Source of the DNA: Kappaphycus alvarezii
Lineage: Eukaryota > Rhodophyta > Florideophyceae > Gigartinales > Solieriaceae
Direction: 5' to 3'
Assembly (NCBI GenBank): GCA_002205965.3
Contig: NADL03000501.1
Location: 2,232,001 to 2,296,000 of the forward strand
DNA: 64,000 bases
The translations under genes and the position numbers were made by a program. This document shows, in pieces, positions 1-64,000 of the stretch. How positions within the stretch are numbered: position 1 is the stretch's first letter; every line of letters starts with the position of its first letter. Below the pieces are notes generated by a model that was not told where the DNA came from, did no database searches, and worked only from the letters and a program-made list of their open reading frames with translations.

Positions 1-280
1 GTGTCGAGAAGTCTCAGGCGTAGGGGCGTCGCCGTTATCTGCGGGGGCTGGCGGGATGAGAATTGAAGTCGGACCAACCTAGCCAGCTAACCGGCACCCA
101 TAACCGCTCAGTTCCATATGGACAAATGGACTAAAGAATAGCACGCACAGGGATGGAATGTTTGCTGGTCGCTTCAGAGACTCTGGGAGTACAGTTGGAC
201 TTAGAAGCGATTGCTCCAAAGCGATCTCTCCTTTCGCTTCGGATGCCGTTTTCGAAGGCTTTTTGAAAAAGGTTTCAACC
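1..280. other. Unassigned left-edge sequence
   Basis: I recognise no gene or element here. The family B retrotransposon fragment to the right stops abruptly at about 281, so this stretch is either older flanking DNA or another repeat. The open frames crossing it are continuations of retrotransposon frames past the break and have no support of their own. Confidence 0.4.
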
Positions 281-494
281 GGCACGGTAGGTGGCCTCGT
301 CCCCCCTTGCGTTGGCGGCGGCTTGTACCAGCTTGATAAACAGGAGAGTGAAGGGCTTGAGACATGGGAATGGGATATCCTGGAAGATGTCCCTTTCCCG
401 GTATGGGGTGCGGAGGATGTCTTCGGGGCTTGGTAAGGGAGAGGCAGCGGAGGAGGGAGGATGGGGGGGGTGGAGATGTCCATGGGGAGGATGC

Positions 495-941
495 TTAGGC
501 GGAGGAGCCTTCACCCGACCGCACTCCTTCCATTGCGGACGCACCGACAGGTGGAGGAAGGGGGCAGCGGGGGTCTTGAGTGGGTCCCTGGGTCGGAGGT
601 GGGACATCTTGCATGCCTATGGACGACGGCGGCATGGCGGCGTGTGTGGCGGACTCCCGACCCTGTGGCGCCGAGGAGGCGACAGTGGGCGGCAGAACGG
701 CCGGGAGCGTCGGGGTTGCGGTGGGCACCATCAGGAACTCCGCCGCGGGGGCCTCTTCGGATGCAGCGCAGCGGCGTTTGGTCGCCGAGGGTGAAGAGCC
801 CGGGGATTGCAGGGTGAGGTCGGGGGATTGTTGCGGGGCGTGCCCGGGGGCGGGAGGGGCGGAGGAGGCCGGTAGCGCGTTGGGGCGCTTGTTGCGGGCG
901 GAGCCAGGAGAGGTCGGGGCGGTGGGGTGAGCGGGGCTCAC
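495..941 (-). pseudogene. Family B ORF1, C-terminal segment in the -1 frame
   Basis: This frame of 148 residues overlaps the end of the preceding ORF1 frame by four bases and is shifted by -1. It matches 18009-18455 almost exactly, including the block KRRCAASEEAPAAEFLMVP. Family A at about 6720-6960 has a homologous block (KRRCPAIEEAQASEFLMVP), also in the -1 frame relative to its own N-terminal part. Either ORF1 is made by -1 frameshifting, or both families inherited the same old frameshift. Confidence 0.5.
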
Positions 942-1747
942 AACGGGTGGGCGGGTGGGATTGGCGGGGTCTTGGGTGGGACGGGGGTCTTGGGTGGGAC
1001 GGGGGTCTTGGGTTGGGCGGGTGAGGGGCGAGCTCGGGCGGCACGACGGGTGTCGATGACGTCGCGAGCGTGGTGGCGCAGGGTCGTTGCGAGGGCCGTG
1101 CGGACGTAGGGAAGGACCCAGGAGCGAAGGGTTGGGTCGAGTAGGCGGTTGGCCTCTCGGCCAAGGCGTGTCACGACTCCTTGGGAAGCGGAGTCATCCA
1201 GGGCTGCGGCGGTGGCCGCGATGGTCGTCGTTGTGGTTTGCAGGTCCGGAAACATGCACTGGAGGTGGGCTAGGATGGAGAACATCTCCTGTCGGGCAGC
1301 ATCGGGGAAGTAAATGAACGTCCATTTTCCCACGTGAGGGATGAGGACGTGCGGGGGCAGCGCGGTGTTGGCGAGGGCGGCAGCCTCCCCGAGGAACTGT
1401 TGGGCAGCCTGGTAGGAGGCGAAGGAGCGGTCCGGGGTGGTGGCGATGCCCAAGTGGGCGAGTTGCGGGGCGGGAGGGGGCGTTGGCTCAAGCTCCCCCG
1501 TGCGCGGATTGAGACGACCGGGGGCGGAGGCGCCGAGAGCGACGAGCTCCCGAGCACGGGCGAGGGCCTGGGGAGAGGCATTGGCCGGTTGGCCAATGAG
1601 CGCTTGAGCCTGCGGGAGGCTCATGACACGTGCGCCAATAGCAGGGTCGACGCGTGGAAGCTCGACCTTGGTGATGGGCACTAGTGTGGGGGCGGTTTGT
1701 GGGCGGCGGGGCGGGCGTGACGCAACGGCGGCATAGGATGTACCCAT
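938..1747 (-). pseudogene. Family B ORF1 (gag-like), N-terminal frame, copy at left edge
   Basis: This is a 269-residue open frame matching the ORF1 of the complete B copy at 18452-19324. The N-terminal 21 residues of that copy are lost to small indels in a G-run near 1771-1800, leaving an internal ATG as the first in-frame start. It is rich in Ala and Pro, with no CCHC knuckle visible. The frame ends in a proline-rich stretch (PPIPPAHPL) at 938, and the coding signal continues in the -1 frame (495-941). The role is inferred from its place upstream of ORF2: an RNA-binding ORF1 protein of a non-LTR element. I do not recognise a named domain. Confidence 0.6.
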
Positions 1748-1895
1748 CCATGCCGAGCGCGGCGGGGCGCCGGCGGGCGCGCGGAAGGCGCCGGGGGGAA
1801 GGGGGCATGAGGGTGGTGACGTTGGTTGTTGGAAAAGTGTTTGTTTTGGAGCGATTTCGAAGAAAAAGTAGTGGAGGAGCTGTGTGCTCCAGGGA

Positions 1896-3582
1896 GGAGG
1901 AAGTTTAATGCGTTCGGTATCTACTGTGGACTGCGCACGTCCTAACTATACGGTTAAGATCTAACCGGATGTACTTCGTCGTCCGTGCGCATCGGTGCTC
2001 GGGACAGGATAGCTTCGGCGATGGAGGACCACAGGGTGCAACTCAGTCGCTGGTAGATACGGCGGCGGACAATGCCAACTGTCGAGTGACACTTGGACGC
2101 GATCCGCGGAACTAACTCCTCGATAAATGCAATAGTTCCAGGGGAAGGGGCACCTAGGGAATCAAACGCCAGAGGTCGAAACGTGAAGTTCGGCGTGTAA
2201 GGCGCAGAAGATGGGCCAGTCGATGGAGCGGGGAGTCGTCGGGCGATGTTGCGTTCCAGGGTTGTAACCTTGTCGCGGGCCGCCAGTTCAGCAGCGCCTC
2301 CGGCAACCTGGGTCGCCTTGGTGCGAACTGCGGCCTTGAACGGTGAAACGACGGTGATGTCACAGGCAATGGGGCGCAACGTTGTGCCTTCCGGGGTTGG
2401 TGGTGGTTGTACAAGGATATCGGCGGGGCGGAGCTCAGTGCCCGGGACGAGGAACGGAACCTCTTGCCGAGTATCCAGACCCGCGGCGCGGGTAACGTGC
2501 GTCGCAATCGCATTACATAGCGAGTTGTGGCGGTGACGACGGCCGAAACCAGGGCAGCAGAGGTCGGCGGCGTGATCCCCGAGGGTGTCCAAGGGGTGGT
2601 CACAGTGGTGGCAGTTGAGGGCCATGGAGTCATCATACACTGGCAGTCCGAGGTGACGGCGGAGCATGGTCTGCCAGTGTGTAGTGTGGACCTTCGTAGC
2701 TGCCGTGGGATGAGCGAAGAGAAACGCCGCAGCGGGGCTGCGGCGGAACGCTAGGCCACGGATGCGATGTCGAATGTCGGCGTCGCTATGGGCGGTCGGG
2801 TTTGGGGCATTCTCCCAGGAGTCGTCGTGCCAATGTACTCTTGCCCGCGCCTCTTGCTGCACCCGTTTGAGAAGGGTTAGTGTGTTGGTGGGTGAAGCAG
2901 CTAGAGTTGGAGGGTCAAGGGTGGAAAGGTCGACTATGCCGGGGATGGAGAGGGCGAAACGGCGGAGAGAAGGCCCAGCCTGACGGAGGAGGAAGGACCG
3001 GTCGCCGCGGTAGCGGCCAGAAGCTAGTGCACAAGCACGCGGCGTGGCGTATGCGGAAGTTCGCTGCCGTGCGGGCGCAGCATCAATGATGCTGGCGGCG
3101 GCAGCGCCGTGGAGGCACGAGGCGATGCTTTCGAAGCCCTGGCCTCCGAGGTGCATGGGGAGGCACACTTGGTCCCAGGCTCGGTCCGTGAGAGCTATGC
3201 CGTGTAACTTTTCATAAGATGACCGTTGTAGATCATCAAATTCTTCAGCGGCGGACTCTGCTAAGCGCGGATCTGAGAGCTTGAATGCATGCGATAGGAG
3301 GCATGCAGAGGCACAGATCCGGTGCATGTGGAACCGGGCGCGGGCGTCGCGGACCAGCAGGAGGCGGTCCAGGGTACGGCGGCACTGAGCAATCTTAGAC
3401 CGGAGAAAACTCTCCGTGAACGTTTTGTTCCCAATGGGGGCCCCTAGAAGCGGAAAGCCGTCCCGCGAGCATTCGGCGAGAGGGAATTCCGCTAGGAGGG
3501 CTGCTCGATCCGGCGGCATGACGTGAGGCCAATGTATGCGTGTCTTCCGTTGGTTGACGTGGAACCCAACCGTGGGACCATC
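1896..3582 (-). mobile_element. Family A copy 1, 5'-truncated
   Basis: The 3' end (minus-strand reading ends GCATTAAACTTCC) lies at about 1896, and the 5' truncation is at 3582 inside the reverse transcriptase, just after the YADD motif (around ORF2 residue 478). It is separated from the 5' end of the family B fragment by about 14 bases. It differs from the other A copies at a handful of positions, for example an Ala-to-Val codon change near 2306, so it was probably inserted recently. Confidence 0.9.
1954..3519 (-). pseudogene. Family A ORF2, C-terminal 521 residues (copy 1)
   Basis: This open fragment equals residues 498-1018 of the complete ORF2 at 3644-6700. The same frame stays open to the truncation at 3582. 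It lacks RT motifs A to C but keeps the thumb-like region, the CCHC finger (C-X2-C-X9-H-X4-C) and the endonuclease block with RPADIL and CDIT. It has no promoter of its own and cannot encode a working RT, so I treat it as a dead 5'-truncated insertion even though its frame is intact. The stop TAG sits about 55 bases before the element's 3' end, so the 3' untranslated region is very short. Confidence 0.85.
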
Positions 3583-3643
3583 CCGGAAGGAAGTTTAATG
3601 CGTTCAGTATCTACTGTGGACTGCGCACGTCCTAACTATACGG

Positions 3644-6600
3644 TTAAGATCTAACCGGATGTACTTCGTCGTCCGTGCGCATCGGTGCTCGCGACAGGAT
3701 AGCTTCAGCGATGGAGGACCACAGGGTGCAACTCAGTCGCTGGTAGATACGGCGGCGGACAATGCCAACTGTCGAGTGACACTTGGACGCGATCCGCGGA
3801 ACTAACTCCTCGATAAATGCAATAGTTCCAGGGGAAGGGGCACCTAGGGAATCAAACGCCAGAGGTCGAAACGTGAAGTTCGGCGTGTAAGGCGCAGAAG
3901 ATGGGCCAGTCGATGGAGCGGGGAGTCGTCGGGCGATGTTGCGTTCCAGGGTTGTAACCTTGTCGCGGGCCGCCAGTTCAGCAGCGCCTCCGGCAGCCTG
4001 GGTCGCCTTGGTGCGAACTGCGGCCTTGAACGGTGAAACGACGGTGATGTCACAGGCAATGGGGCGCAACGTTGTGCCTTCCGGGGTTGGTGGTGGTTGT
4101 ACAAGGATATCGGCGGGGCGGAGCTCAGTGCCCGGGACGAGGAACGGAACCTCTTGCCGAGTATCCAGACCCGCGGCGCGGGTAACGTGCGTCGCAATCG
4201 CATTACATAGCGAGTTGTGGCGGTGACGACGGCCGAAACCAGGGCAGCAGAGGTCGGCGGCGTGATCCCCGAGGGTGTCCAAGGGGTGGTCACAGTGGTG
4301 GCAGTTGAGGGCCATGGAGTCATCATACACTGGCAGTCCGAGGTGACGGCGGAGCATGGTCTGCCAGTGTGTAGTGTGGACCTTCGTAGCTGCCGTGGGA
4401 TGAGCGAAGAGAAACGCCGCAGCGGGGCTGCGGCGGAACGCTAGGCCACGGATGCGATGTCGAATGTCGGCGTCGCTATGGGCGGTCGGGTTTGGGGCAT
4501 TCTCCCAGGAGTCGTCGTGCCAATGTACTCTTGCCCGCGCCTCTTGCTGCACCCGTTTGAGAAGGGTTAGTGTGTTGGTGGGTGAAGCAGCTAGAGTTGG
4601 AGGGTCAAGGGTGGAAAGGTCGACTATTCCGGGGATGGAGAGGGCGAAACGGCGGAGAGAAGGCCCAGCCTGACGGAGGAGGAAGGACCGGTCGCCGCGG
4701 TAGCGGCCAGAAGCTAGTGCACAAGCACGCGGCGTGGCGTATGCGGAAGTTCGCTGCCGTGCGGGCGCAGCATCAATGATGCTGGCGGCGGCAGCGCCGT
4801 GGAGGCACGAGGCGATGCTTTCGAAGCCCTGGCCTCCGAGGTGCATGGGGAGGCACACTTGGTCCCAGGCTCGGTCCGTGAGAGCTATGCCGTGTAACTT
4901 TTCATATGATGACCGTTGTAGATCATCAAATTCTTCAGCGGCGGACTCTGCTAAGCGCGGATCTGAGAGCTTGAATGCATGCGATAGGAGGCATGCAGAG
5001 GCACAGATCCGGTGCATGTGGAACCGGGCGCGGGCGTCGCGGACCAGCAGGAGGCGGTCCAGGGTACGGCGGCACTGAGCAATCTTAGACCGGAGAAAAC
5101 TCTCCGTGAACGTTTTGTTCCCAATGGGGGCCCCTAGAAGCGGAAAGCCGTCCCGCGAGCATTCGGCGAGAGGGAATTCCGCTAAGAGGGCTGCTCGATC
5201 CGGCGGCATGACGTGAGGCCAATGTATGCGTGTCTTCCGTTGGTTGACGTGGAACCCAACCGTGGGACCATCTCGGGCAAGGAGCCGGAGCGCCTGACGG
5301 ATGGCGCCAAGGTTCCCGACGATCGTGCCGTCATCGGCGTACCATTGGCAGAGAGCAATGTTGGGGATCTCAGCAACCCGACGGATGAGGGGTTGAATCG
5401 TTAGCGAGAACAACAACATGCTGGCCGGGTCACCCTGTTGGGTGCCCTGGGCACTTGGTATGACGGTGCGATCCCGGTTCGGGACAAGCAATGGCGGTTG
5501 CATTCGGCCATAGATCATGTTTGCGAAGCGGGCTAGCGAGGGGGCGAGCATTGGTAGGTGGTCCAGCATAGACTGCCGATCAACGCGGTTAAAGGCGTTG
5601 TTAGCGTCTATGAGGACCGTGGCGACGTTCGGGGTGGCGGAGAAGCGGCGTAGTGTCGTGCGGGTGTCGTGGACAATAGAGTCCAACCCGGCTTTAACAC
5701 CATTGGCCGTCTGATGCGGCGACAGAACCGAGTGTGAATCGGCTATTGCGGCGGGGAGCAGTGCCTTCGTCACTATCCTGCGAAGCACAGACCCGATGGC
5801 GATCGGGCGGACCTTGTCGGGAGTCGGCTGCAGCGGGAGGAGCGTCGCCGCTGCCACGAGGGGAAGCACAGCGTCCGGGAGTTCCCCCCGTGCGAGCCGG
5901 GAAACGAGCTGTGTCAGGACACGCAGACCAGTCACGCCGGCCTCAGGACTGACGCGAGTCTTAACCAAGAGGTGGAACCAGCGGGACGGCGTTCGTTCGG
6001 GTCCGGCGGTGGTGTCCCGCGGGACGCCGCGGACCGCGTGTTCCACAGCGGCCTCAGTGATGCACGGGGGCGGCGGGAGTCGTCCTTCCGGGAGCGGCGA
6101 GACAGGGCGCGGCGGGGTCGGGTGCAGATCCCTGAGCCGCTGAATCGTCGCCGGGTCGTTGACGTCGGCGAGCGGGCCATTGTGGAGGGCGCGCATGGCC
6201 TTACCGTATCGCGCATCAGCGCAAAGGGCCTCTGCACGACGGGCGCGCCCGATGTCGCCGGGGACCGTTGGGGCATACAGCGTGTTTCGTTCCCACCATT
6301 CAAGCCGTGCTTGGTGTGCTGCGAGAGCTTCGGCCCATAGTGCTCCCCACTGTGAGCCCGTGTGCGCACGACGGAGGCGCTCTCGGAGGGCGATCCGTTG
6401 GCTCTTGGGGTCCCGCCATCCGCGCTCTCCTCGAAGACAGCGACGGAGGACAGCCGTGGGCAGCATGTGGAGGTGAAGGAATGCTCGTTGAGTGGCGTCT
6501 TCCCCACGAGCGTTCGCCGCAGCTTTCACCAACTTGATAAACAGGAGGATAAATTGCGAGAGGCAGGGGGCGGGAATATCTTGGAAGATATCCCTGTCGC

Positions 6601-6700
6601 GGTAGGGTGTTGAGAGGATTTCCAGGGGAGTGGGCAAGGGGAATGACGCCGATGTATCATGCGGCGTGGGGTCCGATTCCATGGGGTGGACCGAATCCAT
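3644..6700 (-). CDS. ORF2: reverse transcriptase with restriction-like endonuclease (non-LTR)
   Basis: This is a complete open frame of 1018 residues. Reverse transcriptase occupies about residues 235-500: motif A LIDANNAFNRVDR (catalytic Asp365), motif B GTQQGDPASM (about 419-428), motif C WYADDG (Asp456, Asp457), then motif D. A long connector follows. Next come a zinc finger (Cys800, Cys803, His813, Cys818) and the endonuclease core with RPADIL (861-866) and IACDIT (881-886). A CCHC finger followed by a PD-D/E-type nuclease at the C-terminus is the arrangement of early-branching non-LTR elements (R2, CRE and NeSL-like), which usually insert at specific sequences by target-primed reverse transcription. 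No N-terminal APE-type endonuclease is seen. The first ATG (6700) is used; a second lies six codons on. All expected catalytic residues are present, so the protein may be active. Confidence 0.92.
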   Translation of the reverse strand: MDSVHPMESDPTPHDTSASFPLPTPLEILSTPYRDRDIFQDIPAPCLSQFILLFIKLVKAAANARGEDATQRAFLHLHMLPTAVLRRCLRGERGWRDPKSQRIALRERLRRAHTGSQWGALWAEALAAHQARLEWWERNTLYAPTVPGDIGRARRAEALCADARYGKAMRALHNGPLADVNDPATIQRLRDLHPTPPRPVSPLPEGRLPPPPCITEAAVEHAVRGVPRDTTAGPERTPSRWFHLLVKTRVSPEAGVTGLRVLTQLVSRLARGELPDAVLPLVAAATLLPLQPTPDKVRPIAIGSVLRRIVTKALLPAAIADSHSVLSPHQTANGVKAGLDSIVHDTRTTLRRFSATPNVATVLIDANNAFNRVDRQSMLDHLPMLAPSLARFANMIYGRMQPPLLVPNRDRTVIPSAQGTQQGDPASMLLFSLTIQPLIRRVAEIPNIALCQWYADDGTIVGNLGAIRQALRLLARDGPTVGFHVNQRKTRIHWPHVMPPDRAALLAEFPLAECSRDGFPLLGAPIGNKTFTESFLRSKIAQCRRTLDRLLLVRDARARFHMHRICASACLLSHAFKLSDPRLAESAAEEFDDLQRSSYEKLHGIALTDRAWDQVCLPMHLGGQGFESIASCLHGAAAASIIDAAPARQRTSAYATPRACALASGRYRGDRSFLLRQAGPSLRRFALSIPGIVDLSTLDPPTLAASPTNTLTLLKRVQQEARARVHWHDDSWENAPNPTAHSDADIRHRIRGLAFRRSPAAAFLFAHPTAATKVHTTHWQTMLRRHLGLPVYDDSMALNCHHCDHPLDTLGDHAADLCCPGFGRRHRHNSLCNAIATHVTRAAGLDTRQEVPFLVPGTELRPADILVQPPPTPEGTTLRPIACDITVVSPFKAAVRTKATQAAGGAAELAARDKVTTLERNIARRLPAPSTGPSSAPYTPNFTFRPLAFDSLGAPSPGTIAFIEELVPRIASKCHSTVGIVRRRIYQRLSCTLWSSIAEAILSRAPMRTDDEVHPVRS

Positions 6701-6785
6701 GGTGGGGAGGAGCGGAGTTAGGCCGACTGGCCTGTTGACTGATGGTTGGGCCCCTGCGCACCTTGTACGGCAGCCATCATTGGCT

Positions 6786-7298
6786 TCATGGAAACGACCG
6801 GTGCGGACTCGTTACCCATCGTTGCCGCGGAGGCGACGGTGGGAGGGAGAGCGGCCCTGGGCGCCGGTGTTGCGTTGGGCACCATGAGGAACTCCGATGC
6901 CTGGGCTTCTTCAATTGCGGGGCATCGGCGTTTTGACGCCGACGGGGAAGAGCCCGGGGAGCGGAGTGTGAGGTCCGGAGTGTGTCCAGCGGCGGGGCGG
7001 GGAGCGGCAGGGGGGAGGAGGGTGTGCCCCCGTTGGGGCGTTTGGGGGCTTGTGCGGGGCCGGGTGAGGCCGCGACGGTTTTGGTCGGGGCCGGGGCGGT
7101 GGGTTTGGCGGGATGTTCGGTCGGTGTTTGAGCGGGCGTGCGGGCGGGATTCCCGCGGGTCGGGCGGCGCGCCTCAGCAATGAGGCGGGCATCGTGACGG
7201 AGGGCTATCGCCATGGCGTTGCGGACGTGAGGGGCAACCCACGAACGCAGTTTGGGGCTCACCAGGCGAGCCGCTTCACGTTGGAGGCGGGTGGCCAC
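6786..7298 (-). pseudogene. Family A ORF1 (gag-like), truncated, N-terminal frame
   Basis: This fragment lacks its N-terminus because the copy is truncated at 7304. Its first 45 or so residues (for example LRSWVAPHVRNAMAIALRH) align with the last third of the family B ORF1 N-terminal frame (LRSWVLPYVRTALATTLRH). After a proline-rich stretch the homology to B moves to the -1 frame, where KRRCPAIEEAQASEFLMVP is read at about 6870-6930. The frame given here therefore covers true protein only in its first half. No named domain is recognised. Confidence 0.6.
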
Positions 7299-7308
7299 AC
7301 CATCCCGA

Positions 7309-7332
7309 AGGAAGTTTAATGCGTTCAGTATC
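7309..7332 (-). mobile_element. Mini-copy of the family A 3' end (about 24 bases)
   Basis: Only the last two dozen bases of the element (plus-strand AGGAAGTTTAATGCGTTCAG and four more) stand between copy 2 and copy 3, flanked on both sides by the same CCCGAAGG junction bases. It is an insertion truncated almost at its 3' end. It shows that each junction is a separate insertion event. Confidence 0.85.
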
Positions 7333-7337
7333 CCGAA

Positions 7338-8613
7338 GGAGGAAGTTTAATGCGTTCAGTATCTACTGTGGACTGCGCACGTCCTAACTATACGGTTAAG
7401 ATCTAACCGGATGTACTTCGTCGTCCGTGCGCATCGGTGCTCGGGACAGGATAGCTTCGGCGATGGAGGACCACAGGGTGCAACTCAGTCGCTGGTAGAT
7501 ACGGCGGCGGACAATGCCAACTGTCGAGTGACACTTGGACGCGATCCGCGGAACTAACTCCTCGATAAATGCAATAGTTCCAGGGGAAGGGGCACCTAGG
7601 GAATCAAACGCCAGAGGTCGAAACGTGAAGTTCGGCGTGTAAGGCGCAGAAGATGGGCCAGTCGATGGAGCGGGGAGTCGTCGGGCGATGTTGCGTTCCA
7701 GGGTTGTAACCTTGTCGCGGGCCGCCAGTTCAGCAGCGCCTCCGGCAGCCTGGGTCGCCTTGGTGCGAACTGCGGCCTTGAACGGTGAAACGACGGTGAT
7801 GTCACAGGCAATGGGGCGCAACGTTGTGCCTTCCGGGGTTGGTGGTGGTTGTACAAGGATATCGGCGGGGCGGAGCTCAGTGCCCGGGACGAGGAACGGA
7901 ACCTCTTGCCGAGTATCCAGACCCGCGGCGCGGGTAACGTGCGTCGCAATCGCATTACATAGCGAGTTGTGGCGGTGACGACGGCCGAAACCAGGGCAGC
8001 AGAGGTCGGCGGCGTGATCCCCGAGGGTGTCCAAGGGGTGGTCACAGTGGTGGCAGTTGAGGGCCATGGAGTCATCATACACTGGCAGTCCGAGGTGACG
8101 GCGGAGCATGGTCTGCCAGTGTGTAGTGTGGACCTTCGTAGCTGCCGTGGGATGAGCGAAGAGAAACGCCGCAGCGGGGCTGCGGCGGAACGCTAGGCCA
8201 CGGATGCGATGTCGAATGTCGGCGTCGCTATGGGCGGTCGGGTTTGGGGCATTCTCCCAGGAGTCGTCGTGCCAATGTACTCTTGCCCGCGCCTCTTGCT
8301 GCACCCGTTTGAGAAGGGTTAGTGTGTTGGTGGGTGAAGCAGCTAGAGTTGGAGGGTCAAGGGTGGAAAGGTCGACTATTCCGGGGATGGAGAGGGCGAA
8401 ACGGCGGAGAGAAGGCCCAGCCTGACGGAGGAGGAAGGACCGGTCGCCGCGGTAGCGGCCAGAAGCTAGTGCACAAGCACGCGGCGTGGCGTATGCGGAA
8501 GTTCGCTGCCGTGCGGGCGCAGCATCAATGATGCTGGCGGCGGCAGCGCCGTGGAGGCACGAGGCAATGCTTTCGAAGCCCTGGCCTCCGAGGTGGGGAG
8601 GCACACTTGGTCC
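7338..8613 (-). mobile_element. Family A copy 3, 5'-truncated
   Basis: The copy begins at the 3' end at about 7338 and is cut at 8613, near ORF2 residue 612. A 4-base deletion (GCAT) at about 8600 relative to other copies removes part of the codons just inside the break. It joins copy 4 through TCCGGAGG. Confidence 0.9.
7396..8604 (-). pseudogene. Family A ORF2, C-terminal fragment (copy 3)
   Basis: About 400 residues, equal to ORF2 residues from about 620 to 1018: connector, CCHC finger and endonuclease core, with RPADIL present. The RT catalytic motifs are absent because of 5' truncation. The frame is intact because the insertion is young, not because the fragment is expected to be expressed. 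Confidence 0.85.
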
Positions 8614-10252
8614 GGAGGAAGTTTAATGCGTTCAGTATCTACTGTGGACTGCGCACGTCCTAACTATACGGTTAAGATCTAACCGGATGTACTTCGTCGT
8701 CCGTGCGCATCGGTGCTCGGGACAGGATAGCTTCGGCGATGGAGGACCACAGGGTGCAACTCAGTCGCTGGTAGATACGGCGGCGGACAATGCCAACTGT
8801 CGAGTGACACTTGGACGCGATCCGCGGAACTAACTCCTCGATAAATGCAATAGTTCCAGGGGAAGGGGCACCTAGGGAATCAAACGCCAGAGGTCGAAAC
8901 GTGAAGTTCGGCGTGTAAGGCGCAGAAGATGGGCCAGTCGATGGAGCGGGGAGTCGTCGGGCGATGTTGCGTTCCAGGGTTGTAACCTTGTCGCGGGCCG
9001 CCAGTTCAGCAGCGCCTCCGGCAGCCTGGGTCGCCTTGGTGCGAACTGCGGCCTTGAACGGTGAAACGACGGTGATGTCACAGGCAATGGGGCGCAACGT
9101 TGTGCCTTCCGGGGTTGGTGGTGGTTGTACAAGGATATCGGCGGGGCGGAGCTCAGTGCCCGGGACGAGGAACGGAACCTCTTGCCGAGTATCCAGACCC
9201 GCGGCGCGGGTAACGTGCGTCGCAATCGCATTACATAGCGAGTTGTGGCGGTGACGACGGCCGAAACCAGGGCAGCAGAGGTCGGCGGCGTGATCCCCGA
9301 GGGTGTCCAAGGGGTGGTCACAGTGGTGGCAGTTGAGGGCCATGGAGTCATCATACACTGGCAGTCCGAGGTGACGGCGGAGCATGGTCTGCCAGTGTGT
9401 AGTGTGGACCTTCGTAGCTGCCGTGGGATGAGCGAAGAGAAACGCCGCAGCGGGGCTGCGGCGGAACGCTAGGCCACGGATGCGATGTCGAATGTCGGCG
9501 TCGCTATGGGCGGTCGGGTTTGGGGCATTCTCCCAGGAGTCGTCGTGCCAATGTACTCTTGCCCGCGCCTCTTGCTGCACCCGTTTGAGAAGGGTTAGTG
9601 TGTTGGTGGGTGAAGCAGCTAGAGTTGGAGGGTCAAGGGTGGAAAGGTCGACTATTCCGGGGATGGAGAGGGCGAAACGGCGGAGAGAAGGCCCAGCCTG
9701 ACGGAGGAGGAAGGACCGGTCGCCGCGGTAGCGGCCAGAAGCTAGTGCACAAGCACGCGGCGTGGCGTATGCGGAAGTTCGCTGCCGTGCGGGCGCAGCA
9801 TCAATGATGCTGGCGGCGGCAGCGCCGTGGAGGCACGAGGCAATGCTTTCGAAGCCCTGGCCTCCGAGGTGCATGGGGAGGCACACTTGGTCCCAGGCTC
9901 GGTCCGTGAGAGCTATGCCGTGTAACTTTTCATAAGATGACCGTTGTAGATCATCAAATTCTTCAGCGGCGGACTCTGCTAAGCGCGGATCTGAGAGCTT
10001 GAATGCATGCGATAGGAGGCATGCAGAGGCACAGATCCGGTGCATGTGGAACCGGGCGCGGGCGTCGCGGACCAGCAGGAGGCGGTCCAGGGTACGGCGG
10101 CACTGAGCAATCTTAGACCGGAGAAAACTCTCCGTGAACGTTTTGTTCCAATGGGGGCCCCTAGAAGCGGAAAGCCGTCCCGCGAGCATTCGGCGAGAGG
10201 GAATTCCGCTAAGAGGGCTGCTCGATCCGGCGGCATGACGTGAGGCCAATGT
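8614..10252 (-). mobile_element. Family A copy 4, 5'-truncated
   Basis: It runs from the 3' end at 8614 to a truncation at 10252, near ORF2 residue 495. The junction with copy 5 reads GTCCCGGAGTGG. A one-base deletion in a C-run at about 10148 shifts the frame near the truncated end. Confidence 0.9.
8672..10249 (-). pseudogene. Family A ORF2, C-terminal fragment with N-terminal frameshift (copy 4)
   Basis: The last 490 or so residues equal ORF2 residues 528-1018, including the CCHC finger and endonuclease. The first 35 residues of the open frame are out of frame because one C is missing at about 10148 (TTGTTCCAATG where other copies have TTGTTCCCAATG). RT motifs A to C are absent. Confidence 0.85.
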
Positions 10253-10262
10253 GTCCCGGAGT

Positions 10263-10519
10263 GGAAGTTTAATGCGTTCAGTATCTACTGTGGACTGCGC
10301 ACGTCCTAACTATACGGTTAAGATCTAACCGGATGTACTTCGTCGTCCGTGCGCATCGGTGCTCGGGACAGGATAGCTTCGGCGATGGAGGACCACAGGG
10401 TGCAACTCAGTCGCTGGTAGATACGGCGGCGGACAATGCCAACTGTCGAGTGACACTTGGACGCGATCCGCGGAACTAACTCCTCGATAAATGCAATAGT
10501 GCCAGGGGAAGGGGCACCT
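10263..10519 (-). mobile_element. Family A copy 5, short 3' fragment
   Basis: About 257 bases of the 3' end, coding for the last 60 or so ORF2 residues plus the 3' UTR. It carries a T-to-G change at about 10501 and A-to-G changes close to the break. It joins copy 6 through CTCCCGAGGGG. Confidence 0.9.
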
Positions 10520-10533
10520 GGGGCTCCCGAGGG

Positions 10534-11812
10534 GAGGAAGTTTAATGCGTTCAGTATCTACTGTGGACTGCGCACGTCCTAACTATACGGTTAAGATCTA
10601 ACCGGATGTACTTCGTCGTCCGTGCGCATCGGTGCTCGGGACAGGATAGCTTCAGCGATGGAGGACCACAGGGTGCAACTCAGTCGCTGGTAGATACGGC
10701 GGCGGACAATGCCAACTGTCGAGTGACACTTGGACGCGATCCGCGGAACTAACTCCTCGATAAATGCAATAGTTCCAGGGGAAGGGGCACCTAGGGAATC
10801 AAACGCCAGAGGTCGAAACGTGAAGTTCGGCGTGTAAGGCGCAGAAGATGGGCCAGTCGATGGAGCGGGGAGTCGTCGGGCGATGTTGCGTTCCAGGGTT
10901 GTAACCTTGTCGCGGGCCGCCAGTTCAGCAGCGCCTCCGGCAGCCTGGGTCGCCTTGGTGCGAACTGCGGCCTTGAACGGTGAAACGACGGTGATGTCAC
11001 AGGCAATGGGGCGCAACGTTGTGCCTTCCGGGGTTGGTGGTGGTTGTACAAGGATATCGGCGGGGCGGAGCTCAGTGCCCGGGACGAGGAACGGAACCTC
11101 TTGCCGAGTATCCAGACCCGCGGCGCGGGTAACGTGCGTCGCAATCGCATTACATAGCGAGTTGTGGCGGTGACGACGGCCGAAACCAGGGCAGCAGAGG
11201 TCGGCGGCGTGATCCCCGAGGGTGTCCAAGGGTGGTCACAGTGGTGGCAGTTGAGGGCCATGGAGTCATCATACACTGGCAGTCCGAGGTGACGGCGGAG
11301 CATGGTCTGCCAGTGTGTAGTGTGGACCTTCGTAGCTGCCGTGGGATGAGCGAAGAGAAACGCCGCAGCGGGGCTGCGGCGGAACGCTAGGCCACGGATG
11401 CGATGTCGAATGTCGGCGTCGCTATGGGCGGTCGGGTTTGGGGCATTCTCCCAGGAGTCGTCGTGCCAATGTACTCTTGCCCGCGCCTCTTGCTGCACCC
11501 GTTTGAGAAGGGTTAGTGTGTTGGTGGGTGAAGCAGCTAGAGTTGGAGGGTCAAGGGTGGAAAGGTCGACTATTCCGGGGATGGAGAGGGCGAAACGGCG
11601 GAGAGAAGGCCCAGCCTGACGGAGGAGGAAGGACCGGTCGCCGCGGTAGCGGCCAGAAGCTAGTGCACAAGCACGCGGCGTGGCGTATGCGGAAGTTCGC
11701 TGCCGTGCGGGCGCAGCATCAATGATGCTGGCGGCGGCAGCGCCGTGGAGGCACGAGGCAATGCTTTCGAAGCCCTGGCCTCCGAGGTGCATGGGGAGGC
11801 ACACTTGGTCCC
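10534..11812 (-). mobile_element. Family A copy 6, 5'-truncated and frameshifted
   Basis: It is truncated at 11812 near ORF2 residue 612, almost the same point as copy 3. One G is missing from a run at about 11230 (CCAAGGGTGG against CCAAGGGGTGG), which splits ORF2 into frames at 10591-11229 and 10791-11804 within the zinc-finger region. It joins copy 7 through TCCCGGAGG. Confidence 0.9.
10591..11804 (-). pseudogene. Family A ORF2 fragment broken by a 1-base deletion (copy 6)
   Basis: The upstream part (to about 11230) encodes the connector up to the first two zinc-finger cysteines. The downstream part (10591-11229) encodes the rest of the finger, the endonuclease core and the C-terminus. 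The break lies between Cys803 and His813 of the reference ORF2. RT motifs are missing through 5' truncation. Confidence 0.85.
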
Positions 11813-14800
11813 GGAGGAAGTTTAATGCGTTCAGTATCTACTGTGGACTGCGCACGTCCTAACTATACGGTTAAGATCTAACCGGATGTACTTCGTCGTC
11901 CGTGCGCATCGGTGCTCGGGACAGGATAGCTTCGGCGATGGAGGACCACAGGGTGCAACTCAGTCGCTGGTAGATACGGCGGCGGACAATGCCAACTGTC
12001 GAGTGACACTTGGACGCGATCCGCGGAACTAACTCCTCGATAAATGCAATAGTTCCAGGGGAAGGGGCACCTAGGGAATCAAACGCCAGAGGTCGAAACG
12101 TGAAGTTCGGCGTGTAAGGCGCAGAAGATGGGCCAGTCGATGGAGCGGGGAGTCGTCGGGCGATGTTGCGTTCCAGGGTTGTAACCTTGTCGCGGGCCGC
12201 CAGTTCAGCAGCGCCTCCGGCAGCCTGGGTCGCCTTGGTGCGAACTGCGGCCTTGAACGGTGAAACGACGGTGATGTCACAGGCAATGGGGCGCAACGTT
12301 GTGCCTTCCGGGGTTGGTGGTGGTTGTACAAGGATATCGGCGGGGCGGAGCTCAGTGCCCGGGACGAGGAACGGAACCTCTTGCCGAGTATCCAGACCCG
12401 CGGCGCGGGTAACGTGCGTCGCAATCGCATTACATAGCGAGTTGTGGCGGTGACGACGGCCGAAACCAGGGCAGCAGAGGTCGGCGGCGTGATCCCCGAG
12501 GGTGTCCAAGGGGTGGTCACAGTGGTGGCAGTTGAGGGCCATGGAGTCATCATACACTGGCAGTCCGAGGTGACGGCGGAGCATGGTCTGCCAGTGTGTA
12601 GTGTGGACCTTCGTAGCTGCCGTGGGATGAGCGAAGAGAAACGCCGCAGCGGGGCTGCGGCGGAACGCTAGGCCACGGATGCGATGTCGAATGTCGGCGT
12701 CGCTATGGGCGGTCGGGTTTGGGGCATTCTCCCAGGAGTCGTCGTGCCAATGTACTCTTGCCCGCGCCTCTTGCTGCACCCGTTTGAGAAGGGTTAGTGT
12801 GTTGGTGGGTGAAGCAGCTAGAGTTGGAGGGTCAAGGGTGGAAAGGTCGACTATTCCGGGGATGGAGAGGGCGAAACGGCGGAGAGAAGGCCCAGCCTGA
12901 CGGAGGAGGAAGGACCGGTCGCCGCGGTAGCGGCCAGAAGCTAGTGCACAAGCACGCGGCGTGGCGTATGCGGAAGTTCGCTGCCGTGCGGGCGCAGCAT
13001 CAATGATGCTGGCGGCGGCAGCGCCGTGGAGGCACGAGGCGATGCTTTCGAAGCCCTGGCCTCCGAGGTGCATGGGGAGGCACACTTGGTCCCAGGCTCG
13101 GTCCGTGAGAGCTATGCCGTGTAACTTTTCATATGATGACCGTTGTAGATCATCAAATTCTTCAGCGGCGGACTCTGCTAAGCGCGGATCTGAGAGCTTG
13201 AATGCATGCGATAGGAGGCATGCAGAGGCACAGATCCGGTGCATGTGGAACCGGGCGCGGGCGTCGCGGACCAGCAGGAGGCGGTCCAGGGTACGGCGGC
13301 ACTGAGCAATCTTAGACCGGAGAAAACTCTCCGTGAACGTTTTGTTCCCAATGGGGGCCCCTAGAAGCGGAAAGCCGTCCCGCGAGCATTCGGCGAGAGG
13401 GAATTCCGCTAAGAGGGCTGCTCGATCCGGCGGCATGACGTGAGGCCAATGTATGCGTGTCTTCCGTTGGTTGACGTGGAACCCAACCGTGGGACCATCT
13501 CGGGCAAGGAGCCGGAGCGCCTGACGGATGGCGCCAAGGTTCCCGACGATCGTGCCGTCATCGGCGTACCATTGGCAGAGAGCAATGTTGGGGATCTCAG
13601 CAACCCGACGGATGAGGGGTTGAATCGTTAGCGAGAACAACAACATGCTGGCCGGGTCACCCTGTTGGGTGCCCTGGGCACTTGGTATGACGGTGCGATC
13701 CCGGTTCGGGACAAGCAATGGCGGTTGCATTCGGCCATAGATCATGTTTGCGAAGCGGGCTAGCGAGGGGGCGAGCATTGGTAGGTGGTCCAGCATAGAC
13801 TGCCGATCAACGCGGTTAAAGGCGTTGTTGGCGTCTATGAGGACCGTGGCGACGTTCGGGGTGGCGGAGAAGCGGCGTAGTGTCGTGCGGGTGTCGTGGA
13901 CAATAGAGTCCAACCCGGCTTTAACACCATTGGCCGTCTGATGCGGCGACAGAACCGAGTGTGAATCGGCTATTGCGGCGGGGAGCAGTGCCTTCGTCAC
14001 TATCCTGCGAAGCACAGACCCGATGGCGATCGGGCGGACCTTGTCGGGAGTCGGCTGCAGCGGGAGGAGCGTCGCCGCTGCCACGAGGGGAAGCACAGCG
14101 TCCGGGAGTTCCCCCCGTGCGAGCCGGGAAACGAGCTGTGTCAGGACACGCAGACCAGTCACGCCGGCCTCAGGACTGACGCGAGTCTTAACCAAGAGGT
14201 GGAACCAGCGGGACGGCGTTCGTTCGGGTCCGGCGGTGGTGTCCCGCGGGACGCCGCGGACCGCGTGTTCCACAGCGGCCTCAGTGATGCACGGGGGCGG
14301 CGGGAGTCGTCCTTCCGGGAGCGGCGAGACAGGGCGCGGCGGGGTCGGGTGCAGATCCCTGAGCCGCTGAATCGTCGCCGGGTCGTTGACGTCGGCGAGC
14401 GGGCCATTGTGGAGGGCGCGCATGGCCTTACCGTATCGCGCATCAGCGCAAAGGGCCTCTGCACGACGGGCGCGCCCGATGTCGCCGGGGACCGTTGGGG
14501 CATACAGCGTGTTTCGTTCCCACCATTCAAGCCGTGCTTGGTGTGCTGCGAGAGCTTCGGCCCATAGTGCTCCCCACTGTGAGCCCGTGTGCGCACGACG
14601 GAGGCGCTCTCGGAGGGCGATCCGTTGGCTCTTGGGGTCCCGCCATCCGCGCTCTCCTCGAAGACAGCGACGGAGGACAGCCGTGGGCAGCATGTGGAGG
14701 TGAAGGAATGCTCGTTGAGTGGCGTCTTCCCCACGAGCGTTCGCCGCAGCTTTCACCAACTTGATAAACAGGAGGATAAATTGCGAGAGGCAGGGGGCGG

Positions 14801-14901
14801 GAATATCTTGGAAGATATCCCTGTCGCGGTAGGGTGTTGAGAGGATTTCCAGGGGAGTGGGCAAGGGGAATGACGCCGATGTATCATGCGGCGTGGGGTC
14901 C
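11813..14901 (-). mobile_element. Family A copy 7, truncated just inside the ORF2 start
   Basis: It contains the 3' UTR and all of ORF2 except the first eight or nine codons, so both candidate ATG codons of the reference are lost. It abuts the 3' end of the full-length family B copy through CCGAAG. It is nearly identical to copy 2. Confidence 0.9.
11871..14864 (-). CDS. ORF2 reverse transcriptase/endonuclease, N-terminally trimmed (copy 7)
   Basis: This is an open frame of about 1010 codons to the truncation; no ATG remains near the normal start, and 14864 is only an alternative start codon. RT motifs A (LIDANNAF), B (GTQQGDPASM) and C (YADD), the CCHC finger and the RPADIL/CDIT endonuclease core are all intact. 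It could in principle give an active enzyme if translated from a fused upstream start, but no start is evident, and the sequence just upstream is the 3' UTR of the family B copy. I regard it as a very young 5'-truncated insertion. Confidence 0.75.
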   Translation of the reverse strand: MPTPLEILSTPYRDRDIFQDIPAPCLSQFILLFIKLVKAAANARGEDATQRAFLHLHMLPTAVLRRCLRGERGWRDPKSQRIALRERLRRAHTGSQWGALWAEALAAHQARLEWWERNTLYAPTVPGDIGRARRAEALCADARYGKAMRALHNGPLADVNDPATIQRLRDLHPTPPRPVSPLPEGRLPPPPCITEAAVEHAVRGVPRDTTAGPERTPSRWFHLLVKTRVSPEAGVTGLRVLTQLVSRLARGELPDAVLPLVAAATLLPLQPTPDKVRPIAIGSVLRRIVTKALLPAAIADSHSVLSPHQTANGVKAGLDSIVHDTRTTLRRFSATPNVATVLIDANNAFNRVDRQSMLDHLPMLAPSLARFANMIYGRMQPPLLVPNRDRTVIPSAQGTQQGDPASMLLFSLTIQPLIRRVAEIPNIALCQWYADDGTIVGNLGAIRQALRLLARDGPTVGFHVNQRKTRIHWPHVMPPDRAALLAEFPLAECSRDGFPLLGAPIGNKTFTESFLRSKIAQCRRTLDRLLLVRDARARFHMHRICASACLLSHAFKLSDPRLAESAAEEFDDLQRSSYEKLHGIALTDRAWDQVCLPMHLGGQGFESIASCLHGAAAASIIDAAPARQRTSAYATPRACALASGRYRGDRSFLLRQAGPSLRRFALSIPGIVDLSTLDPPTLAASPTNTLTLLKRVQQEARARVHWHDDSWENAPNPTAHSDADIRHRIRGLAFRRSPAAAFLFAHPTAATKVHTTHWQTMLRRHLGLPVYDDSMALNCHHCDHPLDTLGDHAADLCCPGFGRRHRHNSLCNAIATHVTRAAGLDTRQEVPFLVPGTELRPADILVQPPPTPEGTTLRPIACDITVVSPFKAAVRTKATQAAGGAAELAARDKVTTLERNIARRLPAPSTGPSSAPYTPNFTFRPLAFDSLGAPSPGTIAFIEELVPRIASKCHSTVGIVRRRIYQRLSCTLWSSIAEAILSRAPMRTDDEVHPVRS

Positions 14902-14959
14902 CGAAGAAACTTTACTTCATTGAGTATCTATCGTGTACACTGCAGGACTGACTATACGG

Positions 14960-17900
14960 CTAAGAACTAACCGGATGTTCCACGTCAGGCACGTGCAGTG
15001 GGGCTCGCGATAGAATCGCCATTGCAATAGAAGACCACAGTGTGCAACTAATGCGCTGATAAATACGTCTGCGGATCACTGCTGTGGTTGTGTTGAACTT
15101 CTCTGCGATGCGCGGGATGAAGTCTTCGATGAACAGGATAGAGGCGGGGGATGGGGCACCCAAGGAGTCGAAAGCCAGGGGCTGAAACTTGAAGTTCGGT
15201 TCCTGGAGGGTGTTGTGCGAAGGGGGCGGGATGCGGCGTACCAGTTTGCGCTCCAGGTCTGTGACTTTGTCTCGATGGGCAATGTCGGCGGCGCCGCCGG
15301 CCATTTGGGTGGCCCTTGTGCGCACACCTTGTTTGAACGGCGAGACAATGGTTAGGTCGCAGGCTATGGGGCGGACCTGTTGACCAGTGGGCAGGGGGGG
15401 GTTGTATGAGAATGTCCGCAGGACGGATATTCGTTCCCGGGACAAGGAGCGGGACTTCGTATTGGCAGTCCAGGCCCGCGGCGCGAGCAACGTGGTAGGC
15501 GAAAACGTTGCGCAGCGAGTTGTGGCGGTGCGGGCGGCCGAAGCCGGCAGGGCAGAGGTCAGCCGCGTGGTCCCCGAGTGCGTCCAAAGTTTGATTGCAG
15601 TGGGCACAGGTGAGCGGGCGGGAGTCGTCGTATACGGGGAGGCCTAGGTGCCGGCGGAGCATGGTCTGCCAGTGGGCCGAGGACACCACCGTAGCGGTTG
15701 TGGGGTGAGCGATGAGAAAAGCGGCGGCGGGGCTGTTCCGGAACGCCAGGCCACGGATCCGATGTCGAACTTCTTGAGTGCTGTGCTGAGCCGGGTTGGG
15801 GTGTGTCAACCATGAGTCGTCGCGCCAGTGGACCTTTGCCTGTGCCTCCTGCTGCACACCATTTAAGAAGGTTTGGAGGTTGGATGGTTTGGCAGCAAGC
15901 AGGCATGGGTCAAAGGGGCCGAGGTCGACGGAGTACGGGCGCCCAGGGATACATTGCAGGAAATCACGGATTCGCGGCAAGGCTTGTCGGACCAGGAACG
16001 CCCTGTCACCTCGGTATCGGTGACCAGAGACGGCGGCAGAACGTTGCGTGGTATACGATGCCGATCTCTCACGTGCCGGAACCGCGTCGATGATACTAGC
16101 TGCACCGAGCCGTGTAGGAACGGAGAGATGAGGGTAAATCCCTGACCTCCCTGGCGGATGGGTAACGTGACTTGGTCCCATGCAGTGTCTGTGAGGGCGA
16201 TCCCGTGTAGCTCCGAGTACGACGACCTCTGCAGGGCGTCAAAGGCTTGTGCAGCGGGGGCCGAGTGTTGTGGGTCGGCGAGCCGGAACGCGTGGGTGAC
16301 GAGGCATGCCGACGCGCACAGCCGGTGCATGTGGAAACGGGCGCGGGGGTCACGAATGTGGGTCAGCAGTCGGAGGGTGCGGCGGCACCCATCGACCTTG
16401 TCCCGTAGGTATGCATCGGTGAAGGCCCGGTTGCCCATCGGCGCTCCTAGGAGCTCGAAGCCGTCGCGCGAGCACTCGGACAGATGAAAAACCCGGAGGA
16501 ATTCCGTGCGGTCCGGCAGGAGCGTGTTCGGCCAGTAAATGCGCGTCTTCCTCGCGTTGACATAGAGGCCCACAGCCGGACCCTCAGCCTGCAGGAGGTG
16601 GAGAGCGCGGCGCAGACCCTGAAGTGTCCCTATGAGAGTCCCGTCATCCGCGTACCATTGATTAAGCACGATGTCGCTGTCCTCGGCGATTTTCCGAATT
16701 AATGGTTGGATCGTGAGGGAAAACAGCAACATACTGGCCGGGTCGCCCTGCTGGGTGCCCTGAGCACTCGAGATGACCGTGTTCTGGCGATTCGGTATAA
16801 GCAACGGTGGCTGAATACGACCGTATATCATATTCACGAAGCGGGCCAGAGAAGGAGCGAGTGCAGGAAGTTGAGACAGCATTGACTGGCGATCAACGCG
16901 GTTGAAAGCGTTGTGCGCGTCAATGAGGACCGTGGCAACATGCGGAGCACCAGTGAAACGGCGAAGCAGGGTGCGAGTGTCATGGATGACCGCGTCCATC
17001 CCGGCCTTGATACCGTTGGCCGTTTGGAATGGCGCGAGGAAGTCTCGAGAGTCATCGATGGCGCTCGGCAGCAGCGTCTTGGTGACGATGCGGCGGAGGA
17101 CCGACCCCACAGCGATGGGACGAATTTTGTCCGGTCTCGGCCGTAGCGGGAGTAATGTTGCGGCAGCGAGCAGGGGCAGGACCGAGTCCGGCAGTTCCCC
17201 ACGCGCGATCCGCATCACCAACTTCGTAAGCACACTTTTCCCTGTCACCCCGGCGGCCGGGCTGACCGATGTTTTGACTAGCAAGTGGAACCAGCGTGCC
17301 GGCGTGCGGTCCGGTCCCGCGGTCGTACCACGAGAAATACCTCGTACAGCCTGCTCTACGGCGTCTGCCGTGATTGATGGTGGAGGAGGAAGGCCATCTT
17401 CAGGATGGGCGTGATCGGGCGCGGGGGCGCGGGGTGAAGATCACGCAGCGCTTGTATGGTGTGCGGGTCGTTCACATCGGCTAGCGGAGCGTTGTGCAGG
17501 GACCGCATGGCCTTGCCGTAGCGGGCGTCTGCACAGAGGGCTTCAGCGCGACGGGCGCGCCGAGCGTCGCTGGAGCCCGAGCCGTAGGCGGGGCGGTGCT
17601 GCTGGATCCATTCAGAGCGTGCTTCATGGGCGCGAAGGGCTTCAAACCACAAGGTGTTCCACTCAGCTCCGGTATGGGCGCGTCGGATTCGGGCACTTAG
17701 TGCGGCCCGTTGACCTTTGTTATGCTGCCAGCCATCCTCCCCGCGCAAGCTGCGGCGGAGGACAGCGGTTGGCAGCATGTGGAGGTGCAGGAAGGCACGG
17801 TAGGTGGCCTCGTCCCCCCTTGCGTTGGCGGCGGCTTGTACCAGCTTGATAAACAGGAGAGTGAAGGGCTTGAGACATGGGAATGGGATATCCTGGAAGA

Positions 17901-17997
17901 TGTCCCTTTCCCGGTATGGGGTGCGGAGGATGTCTTCGGGGCTTGGTAAGGGAGAGGCAGCGGAGGAGGGAGGATGGGGTGGGGTGGAGATGTCCAT
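14960..17997 (-). pseudogene. Family B ORF2 (RT plus restriction-like endonuclease), three frameshifts
   Basis: The start ATG at 17997 matches the N-terminal region of family A ORF2. A frameshift at about 17400 precedes the RT. The RT part (15863-17284) keeps motif A LIDAHNAFNRVDR, motif B GTQQGDPASM and motif C WYADDG. A second frameshift at about 16100 lies in the connector. The third part carries the zinc finger (CAHCNQTLDALGDHAADLC) and RPADIL. A third frameshift in a G-run at about 15395 leads to the last part (14960-15607) with IACDLT and the C-terminus. The gene is therefore dead although all domains are present, and it is older than the family A copies. Confidence 0.88.
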
Positions 17998-18008
17998 GGG
18001 GAGGATGC

Positions 18009-18455
18009 TTAGGCGGAGGAGCCGTCACCCGACCGCACTCCTTCCATTGCGGACGCACCGACAGCTGGAGGAAGGGGGCAGCGGGGGTCTTGAGTGGGTC
18101 CCTGGGTCGGAGGTGGGACATCTTGCATGCCTATGGACGACGGCGGCATGGCGGCGTGTGTGGCGGACTCCCGACCCTGTGGCGCCGAGGAGGCGACAGT
18201 GGGCGGCAGAACGGCCGGGAGCGTCGGGGTTGCGGTGGGCACCATCAGGAACTCCGCCGCGGGGGCCTCTTCGGATGCAGCGCAGCGGCGTTTGGTCGCC
18301 GAGGGTGAAGAGCCCGGGGATTGCAGGGTGAGGTCGGGGGATTGTTGCGGGGCGTGCCCGGGGGCGGGAGGGGCGGAGGAGGCCGGTAGCGCGTTGGGGC
18401 GCTTGTTGCGGGCGGAGCCAGGAGAGGTCGGGGCGGTGGGGTGAGCGGGGCTCAC
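18009..18455 (-). CDS. Family B ORF1 C-terminal segment, -1 frame
   Basis: 148 residues overlapping the end of the first ORF1 frame by four bases; the only start-like codon is GTG, so independent initiation is unlikely in a eukaryote. It contains a basic/acidic block KRRCAASEEAPAAEFLMVP conserved with family A. It ends 11 bases before the ORF2 ATG at 17997. It could be reached by -1 frameshifting from the upstream frame, or it may be a remnant of one continuous ORF1. Confidence 0.5.
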   Translation of the reverse strand: MSPAHPTAPTSPGSARNKRPNALPASSAPPAPGHAPQQSPDLTLQSPGSSPSATKRRCAASEEAPAAEFLMVPTATPTLPAVLPPTVASSAPQGRESATHAAMPPSSIGMQDVPPPTQGPTQDPRCPLPPAVGASAMEGVRSGDGSSA

Positions 18456-19324
18456 AACGGGTGGGCGGGTGGGATTGGCGGGGGTCTTGGTGGGACGGGG
18501 GTCTTGGGTGGGACGGGGGTCTTGGGTTGGGCGGGTGAGGGGCGAGCTCGGGCGGCACGACGGGTGTCGATGACGTCGCGAGCGTGGTGGCGCAGGGTCG
18601 TTGCGAGGGCCGTGCGGACGTAGGGAAGGACCCAGGAGCGAAGGGTTGGGTCGAGTAGGCGGTTGGCCTCTCGGCCAAGGCGTGTCACGACTCCTTGGGA
18701 AGCGGAGTCATCCAGGGCTGCGGCGGTGGCCGCGATGGTCGTCGTTGTGGTTTGCAGGTCCGGAAACATGCACTGGAGGTGGGCTAGGATGGAGAACATC
18801 TCCTGTCGGGCAGCATCGGGGAAGTAAATGAACGTCCATTTTCCCACGTGAGGGATGAGGACGTGCGGGGGCAGCGCGGTGTTGGCGAGGGCGGCAGCCT
18901 CCCCGAGGAACTGTTGGGCAGCCTGGTAGGAGGCGAAGGAGCGGTCCGGGGTGGTGGCGATGCCCAAGTGGGCGAGTTGCGGGGCGGGAGGGGGCGTTGG
19001 CTCAAGCTCCCCCGTGCGCGGATTGAGACGACCGGGGGCGGAGGCGCCGAGAGCGACGAGCTCCCGAGCACGGGCGAGGGCCTGGGGAGAGGCATTGGCC
19101 GGTTGGCCAATGAGCGCTTGAGCCTGCGGGAGGCTCATGACACGTGCGCCAATAGCAGGGTCGACGCGTGGAAGCTCGACCTTGGTGATGGGCACTAGTG
19201 TGGGGGCGGTTTGTGGGCGGCGGGGCGGGCGTGACGCAACGGCGGCATAGGATGTACCCATCCATGCCGAGCGCGGCGGGGCGCCGGGCGGGCGCGCGGA
19301 AGGCGCCGGGGGGGAAGGGGGCAT
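18452..19324 (-). CDS. Family B ORF1 (gag-like), N-terminal frame
   Basis: A 290-residue frame starting at the first ATG after the element's 5' leader. It is rich in Ala and Pro. The central region (about 100-235) looks globular and includes WTFIYFPDAARQEMFSIL and VLPYVRTALATTLRH. The last 50 residues are a proline-rich low-complexity tail with a short PKTPVP-type repeat. No zinc knuckle or known domain is recognised. Position and order (ORF1 then ORF2) suggest a nucleic-acid-binding chaperone that packages the element RNA. The homologous C-terminal block continues in the -1 frame (18009-18455). Confidence 0.7.
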   Translation of the reverse strand: MPPSPPAPSARPPGAPPRSAWMGTSYAAVASRPPRRPQTAPTLVPITKVELPRVDPAIGARVMSLPQAQALIGQPANASPQALARARELVALGASAPGRLNPRTGELEPTPPPAPQLAHLGIATTPDRSFASYQAAQQFLGEAAALANTALPPHVLIPHVGKWTFIYFPDAARQEMFSILAHLQCMFPDLQTTTTTIAATAAALDDSASQGVVTRLGREANRLLDPTLRSWVLPYVRTALATTLRHHARDVIDTRRAARARPSPAQPKTPVPPKTPVPPRPPPIPPAHPL

Positions 19325-19470
19325 GAGGGTGGTGACGTTGGTTGTTGGAAAAGTGTTTGTTTTGGAGCGATTTCGAAGAAAAAGTAGTGGAGGAGCTTGT
19401 GACTAAGAAGACGAGACGGTTTGGAGAGACGAGACAGGGGCCTCCCGGGAAATTGTTCTATCTATTGAGG

Positions 19471-19479
19471 TATAAATAG
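19471..19479 (+). promoter_or_regulatory. TATA box upstream of the permuted tRNA gene
   Basis: A perfect TATAAATAG stands 60 bases before the first tRNA-homologous base (19539). In the permuted gene the internal B box precedes the A box, so an upstream TATA element could help position RNA polymerase III. Function is inferred from position only. Confidence 0.5.
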
Positions 19480-19538
19480 CTTGTCTCAAAAATTGTTATC
19501 GCGGGAATCGGAAGTGGTTGAATAGGGTGCGCGCAACG

Positions 19539-19628
19539 TTCAGGTCGTAGTATACAGTGTATGCGTGAGTTCGAATCTCACCGGTGTCACATTCATGGCA
19601 CCGTGGCCGAGTGGTCTAAGGCGCTATG
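19539..19628 (+). tRNA. Circularly permuted tRNA-Leu(CAG) gene (3' half before 5' half)
   Basis: The 3' half comes first: anticodon loop TTCAGGT (19539-19545, anticodon CAG at 19541-19543), 3' anticodon stem CGTAG (19546-19550), a long variable arm with ATAC/GTAT stem (19551-19564), T arm GTGAG-TTCGAAT-CTCAC (19565-19581), acceptor strand CGGTGTC (19582-19588) and discriminator A (19589). Seven bases (19590-19596) follow, then the 5' half: acceptor GGCACCG (19597-19603), TG, D arm GCC-loop-GGC (19606-19622), G26, and 5' anticodon stem CTATG (19624-19628). Joined across the permutation the acceptor stem pairs 7/7 (one G-U) and the anticodon stem 5/5 (one G-U). The long variable arm and A73 fit leucine. 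CCA is not encoded. A T4 terminator lies 12 bases downstream. The alternative is two adjacent tRNA-Leu fragments. Confidence 0.72.
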
Positions 19629-19640
19629 CACCAATTCTTC

Positions 19641-19644
19641 TTTT
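19641..19644 (+). terminator. T4 RNA polymerase III terminator after the tRNA 5' half
   Basis: A run of four T follows the CTATG anticodon stem by 12 bases. It is the expected end of a pol III transcript starting near 19500. It supports transcription of the two halves as one precursor. Confidence 0.5.
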
Positions 19645-19784
19645 CGCTTACGGTAAGCAAAAATCACTTTTAGCCCCTATCTCTATTACTGCGCAAGTGC
19701 GAAAGCACAGCTTCAGCAGTAGCGCATTCCAGACGATGTCCCCGAAACATGGCCCAAACACAAAGATCTCATATAAATTCTATA

Positions 19785-20098
19785 GGGGGAAAATGTGGGG
19801 TGATTTAATATTTGAAAAATATGGTCGGTTGTGGGCCGGAATATCCTACAGGGTGCCCAGTAATACCTCTAAAATTACCCTAAAAAGCCGGCTCAGGGCC
19901 CCCTTGCAGACAGGCTGCGTTGGACAATACTGCCGCGGCAGCGTGCCTCTGAGTAAGTACCGTACGGACCTTACCATATGTCTCAATCGCTCTAACGGCT
20001 GCGTTCCGCGCGACGTCGGTTAGCACCCTACAGGCATCCGGGTGCCATTCTCCGAGAGTAAATATAGGGTTCCAGTGTGGTCGGTCAGCTGCGCCCTT
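19785..20098 (-). repeat. R1 dispersed repeat, longest copy, with C-terminal coding remnant
   Basis: Read on the minus strand this holds an open stretch of about 70 codons ending at a TAG at 19880-19882, with segments GEWHPDACRVLTDVARN, IETYGKVRTVLTQRHAAAA and SNAACLQGG. Related peptides occur at 29.5 kb (EVWHPDAC, EIETYGKVR), 26.7 kb (RHAAAA, SNAACL) and 45.5 kb (VRAVLTQRHAAA, SNAACL). The 3' non-coding part (19785-19876) recurs almost unchanged, inverted, at 43384-43478. I do not recognise the protein. Conservation of amino acids between diverged copies, and a copy that keeps only the 3' end, suggest the 3' end of a retroelement or other autonomous element. Confidence 0.55.
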
Positions 20099-21330
20099 TC
20101 AGCCACTATGCCACGGATGAGTTAATCGCCTTCCCAGGGATTCTACAGGAAGTTTCTTAAAATTTCCACGACATTGACTTTTGAAGTGGGATTTGCCGAT
20201 ATCTATATGTCAACCCAACAACTTTGACAAAATGATACTTACAGTGCACCCTACAGATAAACAGACATTGGTAATGAAGCCACAATCCTTATACTGTACT
20301 GTGCGGCGAAAATAACAGTGCTGGTGGGGACAAACGTTGCAGTAGAGAGTTTAAGGTTGGCGAAAATCGTGCATATTTCGTGAAATAAAATCACGAAATC
20401 TAGGGTATTAAAGCAATGCGTCAAATGTTTACGGCTGGCGAACTTCGCAACTGCTCTACTCATCCTGCATAATCATGCGAATCACCGACTTCTCGATCAG
20501 CAAGGGCTGAAGTCGGCTTAGCTTTGTGTGCTGTGCACAGGGCTAACGTAGAGCGTCAAAACGTTGTATGGATGCTTAAGCGCACCAGAAACGTGCAGGG
20601 GTTCTTTGTTTAATTTGAATGCTCTGTCAAAGCATCAGTGCTTGATCGACTATCGCTTCAAACGTGCACATATTGTGCTTCTATCAAGCCTCCTGGATTG
20701 GCCTTGAGATACTGCGCGTAACATGTTCAGATGTTTCAGAAGTGAAAAGTTGAGAGCCACGTGTATTATGCTCGATCGACTTGCGTCTACCTCCAGATAG
20801 AGTGAACTAGAAGTTCTTTATGGCACGGGTTCTCCCCAACTAAGCGGAGTTTTCTGGGATATGGTAGATGTTTTCATGGAGACCTTTGGGTATGTTCTAC
20901 AGCTACGGTGTTCGTTTTTAATGTCAAGGGTGGAGCTATATGCGCAGTCGATAGTTTAACGCAGTGCTCCATTGGACAATTGTGTAGCGTTTATAGACTG
21001 TACGAAAATAAAAATGGTCTGGTGCTGAAGTCAAATCGACTCGATCTGTTTGTTGGCTGTTTTGTGCCGGATGCCTAGTAGTTAGGGCTGTAGTAACGGA
21101 GTCAGGTGCAGTCGCGCGGAGGTCTAAAGCAGAAGGGTTACTCGTTGACTGATTGAGAGGGGTTGACATTTCTTTTACTTGCTGGCGTTGGTTAGTTCTG
21201 GTGTGGGTTTATTTTTAATTATTTCTTAAGTACTGTATATTACTGTACTGTACGGATTATACAGTACAGTAGTTGTATTTTATATTGCAGTACTGAAATT
21301 TATTCATTTTTTAGTGTCTAATTGACCGTT
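20099..21330. other. No recognisable gene
   Basis: I find no convincing coding, RNA or repeat feature here apart from palindromic TACTGTAC-type words at 21228-21275. Short open frames (20251-20463 and 20936-21169, both minus) have no recognisable motifs. Confidence 0.4.
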
Positions 21331-21655
21331 GTCCTCATATGAGGACTACATTTAGCACTTTTTTTTCAATACAAAATGTTTTTACCTCAGCGCATTTCTT
21401 GTCCCTCCGCATTAGTTCATGGGTGTAGATGGCCGATCATAACAAACTCGTCTCTCCGCAAAAAGTTTTGTAAACGACTTCATTTGGAAGGAAATATAGT
21501 TTATATTATCGTGGGGGTTCAGAAACGATTGATTATGTACAGTAAAAATTACCGTACTGTAACTTTATATAAAAACCAATTTTACAGTAAAACTTTCGGG
21601 CTTTCAAACAATTTACCTTTCCAAAATTTAACGGAAACTGTCCTCATTTGAGGAC
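21331..21655. repeat. Segment bounded by GTCCTCATATGAGGAC palindromes
   Basis: A perfect 16-base palindrome at 21331-21346 and a one-mismatch version (GTCCTCATTTGAGGAC) at 21640-21655 bracket about 290 bases of A+T-rich DNA. A third partial version (CCTCATATGAAGACA) follows at 21665-21679. The arrangement resembles a small non-autonomous DNA element or paired protein-binding sites. No transposase is inside. Confidence 0.35.
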
Positions 21656-22055
21656 ATAGTGTGCCTCATATGAAGACAGTGCTATGACGGATAGACACAC
21701 TAGGAAGCGGCGGCCGCTGTTAGCCACAGGCGTTTCGGCGCTTGCCCATATATGTGGGCTAGGTGTCGCATGCGCGCGAGTAAAGGGAGAAACACGACCG
21801 ACACCAACGTGGTACTCTTGCGCAGGACTAAAACTCCCGGCGCCATCGGTGCAGTGTTCGACGGTACTAGCAATGTTAGGCAATTCTTCTTTTATCTATT
21901 AAACGTCATTATAGCCTATTGACCCGATCCAGAGAAATCACTCATTCTCCTTGGACAGATAGACGGCGTGGCTTTTGATTTATACTAAGGTACATTCGCC
22001 TCGAATGCAGAACCCGTAAAAGTGGCAAAAGAATACTCTATTGTTAAGCAAAAAA

Positions 22056-22921
22056 ATGTTCGAGCACTTCGTCAAGGAAGAAAATCGTCAAGACGTTATT
22101 CGAAAAGGCTTAGAAGCTGAACTCGACATCGAATACATTGCTGGCTTTCTGAAAGATATGGATCGCCTTTATTGGAAAGCCGCTTTCGTCCACGTGGTAA
22201 GATTTGGACTTTAACGCACCGCCGCCCGCCTTTCGTCGCGAAGATCCACATCATTTCTTAGCTTTCCGCTGACCTTGATATTACTCAAGCATCAAACAGG
22301 CTCTAAGAGACTTTCACTCGATTCGTCTCACTTTGATTGGCCCTTTGATCCGAGTTTACACGTCCCACCAGCCAGGTTGCTAGTTTTTCCATAATCCAGT
22401 TCCAGAAACATCGAGAAAAAAGTGGACAATCTAGCTGAGGATCTCTCCAGACTCACATTTTTTTGAAGAATAAGAAGGTAGAGAACGGTGAGGGACATTC
22501 GCAAGCACAGCAGAGGGGCAATAGAGTTCGTCTGTTCTCTTATTGCAACGAACATTGTCAAAACTTCATGAACTGCGAGAAGAACCCGTACCGTAATACT
22601 TGTTTCACATACTGCAGAAAGACCGGTCATTTGGAAGCCACTTGTTGGTCTGCCGCTAGGGACAGGTCGTTGGAAGCTCACGATAACAACGAGAAGGAGG
22701 AAAATGGAAAAGCAGGTCAGGTTAATTTAGTTTGTGAAAGCGATTCAGACACAGAATACTCTACCAAGATAATGCGTCGTTTGCTCTGGAAGCAATCAGT
22801 ACCCCGTGTCGCAGTGGTGTCCAACCCGGAGTCTCGCCAATTACTGTTCGTACAACTTAAACTTTATGGTACTGAAGTTTGGGCATTGCTAGACTCTGGG
22901 GAAGTACCCAACGTGATTTAG
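22056..22921 (+). pseudogene. Gypsy gag with zinc knuckle, and start of protease
   Basis: The reading starts at an ATG (22056) with MFEHFVKEENRQDVIRKG and breaks at a TAA near 22212. It resumes after a gap with KKVDNLAEDLSRL at about 22415. A retroviral-type zinc knuckle CFTYCRKTGHLEATC (C-X3-C-X4-H-X4-C as read here) lies at about 22599-22643, and the aspartic protease signature LLDSG at about 22888. The frame stops at 22921. The assignment rests on the knuckle and protease motif next to a gypsy RT. Confidence 0.65.
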
Positions 22922-23301
22922 GCCTTCTTTTCTTCACGCTTATATCTATCGCCGAATTTTACGTCAAGGAAGATAACAGTGGCTAATGGAGAAAGTTCAT
23001 CTTGTGTCGGCTCGTTACTGAATTTTGCTACTATTTTTGGAGAACGAGGGGTCAAAATGAACTACTTTGTTGTCGAGAAGTCTCCATTCGAAAATATGAT
23101 TAGACGAGCCTAGACTTTAGAGCACAAAGTGTGCGCCTGTACATCGGGTCCGAAGAATTCGTGCTACTGCTCGAACCTGACGCGAAAAAAACCGACAAGA
23201 GGTTTGTCGAAAGCGAAGGTATCGGTAATCACAGCGAAGATTTCACATCCGATTCGAACGCTGGGTCTGATTTATCGGATTAGCCCGAAGAAGAACTTTT
23301 T

Positions 23302-24291
23302 TTGTTCATCCGCGGAGATGTGGTGGAACAAGGAGATGAGAAGCCTTCTGGCGGAGACAGGACCATAGATGAAAATCAAGATGAGGTTAGTGGCGCTCCG
23401 AGGGCTCGTCTGGCGCACCTTCGAGAAGAAGGCCAACGGCGATCAAACGATTCCCTCCGAAGCAATGGGATAGTCACTTTGAAAATTGACGAGCTCCGTC
23501 CCGCCGCGGTTCCAGTGGAACACAAGTTTGAGCTAAAGGACCCAAATCCAGTTTACCAAAGAGCTCGTCGCTTTGCTCCGCGTCACGATGATACGATCCG
23601 ACAAGAAGTTGATAAAATGCTGAAAGCAAGTATTATTAACCCAGCCTCTTCGTCATTGTCCTTTCCTGTAGTGATCGCCTCCACAGAGGACGAAAACCCC
23701 AGATTCTGTGTGAATTACCGCACCATGAACCGTAAGATGAAGGTCGCTCGTTGGCCTCTTCCCAAGATAAGAGCAATATTCGAAGAACTAAATGGTAGTT
23801 CTGTGTTCACTACCCTCGACTTTTTCGCAGGATACTGGCAGATTCGCAGGAGCGAGGAGTGTAAGGAGATGACTACATTTGTTTGCCGTTACGGTACGTT
23901 CAAGTTTGAGATTATGCCCTTTGGCTTCATGAATGCGCCGTCAAATGTTCAGCACATGATGGACTATGCTTCACGGGACATATTCTTTGCCCGTGTTTAT
24001 CTGGACGATTTTGTTGTATTTTTTAGCTTCATCGAGAAGCATATTGATCACTTAAATATAATTTTCGACGCTACCGGAAAGGCTTGTTTGAAGCTCAAAA
24101 TCCCTCAGTATGACATCGTGAAGCCAGCTGTGAAGTCGTTAGAACAAAAACTTGAAAAAAAGGATTTCACGTCAATGAAGAGAAGATTCAGGCTAGCAAG
24201 GAATCCCCGTTCCGAAGGATACGACTCAGTTGTGCCGTTTCACGTGCTTCTACGTCTGGTAATAAGGATTTCAACTGGACAAAGAAAATGA
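23302..24291 (+). pseudogene. Gypsy reverse transcriptase
   Basis: The RT core is readable in one frame: RFCVNYRTMNRKMKVARWPLP, VFTTLDFFAGYWQI (motif A, catalytic Asp), FEIMPFGFMNAPSNVQHMM (motif B) and VYLDDFVVF (motif C, YLDD). The upstream part (KFELKDPNPVYQRARRFAP) is the usual linker before the RT. Past about 24080 the frame carries no RT homology. The catalytic Asp residues are kept, but the polyprotein is broken on both sides. Confidence 0.82.
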
Positions 24292-24308
24292 TGTAGGCAT
24301 TCGGTACT

Positions 24309-24887
24309 TTGAAAGAGAAGCTCACCAATTCACCGGTTCTCTCATTTACACCCTTTGATTCCCCGTTTATAGTGAAATATGACGCTTCAAGCGTCGTAGT
24401 AAGGGCAGCGCTCTCCCAGAAAAACGAAAACGGGAAGACAAACCCCGTACAGTACGTTAGACGCACAATGGACTTGGCTGAGAAGAACTATTCCGCATGT
24501 GAAAGGGAAGCTCTAGCGGTAATTTTCGACTTGCGGAAGTTTCGGGTATACTTGTTGTCGACTAAGCCAATGAAGTTGGTTACCGATCATCAAGCCCTTC
24601 GCTACAGAATTAAAAAGAAATACATCCATGGAAGGTTGGCGCAGTGGATGGAATTTCTTGCTGAGTACGAGTTCGAAGTCGAGTATAGGCCGGGCGCAAA
24701 TATTGGCGCCCCTGGCTTCCTGTCGCGAGCCGTCCCTCCTGGTTCCACACAATCCTCAGGGGTCGATGAAGGAAACTTGTTTGAAACAGTTGGTTCAGTC
24801 GCTGTCGTGGAGGACGGTTCATTGGAATCCCATCTTATTGAGGTCGCTCATCATCTGCAATATTTTAAGATCGAAGAAGAAAACTAA
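24309..24887 (+). pseudogene. Gypsy RNase H
   Basis: The segment FIVKYDASSVVVRAALSQ holds the first catalytic Asp of the gypsy-type RNase H. NYSACEREALAVIFDLRKFRVYL contains the conserved Glu, and LVTDHQALRY the next Asp, followed by the tether QWMEFLAEYEFEVEYRPGA. The frame is open through this domain and stops at 24887, before the integrase. It is in a different frame from the RT fragment at 23302-24291. Confidence 0.8.
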
Positions 24888-25091
24888 AACAAGAGGCGTG
24901 CAATCAAGCGTATGGCGAAGCGCTTCATTGTTTGGGAAGGGAAACTACTACAACACATGAAAATTGGACTCAATACTGTTCCCTTCCTTGAGGATAGGAC
25001 GTCGATACTCCACAGGTTCCTAGACAATATTGGGCACTGAGGCACTGAGAACACGAAGAAGTTTGTCTCTGACCGCTATTGGTGGCCGTAC

Positions 25092-26030
25092 GTGCATAGT
25101 AACATCCAAAACTACCTAAAAAGTTGTAGAGGATGTCAAAAGACAAAACTGGTTCCACCTTACCGTACAAGCCTGAAAATCCCACTGTCAAATATATTCA
25201 AGACTTATTCCATCGATTTCGCCGGGCCGATTCCGAAGTCAAAGGGCAGGAAGAAGTTTTTTTCTCATTGCAGTAGAGAATTAAACGGGTTGGCCTATCG
25301 CTTTGGCCATCGGCGGTCAGGAATACTTCTTATTTTATGAAGAAGGAAATCTTGTTCCACTTTATTCCCGTGAAGACCACTATATCCGACAACGCGGGAT
25401 GCTTCACCGCTGCTTCCCTCATATCCTTTTTCGGGAAACACTGAATCGCTTGGAGCACTGTTCTGGCCTACGCATCCATGTCCAATTGCAGGGCCGAGAG
25501 TATGGTACGAAACACCAAGACTGCCGTCAAGAAAATGGCTCTAGGCCAGGGAATGGATTGGGAGGAGATTCTGCCGAACGTTTTGTATGGATACCGTCGT
25601 CGTCGTCTCGCCTCCAGAACATCCCCGTTCGAGCTGGTATACGGATTTGTGCCACGCATGGAATCATCAGATGCTCTAGCTCTGATTTTAAACGCCCCGG
25701 CGAGCCATCGCCGACTGAATCTGTGAGCAATCGTGGCACTCCGGGGACGCAGAAGGGATGAACAAAATCGTATATTGAGAAATAAGGCATTCACGGGACT
25801 TATAGGGTTCAATGTAGGCGACTGGGTCCTTGTCTCACATAGGGCGGCCTTGCTGATAACAGTTAAATGGCCAGGTCTCAAGTCCAGGTACTTCAGGCCG
25901 TGCCAGATATGAATTAAGTTGACAAAGTTTAATTTTGATGGACCAGATGGATTCAAGTATCAACAACATGATTTTTTTTCAGGAGGTCAAAAATGGGTCG
26001 GCGCCAAAATGATGGCAGTTCTGTGATGAT
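25092..26030 (+). pseudogene. Gypsy integrase remnant
   Basis: The zinc-binding region is reduced to CRGCQKTK (25125-25150), followed by YSIDFAGPIPKSKGRKKFF with the first catalytic Asp. After frameshifts, DNAGCFTA and then MSNCRAESMVRNTKTAVKKMA (Glu of the DDE triad) appear, followed by EEILPNVLYGYR and SPFELVYGFVPR near 25560-25650. The tail GDWVLVSHRAALL (about 25815-25855) is the usual post-integrase domain. Several frame breaks make it non-functional. Confidence 0.75.
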
Positions 26031-26619
26031 TAAGGTACTTTTATATTTTGAAAAGTGTCATGTCGTTTAGTCAATCGGCCCGCCTTCTCGCCTGACTTAA
26101 ACCCTACATAGAACCTGCGTGGAATCCTGTACCGATCTATTTACAGTAACTAGAAGCGATATGATTGCGTTAATTACTTGGAAGTAGTTTTTGACGATGA
26201 ATAGGTCAAAATTGAAGACAAACAGCTTCATAAATTTGTTACTTAACTTAATTCATAAAAGATGCGTTGAAATTCTCAGGTCTAATGGAGTCAAAATAAA
26301 TTACTAGATGAAGTTCAACTATGATTTGCAGTTCAACTATAAATCATACTACATCTAAGCAAATTACTTTATTTATACTATTAATTATAGTTTCTATATA
26401 TATTAGGCATCTTTACAGTACTATTTTATTATTTGAGGTGGACGAACATCGATTGTCTATTCAGTTTAGAGGTAACTTCGCGTAACTGGATGGAAAACGA
26501 CGGCTTCGCTCGGTTTTCGTTCTAGATGGAATGAACATAGCCAACGAAGACCACAATGCGCATTCAGGGAAATTTTTGGTTTTTTACTTCTGGAAGATAT
26601 ATCTGATCTATACCGTATT

Positions 26620-26914
26620 TTCCAGACAACCGCAATCGACTCAAAAAGGTATGCAGACAAGTAATGGGGAAAGAAACACGCTCCCTAAAAGGCTACCTTC
26701 AGGCCGGCCATCAAGCAGGCCGCATTGGACATGAAGGCTGCTGCAGCGTGCCTTTAATGCGATGGTAGATGCGCGTGTGAGTAGTAGTCTCCGAGGCATG
26801 GCATTTCTTGGCAACGCGAGGTGCAAAGTTTTCACGAAAACATACAGTTTCCGTAAATGGAGAGGTTATTGAAGGCACGAAGCAGGCGTTTCGAGATCTT
26901 GATAGGAAGGTCAC
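26620..26914 (-). repeat. R1 dispersed repeat, decayed copy
   Basis: On the minus strand RHAAAA and SNAACLMAG are readable just before a stop at about 26698, with an in-frame stop immediately upstream. The downstream flank (to 26620) matches the flank of the 29.5 kb copy over about 80 bases (AGACAACCGCAATCG against AGACAACCACAATAG). Confidence 0.45.
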
Positions 26915-26939
26915 AGACCTTTAGGTGGGGAGTGTGGGC

Positions 26940-27730
26940 GACAGCCCGCCGATTATTTAGGTAGCTTTTTTCAGGGAGAGCCGCTTGAACGGGGACGTGA
27001 CAGAGGCGTCATACGCGATACGCTGGTCCGGGAGGCCAGCATCAGGGTCACGTAGGGACTACACAAGGAGTATGTCGGCTGGCCTGCAGTCCGTAGCGGG
27101 GATGAGATTCCCAACTTCCAACAAATATTCGAGGTGGGCGCCGTGAAAGAAGTGACACACGAACACGTTGCGGATGGACTCGTCTTGGTGAATGCGCCCA
27201 AACTCCGAGACGCAGAGGTCAAAAGCATGGTCCCTGTAGACTGCGAGTTACCGCTTGCAGTGGTGCCATTTCAACTATAACGAGTCTTTTTTGAATTGGA
27301 AATAGAAATATCTGCGTAACATGATGCTGCAGTGCCGAGGAAACACCTTCGTCGCAGTGGTGGGATGTGCTTGTAGGAAAGTAGCGGCAGCGCCGTGAAG
27401 AGATGCCAGGCCGCGTGTGCGGTGACGGATAGCTTCTGCGGGGTGACAGCCGGGACCGAGCATCCTCCTCCATAATTAATATGCCCATAAAACCTTTGCG
27501 TTTTCTTCTTGCTGTGACCGATTTACATATACTTGAAGTTTGAGGTGTATATCAGAAAGAGAGGTGGGGTCCAAGCCGCTTGAGTCGATGAGTAAAGGAT
27601 TTCATTGAGTTCGGCGGAGATAGCTAGGAAGCGGTGAGCGTACCCGGTCGAAATGAAAAGATCCATCGAAACGGGAACGCTTCCTAAGTACGTCCTAAGT
27701 ACGTCCACGCCTGCTTCATAATGCATAATT
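26940..27730 (-). pseudogene. Ancient RLE-type non-LTR ORF2 fragment
   Basis: Several frames give clear similarity to the array ORF2: IRHRTRGLASLHGAAATFLQ and AHPTTATKVFPRHCSIMLRR (27275-27463) match the connector before the zinc finger. DHAFDLCVSEFGRIHQ and CRPADILLV (about 27060-27230) match the finger and endonuclease core. The segment up to 27730 shows weak similarity to the preceding connector. It is the same orientation as the array but far more decayed. Confidence 0.75.
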
Positions 27731-29107
27731 TGATTGGTGAGTAGAGGAAATATTTTTACTTATTTGATGGCTCCGGGAGTATCCGCTATGCTACACATGT
27801 GGATGTGATGCAAAGTATGTTAGAGGGGTGACTGGAATCAGACCTGATCAAAACTGGTGTAATTTGTTGAAAAAAGCCAGAGGGGATGGTTAGATACTCA
27901 ATTTGTCGATGTTTCTTTTTTCGAGAATAGTGCCAGGTCCTGTAGTACTTATACTATTCCCATCACTGGCTACCCGAGACTAAAACTAGTCAAGAAGTAG
28001 ACTACGGTGAAAATCATAGTCAGCATGAATAGTCATTGTTGAGGGGACCATAACTCGGAAAATTCAATTAACATCCTCAAATAAACCTAAAAGTTAAATT
28101 GTAAGGTAAAACTACACATGAAACATTTGCACGCAATTGACGTGCTCGTGGTCTCGAGAAACATATATTCAGACGGCTAAAACACCAGAGTAGCCCTTCC
28201 GTCCTCAATGCTTTGTCACGAGTTCTCTACTCAGTGAGAGCATAGCGTTGTAATCATCAACATAATTGAGGTAATTTGATCTACAGCGGACTAAGGAAGG
28301 CTTAAGGACGCACCGTGAAAGTATATTTCAACAGTAGCCATGTTTTCTCGATGGAATCACCGCGTGGCATTTTGATGATATCAAGTCAAGTCTGGGAACA
28401 GAATTAACACGCCACTTTCCGCGGTCTTAAAGTCGCTATTCGTTTTAACTTACTTGCCGAATCACAAAACCGGAAAATTGGATCCTAACATGAGAGTCTA
28501 GATATCGGCAATTAGCTATAAAATCTTCGCGGGCCCGTTTTATTCTCGTTGAGAAGGTTCTCCGCGGGCTGACTTGACTTAATCAGAACTTAGAGGCGGC
28601 CAATGCCCTCTTTGGAGAATTTTTTATTTTGAGACAGCTCATTAGTAGATCAGATATAACTTCCAAGAGTAAACCAGCCAAAAACTTTTCCATTCATTAG
28701 TAGTGTTGCCAAGTTGGAGGGTTGTCGCAGCTGGATGCGTCTAACTCCCAAAATCACTCTGACTTCCTTTCCATTCCCTTTTTTCCAATATCTCCAGATG
28801 CTTCTTTGAGGGTCGCTTTACATAACCGTGCACCGACCACCTCTGAAAAATAATGGAACTGGATAAACCGGCCCTACCCAAGAGCAGTAGAGGCGAAACC
28901 AGGATCCGTCATCGTAGTAGTCTGGTCGCTTCCCCAAAGCGCAAGACTCACCTGGAAGAAGAGGACAAAGTCTAATTTCTTTGAGGAAGCCGCTGACGCC
29001 TTTGAAAACGTTATCCACTTCAAACCAGTTCCTGATCGCTTCAGAGGCGTTGCTCAAAGGCTCCCCGTCAATATCTCATTGCTTCGATCCCACCTGTCCC
29101 GCCCATA
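27731..29107. other. No recognisable gene
   Basis: I see no coding or structural RNA signal here. The minus frame at 28818-29057 has no recognised motif. Confidence 0.4.
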
Positions 29108-29440
29108 TTGGCAAATGCAGATGGGCGCCGCCCGCTCCTTCCAATTACTTCCCAACCCGTCAACTGGCCCTGCAGACATGCTTTGCCTCCGCTGCACAAG
29201 TTTAATGAAGTTGAAGTCCATCGCCAGTTGCTACGCCTCCCTCACTATAGCAGTCCCGCCCCGAATGGTCTCCGCCATCCCATACTCAAAACTTTGGCAC
29301 TTGCCTTTGACGAGGCTGAGCCCTCTATTTCGCCCTTACAGTAGTTCAAAGCCTTCTTTAACAGCATTTTTGACGGCTGCTGCCCCACTGTAACTCGAGC
29401 GTACCTCTCAAGGGGGAGGGAGGTTTTGGGTGTTTTCTCT
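29108..29440 (+). pseudogene. LINE reverse transcriptase N-terminal fragment
   Basis: In one plus frame the segment FNEVEVHRQLLRLPHYSS then PAPNGLRHPILK (29199-29290) matches the start of non-LTR RT domains (the usual F-x-E-E-V ... SPGPDGI-x-x-x-x-LK pattern). After a stop, FKAFFNSIFDGCCPT continues it (about 29345-29390). It is not close to the array ORF2, so it represents another LINE lineage. Only the first 80 or so residues of the RT remain. Confidence 0.55.
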
Positions 29441-29469
29441 GTGGAGATGCAATTGACTCTATCCTTAAG

Positions 29470-29720
29470 TACTCAAGACAACCACAATAGGCTGAAAAGG
29501 GCATTAAGACACAGCAATGGCCGAGGAACTACGGCCCCTAAATGGTCAGCCAACTATCATGTCACATTGTAAATGACAGCGTATGTAGCATGCATTAGGA
29601 TCATGCCACTCCGAACCTTTCCATAGGTCTCAATTTCCCTTACTTTCACGTTCCCTGCCACGTCATTTGGCACCATGCATGCATCCGGGTGCCAAACTTC
29701 AATATTCGAGACTGTCACAG
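29470..29720 (-). repeat. R1 dispersed repeat, copy with coding remnant
   Basis: On the minus strand, EVWHPDACMVPNDVAGN and REIETYGKVRSG are readable, parallel to the 19.8-20.1 kb copy. The plus-strand bases GCATCCGGGTGCC are shared exactly. The downstream flank matches the 26.6 kb copy. Confidence 0.5.
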
Positions 29721-32376
29721 GCACGGCCCTACCTCTGGTCGAAACCGCGATACAAGATTAACTCAATTTCCTGTTGGAGGGGGCGAGGAGATTCACGAAG
29801 GTGACATAAAAGAGTAGATCCCTCCGTTGATTCCCAGTGCTTGTATATCGAGTCTTTTGCGGTGGAGACAGTGGTGCTGCTCTAAACTAAGATGACGGGC
29901 AACTCTTGTGAGGAGTGTGACTTGGTGATCCTGTCGATTGAGCCTGTGGGTTCTGTTATTATGGAACCGGTCCTTTTCGTAAATTCGTGCTCCCATCGTA
30001 CTGAGATCAATTCTTGAGCTCTCCTTCTTCAAACCACTTATCATTTTCCCCCCTCAACAGAAAAAGAAATCCTACTGTCCTTTTCGTTTATGAACCTAAA
30101 TTCGCTGTAAGATTCCATTTACTATCTATGTTTGATGATTTATTGATTCTTTTTTGAAAAGGATTCTTTCGGCTCGTGACAGTCCAAATTCAGTCTCCAA
30201 TATTTTATCAAGCATATTTTATAATATTGCCCTGGATGAATGCAAAATCAGAGCCACAACATTGTCTCGTATTTCTTATTTCGCCCAAGGCCGTGATTTC
30301 GAAGACATTACCATATTTAAAATTCGAAATTAACGTTTTTAAAACAACACCCTACCATCAACCACGCCATCGACGCACCCACTTTGTCCTCAACATGACC
30401 AAACTCTACTCGTCCCTCACCATCGCCAAATCATCCATAATCCGCCGTCCCACCAACGGTCGGGCTTTGATGGCCATTGAGCTCGCTTGATTAGAGGTTT
30501 ACTGCAGGTAGATGGACCGTAAACCCGTTCGAGATTGCGTCCGACGTCATTGCTTCGAGGAAGCAGGGGAGACAGAATTGGAAGAAGAAACAAAAGAGAC
30601 AGGGAAGGCAGAGAAGGCTGAGGCGGACGTGGAGGGATCGGAAGATGAGGAGGATTATATGGACAAATGAGAGTGGCTGGTGTACAACTGTAGGGTAGAT
30701 GCTGTGGAGAACGGAGGGGAAATTGAGGGTTTAATCGTAATCTTGGACGGCTATGTTGCGGATATAGCGGAGGCTGAAGGTCCTGAGGAGGGATTGGGGG
30801 ATTTTTATATGTCAAAAGAGGCTATTAATCATTCTGGGCCATTCTAAAGAATTTTGGGGTGGGCGTCTGGGGTATGCATATTTTGGAGGAATTCTGACTC
30901 TTATCTTGAGGATGAAGATTATGAGGAATAGATCAGGATATTTATCCTGATAGTATCTATAATTAGTCGTTCTCGTCCAAAAGATTCCCTTCGATGAATT
31001 TTATTGTATATATTATGTAATTTGACACTTTAGGGCTAGCCAAAAAGTCTATATAACCTGGATGAAAGTCAAATTTTACCATGAGAATTATTTCGCGTAC
31101 GTTCGTTCCTGAGCATAAATTTTAGACCCTTCCCCTTCTATACTTACCTGAAGCTATTTGACTACCCGTCCTTATTCTACCTCTTCTCGTTCCCACAGCC
31201 AAATTTCGGTAGCACTCTGTCACTTGCAATATCTTCTTCTTATGATAATTGGCTCAGATATCATCTTCGGTTCATTATTTCTATCAATCATACCACTCCC
31301 AAACCTGGAGCAACCAAAGTCAAGCCTATCCTTTTTGTAGTATTACTTCATGATTCATACTTTCCAACTTTTACCCTCAAATTTGAAAACTCCGATCGTT
31401 ATGAAACATATCGAGACATCGAATGGATTGGGAACATTTATTGAAAAATATTGGTAACGGTATACCCACGCCAATTTTATTCTCTCATGTACCTGATACG
31501 AACATCTCCGCAAGTTTACTGTCCATATCCTCACGACCCCGGCGCGCAGCGCAAAGCTATCTCCATAGTGCTCATCTCTTTCTTCATCATGGCGTGACTC
31601 GACCACAAGTTTGAGGAATAGCTCCAAACACCTTCCATACTGTTGCAAATGCTGTCAAGGATTTGCCTGTTCCGCAACTTTTCTACGATCATGACTGCTC
31701 TATAACCTGTAATACTTTTTAACTTTATTTAGCTTATTTCATTCCTTGTTTTTGAAAAACTCGTTCTCTATAGTTTATCACCATGTATAACGTCCATTTT
31801 CAATTACTCTCTACCGGTTGCATCCGATCTTGCGCTGCTAAACGTTCTGAGAGCATTTTTGTCGTAAAATGCCGTACTGGAAGGGTACGGGTAGCTCAGA
31901 CACAAGAGGGGTACTATGTAATTTATTTCCAGGAGTCTCCAGTTGGACAATTCTTAATGCGACATTCCTTGCAACATAGAGAAGAAAAATAAGCTTTATT
32001 GGGGTGACTTGGGACCAATGTTAGGCATTGTTCATTTCTAAAGAACGGCGTAAACGGCGTGAGCCGTTATTTTCATGGTAAGAGAGTACATTTTGGGCCG
32101 GAGATGGCGATATTCAGAAGAGAAGATCTATTCAACTCAGTGGGGTTGTGTCGAATTCCATTCTACACTATGTAGGGAAAGCTCGATGTTCTGTCCTGTT
32201 TGGGTGATTTTGAATTTCTTCAACTCATAATGCGCCCCACTTCACGGATTATGTGAGGCGGCTGGTGAGCTTGATATTTCAGATGCTTAAATACAGGCGT
32301 TAAAGGCGAAAAGTTTCTCTTCTTCCACCTTGCAGCTTGTCATGGATGAGTAAGTACGAAAGCTGTTTGCTACAGG
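29721..32376. other. Unassigned; possible acidic coding remnant at 30500-30840
   Basis: A plus frame at about 30540-30670 reads EEAGETELEEETKETGKAEK and SEDEEDYMDK, stops once, then continues with VDAVENGGEIEGLIVILDGY and FYMSKEAINHSG. It looks like an acidic protein remnant, but I cannot name it. Elsewhere, for example the plus frame at 31783-31992 (69 residues), nothing is recognised. Confidence 0.3.
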
Positions 32377-32829
32377 TGAAATACTCTGGAAAATCTGAGC
32401 TATTCTATTTCTCTCAAATATTCCTGGGATGAATATCATGAAAATTCAAGAGAGAAAAAGAAGACTGGCGGCGTTAATGGCGAGCCTGAAAAAATGTTAC
32501 AAGTTTTTCCTAATTTGCGACAGTTGAATAGGTTGAAATAAAAATTTGGATGCTGCTTCAACTTCAGTACCTAAGGAGGTGAGGCCTTTTATGTGCAGCA
32601 GATGCCGTCGATATCTCGAGCACATGTAATAGCTACACTCCCCAGAGTATATTCCTGCGGACGGTTGTAGTGACCCTGACCCTAGAACAAACCTAACAAA
32701 CGTCGTTTAAAGTACAATAGGATAGAGAAAATTTAGACTATATAGGATAGAAATAATATTAAAGTTAAAATAGCTACACTACAAGACTGTAAATGGTAAA
32801 TAAATAATGTTTTTGTATCCTGTAGTTCC
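32377..32829 (-). repeat. 3' LTR of the copia-like element
   Basis: It aligns with 37535-37975: shared blocks include GAAAATTCAAG, TTAATGG/TTAGCAG variants, CAGTTGAATAGGTTGAAA, GACCTAAGG-type sequence, GCAGCAGATG and the end GTATCCTGTAGTTC. A purine-rich stretch read on the minus strand (AGAGAAGGAATG) adjoins it and is a candidate polypurine tract. The left boundary is uncertain by tens of bases. Confidence 0.65.
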
Positions 32830-32939
32830 GGCATTCCTTCTCTATGCCATGAACTATTGTTTTCTACGTATTTTTTCACTAATTACCCATTTTTGCCAAG
32901 TTATATCACACTGACTTGTTGTAAAGATGCCATTTAGCG

Positions 32940-34640
32940 CATTACGCTTCGCTTTTTTCGTACAGGCGTCCGCTGGGTTGTCTGAAATCGCTAAAAATCC
33001 AACATTGTATACTTCCTCTTTCGACTATTCACCTCTTACTGAGCTAATATAAATTATGAGGCGATTTTCAGAAGTGCAATAATACTTGGCGATAAAATCA
33101 AATTCACCCTTGGAGTCTATAAAAATTGGGAGTAGATTTTGATTCCAAGCAAGGATTCAAAGGTGTGCTTAATCATGTACCTAATATCGAATGCATCAGA
33201 GAAAGCATAAACTTCGGCCTCCAGTACAGATATAGTTACTCTGCGGATTTTGTGACTACTATAACTAAGCACAGCACAAATCTTTGTCTTGTCAGTGAGA
33301 AAACAATTTATCCAAGTTGAGAAGTATTGTCGTCCTTGTGCGCAAAAGACGATTCAGGATATACTTTCAACCTTATAGAGTTTTTGTTAAACTTTTAATA
33401 CTTAAGCGAAAAACTGGAGGTGTTCTGCGCATGCTTTACAACTTTGTTCAAAATCTTTATTGCTTCCACTGAGAGTTTGTTTTTCAATCTTTTGCGCGGA
33501 CACATTTACAGCACAACATATATCAGGCCTTGTATGTGTTAACCAAGCCAATCTATGCCCTAAAGACCTGAATTCAGAGCAAGAGGTGCCTATCGGTAGG
33601 AAGCATAATTTCTTAACATAATTTTTCCAACTTTGGACCGGTTTCACTTGTTCCATTTGATTAGGAAGCTCGCTATTCATTAACATAGACCTTAGCAAGC
33701 CCGCACGGACGAGTAACGATGGAATCGATACTTCTGAGTTCCTAGTATCGTTCCTAGCCTTAGCGGCGAGACGTATGTAGAGCGAGTTCGTTTTCAACTT
33801 AAGGCTCTGAATGGCGAATATTGTAGTAAATACGGCGTAATTGATCATGGCAAAGTTCAACTGAACCAATATAATTATGAATTTAACTCTAGATAGGCTG
33901 AGTTTTATTCCATGCGATTTCATCAAATCTTTCCGCGGTTTAGAAATCAAATTTACGCCTTGGTACACTTTAATTCTGTCAGTAAATGCAGTATAAATTG
34001 CCTCCCAGCATTCAAGATAAGAGTTCCGAATAGATTCCTTACTTTGACTTTGTAATAATACAGCATTACCGAAATGGTTTTGTGTATCCAAGATATAAAG
34101 TACAGGATTCATGGCAAGAAACATAATATATAGAGCTAACCCTTGGTTTAATATGCTCATATTAGGCTAACTAACCTGTAATGATCTGGGTTTTGGTTCC
34201 AAGTGCTGACATATGCGGCATTGTTTGGATATTTCCGAAATCAAATCTCGTGTCTCAGTCCTTACGTCCTCCGGTATAGCTCTGTGAATCATATTTCATA
34301 GCTTTGAGGCAGACGGACGGAAAATTTAAATAGAGTCGCCTTAATTAATACTTTTTGAACATTATCTCAGAGAAATCCCACATGACGTAAAGGTGACCGA
34401 GTTTGCGTGTGACTGGCACGTTCTGTGCATATCTTTTAGAGACAGTTAGTTTTTTTAAGTTGCCAGAAATAAGTCCAAATTTGTATAAAGATTCTAAAGC
34501 AGTCAAAAATGGAATATTGACATCAATTACATCGACATATAGCGGGATAAAAGCACCATCAGGCGTTAGATTACGAATTGGAATCTGTGCTATACTTCTT
34601 AAGGAGTTTTCACGTGCTTGTATTCCATTATAATCCAGGC
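32940..34640 (-). pseudogene. Copia pol remnant (integrase, end of RT, RNase H)
   Basis: The HHCC-type end CRICQHLEPKPRSLQV (about 34175-34225) precedes an integrase core readable at 33402-34160: NPVLYILDTQNHFGNAVLLQ holds the first catalytic Asp, ECWEAIYTAFTDRIKVYQG and SHGIKLSLS follow, and LYIRLAAKARNDT marks the integrase C-terminal part. The frame then jumps to FRSLGHRLAWLTHTRPDICCA, the end of the copia RT. RNase H (SVLEAEVYAFSDAFDIRYM, about 33170-33230) follows after stops and ends near 32940 with a DNPADA-like motif. The missing RT centre shows an internal deletion. Confidence 0.75.
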
Positions 34641-35419
34641 TGGGTCACAATGTTCCTTTGCTTGTGATTCTCCATTCACTGATTTTTGAGAACAAGTCCC
34701 GAGAAGGATTCGATGGAATTTCTCAGAATTAGATTGCTTTGCAAATTTGCTGGTATTGACAGTCAAAATCTCATGGATCCCCACAGGTTCATTCTCCATT
34801 TTCTCTGCTTCTTGTAAAAGAGAGGATTCTTGTCGTTTTCCCGTACTGTTTGCCTTTGGTAAGGAGCACTTCGCGTTGTTTGATTACCCCTAGTTAAAAG
34901 TCCCCGTCATCCAAGAAGGGTTGGACCTTAACTGTAATTTTTGAAAGTAACTTCTAAGATACATAAGTTGACTAATCTTCACCTATTCTTCCATTTTCAG
35001 AGTCCTCAATGTCATCATCACTATTGATGTCTCCGAAAAAATCCTGAGTAGACAGTGTTTCTTCATCAACTGATTGATCATCATGATCCAGTCCCTGACA
35101 GAACTCAAAAAGTACACATTTCGTGGCCTTTACCGGATCTTTACATGAGCTTCTCTAATAGTATTGAACCTTCCAAGCAACATTCTCATCCATTGTTTGG
35201 CGACATTGAGATAAAATGTGGCCTTCACTTACCAAAATCCCAACAAACTCTATCATCACGAGGTTTTTTTCCCTCAAGCTTTAAGCGTCAGTGCTACGCG
35301 AGATTCAATCATGATGATTGACTTTGATATGACAGGTATAAAGGCCGTATTGAGGTTGTCCAGTACGCAATGTATCAGCAAGGCGGCTGCGGAGTTTAGA
35401 TTCTATATATGAGAGGGGT

Positions 35420-37474
35420 TCTTTTCATTAATCATTCGTACAAAATTCTCCTCTTGCTCAAATTGAGCGGCAGAAATTATTTGGCTGTAAAATGATTAAT
35501 AATTTAACTCACCAGACTTTGCTCCCAGAGCAAAGTGTGCTGCAAGGATCTCGATCGCAGGAGAATCCAATAACGGCGGGTTGAAGATACTGTAATCAAT
35601 TTTGTGCCTTTCTGACGGCTAAGGGAGTGCTAGAAAGGAGACGCTTGCACCATTTAAAGTACACGTAGCCGAAATATATTAGATCACACGAATATGTCGA
35701 AGATATGCGTTAATTCTATTATGCCTTGAGACTGAGTTATATTCAATGTCGAGTGCTTTTAAAGCTTTAAAATAACGCCTATAAACACCTTCCACATTAT
35801 TTATGTAGAATATTTCGGAATTTCCCATGAGGAAATGGAGGAGATACGTTAGGTTTTGTTCTTCATTAAGCATATAATCCTGGTAGGTATACTTGTATTC
35901 AGCTATGAACTCGTTCCAACCTTCAACTGGGCTACCAGACATTTTCTTATTTTCTTAACTGAAGCGTATGTAAATGTAACGTGAGACTTTGTCTTCCTGT
36001 GGTGCTATGGTTTGGGTGAACACTGGACTAGAATATATGGGGTTATTGGCGAGTCTAACCCGTGATCCTTCTAAGGATTCAAGAAAGTTGATATATGCAT
36101 CAATTTGGTTTAATGCTTTGTTAAGGTCACTATTGCGTAGAAAAGCTGATGCAATGGTCTCTAAAAGCACAGCAGATTCATGGCGGACTGTTGGAATATT
36201 TCGTTCTTCTATAAATATGATCGTTTTGCGAATAATCTATGGATTGCTCAGAATCTGTCTCGAGAAAAGCATGGGGATAGGGAAAAATTCAACGAAACGA
36301 GCCTCTAATTCATCATCAGATAGGGAATCATCCTCAACACAACATTTGACGCAGTCCACAAGAGACTTTTGAAATTCTGTTGTTTGTGTAATACCTTGAC
36401 CAAAAACTATATTCATACACCCTTTTGCAAGTGCAAATTAATGGTGATTTAATGCTTCGAAAATTGTGGCCTTTTTGTATTTTCTTTTTGTAATAGCCAG
36501 TGTACGTCTTCTTCTTTGGGGTGGGCTAATATTTTTCTCTTTTTTCTGACCCAACTCTAAGGATTTTTTTAATTTTTATTATCTCAATTTGAGTCGTTTC
36601 CATTTGAATGGTTTTCAATTTTTCGAGAAAGAATCACAATTAATATTATCATTCGAATTTCACCTTACTCAGAACAAGATCGAATATGCAGATTGTAATT
36701 AACTGAATCTCATTTGAAACTATTTAAAATGGTTCTTTCCAGACTTAAGGTGTGGTAAATTTGAATGCTCTCGAAGCTTCGTTTGTACCCCTGACGGTAT
36801 GGCTGAATTTTCTTATTCTGCAAGCGGTTCTTGTGCCTGCTCCTCCGTAAATGGTCGACGTATGTTTTAAACCGTTTGCAAGTAACCTCGAAAAGCTTAC
36901 ATGTCCTCTTCTGTACAGTCGCAGGTGTAGATGTAGCCTTAGTAAACCGGGCGCGATCAGCTATTAGACGGTCAGCTTTTCAGAGTAGGTGTAGCGGAGC
37001 CCTAGATGTAGGTCTGTAAGAACTATCAAACGTAGGAGGGTCTGTAAGATCGATTAATGAACTTTGACGACGTGGCACACGTGGAAGATCTGAAATCCGA
37101 ACTTCGCTTGAACCTTAATTCAAACGTGTAGTACTTGGAAATGAACATGAAACTATAAGGACACCTATGGTTACTTATTTGGCCGAAGATGAAGGACTCG
37201 GATTGGGCTGGGGCTGCGATTATTGTATATCACGTGGATTTTCCTGATTTGTCGGCGAAACTGCGACACTTGGCGAAATTGGAGTGACGTCTCTTATTGC
37301 GGTGCTTACAGTTAGAGTTGGGATGATGCTGACAGATGTTGACAGCTTACAGAAGGTCGATCTGGATTCCGATCTTGTTCTGAATTCGGTCGGCCCAGGT
37401 GCGATGCATCGAACGACGATCGAATTGTTGGCCACTGGATAGTGTTCAAAAAGAATTAATTTACTAGCTTTCAT
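35420..37474 (-). pseudogene. Copia gag-like region
   Basis: Minus frames at 35955-36420 (NALNQIDAYINFLESLEG) and 35679-35942 (EGWNEFIAEYKYTYQDYML, YNSVSRHNRINAYLRHIR) resemble gag regions of copia elements in fungi, oomycetes and algae. A further stretch near 35520-35580 reads DSPAIEILAAHFALGAKSG. The part from 36420 to 37474 contains low-complexity Ser/Pro/Thr-rich frames and is probably the gag N-terminus. Numerous stops make it non-functional. The identification depends mostly on position between the 5' LTR and pol. Confidence 0.5.
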
Positions 37475-37534
37475 GTGGCTTGAAACAACGCAGAAACAGG
37501 GTGACTATGTATATCTCCACTATCGAATAGCGAA

Positions 37535-37975
37535 TTGACGTACTTCTTAAATTCCCCGAAAATGGTAAATCTGGAAGGTCGCGAAAATTCAAGGGATAAG
37601 AAGCAGACTGGAAGCGTTAGCAGACAGCATGAAAAAAAGTTACACGTTTTTGCTCGTTTGAAACAGTTTAATAGGTTGAAAAAACTTTTGATGCTCTTTT
37701 TACTTCAGGACCTAAGGCGGTGAAGCCTTTAATGGGCAGCAGATGGCGTCAACTAGCACACCTACTAACTACTACCTAAACTACATAGCGGATGGTCTTA
37801 CGGACGGTCCTAGTGACCATGAAACTACAGCTATCCTAACAAGCAACGTTAAAAGTACATTGAGATAGGGAAAATACGGGCTATTTAGGATATAAATATT
37901 AGTAAGTGCAAAATTGCAGCACTACTGCAGGACTTTACATACAACGTAAGTAAATTTGATGTATCCTGTAGTTCA
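37535..37975 (-). repeat. 5' LTR of the copia-like element
   Basis: It is the direct-repeat partner of 32377-32829. Read on the minus strand it starts TGAACTACAGGATAC, a canonical TG start. It ends near 37535. A primer binding site could not be assigned. Confidence 0.65.
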
Positions 37976-39049
37976 GAGAGTAAATGGTAGTGTTCAAAGG
38001 ACAAGCAAATGTACTCATATGAATACAAATAATTGGTCGAAAATAACTAGATTTTTTAATTAAAATTACATAATGGTATGCCGAATCCCTGAAGACTGAA
38101 ATAACCTAAGTGTAAAAGAAGTAGTTCAATCCTCATTCAAAACAACCAGCGGTGGCCTAATGCGCCTCAAGTAAAGAATGAATAAAGATAGTGCGCCACA
38201 GGAGAGCAAAAAGTATCTTTAGAATGGTCGACATTTCTGCGACAGCTGCTACCTCAGTTTGCCTTAGCATGCCCAGTTTAACATGAGCAGAGGGACTAAT
38301 TTACTGATCTCTCATAAAGGGGAACGACACCATAGGTATGTACGCTCATTTTGCAAGTCGAACGACGCGAATCAGAAATGTAGGCGGCTACAGTCAACGA
38401 CTCAATTTTTTTATTTTTGCGCAGTCAGTCTACAATGAATGTAAGCGTCGAAAAGTAAACATCACTATCGATTAGTGTAAAGCGTCATCTAATTATGCCA
38501 GAAGTGTAAATCAGGCAAATGATTTTGAACGAAGTTGCGTCCTTTCTCTGACTGGCATATCCAAACATCTTTGTTCAGTTTCAGGCACTCAGAGTTGAGA
38601 ATTTTGGACTTCTTTCCAGATTTATAATTTTTACATCAGCTTTGAGACATCGCTTTCGTTGGGGCCCCATTGGCTCCTTTGTGCCTTTTCACTGTGGTAG
38701 CCAAGTATATTTCAGTGCTGCAGGCCAATAACGGATTAAAATGCTCTGAAACATCAATTTCAGATCTGCTGAGGCCAATAGCATATAATTAATTGTCGAT
38801 GAGTTGCTCTGCGAGTATTGCATAACAATCTTTGTGAGAAATGAAATTTCTTGCACCCATCAAACCCTTGTGTAGCAGCCATAAGTTAACAATGAAAATT
38901 GCAAGCAAAGATGTATTAAACCTTAATGATCAATCGTGAAATTCCAATTTATGCTCCAATCATAGATAATCTTGTCTGCATCTGTTATGACTATCAAACT
39001 GGGAGCACGTTTCATGTTATGTGATGACAACAGTTGGAACTGGAATTTC
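37976..39049. other. No recognisable gene
   Basis: This is intergenic sequence between the copia-like LTR and the piggyBac-like remnant. I see no open frame with recognisable motifs. Confidence 0.4.
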
Positions 39050-39880
39050 TATTTACACAAGCACTATTTCATTACCAGCATACCTCCAAAGAGATCTTCT
39101 GATACGCTCTGACGGAATTGTTGTACGAGAAGTACTAATAAGATATCTTCTACTACTATCTATCCATGAAACGGCCATCACAGAAGGATGGATTTCCATA
39201 CTCGAAGTTACCATACAGATATGATCTCCGCGCCTGAACAGGTCCAGCCCTGACAAAGGTGACATGGGAAACTGCCTTGTCGCATTCCTGACGACACGTG
39301 TAAGTCTCAATCCATATTCGAAGTTTTCACTTGCTGTAGCCACAGGCGCAAATGCAGAGTTTGCACAAAATTTCTCTCTTTGATTGAAACCAAGGCTCTG
39401 TAAGTCGAAGAACAATAGCAGTGTCATTGGGTAAATTTGACTTTTAACGCCTGTTACTGCTTTCAGATGCTTACAAAACAATCTCTCCAAATTCAATACA
39501 ATGCCACTGATACAGCAGCATGCATTCCTGATTTCACATCCGTTTTCAGGCTTACGGTTCGTCGCGACAAAGTTCGAGAGTCCTTTCGAAATATAATTCC
39601 CCCCATTTGTACCAGCAGGACATGCTTTCATCTACCCAAGTTCTCTCCGACGGCGAAACACTTGAGCCATCCTATGCCGTTTTATGTCCTCCACCAATCC
39701 GCTAACCAAAGACCGTCTTCTGTAAGTGCCTTCAGTTTCCGCCCAGCGGCTGAATGTAGTACATGCAATCAATTCTTCGAAACGGTTTCTCGAAAATATT
39801 TTTCCAAACATCGCCAATGGAATTTACTTCGGTGTAGGCAGTGTATTACAATGTGATCTTTTGCTTGTGAACTACAATCT
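39050..39880 (-). pseudogene. PiggyBac-like transposase
   Basis: The N-terminal part (39632-39817) reads FSRNRFEELIACTTFSRWAE, the usual start of DDE_Tnp_1_7 proteins. Then, in a neighbouring frame, TWVDESMSCWYKWG holds the first catalytic Asp in the DESMS motif. After a return to the first frame, NGCEIRNACCCISGIVLNLE and REKFCANSAFAPVATASENF follow. In piggyBac relatives the second motif is usually D-S-A-F; here it is NSAF, so a catalytic Asp is lost. The C-terminal part reads MAVSWIDSSRRYLISTSRTT. At least two frameshifts and the Asp-to-Asn change mark a dead gene. TTAA-flanked ends were not found. Confidence 0.65.
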
Positions 39881-40587
39881 GCATAGCAATATGACAATTC
39901 CAAAAAGCTTTAGAATTTCACCAACTGCTACATGCATGTGCCCACTATTAGCGATTTTCCGGTTTGTAAGTTCGTTAATTGTAGAGCGGTGCTCGAGGGG
40001 AAACGTGCAAAGTAAATAATCGTGCAGGGACTTCTCATATTCGATATGACCTTGAATTTACGTGTCACCTGCTACACCAATTACCTTCTATGGCCGTTGT
40101 GTTGTTGATCCATTCAATGGTTATAATACCTCCTGATTGGTCTAAACTTTTCATACACTTCTTTGCATACCCCTCCTACTCCGGCCATCCCATTGGCTTC
40201 TTCTCGAGGTTCTTCTTCTGAAGTTTGACGATTTGGTAGCTCTACCACGGCAGCATATGTACTCATTTCATTGGACGTTGCTGGGCGACCCTCAGATAAT
40301 TCTCCTGGCTTGATGTTGACAAATTTCAAACTGACGAGTTTTATCCTGTCCTGAATGGACGAGCCTGTAGTGACCGAAGTCTGACGTCTTCGAGTAGATG
40401 TTTCAACTTCGATGCTGACCAGGGTTCCGTTGATGCGCTTACTTCTCCAAAAAGAATCAAATAGTCGCTTACACTCAGCCGCTGACCTGAAAAGGTTTGC
40501 ACGAGTTTTGACAAGGTTTCCGGGCTATTGACTGGAGTCATTTAGATCCGTCATTTTTGGATAAATTTTTTGATTTTGAAAAAGTTT

Positions 40588-40632
40588 GCTGTGTATTCGA
40601 ATGATGGAGTTTGCTGTGTATTCGAATGAACA
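40588..40632. repeat. Tandem duplication of a 22-base unit
   Basis: The unit AGTTTGCTGTGTATTCGAAT plus two bases occurs twice, with three bases between the copies. It is a local duplication without evident function. Confidence 0.6.
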
Positions 40633-41439
40633 GTTGAGAGGTAAACTCCAATTTTTTGCATGATTGACTACCTAGGGGTGCTATTAGATATATTGAAAAG
40701 CTGATGGTGTCATTTTTTAAGTTCTTTGTACAAAATGGAGCCGTTACAAATATGGATTAATATGAGTAAAATTATCCTCTACACACTAGAATAAACACAT
40801 ATTCGGTTTCAACTGGAGTATTACTGACTCTTACCGCATGGTTGGATGTACTATACTCTAATATAATTCTCACCGTACGGTCGACTACCCCAAAGATGTA
40901 TTGAAAAGGCTTTTTAAAACTGAATTTCCTAGAGTTTAAAATTTTGTGGCTTGGCACAGTGTAGCAAAAGGGGTAAATTTTTGTTTGAACGGATACCAGT
41001 GGGTTGCCTCCAATTTTAAAAATGTGCCCTATTATTCAAACAAAAGAAATTTTGTAAAATGTTATCAATTTTAATACTTCTACCTATAAAAAGTACCCTT
41101 TTTAGAAGCTTCAAAGGCACATTCGATAAAGAAAAATGCATTGATTTTATTTTGGCGCCAAGGGAGAAACAGGGCGCGCTATATTCGACAACTGGCTAAA
41201 CTTTCCATGCAAATGGATGCGAATGGAGTAGATAATATGAGTTCAGAGATAGAGCCCACAACCTACTGGCATCAATCCCCAAGAGGAAAGCTTGAAACTA
41301 ATCCCTCCTCTTCGATCGCAGACTACATTACATCAACTATTACTGAAGCGCCCTTATCACCATGCAAAGAAATAGGAAAGCTCAGAAATGCTTTGAGAGT
41401 GCCATCGTGGCATCAACTGGGTAGGAACGATACATGATG

Positions 41440-42750
41440 CCCCTGGAATTCCCCAACTACCTCTCTCAACGATCTACTATCTACACATACATCCCCACAA
41501 AGAGCCCACACGAGATACGCTTTATCAGTCGAAGAGGAAAAACCCGTTGTCTCTCTCATAAAACACTATACATTGAATGGGTTCCCACTAGGGCGTGAGG
41601 ATGTGGCTGAAGCCATTCAGCATATTGTTCAGGCAATGTCTTCAGAACGCTGCTTTAAGTTGCCCTTAATCATCAACCGCTCTGGGGCCAAGTTTCTCGG
41701 TGACTTTTTAGAAAGGAATACACAAGAAATTCTCTTCGGAAAACCTTCGAAAGAGGAGAAGCAACTATGGAGGGCATGCAATACAGAAACGGCTGCGACG
41801 CACTTCGCATCTTTAGAGAAGATCATCAAAGAGAATTAAATTAATGAAAGCGGTCTTTACCCGAAATAACACAGAGGACGGTTTTGCACGAAATCCTATA
41901 TTACTCGAGGGAGTGCGGATTTTGGGCGTACTCCTACATTTTAAACATCGATCAAATTGTTGAAAAACGTTAACCACTGAGCCACATGTGCATCACTTGA
42001 CATGCCAGCTCATGTGGCTTAGTGGTCGATGTGATTTTCCTACACACATCACAATTATACCGGTTATTTTAGCAAACGGTGATCTCGGTGCTCCGTTCTT
42101 TGCTTTTAAGGGATACTCAACCAGACATCGAATAATCAAACGTTTTGGAGTCGATAATATCGAAAAGCTTCTGAGCTGTCTTCTTTACGGTTCTAAATAT
42201 GTCATTCGCTGTGATACTGCTGGTGTCAATGGAATCGATTTTCACAAGTGGACACAGAAATTTTTTGTTCAAGTGGAAGAGCTCAGGACTGATAACCATA
42301 AATTGCTGCCCAAATTATATGGTTATAGAAGTCACATTGGTTTCACTGTTTTGTAATTGGTACTGCAAGTGATAACGTTTTCGTCTTGTATGTACTCCTA
42401 TCTTATAAAAAAGGATTAATGGCCGTTCGATGTTGTCTTTTTCAACCCTTTTAAAGAATAAATTCGACAATGAGTACATTCTATCGTAAGTATTGCTTGA
42501 CACAATTTGTCTGACATTTTCGAGTATCTGAAGATCGTTCGGGAGGGGTATGACAATGCTTTCAATCGGAGACCTGTTATCACTGTCTATGCAAGGGCAG
42601 GTATTTATTCCGTTGATCCTACTGTATTGCTACATGTTTCCCGTCCTTCGGATGACTCTGACAGATATTTCATGCTGCATTTGCAGAAATTATTGACTTA
42701 CTAGAAGTTAAGGGGCGAATGACTAGAAAATCAGAGGAATTCAGCCAGTT
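41440..42750 (+). pseudogene. Pogo-like (DDE_1 superfamily) transposase, first copy
   Basis: RYALSVEEEKPVVSLIKHY and NGFPLGREDVAEAIQHIV (41525-41640) form a CENP-B-type helix-turn-helix, followed by FLGDFLERNTQEILFGKPSK. After a frame break the DDE core appears: ITIIPVILANGDLGAPFFAF, GVNGIDFHKWTQKFF, then KLYGYRSHIGF, where relatives have an Asp in the LLYDGYRSH motif; the Asp is missing. A third part at 42507-42704 (IFEYLKIVREGYDNAFNR, AGIYSVDPTVLL) is the C-terminal region of these proteins. Frame breaks and the missing catalytic Asp show it is inactive. No TIRs were recognised. Confidence 0.7.
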
Positions 42751-43383
42751 GTTTGTTTTACGGTAAGGATTTGTGGACTTTCGTTTAGTGCTGGCTTTTA
42801 CGTCCTAATCTGCTCTTAATCTGACGCAACCTCGTGAAATGGAACTGCCTACTAGCATCCAGGAGCACAATGCCTGGAATGCTATAGCTGCAGCAAAAAT
42901 TGCCTTGTAGAATTATAGAATTCTATCGGGAAGGATATTTTTTGAGAACCGTTTTTGGCCTATCTTGTGGGTATTTATGGTAATCTCGCTATTGTACCGC
43001 GGAATTTGGTGGCTAGGCGGCACATTTCTAAGGAGTGAGTTGCCTTTCGTCGCGGACAAGCAGTATGTTCTGGCGCTAGAAATGCAACTTTAACTTTATC
43101 TTTTGTCTTTTTTGTTATGAACGGCAGTTTGTGGACTGTGATTTGTCCATTGCCCATATAATGATTAAAACTTGGACGTTTTTTCGATCAAACAATCATC
43201 TTTCCGTTCAACGTTGAGGGAACGTTTGGCCAAAAAAATGCTTGTTTTACTCGTACTATATCTTTCCGGATACTCCTTTACTATTCCTCATGGTTCACAA
43301 GTCTTAATGAAGACTTCATGGTTCTCCATATAACATAAGCTTACCTTGGATATGAAAAACTTTAAAACTGGTCAACATTAAGC
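42751..43383. other. Possible transposase tail, otherwise empty
   Basis: Sequence after the pogo-like remnant. No TIR or gene is recognised. Confidence 0.35.
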
Positions 43384-43478
43384 ACTTTTTAAATTAGAGG
43401 TATCATTCGGCACCCTGTAGGATATTCCGGGCCACAACCGACCATATTTTTCAAATATTAAATCACCCCACATTCACC
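43384..43478 (+). repeat. R1 repeat, 3'-end-only copy
   Basis: These bases are almost identical to the reverse complement of 19790-19876 (shared GGATATTCCGG and CATATTTTTCAAATATTAAA). It begins just at the position that corresponds to the coding end of R1, as a 5'-truncated retroelement copy would. Confidence 0.7.
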
Positions 43479-45491
43479 CAGCTTTTTAATTTTATTTTCT
43501 ATTTTTGTTCTGGACTGAGGACAACCCAGTGGTGCAATACTGTTTTAGACTCACAGCTGAAAACGCTCTAATGTACAATATTAACGTTCTCTTGTGGAAG
43601 GAGTGTACACAGCATTACATTGTAGATGTGGTAGGTTTTTCACTATATGCCACGAACATTGCTTGAGGCCTCTCCAAGGACATGAAGGGGCATGAGTTGC
43701 ATTGGGCGCAAGCGGGCCACGAATGCATTAGTCCTCTCATGTAACCGAGAGTACAGAGAATGCATTGCCGCTAGCGGACCACAGGGAATGCACGAGGCCT
43801 CTTCGGGAAGTATTAAAGCACAGAAATTGCAATATACGCTAGATGTGCAACTACTTCGGGCACAGTGAGGCACCCCAGACCGAGGGGAATGCAAGGAATG
43901 CACTGATGCGGGTAAGGGAAGTGGAGTGCATCCGTAGTTAGTGAGAATATTAAGCGACATGAAACACGGCCATCGGGGCAGTAGACCCTACAGCTACATA
44001 GGAAAAGTCTACCCCGAGTGCCGGAGAGTAATGCAACGAGTCTCCCGCAGATGCCGAAGGGCATGGAAGCCCGGGCTGTCGACGAGGTTCAACTTGCTGG
44101 ATATGAATGAACAGGTGGGACTTCGCAGGATGCTGCAGTCGGAAGTTCCCCCAGCAATTGTGCTGATCTGACCCTCGACTTTTGGAATCGTGCACATCGA
44201 ACCATCAACCCACGACTTTATTCCAGTATAAGTTCTGTCCAACCAGATGGGTCCACAACTGTACAGTACTGTACTCTACCACTCAAAGGTACAGTATTCG
44301 GTTATTAATGGGTAGAGCGTAATGGCCAGCAGCCCACCAATTAGCGGGAGGGGCTTCTCATTACAGCAATAGGGGTTCTTTACAGTACGTTGGTGTTTCA
44401 TAAACTGTTTACAGATGCATGACAGTGCAATATTGTCCAACAAAAATTCTCAGTACACAATATACTGTAGAGTGCTGTACTGCACAGTACGTACTCGGTA
44501 ACACTAAACAGTACCACTTTACTTTATTGTTCTTAAATTTCGCCCAACGGAGCACACTGAACTGCAATACTGCATTGATGACAGCATGGTTGGGCTGCGT
44601 AGAATCATGATTATTTTTTGAGCACCTGAAACGGTATCCTGAGATAATTTGAATGATTGTTATGGTCGGGCTTGAGAAAATCAGGCCTGTAAGAAATCAA
44701 CGAGTTGAAAGTCATGCGGGTCTTTTCTCTCGAGACTCTCCTCATTCAAACAATTACAGAAATTCAAAGTATGTTTTTATTTCGATCAAGTCGCGAGATG
44801 GACTATGAGAAGTAGCCATTCTTTTCATTACTTTCGCTAGGGGAAATTTTTTTTCTTTTATATATGGAGCTCTATGATCAACAACCAGGAATAATTTTGA
44901 AACAGCAATTACTAACCTCACTGTACTGTACTGTACTGCAGCCTTGTTCCAGAGCGCAAAACGGTATATCTTTGCCCGCTCGACCCCTCTTCCTCAGATT
45001 ATGCACGGGTGCCTGTTTGAAATGTAACTGCTTCCGCTTATCTTACAAACCTTACCGACACCACCTATTAATGCTCGTAATATTATTCCAAAATAGATTT
45101 CTATATTTACTTACCATACTGCACAGTTCCAGATGTGTACTGTACTGTTGTAGCTATTGTACCAGTACAGTACTGTACTCTACGGTTTCGCTGTTGGACG
45201 GCCGACATACTGCGATAGCGCTCAAGAAATTCTTTTGTTCTGTTTTCTCCACATATTTTCATTATCAAATTCCATCCCTTTTCATTGCTTTGTATTTTCA
45301 AGAGACGGCTCATTTGATTCAAGTTTCAAGAAATACTCCTCTAATGCAACAATCATACCCAGTGGCGGATCATCTGCCGGGAGACCAAAAAAGTAAACCT
45401 CATCACTGAGCCCTCCATTGTAGTCAGGCAACACCAAGTCGCAACGCGTTTTTATTTGTTGGCACTAGTAACCGTGCCAAAATAGGTATTC
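43479..45491. other. No recognisable gene; GAATGCA-rich patch and palindromic words
   Basis: At 43640-43935 the heptamer GAATGCA and near relatives recur many times at irregular spacing. From 44240 on, TACTGTAC/GTACAGTA words are frequent. The longest plus frame (44864-45409) spans such words and has no recognisable motif. Minus frames at 43950-44242 are likewise unassigned. Confidence 0.4.
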
Positions 45492-45690
45492 ATGTCAACA
45501 GCAATCGGTATGTCGACGTCTACGGTACAGCAACCAAACAGTATCCCTTACTTGACATTTGCCGCGATGGTTAGAGCGGTGCTTACCCAAAGGCACGCTG
45601 CTGCGACCGTCACGTCCAACGCGGCATGCCTGCTCGCCGGCATTGAGCCGGCCCTGTAAGGAAGGTCATGTACTGTAGTGTTACCCATCA
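45492..45690 (+). repeat. R1 repeat copy with a 55-residue open frame
   Basis: From an ATG at 45492 to a TAA at 45657-45659 a short frame ends VRAVLTQRHAAATVTSNAA and then CLLAGIEPAL. It matches the C-terminus of the 19.8-20.1 kb copy (RTVLTQRHAAAAVLSNAA). It may be a separately decayed fragment; the upstream part (Ser/Thr-rich) has no counterpart in the other copies. Confidence 0.5.
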
Positions 45691-48448
45691 GCGACGACTG
45701 ATCCCGCACAACGCATTAGCCGCGTGGATATAACCGACCACATCTTCCATCCATTAAACTAACCCAAAAGTTTCCCATTTGCCGCTTTCGCTTGCTTCTC
45801 GTTGCCCTATGTACTATGCATCCCAGTGTCAAAGCTTCATCAAAATCCTCTGCAGCATAATGCGAGACTTTCAGATGTGAGCAATGGGGCGGAATTCTGT
45901 AGCGAGTTTGAATGTTTGAAAAGAAAGTTCGGCTGGTTCCAGACTAGTGTAATATAGTAAGGCTGTATGGGAAACCCGGACGTTCAGAAAGATTAGTAGG
46001 ATCAAGCCGTATAATAGTTCACAACTGCAGTTGTACAACTATAACTACAGTTGTCAACTACACTACAGGACTATTCTGTCATACTGCAGAGCTACACGGC
46101 TATCGATCTTTCGAAACTAAGAGCTCGGTGTCTACTATGTGAGGCGAGACCCCTGTCAAAACTCTTCCCAAAAATTCGTCTTTGGCGCTAGCGGCGGCTA
46201 TCCTCAAAAATGAAGGGCTACTCTGCAGATACGGCATGTTCGGAGCTCTGGCTCCCCCATGAGTCAAAATCAGTTGAGTAAATTTCCAGTTTGATTCGCG
46301 ACTTTTTTTGGAATTCCTACTTGGGCTACAGAGCACGGGCCACAGGGAACGAGGCACGGAAAGCTCTACATGCCAGTTACCTAATCTGTAGTACTTTGTT
46401 TCAGAGGTTGGTTGATACGTCCTAGCGGTTAGTATGGACCCTTGGTACAGTACTGTACAGTACTGAATGTGTTCAAGAATATTGACAAGCGTGAGATCAA
46501 CAATTTTACTGTTGGGGATCACAATCAAGGGTGGCCGAAAGAGGTCTGCCTCAACCAATACTGCAATGTACCGTACAGTACTCGAATGTGTGTCTAGGGT
46601 GACTACATAGAGTTCAACTTTCTGGTTTACTCTGCTGATTCCCCTGTCTGTCTGAAATGATGATAATGGCGGGACCACCTCCATGCAGATTACGACACCA
46701 TCAATACGCATGATCTTGGGAGGTGCATATCGCCTGTGCCGATATACAACGCGGCAGATCAGATGGTGGCTTACACAGCCGCATGCAGTGGTGCGGTCCG
46801 TTGGCGGGCGCCTGCATGTAAACTGTTGGCCCCTTTATTTTCCATTTATTTTCTCGTGCTAATTACGGTGATAGAAGCGCAATATTAGCTCTGATTGCTA
46901 TCTATGTTCTCTGAATCATACCGTACCGTACGTAAATTCCTGTTCTCACTGTCAAGCGCTTGCAGGATAAGATTTTAAATCCGTGTGAAAGAGACATTCC
47001 AATTGGAATGATTCTACCCTGAGAGTACTAAGTTGCGTACTACTGTTGTGTGATACTTAAAAATAAATCTGTGCTCAAGATTAATGTCAACATGAAGCAA
47101 GCAATGCGTTGCAGTTGACATCAACAGCAGAAAGAATCCGCAAAATTGTTCTGCCGTTGAGCATGCTACACAATGTTGATGCTAAACTTATATTCGGTAC
47201 TGTGGTACACACAATCTATCTCGAATTTGTTTCCTTCTGATTTCATACTGATATACGAAGGTGATCTCGCGGAGGGATATGGTATCTATCACCTTTCAGC
47301 CTTCATACCTTGTCGCCTTTAAACGTAAACATTAATTCGAAACGACTTGTCCAAGTAGCCAACCGCTCTGCTACCGACATTGTTCTACTTTCAGAAAGCC
47401 GTTGCAAAGTTCTTGTTGTCGGGAAGCTACAGGAGATTGGTTCTAACCTTACTACACCAATACTGCAACGCTTCAAGCTTGGAAATGATCGTTTTGGGCA
47501 GCAGTTTGTTTTTCAAACAACACCAAGTGGCGGTTTAAAGTCAGGGACAGATTTCTTTACAGTGTTGGTACCGCCAGCAATTCCCCGCGGTTTCTCATTC
47601 CACATTCGTTTGGCACACAAATTGGGGAGAAAACAATTCAGAATGGCGCCGACAAAATGGTAACGTCTCTTTTGGGTACTACAATAGATCCTGATGTCAT
47701 TCGCTTTCAAGGATGTCATACATATGCCAATGCTCACCACAGATTGGCACTTTCACAAAAAAAACCAGTCAAGTAACAAAAAAGCTACCCAAAATACATC
47801 CTTTTATTGATCGATTGCAACATTCCACCACCAACATCAACCTTACAAAACTAGTTCCAATCTTGTACTGACGCTTCCGAGCCAATAAGCAGCGATGAAA
47901 CACGTCAATACTGACACATATACTTTCAAGAAGCCGACTAGCCTCCATAACCCTCCCCAAATGTACAGTAACACACTCTCCACCCATGCCTCAGTAACCT
48001 CGAGACCTACCCTGGGCTCCACCCCTCCTGCGCTTTCAACACCCCATTCTCCCGTCAGCAGACCTTATGTCCCCCACGATTTATTGCAGGCCCCACACCT
48101 GTAGCATTCAAACGTCTGCTAACCGACAACAGCTCCATTCTTTTACTCAGAAAAGCACCCCGAGCATCCACGTCCACAGCCCCCAATTTTTTTATTCTTC
48201 CATCCCCAAAAATCTACTAGGCTGCTTTCCCACCGGCATCCGCACATGACGTATGCCGCCATCCTGAAAGGACCACCTTTCGACAAGCCACAGTAACTCC
48301 ACCCAAACACTCCCCAGTCTCACAACCCTTACCCTTCTCGCCCCTTTCCTCCCCCCTCTCCCCCCTCACTCTGCCCTTATTGGACTTTGACATTCCACCT
48401 CGACATCAGTCGTCCGTCCCCACTCTTCCCCACCCTTTCTCTGTAACC
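45691..48448. other. No recognisable gene
   Basis: The minus frame at 46100-46711 (203 codons) and the plus frame at 47310-47663 (no usable ATG) have no recognisable domain, and the first runs through GTACAGTACTGTAC words. 47900-48440 is C/T-rich, perhaps the promoter region of the downstream gene. Confidence 0.35.
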
Positions 48449-49342
48449 ATGACACCGCACCCTGTTGATAGCCTTGTACGACTTGCGCTATTTTTCCTTG
48501 TTGTCGTTATTGCGTCTCCAACCGTGTCCACGTTTCTGACTACCGCTCATTCATCTGTACCCTGCTATGGTCGTTGCAGATTCCGGTTTTGTGATGCAAC
48601 ATCTACGATTTTGTTGTTTGCAAATCAAGATGAGCCGTTTATGCCAGCGATCTGTGAGCGCGATGGACATACACGCCTGGTTTCAGTGGCGGAATCTGGA
48701 GAGGCGAGAGTCGTCGTTGGCAGGGGACGCTTTAAACGTATTTCGAGATTAACGGCCTCGCAAAAGTTCTCGCAATCATTTTTCAAGGTGTTGGGATCAG
48801 GGGACGGCGTGGTGAGTGTTGCACATGAGACCGCCCAAGGCAATCAGGCAAGTGTGGTGGATGGGAGATGTTTTGTATTAAGGATTAAGAGATTTCAGAT
48901 TGCAAGGCGTTTTAAGATTGTAAACGGAGTGGGAAACAAGAGAAGGGATTGCGTGGCCTTCCAGCCTGTGTTACCAAGGATTATGGTCGAGGTTAAGTGG
49001 GACGGACCTGATGATCTTGATCTAGTTGTAGTGGATCCGAACGGCGAGGAACTGTCGGCACAGAGCAATGTGATGACGAGAACAGGGGAGTTGTTGATGG
49101 ATGACGGAGTGAGTCGATGCGGGGAGGTAGGAGTGAATGGAAGGGAGGTAAGCGTGTATCGGGGTAATATAGTGAGGGGGGGATATGTGGCGTTTGTGAA
49201 GCATTGGGACAATTGCGGGGATGGGGCCAGGTGGAGGTTGACTGTGAGGGTGGAAGGCACAGTGGTGGGGGAAAGAATGGGATTTTCAAATGGGGATAAC
49301 GACCAACTGGTAGTCGGAAGTATGTTGCGATTTCGGGTCTAG
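48449..49342 (+). CDS. Secreted protein with YfaP/DUF2135-like domain
   Basis: This is an intronless frame of 297 codons from ATG 48449 to TAG 49340-49342. The N-terminus has a clear signal peptide (RLALFFLVVVIASPTVSTFL), so the product is probably exported or in the cell envelope. The middle part (about residues 40-160) is Arg-rich with paired cysteines and no named domain. Residues from about 180 read IMVEVKWDGPDDLDLVVVDP, followed by NGEEL, a GG-x-YVAFVKHWDNCG segment and a final beta-strand pattern; this is the layout of YfaP/DUF2135 beta-sandwich domains, and DLDLVVVDP is the diagnostic part. The function is unknown. A C/T-rich tract lies upstream, as is common for core promoters in some algae. 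It is the only host-like intact gene I can support here. Confidence 0.7.
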   Translation: MTPHPVDSLVRLALFFLVVVIASPTVSTFLTTAHSSVPCYGRCRFRFCDATSTILLFANQDEPFMPAICERDGHTRLVSVAESGEARVVVGRGRFKRISRLTASQKFSQSFFKVLGSGDGVVSVAHETAQGNQASVVDGRCFVLRIKRFQIARRFKIVNGVGNKRRDCVAFQPVLPRIMVEVKWDGPDDLDLVVVDPNGEELSAQSNVMTRTGELLMDDGVSRCGEVGVNGREVSVYRGNIVRGGYVAFVKHWDNCGDGARWRLTVRVEGTVVGERMGFSNGDNDQLVVGSMLRFRV

Positions 49343-49892
49343 CGAAAACCATAACGCGGTCCGGGCGTCAGCAACACTTCTTTGGATGGGTTGATTCCGT
49401 TTGCAATCTTAATCTTGGACATGACGGAGACTCTGATGTTTCAGGTTGGAAATAGGCAGCGGAGAAAGGCAGAAACTCCTGAGTTGCTTCTGCTTGATTT
49501 CTCTGCAGAGAAATCATATAGAGATTAGGGAAGCACCATCCGAATGTACTGTAAGCATACTGTAGTAAACTGGAGCTGCAGGCTTTGGTACTGTTGCTTC
49601 ACCGTGTTGTCCGCAACGCAGTACAATTTCTTACAATACTGTACAGTGTACTGTACAACTGTACAGCACTTTTCGATTAGGAGTACATTCTAGAGTTCTG
49701 TACGATCATACTGGACAACTGTACTAAACCCCTAAAACCCTATACTGTACTGTACTGTTTACACTATTGTGAAGCATTTATATGTGCATGAATGAATTTT
49801 TACTCTAATAGATATACATTTTCCGTACGTCGTATCTTCATGGCATCAGTAGAACGGGTGTTCTTTCACTACCGGATCCGACTACTGGAGTT
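49343..49892. other. No gene; dense TACTGTAC palindromic words
   Basis: At 49540-49760 the words ACTGTACAGT, TACTGTAC and relatives occur more than ten times. No coding signal is seen. Confidence 0.45.
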
Positions 49893-50022
49893 AAAAGCTG
49901 GGGTTTCCTCGTCGGTCAGGTGCAGTGAGGTGCGAGCCAGGATAGCCATTGCAACAAACGACAATATGACGCAACTGAGGCGCTGATAGATGTACCGGCA
50001 GCCGATCGTGGCTGCAATACTA
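49893..50022 (-). mobile_element. 3'-end fragment of an RLE-type non-LTR element
   Basis: About 125 bases align with the family B 3' coding end at 14975-15095 (shared GCCATTGCAA and GCGCTGATA). It is the same orientation as the array and is diverged. It ends about 90 bases before the TIR of the pogo-like element. Confidence 0.65.
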
Positions 50023-50114
50023 CAATAGGGGAAACGTTTGGGTATTTTTATTTTTGAGAAATATAGTGATTTCCCGAAGCGAGTTTAGTTATTCCAAACT
50101 AGTTACACCCGGTA

Positions 50115-52171
50115 ACCGCAATTAGTGTGGGTGCACAAATAGTGTGGCCCACACTACTTGTGTTTGGGCTCAATGGCACATTGCACAAATAGTGTGGGTT
50201 GACACCGCGGCAATCGGTTGAGAAAGCTCTCTGAAGCAAAAAGATTCGCGGGAAACAAGCAGATAAACATTTTTACCACCATAATGCAATCCAGCATTTC
50301 TCACAGCTCGTTTTGGCGTCAATTCTCAACACCAAACCTCCCCTAATGACCGCACAATTGTCTGTTCCAACCACTGGGTCACCAATAATTGCTGCATTCC
50401 AACGCAGTAACGCTCGGCAGACAATGCGTAACACGCCTGCTTCCCAGGAAAACCCCACCAGTGCAACAATGTCATCTGAAAGCATTCCAACGCATTGTAC
50501 TGGTCTCTTCATCAACAAAAGACAAGCTCAAAACGTATTGAGTTTTGCTGATCGGGCGAAAATATCTTCATGGATGGTGCACGAAGGTGCCATTAGTGGT
50601 CCAAAGCACATCATCTCAAAGGCTTTTAAACACTTTAAGTCATTGTGCCGTAGCTCGGAAAAGGAAAATCTTCAAAAAGCTAGCCGCTTGTGGCATTACA
50701 GACATGAGTTTGTCAATGAAGATGGAACACCGCAAACAAGAGGCATGGTCACCACAATTACTCGAAGTACATATCCGGGCGTCTGTCGCATCAGTTCCAA
50801 GACCTCTGGAGGCAGAGGTCGAAAGGCGAGACCATGAGGTGATGCCCTTCACAAAGAATTGCTATCCGAGTTCGACCGTTTACGGAAGTTAGGAGTGAAG
50901 TTTAAGTGGAAGACGTTGCAATATCTTGCTTTGAACTTCATCGCAACATCAAACTGCGAGGCCTACCACTTTGAGATGATTGATGCTGGATCGAATAAAA
51001 TCATGACATCGTTTACATCTCGTCGTTGGATTCAGAACTTCGCCGATAAATACCGCAATGTCAGCAGATCTCATACAGGAAAACATTTGTTTTCGCCTAA
51101 AAAAGAAGAACTCATTCACAAACAAGTTGCATTTCATCTTTGCACCATGGCGAGGGCTTTCAGATGTAAGCTTCTCGGCGAGAATGACGTCGAAAACGCA
51201 GACGATACACATTTCTTCATAAACATGGACAATGGCAAGACTGTTGGACTCTGCGGAGAGACTGCGGTGAAGTACACGGATGTGGTTTCCGGTGGAGAAG
51301 GTATTACCATGGTTTTTCGTATCAGTAGCGGACGTGATGCGAAAATAGAGCCAGTGTTTATGGGTTTAAGAACGATTTGCGCAGTTATCCGATTCGGGGT
51401 GTACAAGATGACATCCAGAACGTGTCTTATCGCAGTGGACCAAAGAAATGGATGGATACTACCGTTATGCCCCAATGGTAGATGGAGTAAAAAGTCATCA
51501 AAGCGTTGCCGAATGGAGGAAAGAGAATTTTTTACGTGGATAACTGCAGCGGACACAATGAGACCATCGAGCTTAGGCAAGCGTCAGAAGCGATAAAGAC
51601 GGAGATAAGGTACTTTCTTGCTAATGCGACGCATCTTGTCCAATCAGCTGACTCGTTGGTTATTCAGAAGATAAAGTCGGCATGGAACACGAGATGGGAG
51701 AAGTATAAGATGAAAAATATTGCTGAAAATGCGTGTGCCAACTTCGGAAAGGTTCATAATCCAGGAAAGCACTTATTCTTACGACTTGCAATGATCGCAG
51801 TGCAGGATGTTAATCGTCAGAGAGATGTTGACGGCTTGACGTACGCCAGAAAGGCTATGGTATGTAAGGGTATGGCGTTGAACGTTAACGGGCTGTAGGA
51901 GGAGAAACAACTTTACCCAAAGCTTTAAAACATCATCAGAAAGCACAGAAATCACTTTGACGGCGAGATAGTCTCTGAATGAGTGCGCTTGCGGTATTGC
52001 TAGTCTATTTTTGGCCGCACTATTTGTGGCGATTTCAATTGGTATGTCCCACACCAATTACGGATGTACCATATATAGTGTGGTACCATTGAACCTGTGG
52101 CCCACACTATAATAGGTTTCTGCTTCCTCGAAACTGCTTCAGTAAATAGTGTGACCCACACTAGTTGCGGT
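50115..52171 (+). mobile_element. Pogo-like DNA transposon with TIRs and TA target duplication
   Basis: Ends: ACCGCAATTAGTGTGGGT (50115-50132) and ACCCACACTAGTTGCGGT (52154-52171), an 18-base terminal inverted repeat with one mismatch, each flanked by TA (50113-50114 and 52172-52173). That is the target site duplication of Tc1/mariner/pogo elements. Internal copies of TAGTGTGGG/CCCACACTA (left: about 50141, 50148, 50198; right: about 52077, 52109, 52146) form subterminal repeats, probably transposase binding sites. Length is 2057 bases. It contains one broken transposase gene. Confidence 0.85.
50313..51898 (+). pseudogene. Pogo-like (DDE_1) transposase, second copy
   Basis: One frame runs from about 50313 to 51360 except for a TGA at 50835-50837, where relatives have Trp. 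It covers the DNA-binding N-terminal part (RGRKARP, HKELLSEFDRLRKLGVKF, SRRWIQNFADKY) and the start of the catalytic domain (DDTHFFINMDNGKTVG, first Asp; VVSGGEGITMVFRISSGRDA). A frameshift near 51365 moves the coding signal to PIRGVQDDIQNVSYRSGPKK, then two stops, then RIFYVDNCSGHNET (second Asp) and HLVQSADSLVIQKIK (third Asp), ending with LTYARKAMVCKGMALNVNG at 51898. The DDD residues survive, so the decay is moderate. It lies entirely within the TIRs. Confidence 0.8.
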
Positions 52172-52173
52172 TA

Positions 52174-52619
52174 CTGTGTGTAGCGACTTGTAAGCTTGCA
52201 AACTGAGATATTCGTAACGTCCCCTGATCACTCTAGAGAATGGACTGGAGACCAGCCATCAGACATGAAACATGTGACATTGGTTTCGCTACGCCGTGCA
52301 TTTGTACTGTATAGTACACGGTATGTACTAAACACATACACGGCGGTTCCTTCGATTAAGAGTGTCTCCACCAGTCCGCACAAAACGGGCAAATGATTAA
52401 AATTTATGATTTGGTCTGTCGACTATCCTCGCACACGTGCAAATCGGGCGCTCAAATATTCGGAATTTTAGTACTCGATTTGCTCGGGTTTGTGAAGCCA
52501 TACTATATGGTGTACGGCAGTGGCGCGAAACGGGAAATAGGCGGGAAAAGGAAACAGCAAGGTATTCCGAGATGGTGAGGCAGGGAAAAAAGGAGAGTTA
52601 GATTGGAAAGCGGAGGGAT
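52174..52619. other. Spacer between two DNA transposons
   Basis: No gene is recognised. Some palindromic words of the TACTGTA type occur at about 52305. Confidence 0.4.
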
Positions 52620-52669
52620 TACGGCGGGCAGTTGAACACTCCATCGAATTCAGCACCAACAATGAGTAG

Positions 52670-52975
52670 CGTTTCCGGACCTCCCCGAAGTTCCGCGGCG
52701 GCAATTACGTGGCTGCAGAAGACCAGGCCATCACCAAGGCGTACATACTGGTAAGCAACGACCCCATAGTTGGGTCGGATCAGAAAGGCAGGACGTACTA
52801 CGGCAGAATCTATGCGGCGTACAAGGCGATGAAGCCGAATGGCGCACCGATGCGCAAAAACTCATCTATCAAGACGCGCTATCACACCATAGAAAAGGTC
52901 TGCACGCGCTTCAGCGCGATGTTCGCCATCTTTTGCGTCAGCGGCGACGCCTCGACTACTTTGGTGTCGTGAAGG
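52670..52975 (+). pseudogene. Harbinger accessory (Myb/SANT-like) protein, C-terminally deleted
   Basis: The frame reads FRGGNYVAAEDQAITKAYIL and VSNDPIVGSDQKGRTYYGRI and then KNSSIKTRYHTIEKVCTRF, which is the SANT/Myb-like region of Harbinger ORF2 proteins (E-D motif, DPIVG-x-DQK, W/Y-x-RI). It ends at the deletion near 52970, after the third helix. No ATG is in frame upstream before a stop at about 52667, so the start is lost or spliced. In these elements this protein helps the transposase enter the nucleus and bind DNA. Confidence 0.65.
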
Positions 52976-52984
52976 CTGGCGGGG

Positions 52985-53684
52985 GAGCCCAAAGAACGCA
53001 TGTCAGATCCAGAGCGACTGGTCGCAGATCGCCTCCAACGTCACCGTCGGTACCTTCTCCTTCCCATTGAACTGCCGGTGGTAGGCCGTCGGGCAGTTGC
53101 GCTATTCCCACTTGGAGCAGTCAATGCTCCCAAGCATGCCGAGCAAGCCGCGCTTTTCGGACTGCGAAATGATGCGGGCCTCATCCTCGTTCGTTGGCGA
53201 GCGGAGGTACTGGTCACCGAAGCTGTCAATGACTACCCGGCAGAAGCGGTAAAGGCACATCATGGTCGTCGACTCCGCCACGCTGATCTTTTAGTCTACT
53301 GCGTCCGCCACGATTCCCAGCGCCAACATGCGCATGGCCGCCGTCATCTTCTGGTACGGCAACAGGCCCTTCATTCCCGTGCAATCCGATTTCTGCACGA
53401 AGTAGGATTCCGTAGTGAACATCGCGTCAAAGAGCCGGTCGAACACTTCGCAGGAGATGCGGTAACGGCGGGGAAAAGCGGAATGGTCGTAGATGGGGTC
53501 CTTTGAGAAGTACTGCCGGTGCAAGATGTCGTCCAACAACGCACTCTCCCGGTTGATACTCGCCGCTTCCCTAGCCGCGACCCCCGCGTGGGCGCTTCTA
53601 GATGTACTCGTCTCTGCTAGAGTCGAGCAGGTCGCCAGTGATGTCGAACAGCTTCGAGCTGTCGACGAGTTGGGTGAAGTCCAT
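52985..53684 (-). pseudogene. Harbinger (DDE superfamily) transposase, C-terminally deleted
   Basis: It starts at an ATG at 53684 (MDFTQLVDSS); a frameshift near 53600 is followed by REAASINRESALLDDILHRQ, SKDPIYDHSAFPRRYRISCE, GLLPYQKMTAAMRMLALG and an in-frame TAA at about 53292. The catalytic region then gives LLGMLGSIDCSKWEYRNC (first Asp), QFNGKEKVPTVTLEAICD and SLWIWHAFFG. It ends there, so the second Asp and Glu are absent. The family is DDE_Tnp_4 (plant-type Harbinger). One frameshift, one stop and the deletion make it dead. Confidence 0.75.
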
Positions 53685-53700
53685 GGTGGTGCTTCGGACT

Positions 53701-54229
53701 GACTTTGGCAAAAATTTTAGGGAGTGGCGAACCGGTAGGAATAAGTTCTCTTTGCTCAAACCGACTAAATTCTTCAGTGACCAAACTTTATGTCATCCAA
53801 TAAAATTTTCACAAGTCGCTTTGATTTTTGCCTACTTGCCAACTTTGGGTACCGACTGGTGGAGACACTCTAAGGGAATCCTGTTAGACAATCGAAAACC
53901 CAACACACGCATGCAATGACTCGCAGGTATTTTTACTTCTCTCTTTCACTTAACGCACCATGAAATGTACTAAATTAGCTCGCCAATGGCGAGGAGAACT
54001 TCAGGTGGCACAGAGGGGGTGGTTCTTCGGACAGCCGGACGGTGTAATTATCCTCCTGGTTCTAAGGCCGGAACTTTTATTGCGGAATGCTACAACCTTT
54101 CAAAAAATCGGATGAAGAGAACTGATGAGACCATGGGTGCAAAACTGGACGTTAATTGGTGTAGAAAACGGTCAATAGCAATTAGCATCTCCTTAAGAGA
54201 TATTAATTGTTTTCAACAACGATAAAATT
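53701..54229. other. Unassigned, with a 79-codon frame
   Basis: The plus frame at 53986-54225 starts at an ATG and has no recognised domain. It lies at the transition to the A+T-rich region. Confidence 0.25.
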
Positions 54230-57200
54230 GAGGTTTCTAATTAATAAGTACACGTAAGGGCATGGGGCGCCGAGGATGATTAAAAACTACAGAAGAAACC
54301 TATAAGGGGTATTGCAATATCGAAGAGAGAGGTGAATAACGTAGTGAACCCTTGTGGGTAAACGTTGCTTTACTCAAGGCTACAGCTGGAAAAGAGTTGC
54401 ACAGGCAACTACAAACTTCCACCATGTGAAGTCTGAAGTCAAGTCAAGATACAAAATCGGGCAGATGCTAATTCTAGGGCCCTTGTAACGTGCAGATATA
54501 AATAATAGTCATTTAGGTTATGATTTTCTACGAATGTGCGGTTGATAATGTCAAAATCAGCCAAGTAATAAATGTCAAAGTAAGAAGTGATTTAGATCGA
54601 TATCTGGACCAATGGTGGCTTTAATCCTCAAAAATATCAGACCTAAGTTGTGTGCTGGATGAAACACATTGCACACCCCTTGGTCCACATGGATGAGTCT
54701 ACAGTGCCAAGATAAAAGGTTGTTTGTATTTTACATAAATAATCTTTCTTTGCAGTACAGTACTTGCTATTAGCAATTGGATGACATTTTCAAATTTTAG
54801 ATAAAGAAGATCAACAAAATTAGCTCTATCAGAAGTAAAGTATGAGTGGGAATTGCACTGCAAGTTGCCCTATTTTCACGAAAATTCCACCAATAAAAAT
54901 ATAGACTGGCGAGCTTAGAGACGTGCCTGGAAAGAGGTAGACTTTTTTCTGTACTCAGTGAAGTTATTGAGGGGGTATGTGAGTTTGGCTCACTTCGGGA
55001 GGTGCGAATGATAGGAGGTAAATGACCTTGAATTCAAAGCTGTTAGAATGAATTGAAATAAAATTTTGGTTGCGGGACTTGCATTCATGGCCAATGAAAA
55101 AATATTAAGAGAAAGAGTATGTCTTATTTTAGATTTAACGCAGCCATTGGCCTCTACAGAAAAAAACGTGCCAATATTTATGTATACAAATTTAGGGTAA
55201 GCTCTACACCTTTAAAAATATCCTTAAGAAAAAAACCACAAAAATAAAGAAAGTGACAGATATTTTAATTGGAACAAAGTAAAAGTTTTACAATGCAGCT
55301 TATGCTCCGTAAAAATTGATAAGTATATTAAGCTTTATCAATTTAATGTAAATATAATATAAATGGAGTAAAAATGACTATAATGTGTGCAATGTTCATT
55401 TTATTTTGCTTTTGGGCTACATTTTTCCATTTATCTTCGGAAATTACCCAACCTTAACGAACAAGATCTTATTTTCTTGTATTGAAGAAGTGATTGAATT
55501 CATAAGATTTGGTGATCTTCCTGAAGACAACAGGTAAATATTCCAAAGCAATGGTGAAGAAAACATCGCCTATTTATTTACAAACATAATAAAGATGCAA
55601 ATTGTTTATTGCAATGAAACGATTTTTCAAAGCTTACTGACATATAATGATAATATCTATGAAAATTTTGAAATTAATAGGTGAAACGTGGCTATAAGGA
55701 AACAGTTAAGGTCATTTTCGGTAAAATTTGCAATATAGAATGCCTCAAAGAAATTTAAAAAATTTGCAGCAAAAATAAATCGTCAATCTGTGGTTTATGT
55801 GGTTGAAAATGCTTCAGACTTTAAATTTATGGACATTTTGACAAGGAATTTAATTGAAATAAGTTGAAAATTATAATTATTTATATATGAGAACTAGGGT
55901 TTGGAAGAAAAGTTAATATTCTATAAATGTTTATAATGTTTTCACGGTGAGCTGCAGTTAGTCTCTACTTTTATTTATATTTTCGAAAATTCCCAATTGA
56001 TTTTTTGAGAACCCTCGGTACGTGATATGGGCTAATTAAGTCATAAGAATAATTCGTAAGAAAGTTATCTGGGTCTAGTCTATGTTAGCTGAGCCTATTG
56101 TATGCTTTCAAGATATTAAGATTGAGAATGGGACGTAAATTGACAAAGAGGGAAATTTTCGACATCCATTTATAGTTATAGATCAATATATGTAATCGTA
56201 TAACATAAATATTGAAGATGCGAACAAATGTTTATCAAAATACCACTCTATCGATAGCAAAAAACATTTTTGGATATTTTTATTCAGTTTTTCGACGAAG
56301 TCATGAATACTTTAAGTAAATACATTGCTTTTATAAAGATCAGCTTGGAGTAGAATTTTTTCGTAACTAATGAGAGATATTGACCAGTTGGTATAAAACA
56401 TAGATAATTGTTGAGTAGTGAACCAATTGATCAATGAAAATAATCATCTGAGTAACATAATCTGTAAATTAGTTAACACAAATTAATCATACGATTTAGA
56501 AATATTCTAAGTTACTCAACTTTAAGACATTGGGGTTGAATTATGAGCCACGAAGAAGCATGAAAGTGATTGCTTAAATAATTGTAATCAAACAAGAAAT
56601 TCGGAAATAGTGGTGATTGCGAAGAAGGGGGTGAAAAGCTGAAATATGGTGATTATATCATTTATGAGAATAATATGGTTTCTATATCTGTGTTTTCCTG
56701 CTGCGAATATCTTATCATGTATCTTTATTTGTATAAAAATTATTTTCAGTGTCTGTAAAACAAATATTTCGTAAAATATACATGTAATGTAGTCAGTTAT
56801 TTGTATTTTTCTATTTTGATGAGGATTTATACTTACTCAGGATTGAAATTCAGAAAGGAAGGTAAACGTAGCCCGAATCACTTTGATATGAATCTTTATT
56901 GAGATAAATATCACTGAGAATTTTGAATTAGACATTTCCCTCTGCCGATTGTAACGTATAGAATAACTAAATATGAACATGGATAATGTAGATTTACCTG
57001 AGAGCAAGCTAGTTTATTTTATCTCCATTCATGTCAAAAAGGATCTGTCTGTATTGAAGTTTTGTGTTGTATTTGGGATCTCTCCAATAATTTGATTAGG
57101 GCTTATACCTACAAAATACTTTTTCTGACACTTTTATGAAAACAATCGGCACTTAGAATCTTTAAGCTTAGTGAGTTCGGAAATGAGCTTTAGTAATAGT

Positions 57201-60200
57201 ATTTTCTGATCAGCACATCTTATTAGTTTGGATGGTGTCTGTTTATGTCTGTAAACCTAGAAGAAAATACAAAAACGAGTAAGAAAGGAACTTTGCCACT
57301 CAAGTAATCTTACTGCCTGTAAAATCAATTGAGGTAAGGATGTATGGTGACATTTCAAAATCAATTAGTGATTCAAGAATCATGTTATCGCTAACTTCGC
57401 CAAAAAAAATTTCACTCTTTATTCGTGATGGATATAGTTTGATTCAATCTTATTTCGCCAACAATATAAAACCGTGCGAAACAAACCGCATATGATTCAA
57501 CACTTCCATTCCGTCAGAAAATATACTTCAAAATATTGACCAAAATAAAGCAAAGCGCTCAAGAAGAATTTTGTACTCTGATCTCCTAAGAGTAAGGAGT
57601 TTTGAACTGTATGCTCGTATGGTTTTAAAAATGTGAAGCATAGTAAACTTGGTAACGAAAAAACTTTGAAGTACTATTTATGGGTGGAATAAAATTCACA
57701 TAGTTACTTTAAATTGGAAATATCTGTGCTTTGGCTCAGGATGCAGAAAAAAGCAGAATTTATGAATTTATAAGTGATTAATTCTGTATCAGGTATGAGG
57801 TTCGTATATTTCTTTTCTGGTCATATTCAGTATCTTTGGGGAGTACTTTTGGATGTTAACAAATGAACGCGCTTCAAGTGAGACTTTTGTAAAATATTTC
57901 GAACTAATCCAATAAAACGCAGAGTTGATCATGCCTTCATGTTATCTTCACTTTCAGACCATGTGCATTTGTATATATATATTTATATATACATATCGAG
58001 AATATATTTAGAATATATTTACCGAACGCCATCCACTGCTGCTCACCTTACTAAATATTTTAGAATAAAGAGTAAATATTATAGAATAAAGGAAAATTTT
58101 GTTTCGACTTGTACGGCACTAACCTGTGCAGCATGAGCTTGCTCATGCTCTTGCTCTTGAAATAAAAATTTCAATTCGCTCAATTACCTTCGAATTAGTT
58201 CAACGAAAACTCAAAAGTATTTTTAAGTGATGTTTTTCATTTCGACTCCAAATAGTTCGAAGTATGCCTTTTATTGAGCAGTGAAAATTAGAAATATTTT
58301 TAACGTCATCATTGAAGCAAATATCAGATGAATTTAAGTTTCTGTACCAAGGACTTGTATTTTTTAAACCGTCAATATGTCAGTTCTGTGTACCTTATCT
58401 ATTTTTACTCTTATCCGACTGGTTGTAAAACTGAAGAGACTAAGTTGATGCTCGCGAAAATTGTCCCAATATATTTTTTCTCCCTTCGTTCAAGTGTTCT
58501 TCGGGCGGTTTTGAAAATCCGAAATTAGAAATACTAATCCGGAAATCGTTAGTACTTCAAGCTCAGAAATATATTTTTTATCATCCTCGAGCACATAATT
58601 TTTTCGAAAATTTCATTTCAATTGGCAGCGTTTGTGTCTCTAAAGAATCAAATGGCAGGCTAGATTCCCTTCCCGTACTGCAGATGATATCCATTAAGTT
58701 CTATTAAGTGTGACTAGTAAACACATAATCGACTTTTAAGGGTCCAACGAGTCTTTATTTGTTCTAACTCCAGAATTTTCTACAGACACACTAAGGAATA
58801 AAATGAATTTTTGGTAAAAAGAACCCCAGTTTTATCGAAAAACGAAAAAAAATCCTTCGAAGATTTACAGTTCTGCATATTTTAAATGTCACTTGTTTGT
58901 GGTATGGACATGCTGGAGAGATTTGAGATTCTATTAATCATCAATCATTTAATCTTTATAATCTTTTTTATGGACAAAAATAAAAATAAGTCAAACATGG
59001 GGTACGAGTATATGAGGATTATTGGCTCTCTCACTATAATGCATGAACGTTTCATTCATCAGACCCAAATTCATCCAACTGCTCAAAATTTTAGCAGAAT
59101 AAGAGGGTAAGTCGATAATAGAATATCAATAGCCTTAATATAGAATATGTTGGTGGTGCAACACTATGACAGTGGGCAAAAAAAGCTAATGCTTATGAAG
59201 ATCACCATTTCGAAAAGCAGCTTAATAAAATATCTCCTTTATATAGAAAACTTATACTGGTGACGAGATATCCAATATGAACTGCAGGAAAGCGAATTTA
59301 AACTTACAGCAGAACATGTTTGTCTATGGTGGCGAAGTTGCGCAAATACCGTACCGTACGAAGCATAGTACTAGGTTATTCCTCTTTTAGGTATGGCTTC
59401 GCTTTATTGCCGACGAAAAATACGCTACCCAAATATTCCTTCACGAATAATTCAAAACCTTCGTCAAATCTTTTAGTATTTCTACCAAGAGATAAAAAAC
59501 TAGTCTACTGAAATTGAAATTATCGTGACATACTTGCATGGAAAACATAATATTTTTGGTCTTTACTAGCTTTACCTCATATAAGAGTGTATCTATATCC
59601 ATTTGATCCCGTTACTGGATTCAGTTACCTGTATGCAATTTTCTTGCTTCATTTATACCTATTTTTTGACTTCTGTTCGTTCGTATTGAGGTTTTTTAAG
59701 CATAATAAAATAATAATATTATTATTACTTAGGTTGAAAATTGACTCTATTTTGAACAGAAAAAGATTAGAAATTGAATTATAACTGTACGGAAAGAAAA
59801 TACTATTCAAAAAAGACCTGAATTTTTACCCTACCCTCATGGTGCTATTAGTGTGACCTAAACTGCTATTGTAATATTTAAGATGTAGCTATGTCATCTT
59901 TGTACTTAATAAATCATCCTTAACATGAATAAACATTTGATAAGATCATAGATTGAATCTTTGGTGTTTATTTTACAACTTACAGGTTTCTCTTCTTTAC
60001 AACTAATTTAATTTTAGTATATGCGGTAATACATGGCAGGTAAATAAATTGGCGTTTCAGATTTCTGATATAAGCACAGAAGTATTTTTGGCGTATTTTC
60101 ATCAACTGACGAGAGTTACAGTTTAACAGATGATAAATAATAATGGGATGGGACACGGAAAATATAATATAAGAACTGGATTTTAACCCGAACAAACACA

Positions 60201-63200
60201 AGAAGGTTCTATGAAGCTGTGAATGTAGCTCTGACCCTGAATATGAAAGGTAAGTTATCTATTTCTTGCTCGCTGGAATTTGCCACGTTCATTCTCGGTG
60301 GAATTTATCGCGTTCTGACTCGCCATGATTTACAGGTGACATGGGGAGAGCCCTAATTTGCTCTAGAGGTCTAGGATGGGGTTTGATTTGCTTTTGTAGC
60401 TGATGAAATTGGCGAGGCGGGAGCAGAGGGTTTCTCGAAGTACTGAAAGTTAGTGATGGAGCAGCACGCACAAATTTATGGCGCTTAGCACGCCAATTCA
60501 CTCAGATTTGAATTGAAACTCCATAATAAATAACACAGCGAGCACATATTGGTTATTACTGGATACAAGATGGTTTTCAAAACAATTTTGAAACGTACAT
60601 GAGATTTATTAACAGACGTAAAATGGATTCAAGCAAGGCAGAACTGGAGAAGATACTCATTTCCTTCATTAAATATCAAAAGGACTTACTTTCCGAATTC
60701 CCTGAAATTTTAAACCGAAATTCCGCGAAATGTGAAGGGTTAAATGTGCCAATGTGTCAATTGCAGAATGTTCAGTGTACAAGACAGAGAGGACTTTTAT
60801 AGATATTTATTGCCATTTTATAGCTCTAGGGCCTCTTTTAGCTACTTTTAACAACTACACAATAGAATTACTGCGGATATTTGTATGAAAACTACCTGTG
60901 GCCTTTTGTTATGTAATGAGTGGGTTGCTGAATTTTCACTGGTTTAGTTTCACGGAAATATTGTTTCTGGTCAAATATTGAGTCTGAAGCAATCTTTTGC
61001 TGCAATCATGAATACCAAAAGGAAGGTTGTGAAAATGTCTACGATTTCTTCAATGACCAAATCTAGCCTTTTCTTTTCACTCCTCCTCTTTCCATTAAGG
61101 AAAAATGATCCGGAACAAGAAAGTTTCTTATTTCTTTCCGCTCTTTCTTTCTGTCAATTTAATGTAACGTATCCCACTACTGTTTTGTCATTCTTTAGCA
61201 TTACTTTCAGCTTAGAGTAAGTCTATCAATTTTAGCCGACTGGTCTTCGCGTTTCGAGTGTATCCTTATAGTAAAAAAATATATTGCACCCCAAAAGCCA
61301 TGAATTACTGCATAGTAGTGTATATTGCAGTCATTCGTATCTTTACTATCAAAAATAGAGAGAAGTACGGGTACATATATCTTTGAGAAGATTAAAGAAG
61401 CTATGTTACTTCCCAAGTCATATAGTTTAAATGATCCCCAATCTTTTGTTAGATTTTGAGGATCTTGTTTCTCTAGAGCTTTAGGTATCTACTTTGGGAC
61501 ATACTCTCATTTTGAGGAGAGTAAACTGTCAAAATGGATATCTATTAAGTGTACAAAAAAGAAAGAGTCGTAGTAAAAATAACATTTTTATGCAATCGAA
61601 GAAAACTTATTTCTGTGTCGCATTTTGTACAGTGAAGAAAAAAGTGTGGCAACCTTTCTTTTCTCTTTAAAACAACTTCCATATGAATCGGACAAGTTCT
61701 GCATATAATAAACTATCTAAGTTACATAATTTTATGTATTTTTGCCTCCATAGTGACCAAATGCAAACATGACAAAAGAGCTAAGTATGATATTATTTTT
61801 CGTGAGAACATAAAATGATGTAATTAATTTGCAATATTTTTTAGTGAAAAAATAATAGCAGCTAGAGTAGTAGTACAATATGAAAAATAGAGAAGTATAA
61901 GAAATATATATAGTACAGGAGGGAAGGGCAATAGCTAGAGTCTCTGCGCTGAAGATGAAATATTTTCCTATACCAAGAATGAATAGCTGGTGTAAAAGCT
62001 TGGAATCGAAATACCATTTCGGATCAAAATCAGGAAACTTACATATTTTATATAGACTCTCGCGAAACGCACTTACATGTTTACATGAAATTCAAAAATT
62101 CTTCTACATATCATAATAACCCAAAATACCCCCCTAGTCGACTGCCTGATCATAAAACCTTGAAAAGACAAAAAGATTGATCAAATACAAACTGGCAGTT
62201 GCGATTGCCAAAACAATCGTCCTTAATATATTACACTCAAGAATACATAAATAAAAACAAAGTATAAGTAATAGAACACCTTTTATGCGCGAAACTATCA
62301 ATAGTCCCGAGAATTTTTTTGATATGTGAAAAGGGCCTAAATCAAGACAAATTATCATCATATTCCAAACCGAGATAAGCACCACAAAATCCACGTCACT
62401 GTCACATGAAAACCTCCGATACAGCTTTTCTGGTAATGTAGGAAGCCTCCTGTTTTGATATCATTGACATTTTAAGCCAGTAATACTGCATTAGATTACT
62501 TTCCGTTAAAAGTTTCTTCGTGCGCTGGGATTCTGAGAGAGGGAAGAAGTCGAAAAAAAATTACTTCCTTAACACTAAAAGAATTTCACTCTTTAGTTTA
62601 GGACATCTCAGTAAGTAGCTATAATAATTGCCGCCAAAGAAATACCTTCTGAATGGACTCATGCTCATCCGTGGAGGAAGTTGATTTTTTATTTTTTTAT
62701 TCAAGATCGTGAATATGAATTTTGTTTAAAGAAATTTGCTTGTTCAATATTAAAAGAAGGTATTACATTCAAAGATCTAAAAAAATAAAGGTCCAGCTAT
62801 TATAGTAATGATCACTACAGTAAAAATTACAAAACGTTTATAGGCACTAAAGTAACTTCACTTTCGTAAAGTCGTACCAAAATAATGTATTCGCTTATAC
62901 TTCAATACATAATTAGCCCAGAATCATCAAACTTCGTGACCTATACCACCATATGGGCCATTGTTGTGAGTCAGCTCTATATAGATTCGATATACGCAAA
63001 ACACCATTTTCAGATATTTGACCAAACCGTGACCTTTCTTCCTTAATTAAGTGATCATGAGAGGCAACAGATCTTTTTACGTCGCAAATGAATTATATCC
63101 GTCCAATTATACCTAATTTAATCAAAGGAAACCAGCAATAGCTGCATATATTCTATAGTAACATTTGAATTCTTTATGGAAATTATTCTCCATTTATTTA

Positions 63201-64000
63201 ACCAAAACAATTTAATTCAGTTTTATACTGCAACGCATAATTAGAGACCAATTAAAATAAATAGCATAGGCCCTATCGCTTCTTACCGGCGCTTGATGTG
63301 TCTCGCTACTTCCTCTCCAAAAAAATCAGAAACGAGCTCATTTTGTTAGCCACTGAGGTAATTATTCCTTGAATTCCACAATTTGAGGTAATTTGGTCTC
63401 TTGGATCGGGAAGACAATGATGGGGAAAGTGGAGGATGTGATGTATAACATTTTTCATAACAAAAGTTTCAATTAAGAAGGTTAAAGAATAAATATACGA
63501 CGGGTACGGTTAAGAAAGGATTATTTGAGGGGTAAACTCAAAAATTGATGTTGGACCACAAAAAAATGAAAGAGGAGATTATCGAAATGTGAATTTATAT
63601 AATATGCTTTCTAATTACAATAGATCTTGAATTAGACGATTGATTTTAAATTGCCAACGTAACTGCGTAAGTTACATAGAGAATAATTTTTTTTATCGTT
63701 ATCGTAGGATAAACTACGGGTATCTATTATAGGAGTATCTATTGGAGATTCAAAAAAGAAAAGTTAGAATAAATAAAACGTGAAAGGGAAGGGTAAATCA
63801 TTAATATAGGCGCAGAAATGTTTTTCTTCTAGAGACATTATTGATGGAGAAAGTTTTAAATAGACCATATAAGTGTCTTCTCCAAGAAATTATAAGTGAA
63901 TGCGTGTTAATTACGAGTACTACAAATTTGTAAACCACTTAAATCATAAAAAGTGTGAGATGGACAGTTTCAAAACTAGAATAATTTTTTCTTTAATATA
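54230..64000. other. A+T-rich region without recognisable genes
   Basis: Nearly 10 kb with strongly raised A+T content. No frame exceeds 90 codons, and none has recognisable motifs. The minus frame at 62134-62394 (86 residues) is hydrophobic, with membrane-like stretches, but this is common by chance in A+T-rich DNA. The minus frame at 60289-60501 lies in a small less A+T-rich patch and is basic and Pro/Arg-rich. No transposon homology, TACTGTAC clusters or tRNA genes were seen. Confidence 0.5.

Follow-up and report, generated by a model that had tools for sequence, protein, structure and literature searches.

A very probable circularly permuted tRNA-Leu(CAG) gene in Kappaphycus alvarezii with a predicted junction inside the anticodon stem

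The 64,000-nucleotide stretch of Kappaphycus alvarezii DNA analysed here (hereafter the window) very probably contains a circularly permuted tRNA-Leu(CAG) gene, with processing of its transcript being predicted from modelled folds. The gene would encode a class II tRNA whose 3' part lies upstream of its 5' part, both on the forward strand, with the 7-base spacer CATTCAT between them. With good confidence, we consider a nuclear permuted gene, matured through a predicted bulge-helix-bulge (BHB) pathway and joined at tRNA positions 29/30, to be the best explanation of the locus.

Organization of the permuted locus

The 3' half, which is assigned to tRNA positions 30-73 on the basis of sequence, ARAGORN predictions and BHB geometry, occupies positions 19537 to 19589 of the forward strand, on which all features described below are located. 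It starts with C30 and comprises the anticodon loop TTCAGGT, the bases CGTAG at tRNA positions 39-43, a long variable arm, the T arm GTGAG-TTCGAAT-CTCAC (19565-19581), the 3' acceptor strand CGGTGTC (19582-19588) and A73 (19589), after which CCA is absent. The spacer between the mature 3' and 5' ends (19590-19596), as delimited by the swapped-halves analysis, is followed by the 5' half (19597-19626; tRNA positions 1-29, assigned on the same grounds), which consists of the 5' acceptor strand GGCACCG (19597-19603), the D arm and the start of the anticodon stem, CTA. The T arm, 3' acceptor strand, A73, spacer, 5' acceptor strand and D arm, as well as CTATG (19624-19628), all lie where the earlier note had placed them. 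Upstream, the TATA-like box TATAAATA (19471-19478) precedes the 3' half by 66 bases, start to start, while a TTTT (19641-19644), representing a candidate Pol III terminator, starts 15 bases past the end of the 5' half. Both of the flanking signals named in the earlier note are therefore present, and they may act as promoter and terminator, respectively.

The earlier note had proposed that tRNA finders be run on the locus, and ARAGORN returned no tRNA for the unaltered window, irrespective of whether introns were allowed or barred. Joining of the swapped halves produced a complete tRNA: with CCA appended, tRNA-Leu(cag) was predicted for three of four joints, the fourth, which is one base short, giving an undefined 4-base anticodon, and for the 29/30 joint tRNA-Leu(cag) was also predicted without CCA. 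A permuted-tRNA scan, which demands a T arm plus 3' acceptor strand followed within at most 120 bases by a fully complementary (7/7) 5' acceptor strand, U8 and a D-arm-like stem, gave a single match across both strands of the window, i.e., at this locus only, as opposed to four matches in 200 control windows shuffled in 500-base blocks (approximately 0.02 per window). A search against Rfam yielded nothing at the gathering score, and no second copy of the locus (19401-19790) was found within the window.

The joined tRNA possesses the expected architecture. In the ARAGORN drawing the acceptor stem GGCACCG/CGGTGTC is paired at all seven positions, including one G-U, while the variable arm TATAC-AGT-GTATG was seen by eye to form five of five pairs, one of them U-G; ARAGORN draws three of these pairs, and free folding gives six through the addition of G43. 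The conserved bases U8, G18G19, U33, TTC and A73 were likewise identified by eye. The permuted gene order, the fully paired acceptor stem and the long variable arm with its own stem, all of which had been claimed previously, are thus backed by the sequence, the fold, the ARAGORN results on the swapped halves and the scan when compared to shuffled controls.

Position of the junction

When the presumed transcript was folded without constraints, the leader GGUGCGCGC (19526-19534) was found to pair with GCGC-UAU-GCACC (19621-19632), generating a helix of 5 bp (GGUGC/GCACC) followed by a UAU bulge of 3 nt, a second helix of 4 bp (GCGC/GCGC) and then the bases AAC. This helix-bulge-helix-AAC motif was recovered in free folding for each of four assumed transcript 5' ends, and its nine helix pairs exhibit probabilities of at least 0.94 for six assumed 5' ends ranging from 19485 to 19510. 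Helix h' is composed of the leader strand GGTGC (19526-19530) and the trailer strand GCACC (19628-19632; probabilities 0.95-1.00), and the central helix of the leader strand GCGC (19531-19534) and the exon strand GCGC (19621-19624, tRNA positions 24-27; probabilities 0.94-0.99), with the TAT bulge located at 19625-19627 and the AAC at 19535-19537. Beyond the BHB, an outer leader strand GAAT (19520-19523) pairs with ATTC (19634-19637) in the free fold.

Cleavage of a BHB falls after the second base of the bulge. Since the BHB rule describes a helix of 4 bp with a 3-nt bulge on either side (available text of PMC4090602), the predicted motif would be cut at UA|U, after 19626 (A29), and at AA|C, and the pairing of the leader with 19621-19632 accordingly sets the junction at 29/30. 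In the joined product, 5'-...GGCG CUA|CG UUCAGGU CGUAG..., C30-G40 replaces U30-G40, so that the anticodon stem CUACG/CGUAG consists of Watson-Crick pairs throughout (5/5); a joint at 28/29 would yield the same RNA, because an A is present on both sides.

The BHB at the joint, a feature of permuted tRNA genes, is found here in a relaxed, predicted form with a centre of 4 bp and an h' of 5 bp. A complete hBHBh' would also include an outer helix h, which here amounts to 0 bp, and in the free fold two bases of the AAC (A19536 and C19537) are also engaged in an anticodon hairpin of 3 bp; the motif is therefore classed as relaxed, comprising the centre, one clean bulge and h'. A second 4-bp/3/3 geometry occurs nearby, at 19635/19521, and yields no valid tRNA. 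Free folding of the joined tRNA did not return a cloverleaf, and the stability of the whole precursor is ordinary (z -1.56, with 12 of 200 shuffles folding as well).

These results alter several details of the earlier note, which had placed the breakpoint at 31/32 and had judged a full bulge-helix-bulge not to be clear. Five registers give a pairable anticodon arm and the BHB geometry is encountered at 29/30 alone, the 31/32 and 32/33 junctions having been rejected for lack of it, while 37/38 was ruled out by reading the sequence, as no anticodon follows CTATG in the 5' half. The CTATG/CGTAG stem described in that note is indeed a pairable register, but its probability in the precursor ensemble is 0.00 for the six 5' ends. 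Similarly, the suggested ACC/GGT helix does not occur in the free folds, where the leader pairs with 19621-19632 instead; it appears if the CTATG/CGTAG stem is forced, in a fold that is far less stable (-36.8 versus -47.2 kcal/mol).

The chance level of the motif was assessed by replacing the flanks. Mononucleotide shuffles produced a 4-bp centre with an h' of at least 4 bp in 47 of 100,000 cases in the fixed register and in 172 of 100,000 in any valid register, and an h' of at least 5 bp in 15 of 100,000; for dinucleotide shuffles the corresponding counts for at least 4 and at least 5 bp were 68 and 25 of 40,000. Real pieces of the window (19.7-64 kb) used as flanks gave 12 and 4 of 40,000, respectively, and pieces with a leader G+C content of 45-60% gave 19 and 8 of 40,000. 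The motif (h' of at least 4 bp) is unlikely to have arisen by chance, at a level of approximately 0.0003-0.002, which is far from astronomical.

A processing pathway may be outlined from the swapped halves, the complete tRNA that they form on joining and the predicted motif, with expression and every enzymatic step carried over from the known algal pathway. Transcription by RNA polymerase III would begin past the TATA box and end at the TTTT, thus producing a single precursor composed of leader, 3' half (30-73), CATTCAT, 5' half (1-29) and trailer. Pairing of leader and trailer is predicted to create the bulge-helix-bulge, both bulges of which would be cut by the tRNA splicing endonuclease, after A29 and before C30, whereupon a ligase would join 29 to 30 to give a circular RNA bearing the anticodon stem CUACG/CGUAG. 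RNase P and tRNase Z would finally remove CATTCAT, and CCA would then be added.

Genomic surroundings

The window is eukaryotic in kind, as indicated by its LINE-type reverse transcriptase ORFs, a reverse transcriptase/RNase H pair and the lack of an encoded CCA. The LINE-type ORFs are arranged in nested arrays from 1 to 19.4 kb, and the region 1-19401 holds two LINE-like families in nested or tandem copies, which are approximately 99% alike within and approximately 68% alike between families; these arrays are G-rich on the forward strand (approximately 62% GC). In one of the families, the similarity of two copies breaks off at an equal offset, at 1886 and 19401, and position 19401, which lies 70 bases before the TATA box, is for this reason probably an element end.

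Approximately 150 bases after the tRNA gene, an 81-base repeat is present (19792-19872), which recurs at 43394-43474 on the opposite strand with 95% identity. Further along the window, two adjacent ORFs (23284-24884) specify reverse transcriptase and RNase H domains of the LTR-retrotransposon type, a secreted-looking ORF (48446-49339) has five relatives with 45-78% identity, and a transposase-like frame with an internal TGA (50235-51596) has 15 relatives, 13 of which carry PF03184. Another protein search on the window yielded 25 proteins, of which one, at rank 24, belongs to Folsomia candida and three are labelled simply as hypothetical protein. The G+C content changes in steps, i.e., 60-65% up to 20 kb, 39-51% up to 54 kb and 31-35% to the end of the window.

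Permuted tRNA-like RNAs in phage contigs

Pattern scans of viral contigs and of genomes, with viral loci being analysed by the permuted-tRNA scan, revealed no recognised relative of the tRNA-Leu(CAG) locus among the matches listed. In viral contigs, the scan gave 17 matches for the 240 loci among the matches listed, 10 of which touch ordinary ARAGORN tRNAs while 7 do not. When a shorter gap limit was applied to 327 viral loci, the scan gave 18 candidates in tRNA arrays of phages that lie outside ARAGORN tRNAs. Candidate loci from IMG/VR include L013, L024, L052, L053, L075, L099 and L241, with further candidates in L252, L298, L309, L323, L324, L325 and L326.

One set of these candidates, which is YrlA-like, carries a GGATACTTC-type leader element, with leader/trailer complementarity in those members looked at, and another set possesses the leader AAAGACCTGTCAGCAA or similar together with the trailer GGGTCTT. 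Rescanning of five phage loci gave six YrlA matches of 29.8-47.7 bits, all under the cut-off of 69, and the phage permuted tRNA-like RNAs look, at least in part, like Y RNA-like molecules. In L309 (approximately 690-840) and on the minus strand of L099 (9043-9071), the leader AAAGACCTGTCAGCAA is accompanied by the hairpin GGA-CTGTAAA-TCC, which by eye can be read as a GUA-bearing anticodon arm joined at 28/29; the L309 member had no YrlA match at E values up to 0.5, and these two members may be genuine permuted tRNAs of phages. In L404 (2354-2582), which corresponds to positions of approximately 65329-65557 in Gordonia phage VanLee (NC_073474.1), two matches of the YrlA-like type (47.0 and 33.2 bits) were located, and this YrlA-like locus adjoins a Ro-like protein gene. 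The 33.2-bit match overlaps an annotated tRNA-Arg(tct), whose score against the tRNA model is 26.9 bits, for a cut-off of 29, and which is perhaps a misannotated Y RNA.

Alternative explanations

The locus might represent a dead relic, i.e., fragments that stem from an ordinary tRNA-Leu(CAG) gene duplicated in tandem and that are neither transcribed nor joined, and this reading draws on an origin model in which duplication is followed by loss of the outer halves (PMC3978253), as well as on the nested retrotransposon arrays that stop approximately 70 bases before the TATA box. However, local alignments of the halves to the leader and trailer, as compared to shuffles, give no sign that outer halves have been lost (5' half versus leader, p 0.73; 3' half versus trailer, p 0.25), and a degenerate 5' half upstream (AGTGGT) was rejected on the former value. 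Furthermore, none of the acceptor, T and anticodon stems is disrupted, and the way in which leader and trailer pair agrees with a single exact joint; we regard a relic as unlikely. A working permuted tRNA joined within the anticodon loop, at 31/32 or 32/33, would also have a pairable arm and is recognised by ARAGORN as tRNA-Leu(cag), but the absence of BHB geometry in these registers and the zero ensemble probability of the CTATG/CGTAG pairing make it very improbable.

YrlA RNAs bind Ro proteins, and a Ro/TROVE protein gene nearby is a YrlA feature. A bacterial-type YrlA (Y RNA-like) RNA with a permuted tRNA-like module, rather than a tRNA gene, was considered because YrlA (RF02553) is the top Rfam match to the region (E 0.41), shares with the locus the permuted order of T arm, acceptor and D arm, and belongs to a kind of RNA that the same crude scan picks up in phage contigs. 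The match nevertheless scores 17.1 bits, as against the gathering score of 69 and the higher values of the six phage matches, and a search of 19401-19720 for the GGATACTTC, TTACGGA and CGAAG..CTTCG elements revealed none of them, so that no Ro-type element was found. In addition, Pfam matches among the 29 window ORFs scanned are limited to reverse transcriptase/RNase H, so that no Ro/TROVE gene is present among them, while the locus has a whole CAG anticodon arm, i.e., a complete decoding arm, a long variable arm, a TATA box and a T-run; a YrlA identity is thus extremely improbable, and a permuted tRNA-Leu(CAG) gene is the preferred reading.

Comparison with known permuted tRNA genes

The 34 permuted tRNA genes tabulated in 2014 have junctions at 15/16, 20/21, 37/38, 50/51 and 59/60 (PMC3978253), and a junction at 29/30 falls outside these positions, whereas the 7-base spacer falls within the tabulated 1-74 bases. 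A permutation at 29/30 is unrecorded in Table 1 of PMC3978253 and in the open literature searched; the consulted portions of PMC9602550 and PMC13353863 add no junction data, PMC4494063 describes one more nucleomorph with permuted Ser genes, and the text of PMC12633428 mentions permuted tRNAs of Auxenochlorella without giving their junctions. Junction position sorts types within permuted tRNA genes and does not define the kind.

We lean towards the view that the locus represents a new junction class, in which the split lies inside the anticodon stem at 29/30 and a eukaryotic endonuclease acts away from 37/38 on a precursor with no intact anticodon stem and with a D stem that is partly tied up in the motif. 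The eukaryotic tRNA splicing endonuclease is described as being bound to 37/38 through a ruler mechanism, C. merolae forming the contrast (PMC3978253), which counts against the 29/30 explanation; cutting away from 37/38 is otherwise on record for C. merolae and for certain archaea (PMC3978253, PMC4090602). Should a cut at 29/30 complete the tRNA, this would constitute another instance of recognition outside 37/38, and the locus offers a defined substrate for testing such recognition. It also illustrates that a standard tRNA finder misses genes of this kind, and that the breakpoint is best set by the leader/trailer motif rather than by the best-looking halves.

Among known systems, Cyanidioschyzon merolae has permuted tRNA genes of types I-IV, one of which is a Leu(CAG) gene whose junction is at 37/38 and whose spacer is 9 (PMC3978253). 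The present locus resembles the C. merolae genes in its upstream 3' half, short spacer, predicted BHB at the junction, class II tRNA, upstream TATA and downstream T-run, and differs in having its junction in the anticodon stem, at 29/30, as opposed to 20/21, 37/38, 50/51 or 59/60 (PMC3978253). The permuted order in a eukaryote is shared with the prasinophytes Ostreococcus and Micromonas and with a chlorarachniophyte nucleomorph (PMC3978253), whose permuted tRNAs are frequently class II Ser and Leu (PMC3978253, PMC4494063), although the tabulated green examples include no Leu(CAG) and all prasinophyte and nucleomorph junctions are at 37/38, with the exception of O. tauri Ser(CGA) at 15/16, which is marked atypical (PMC3978253). 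Archaeal introns, finally, occur at 29/30 and 30/31, and those at 29/30 share with this locus both the cut position and the bulge-helix-bulge logic, while sitting in genes of ordinary order rather than in a permuted one (PMC4090602).
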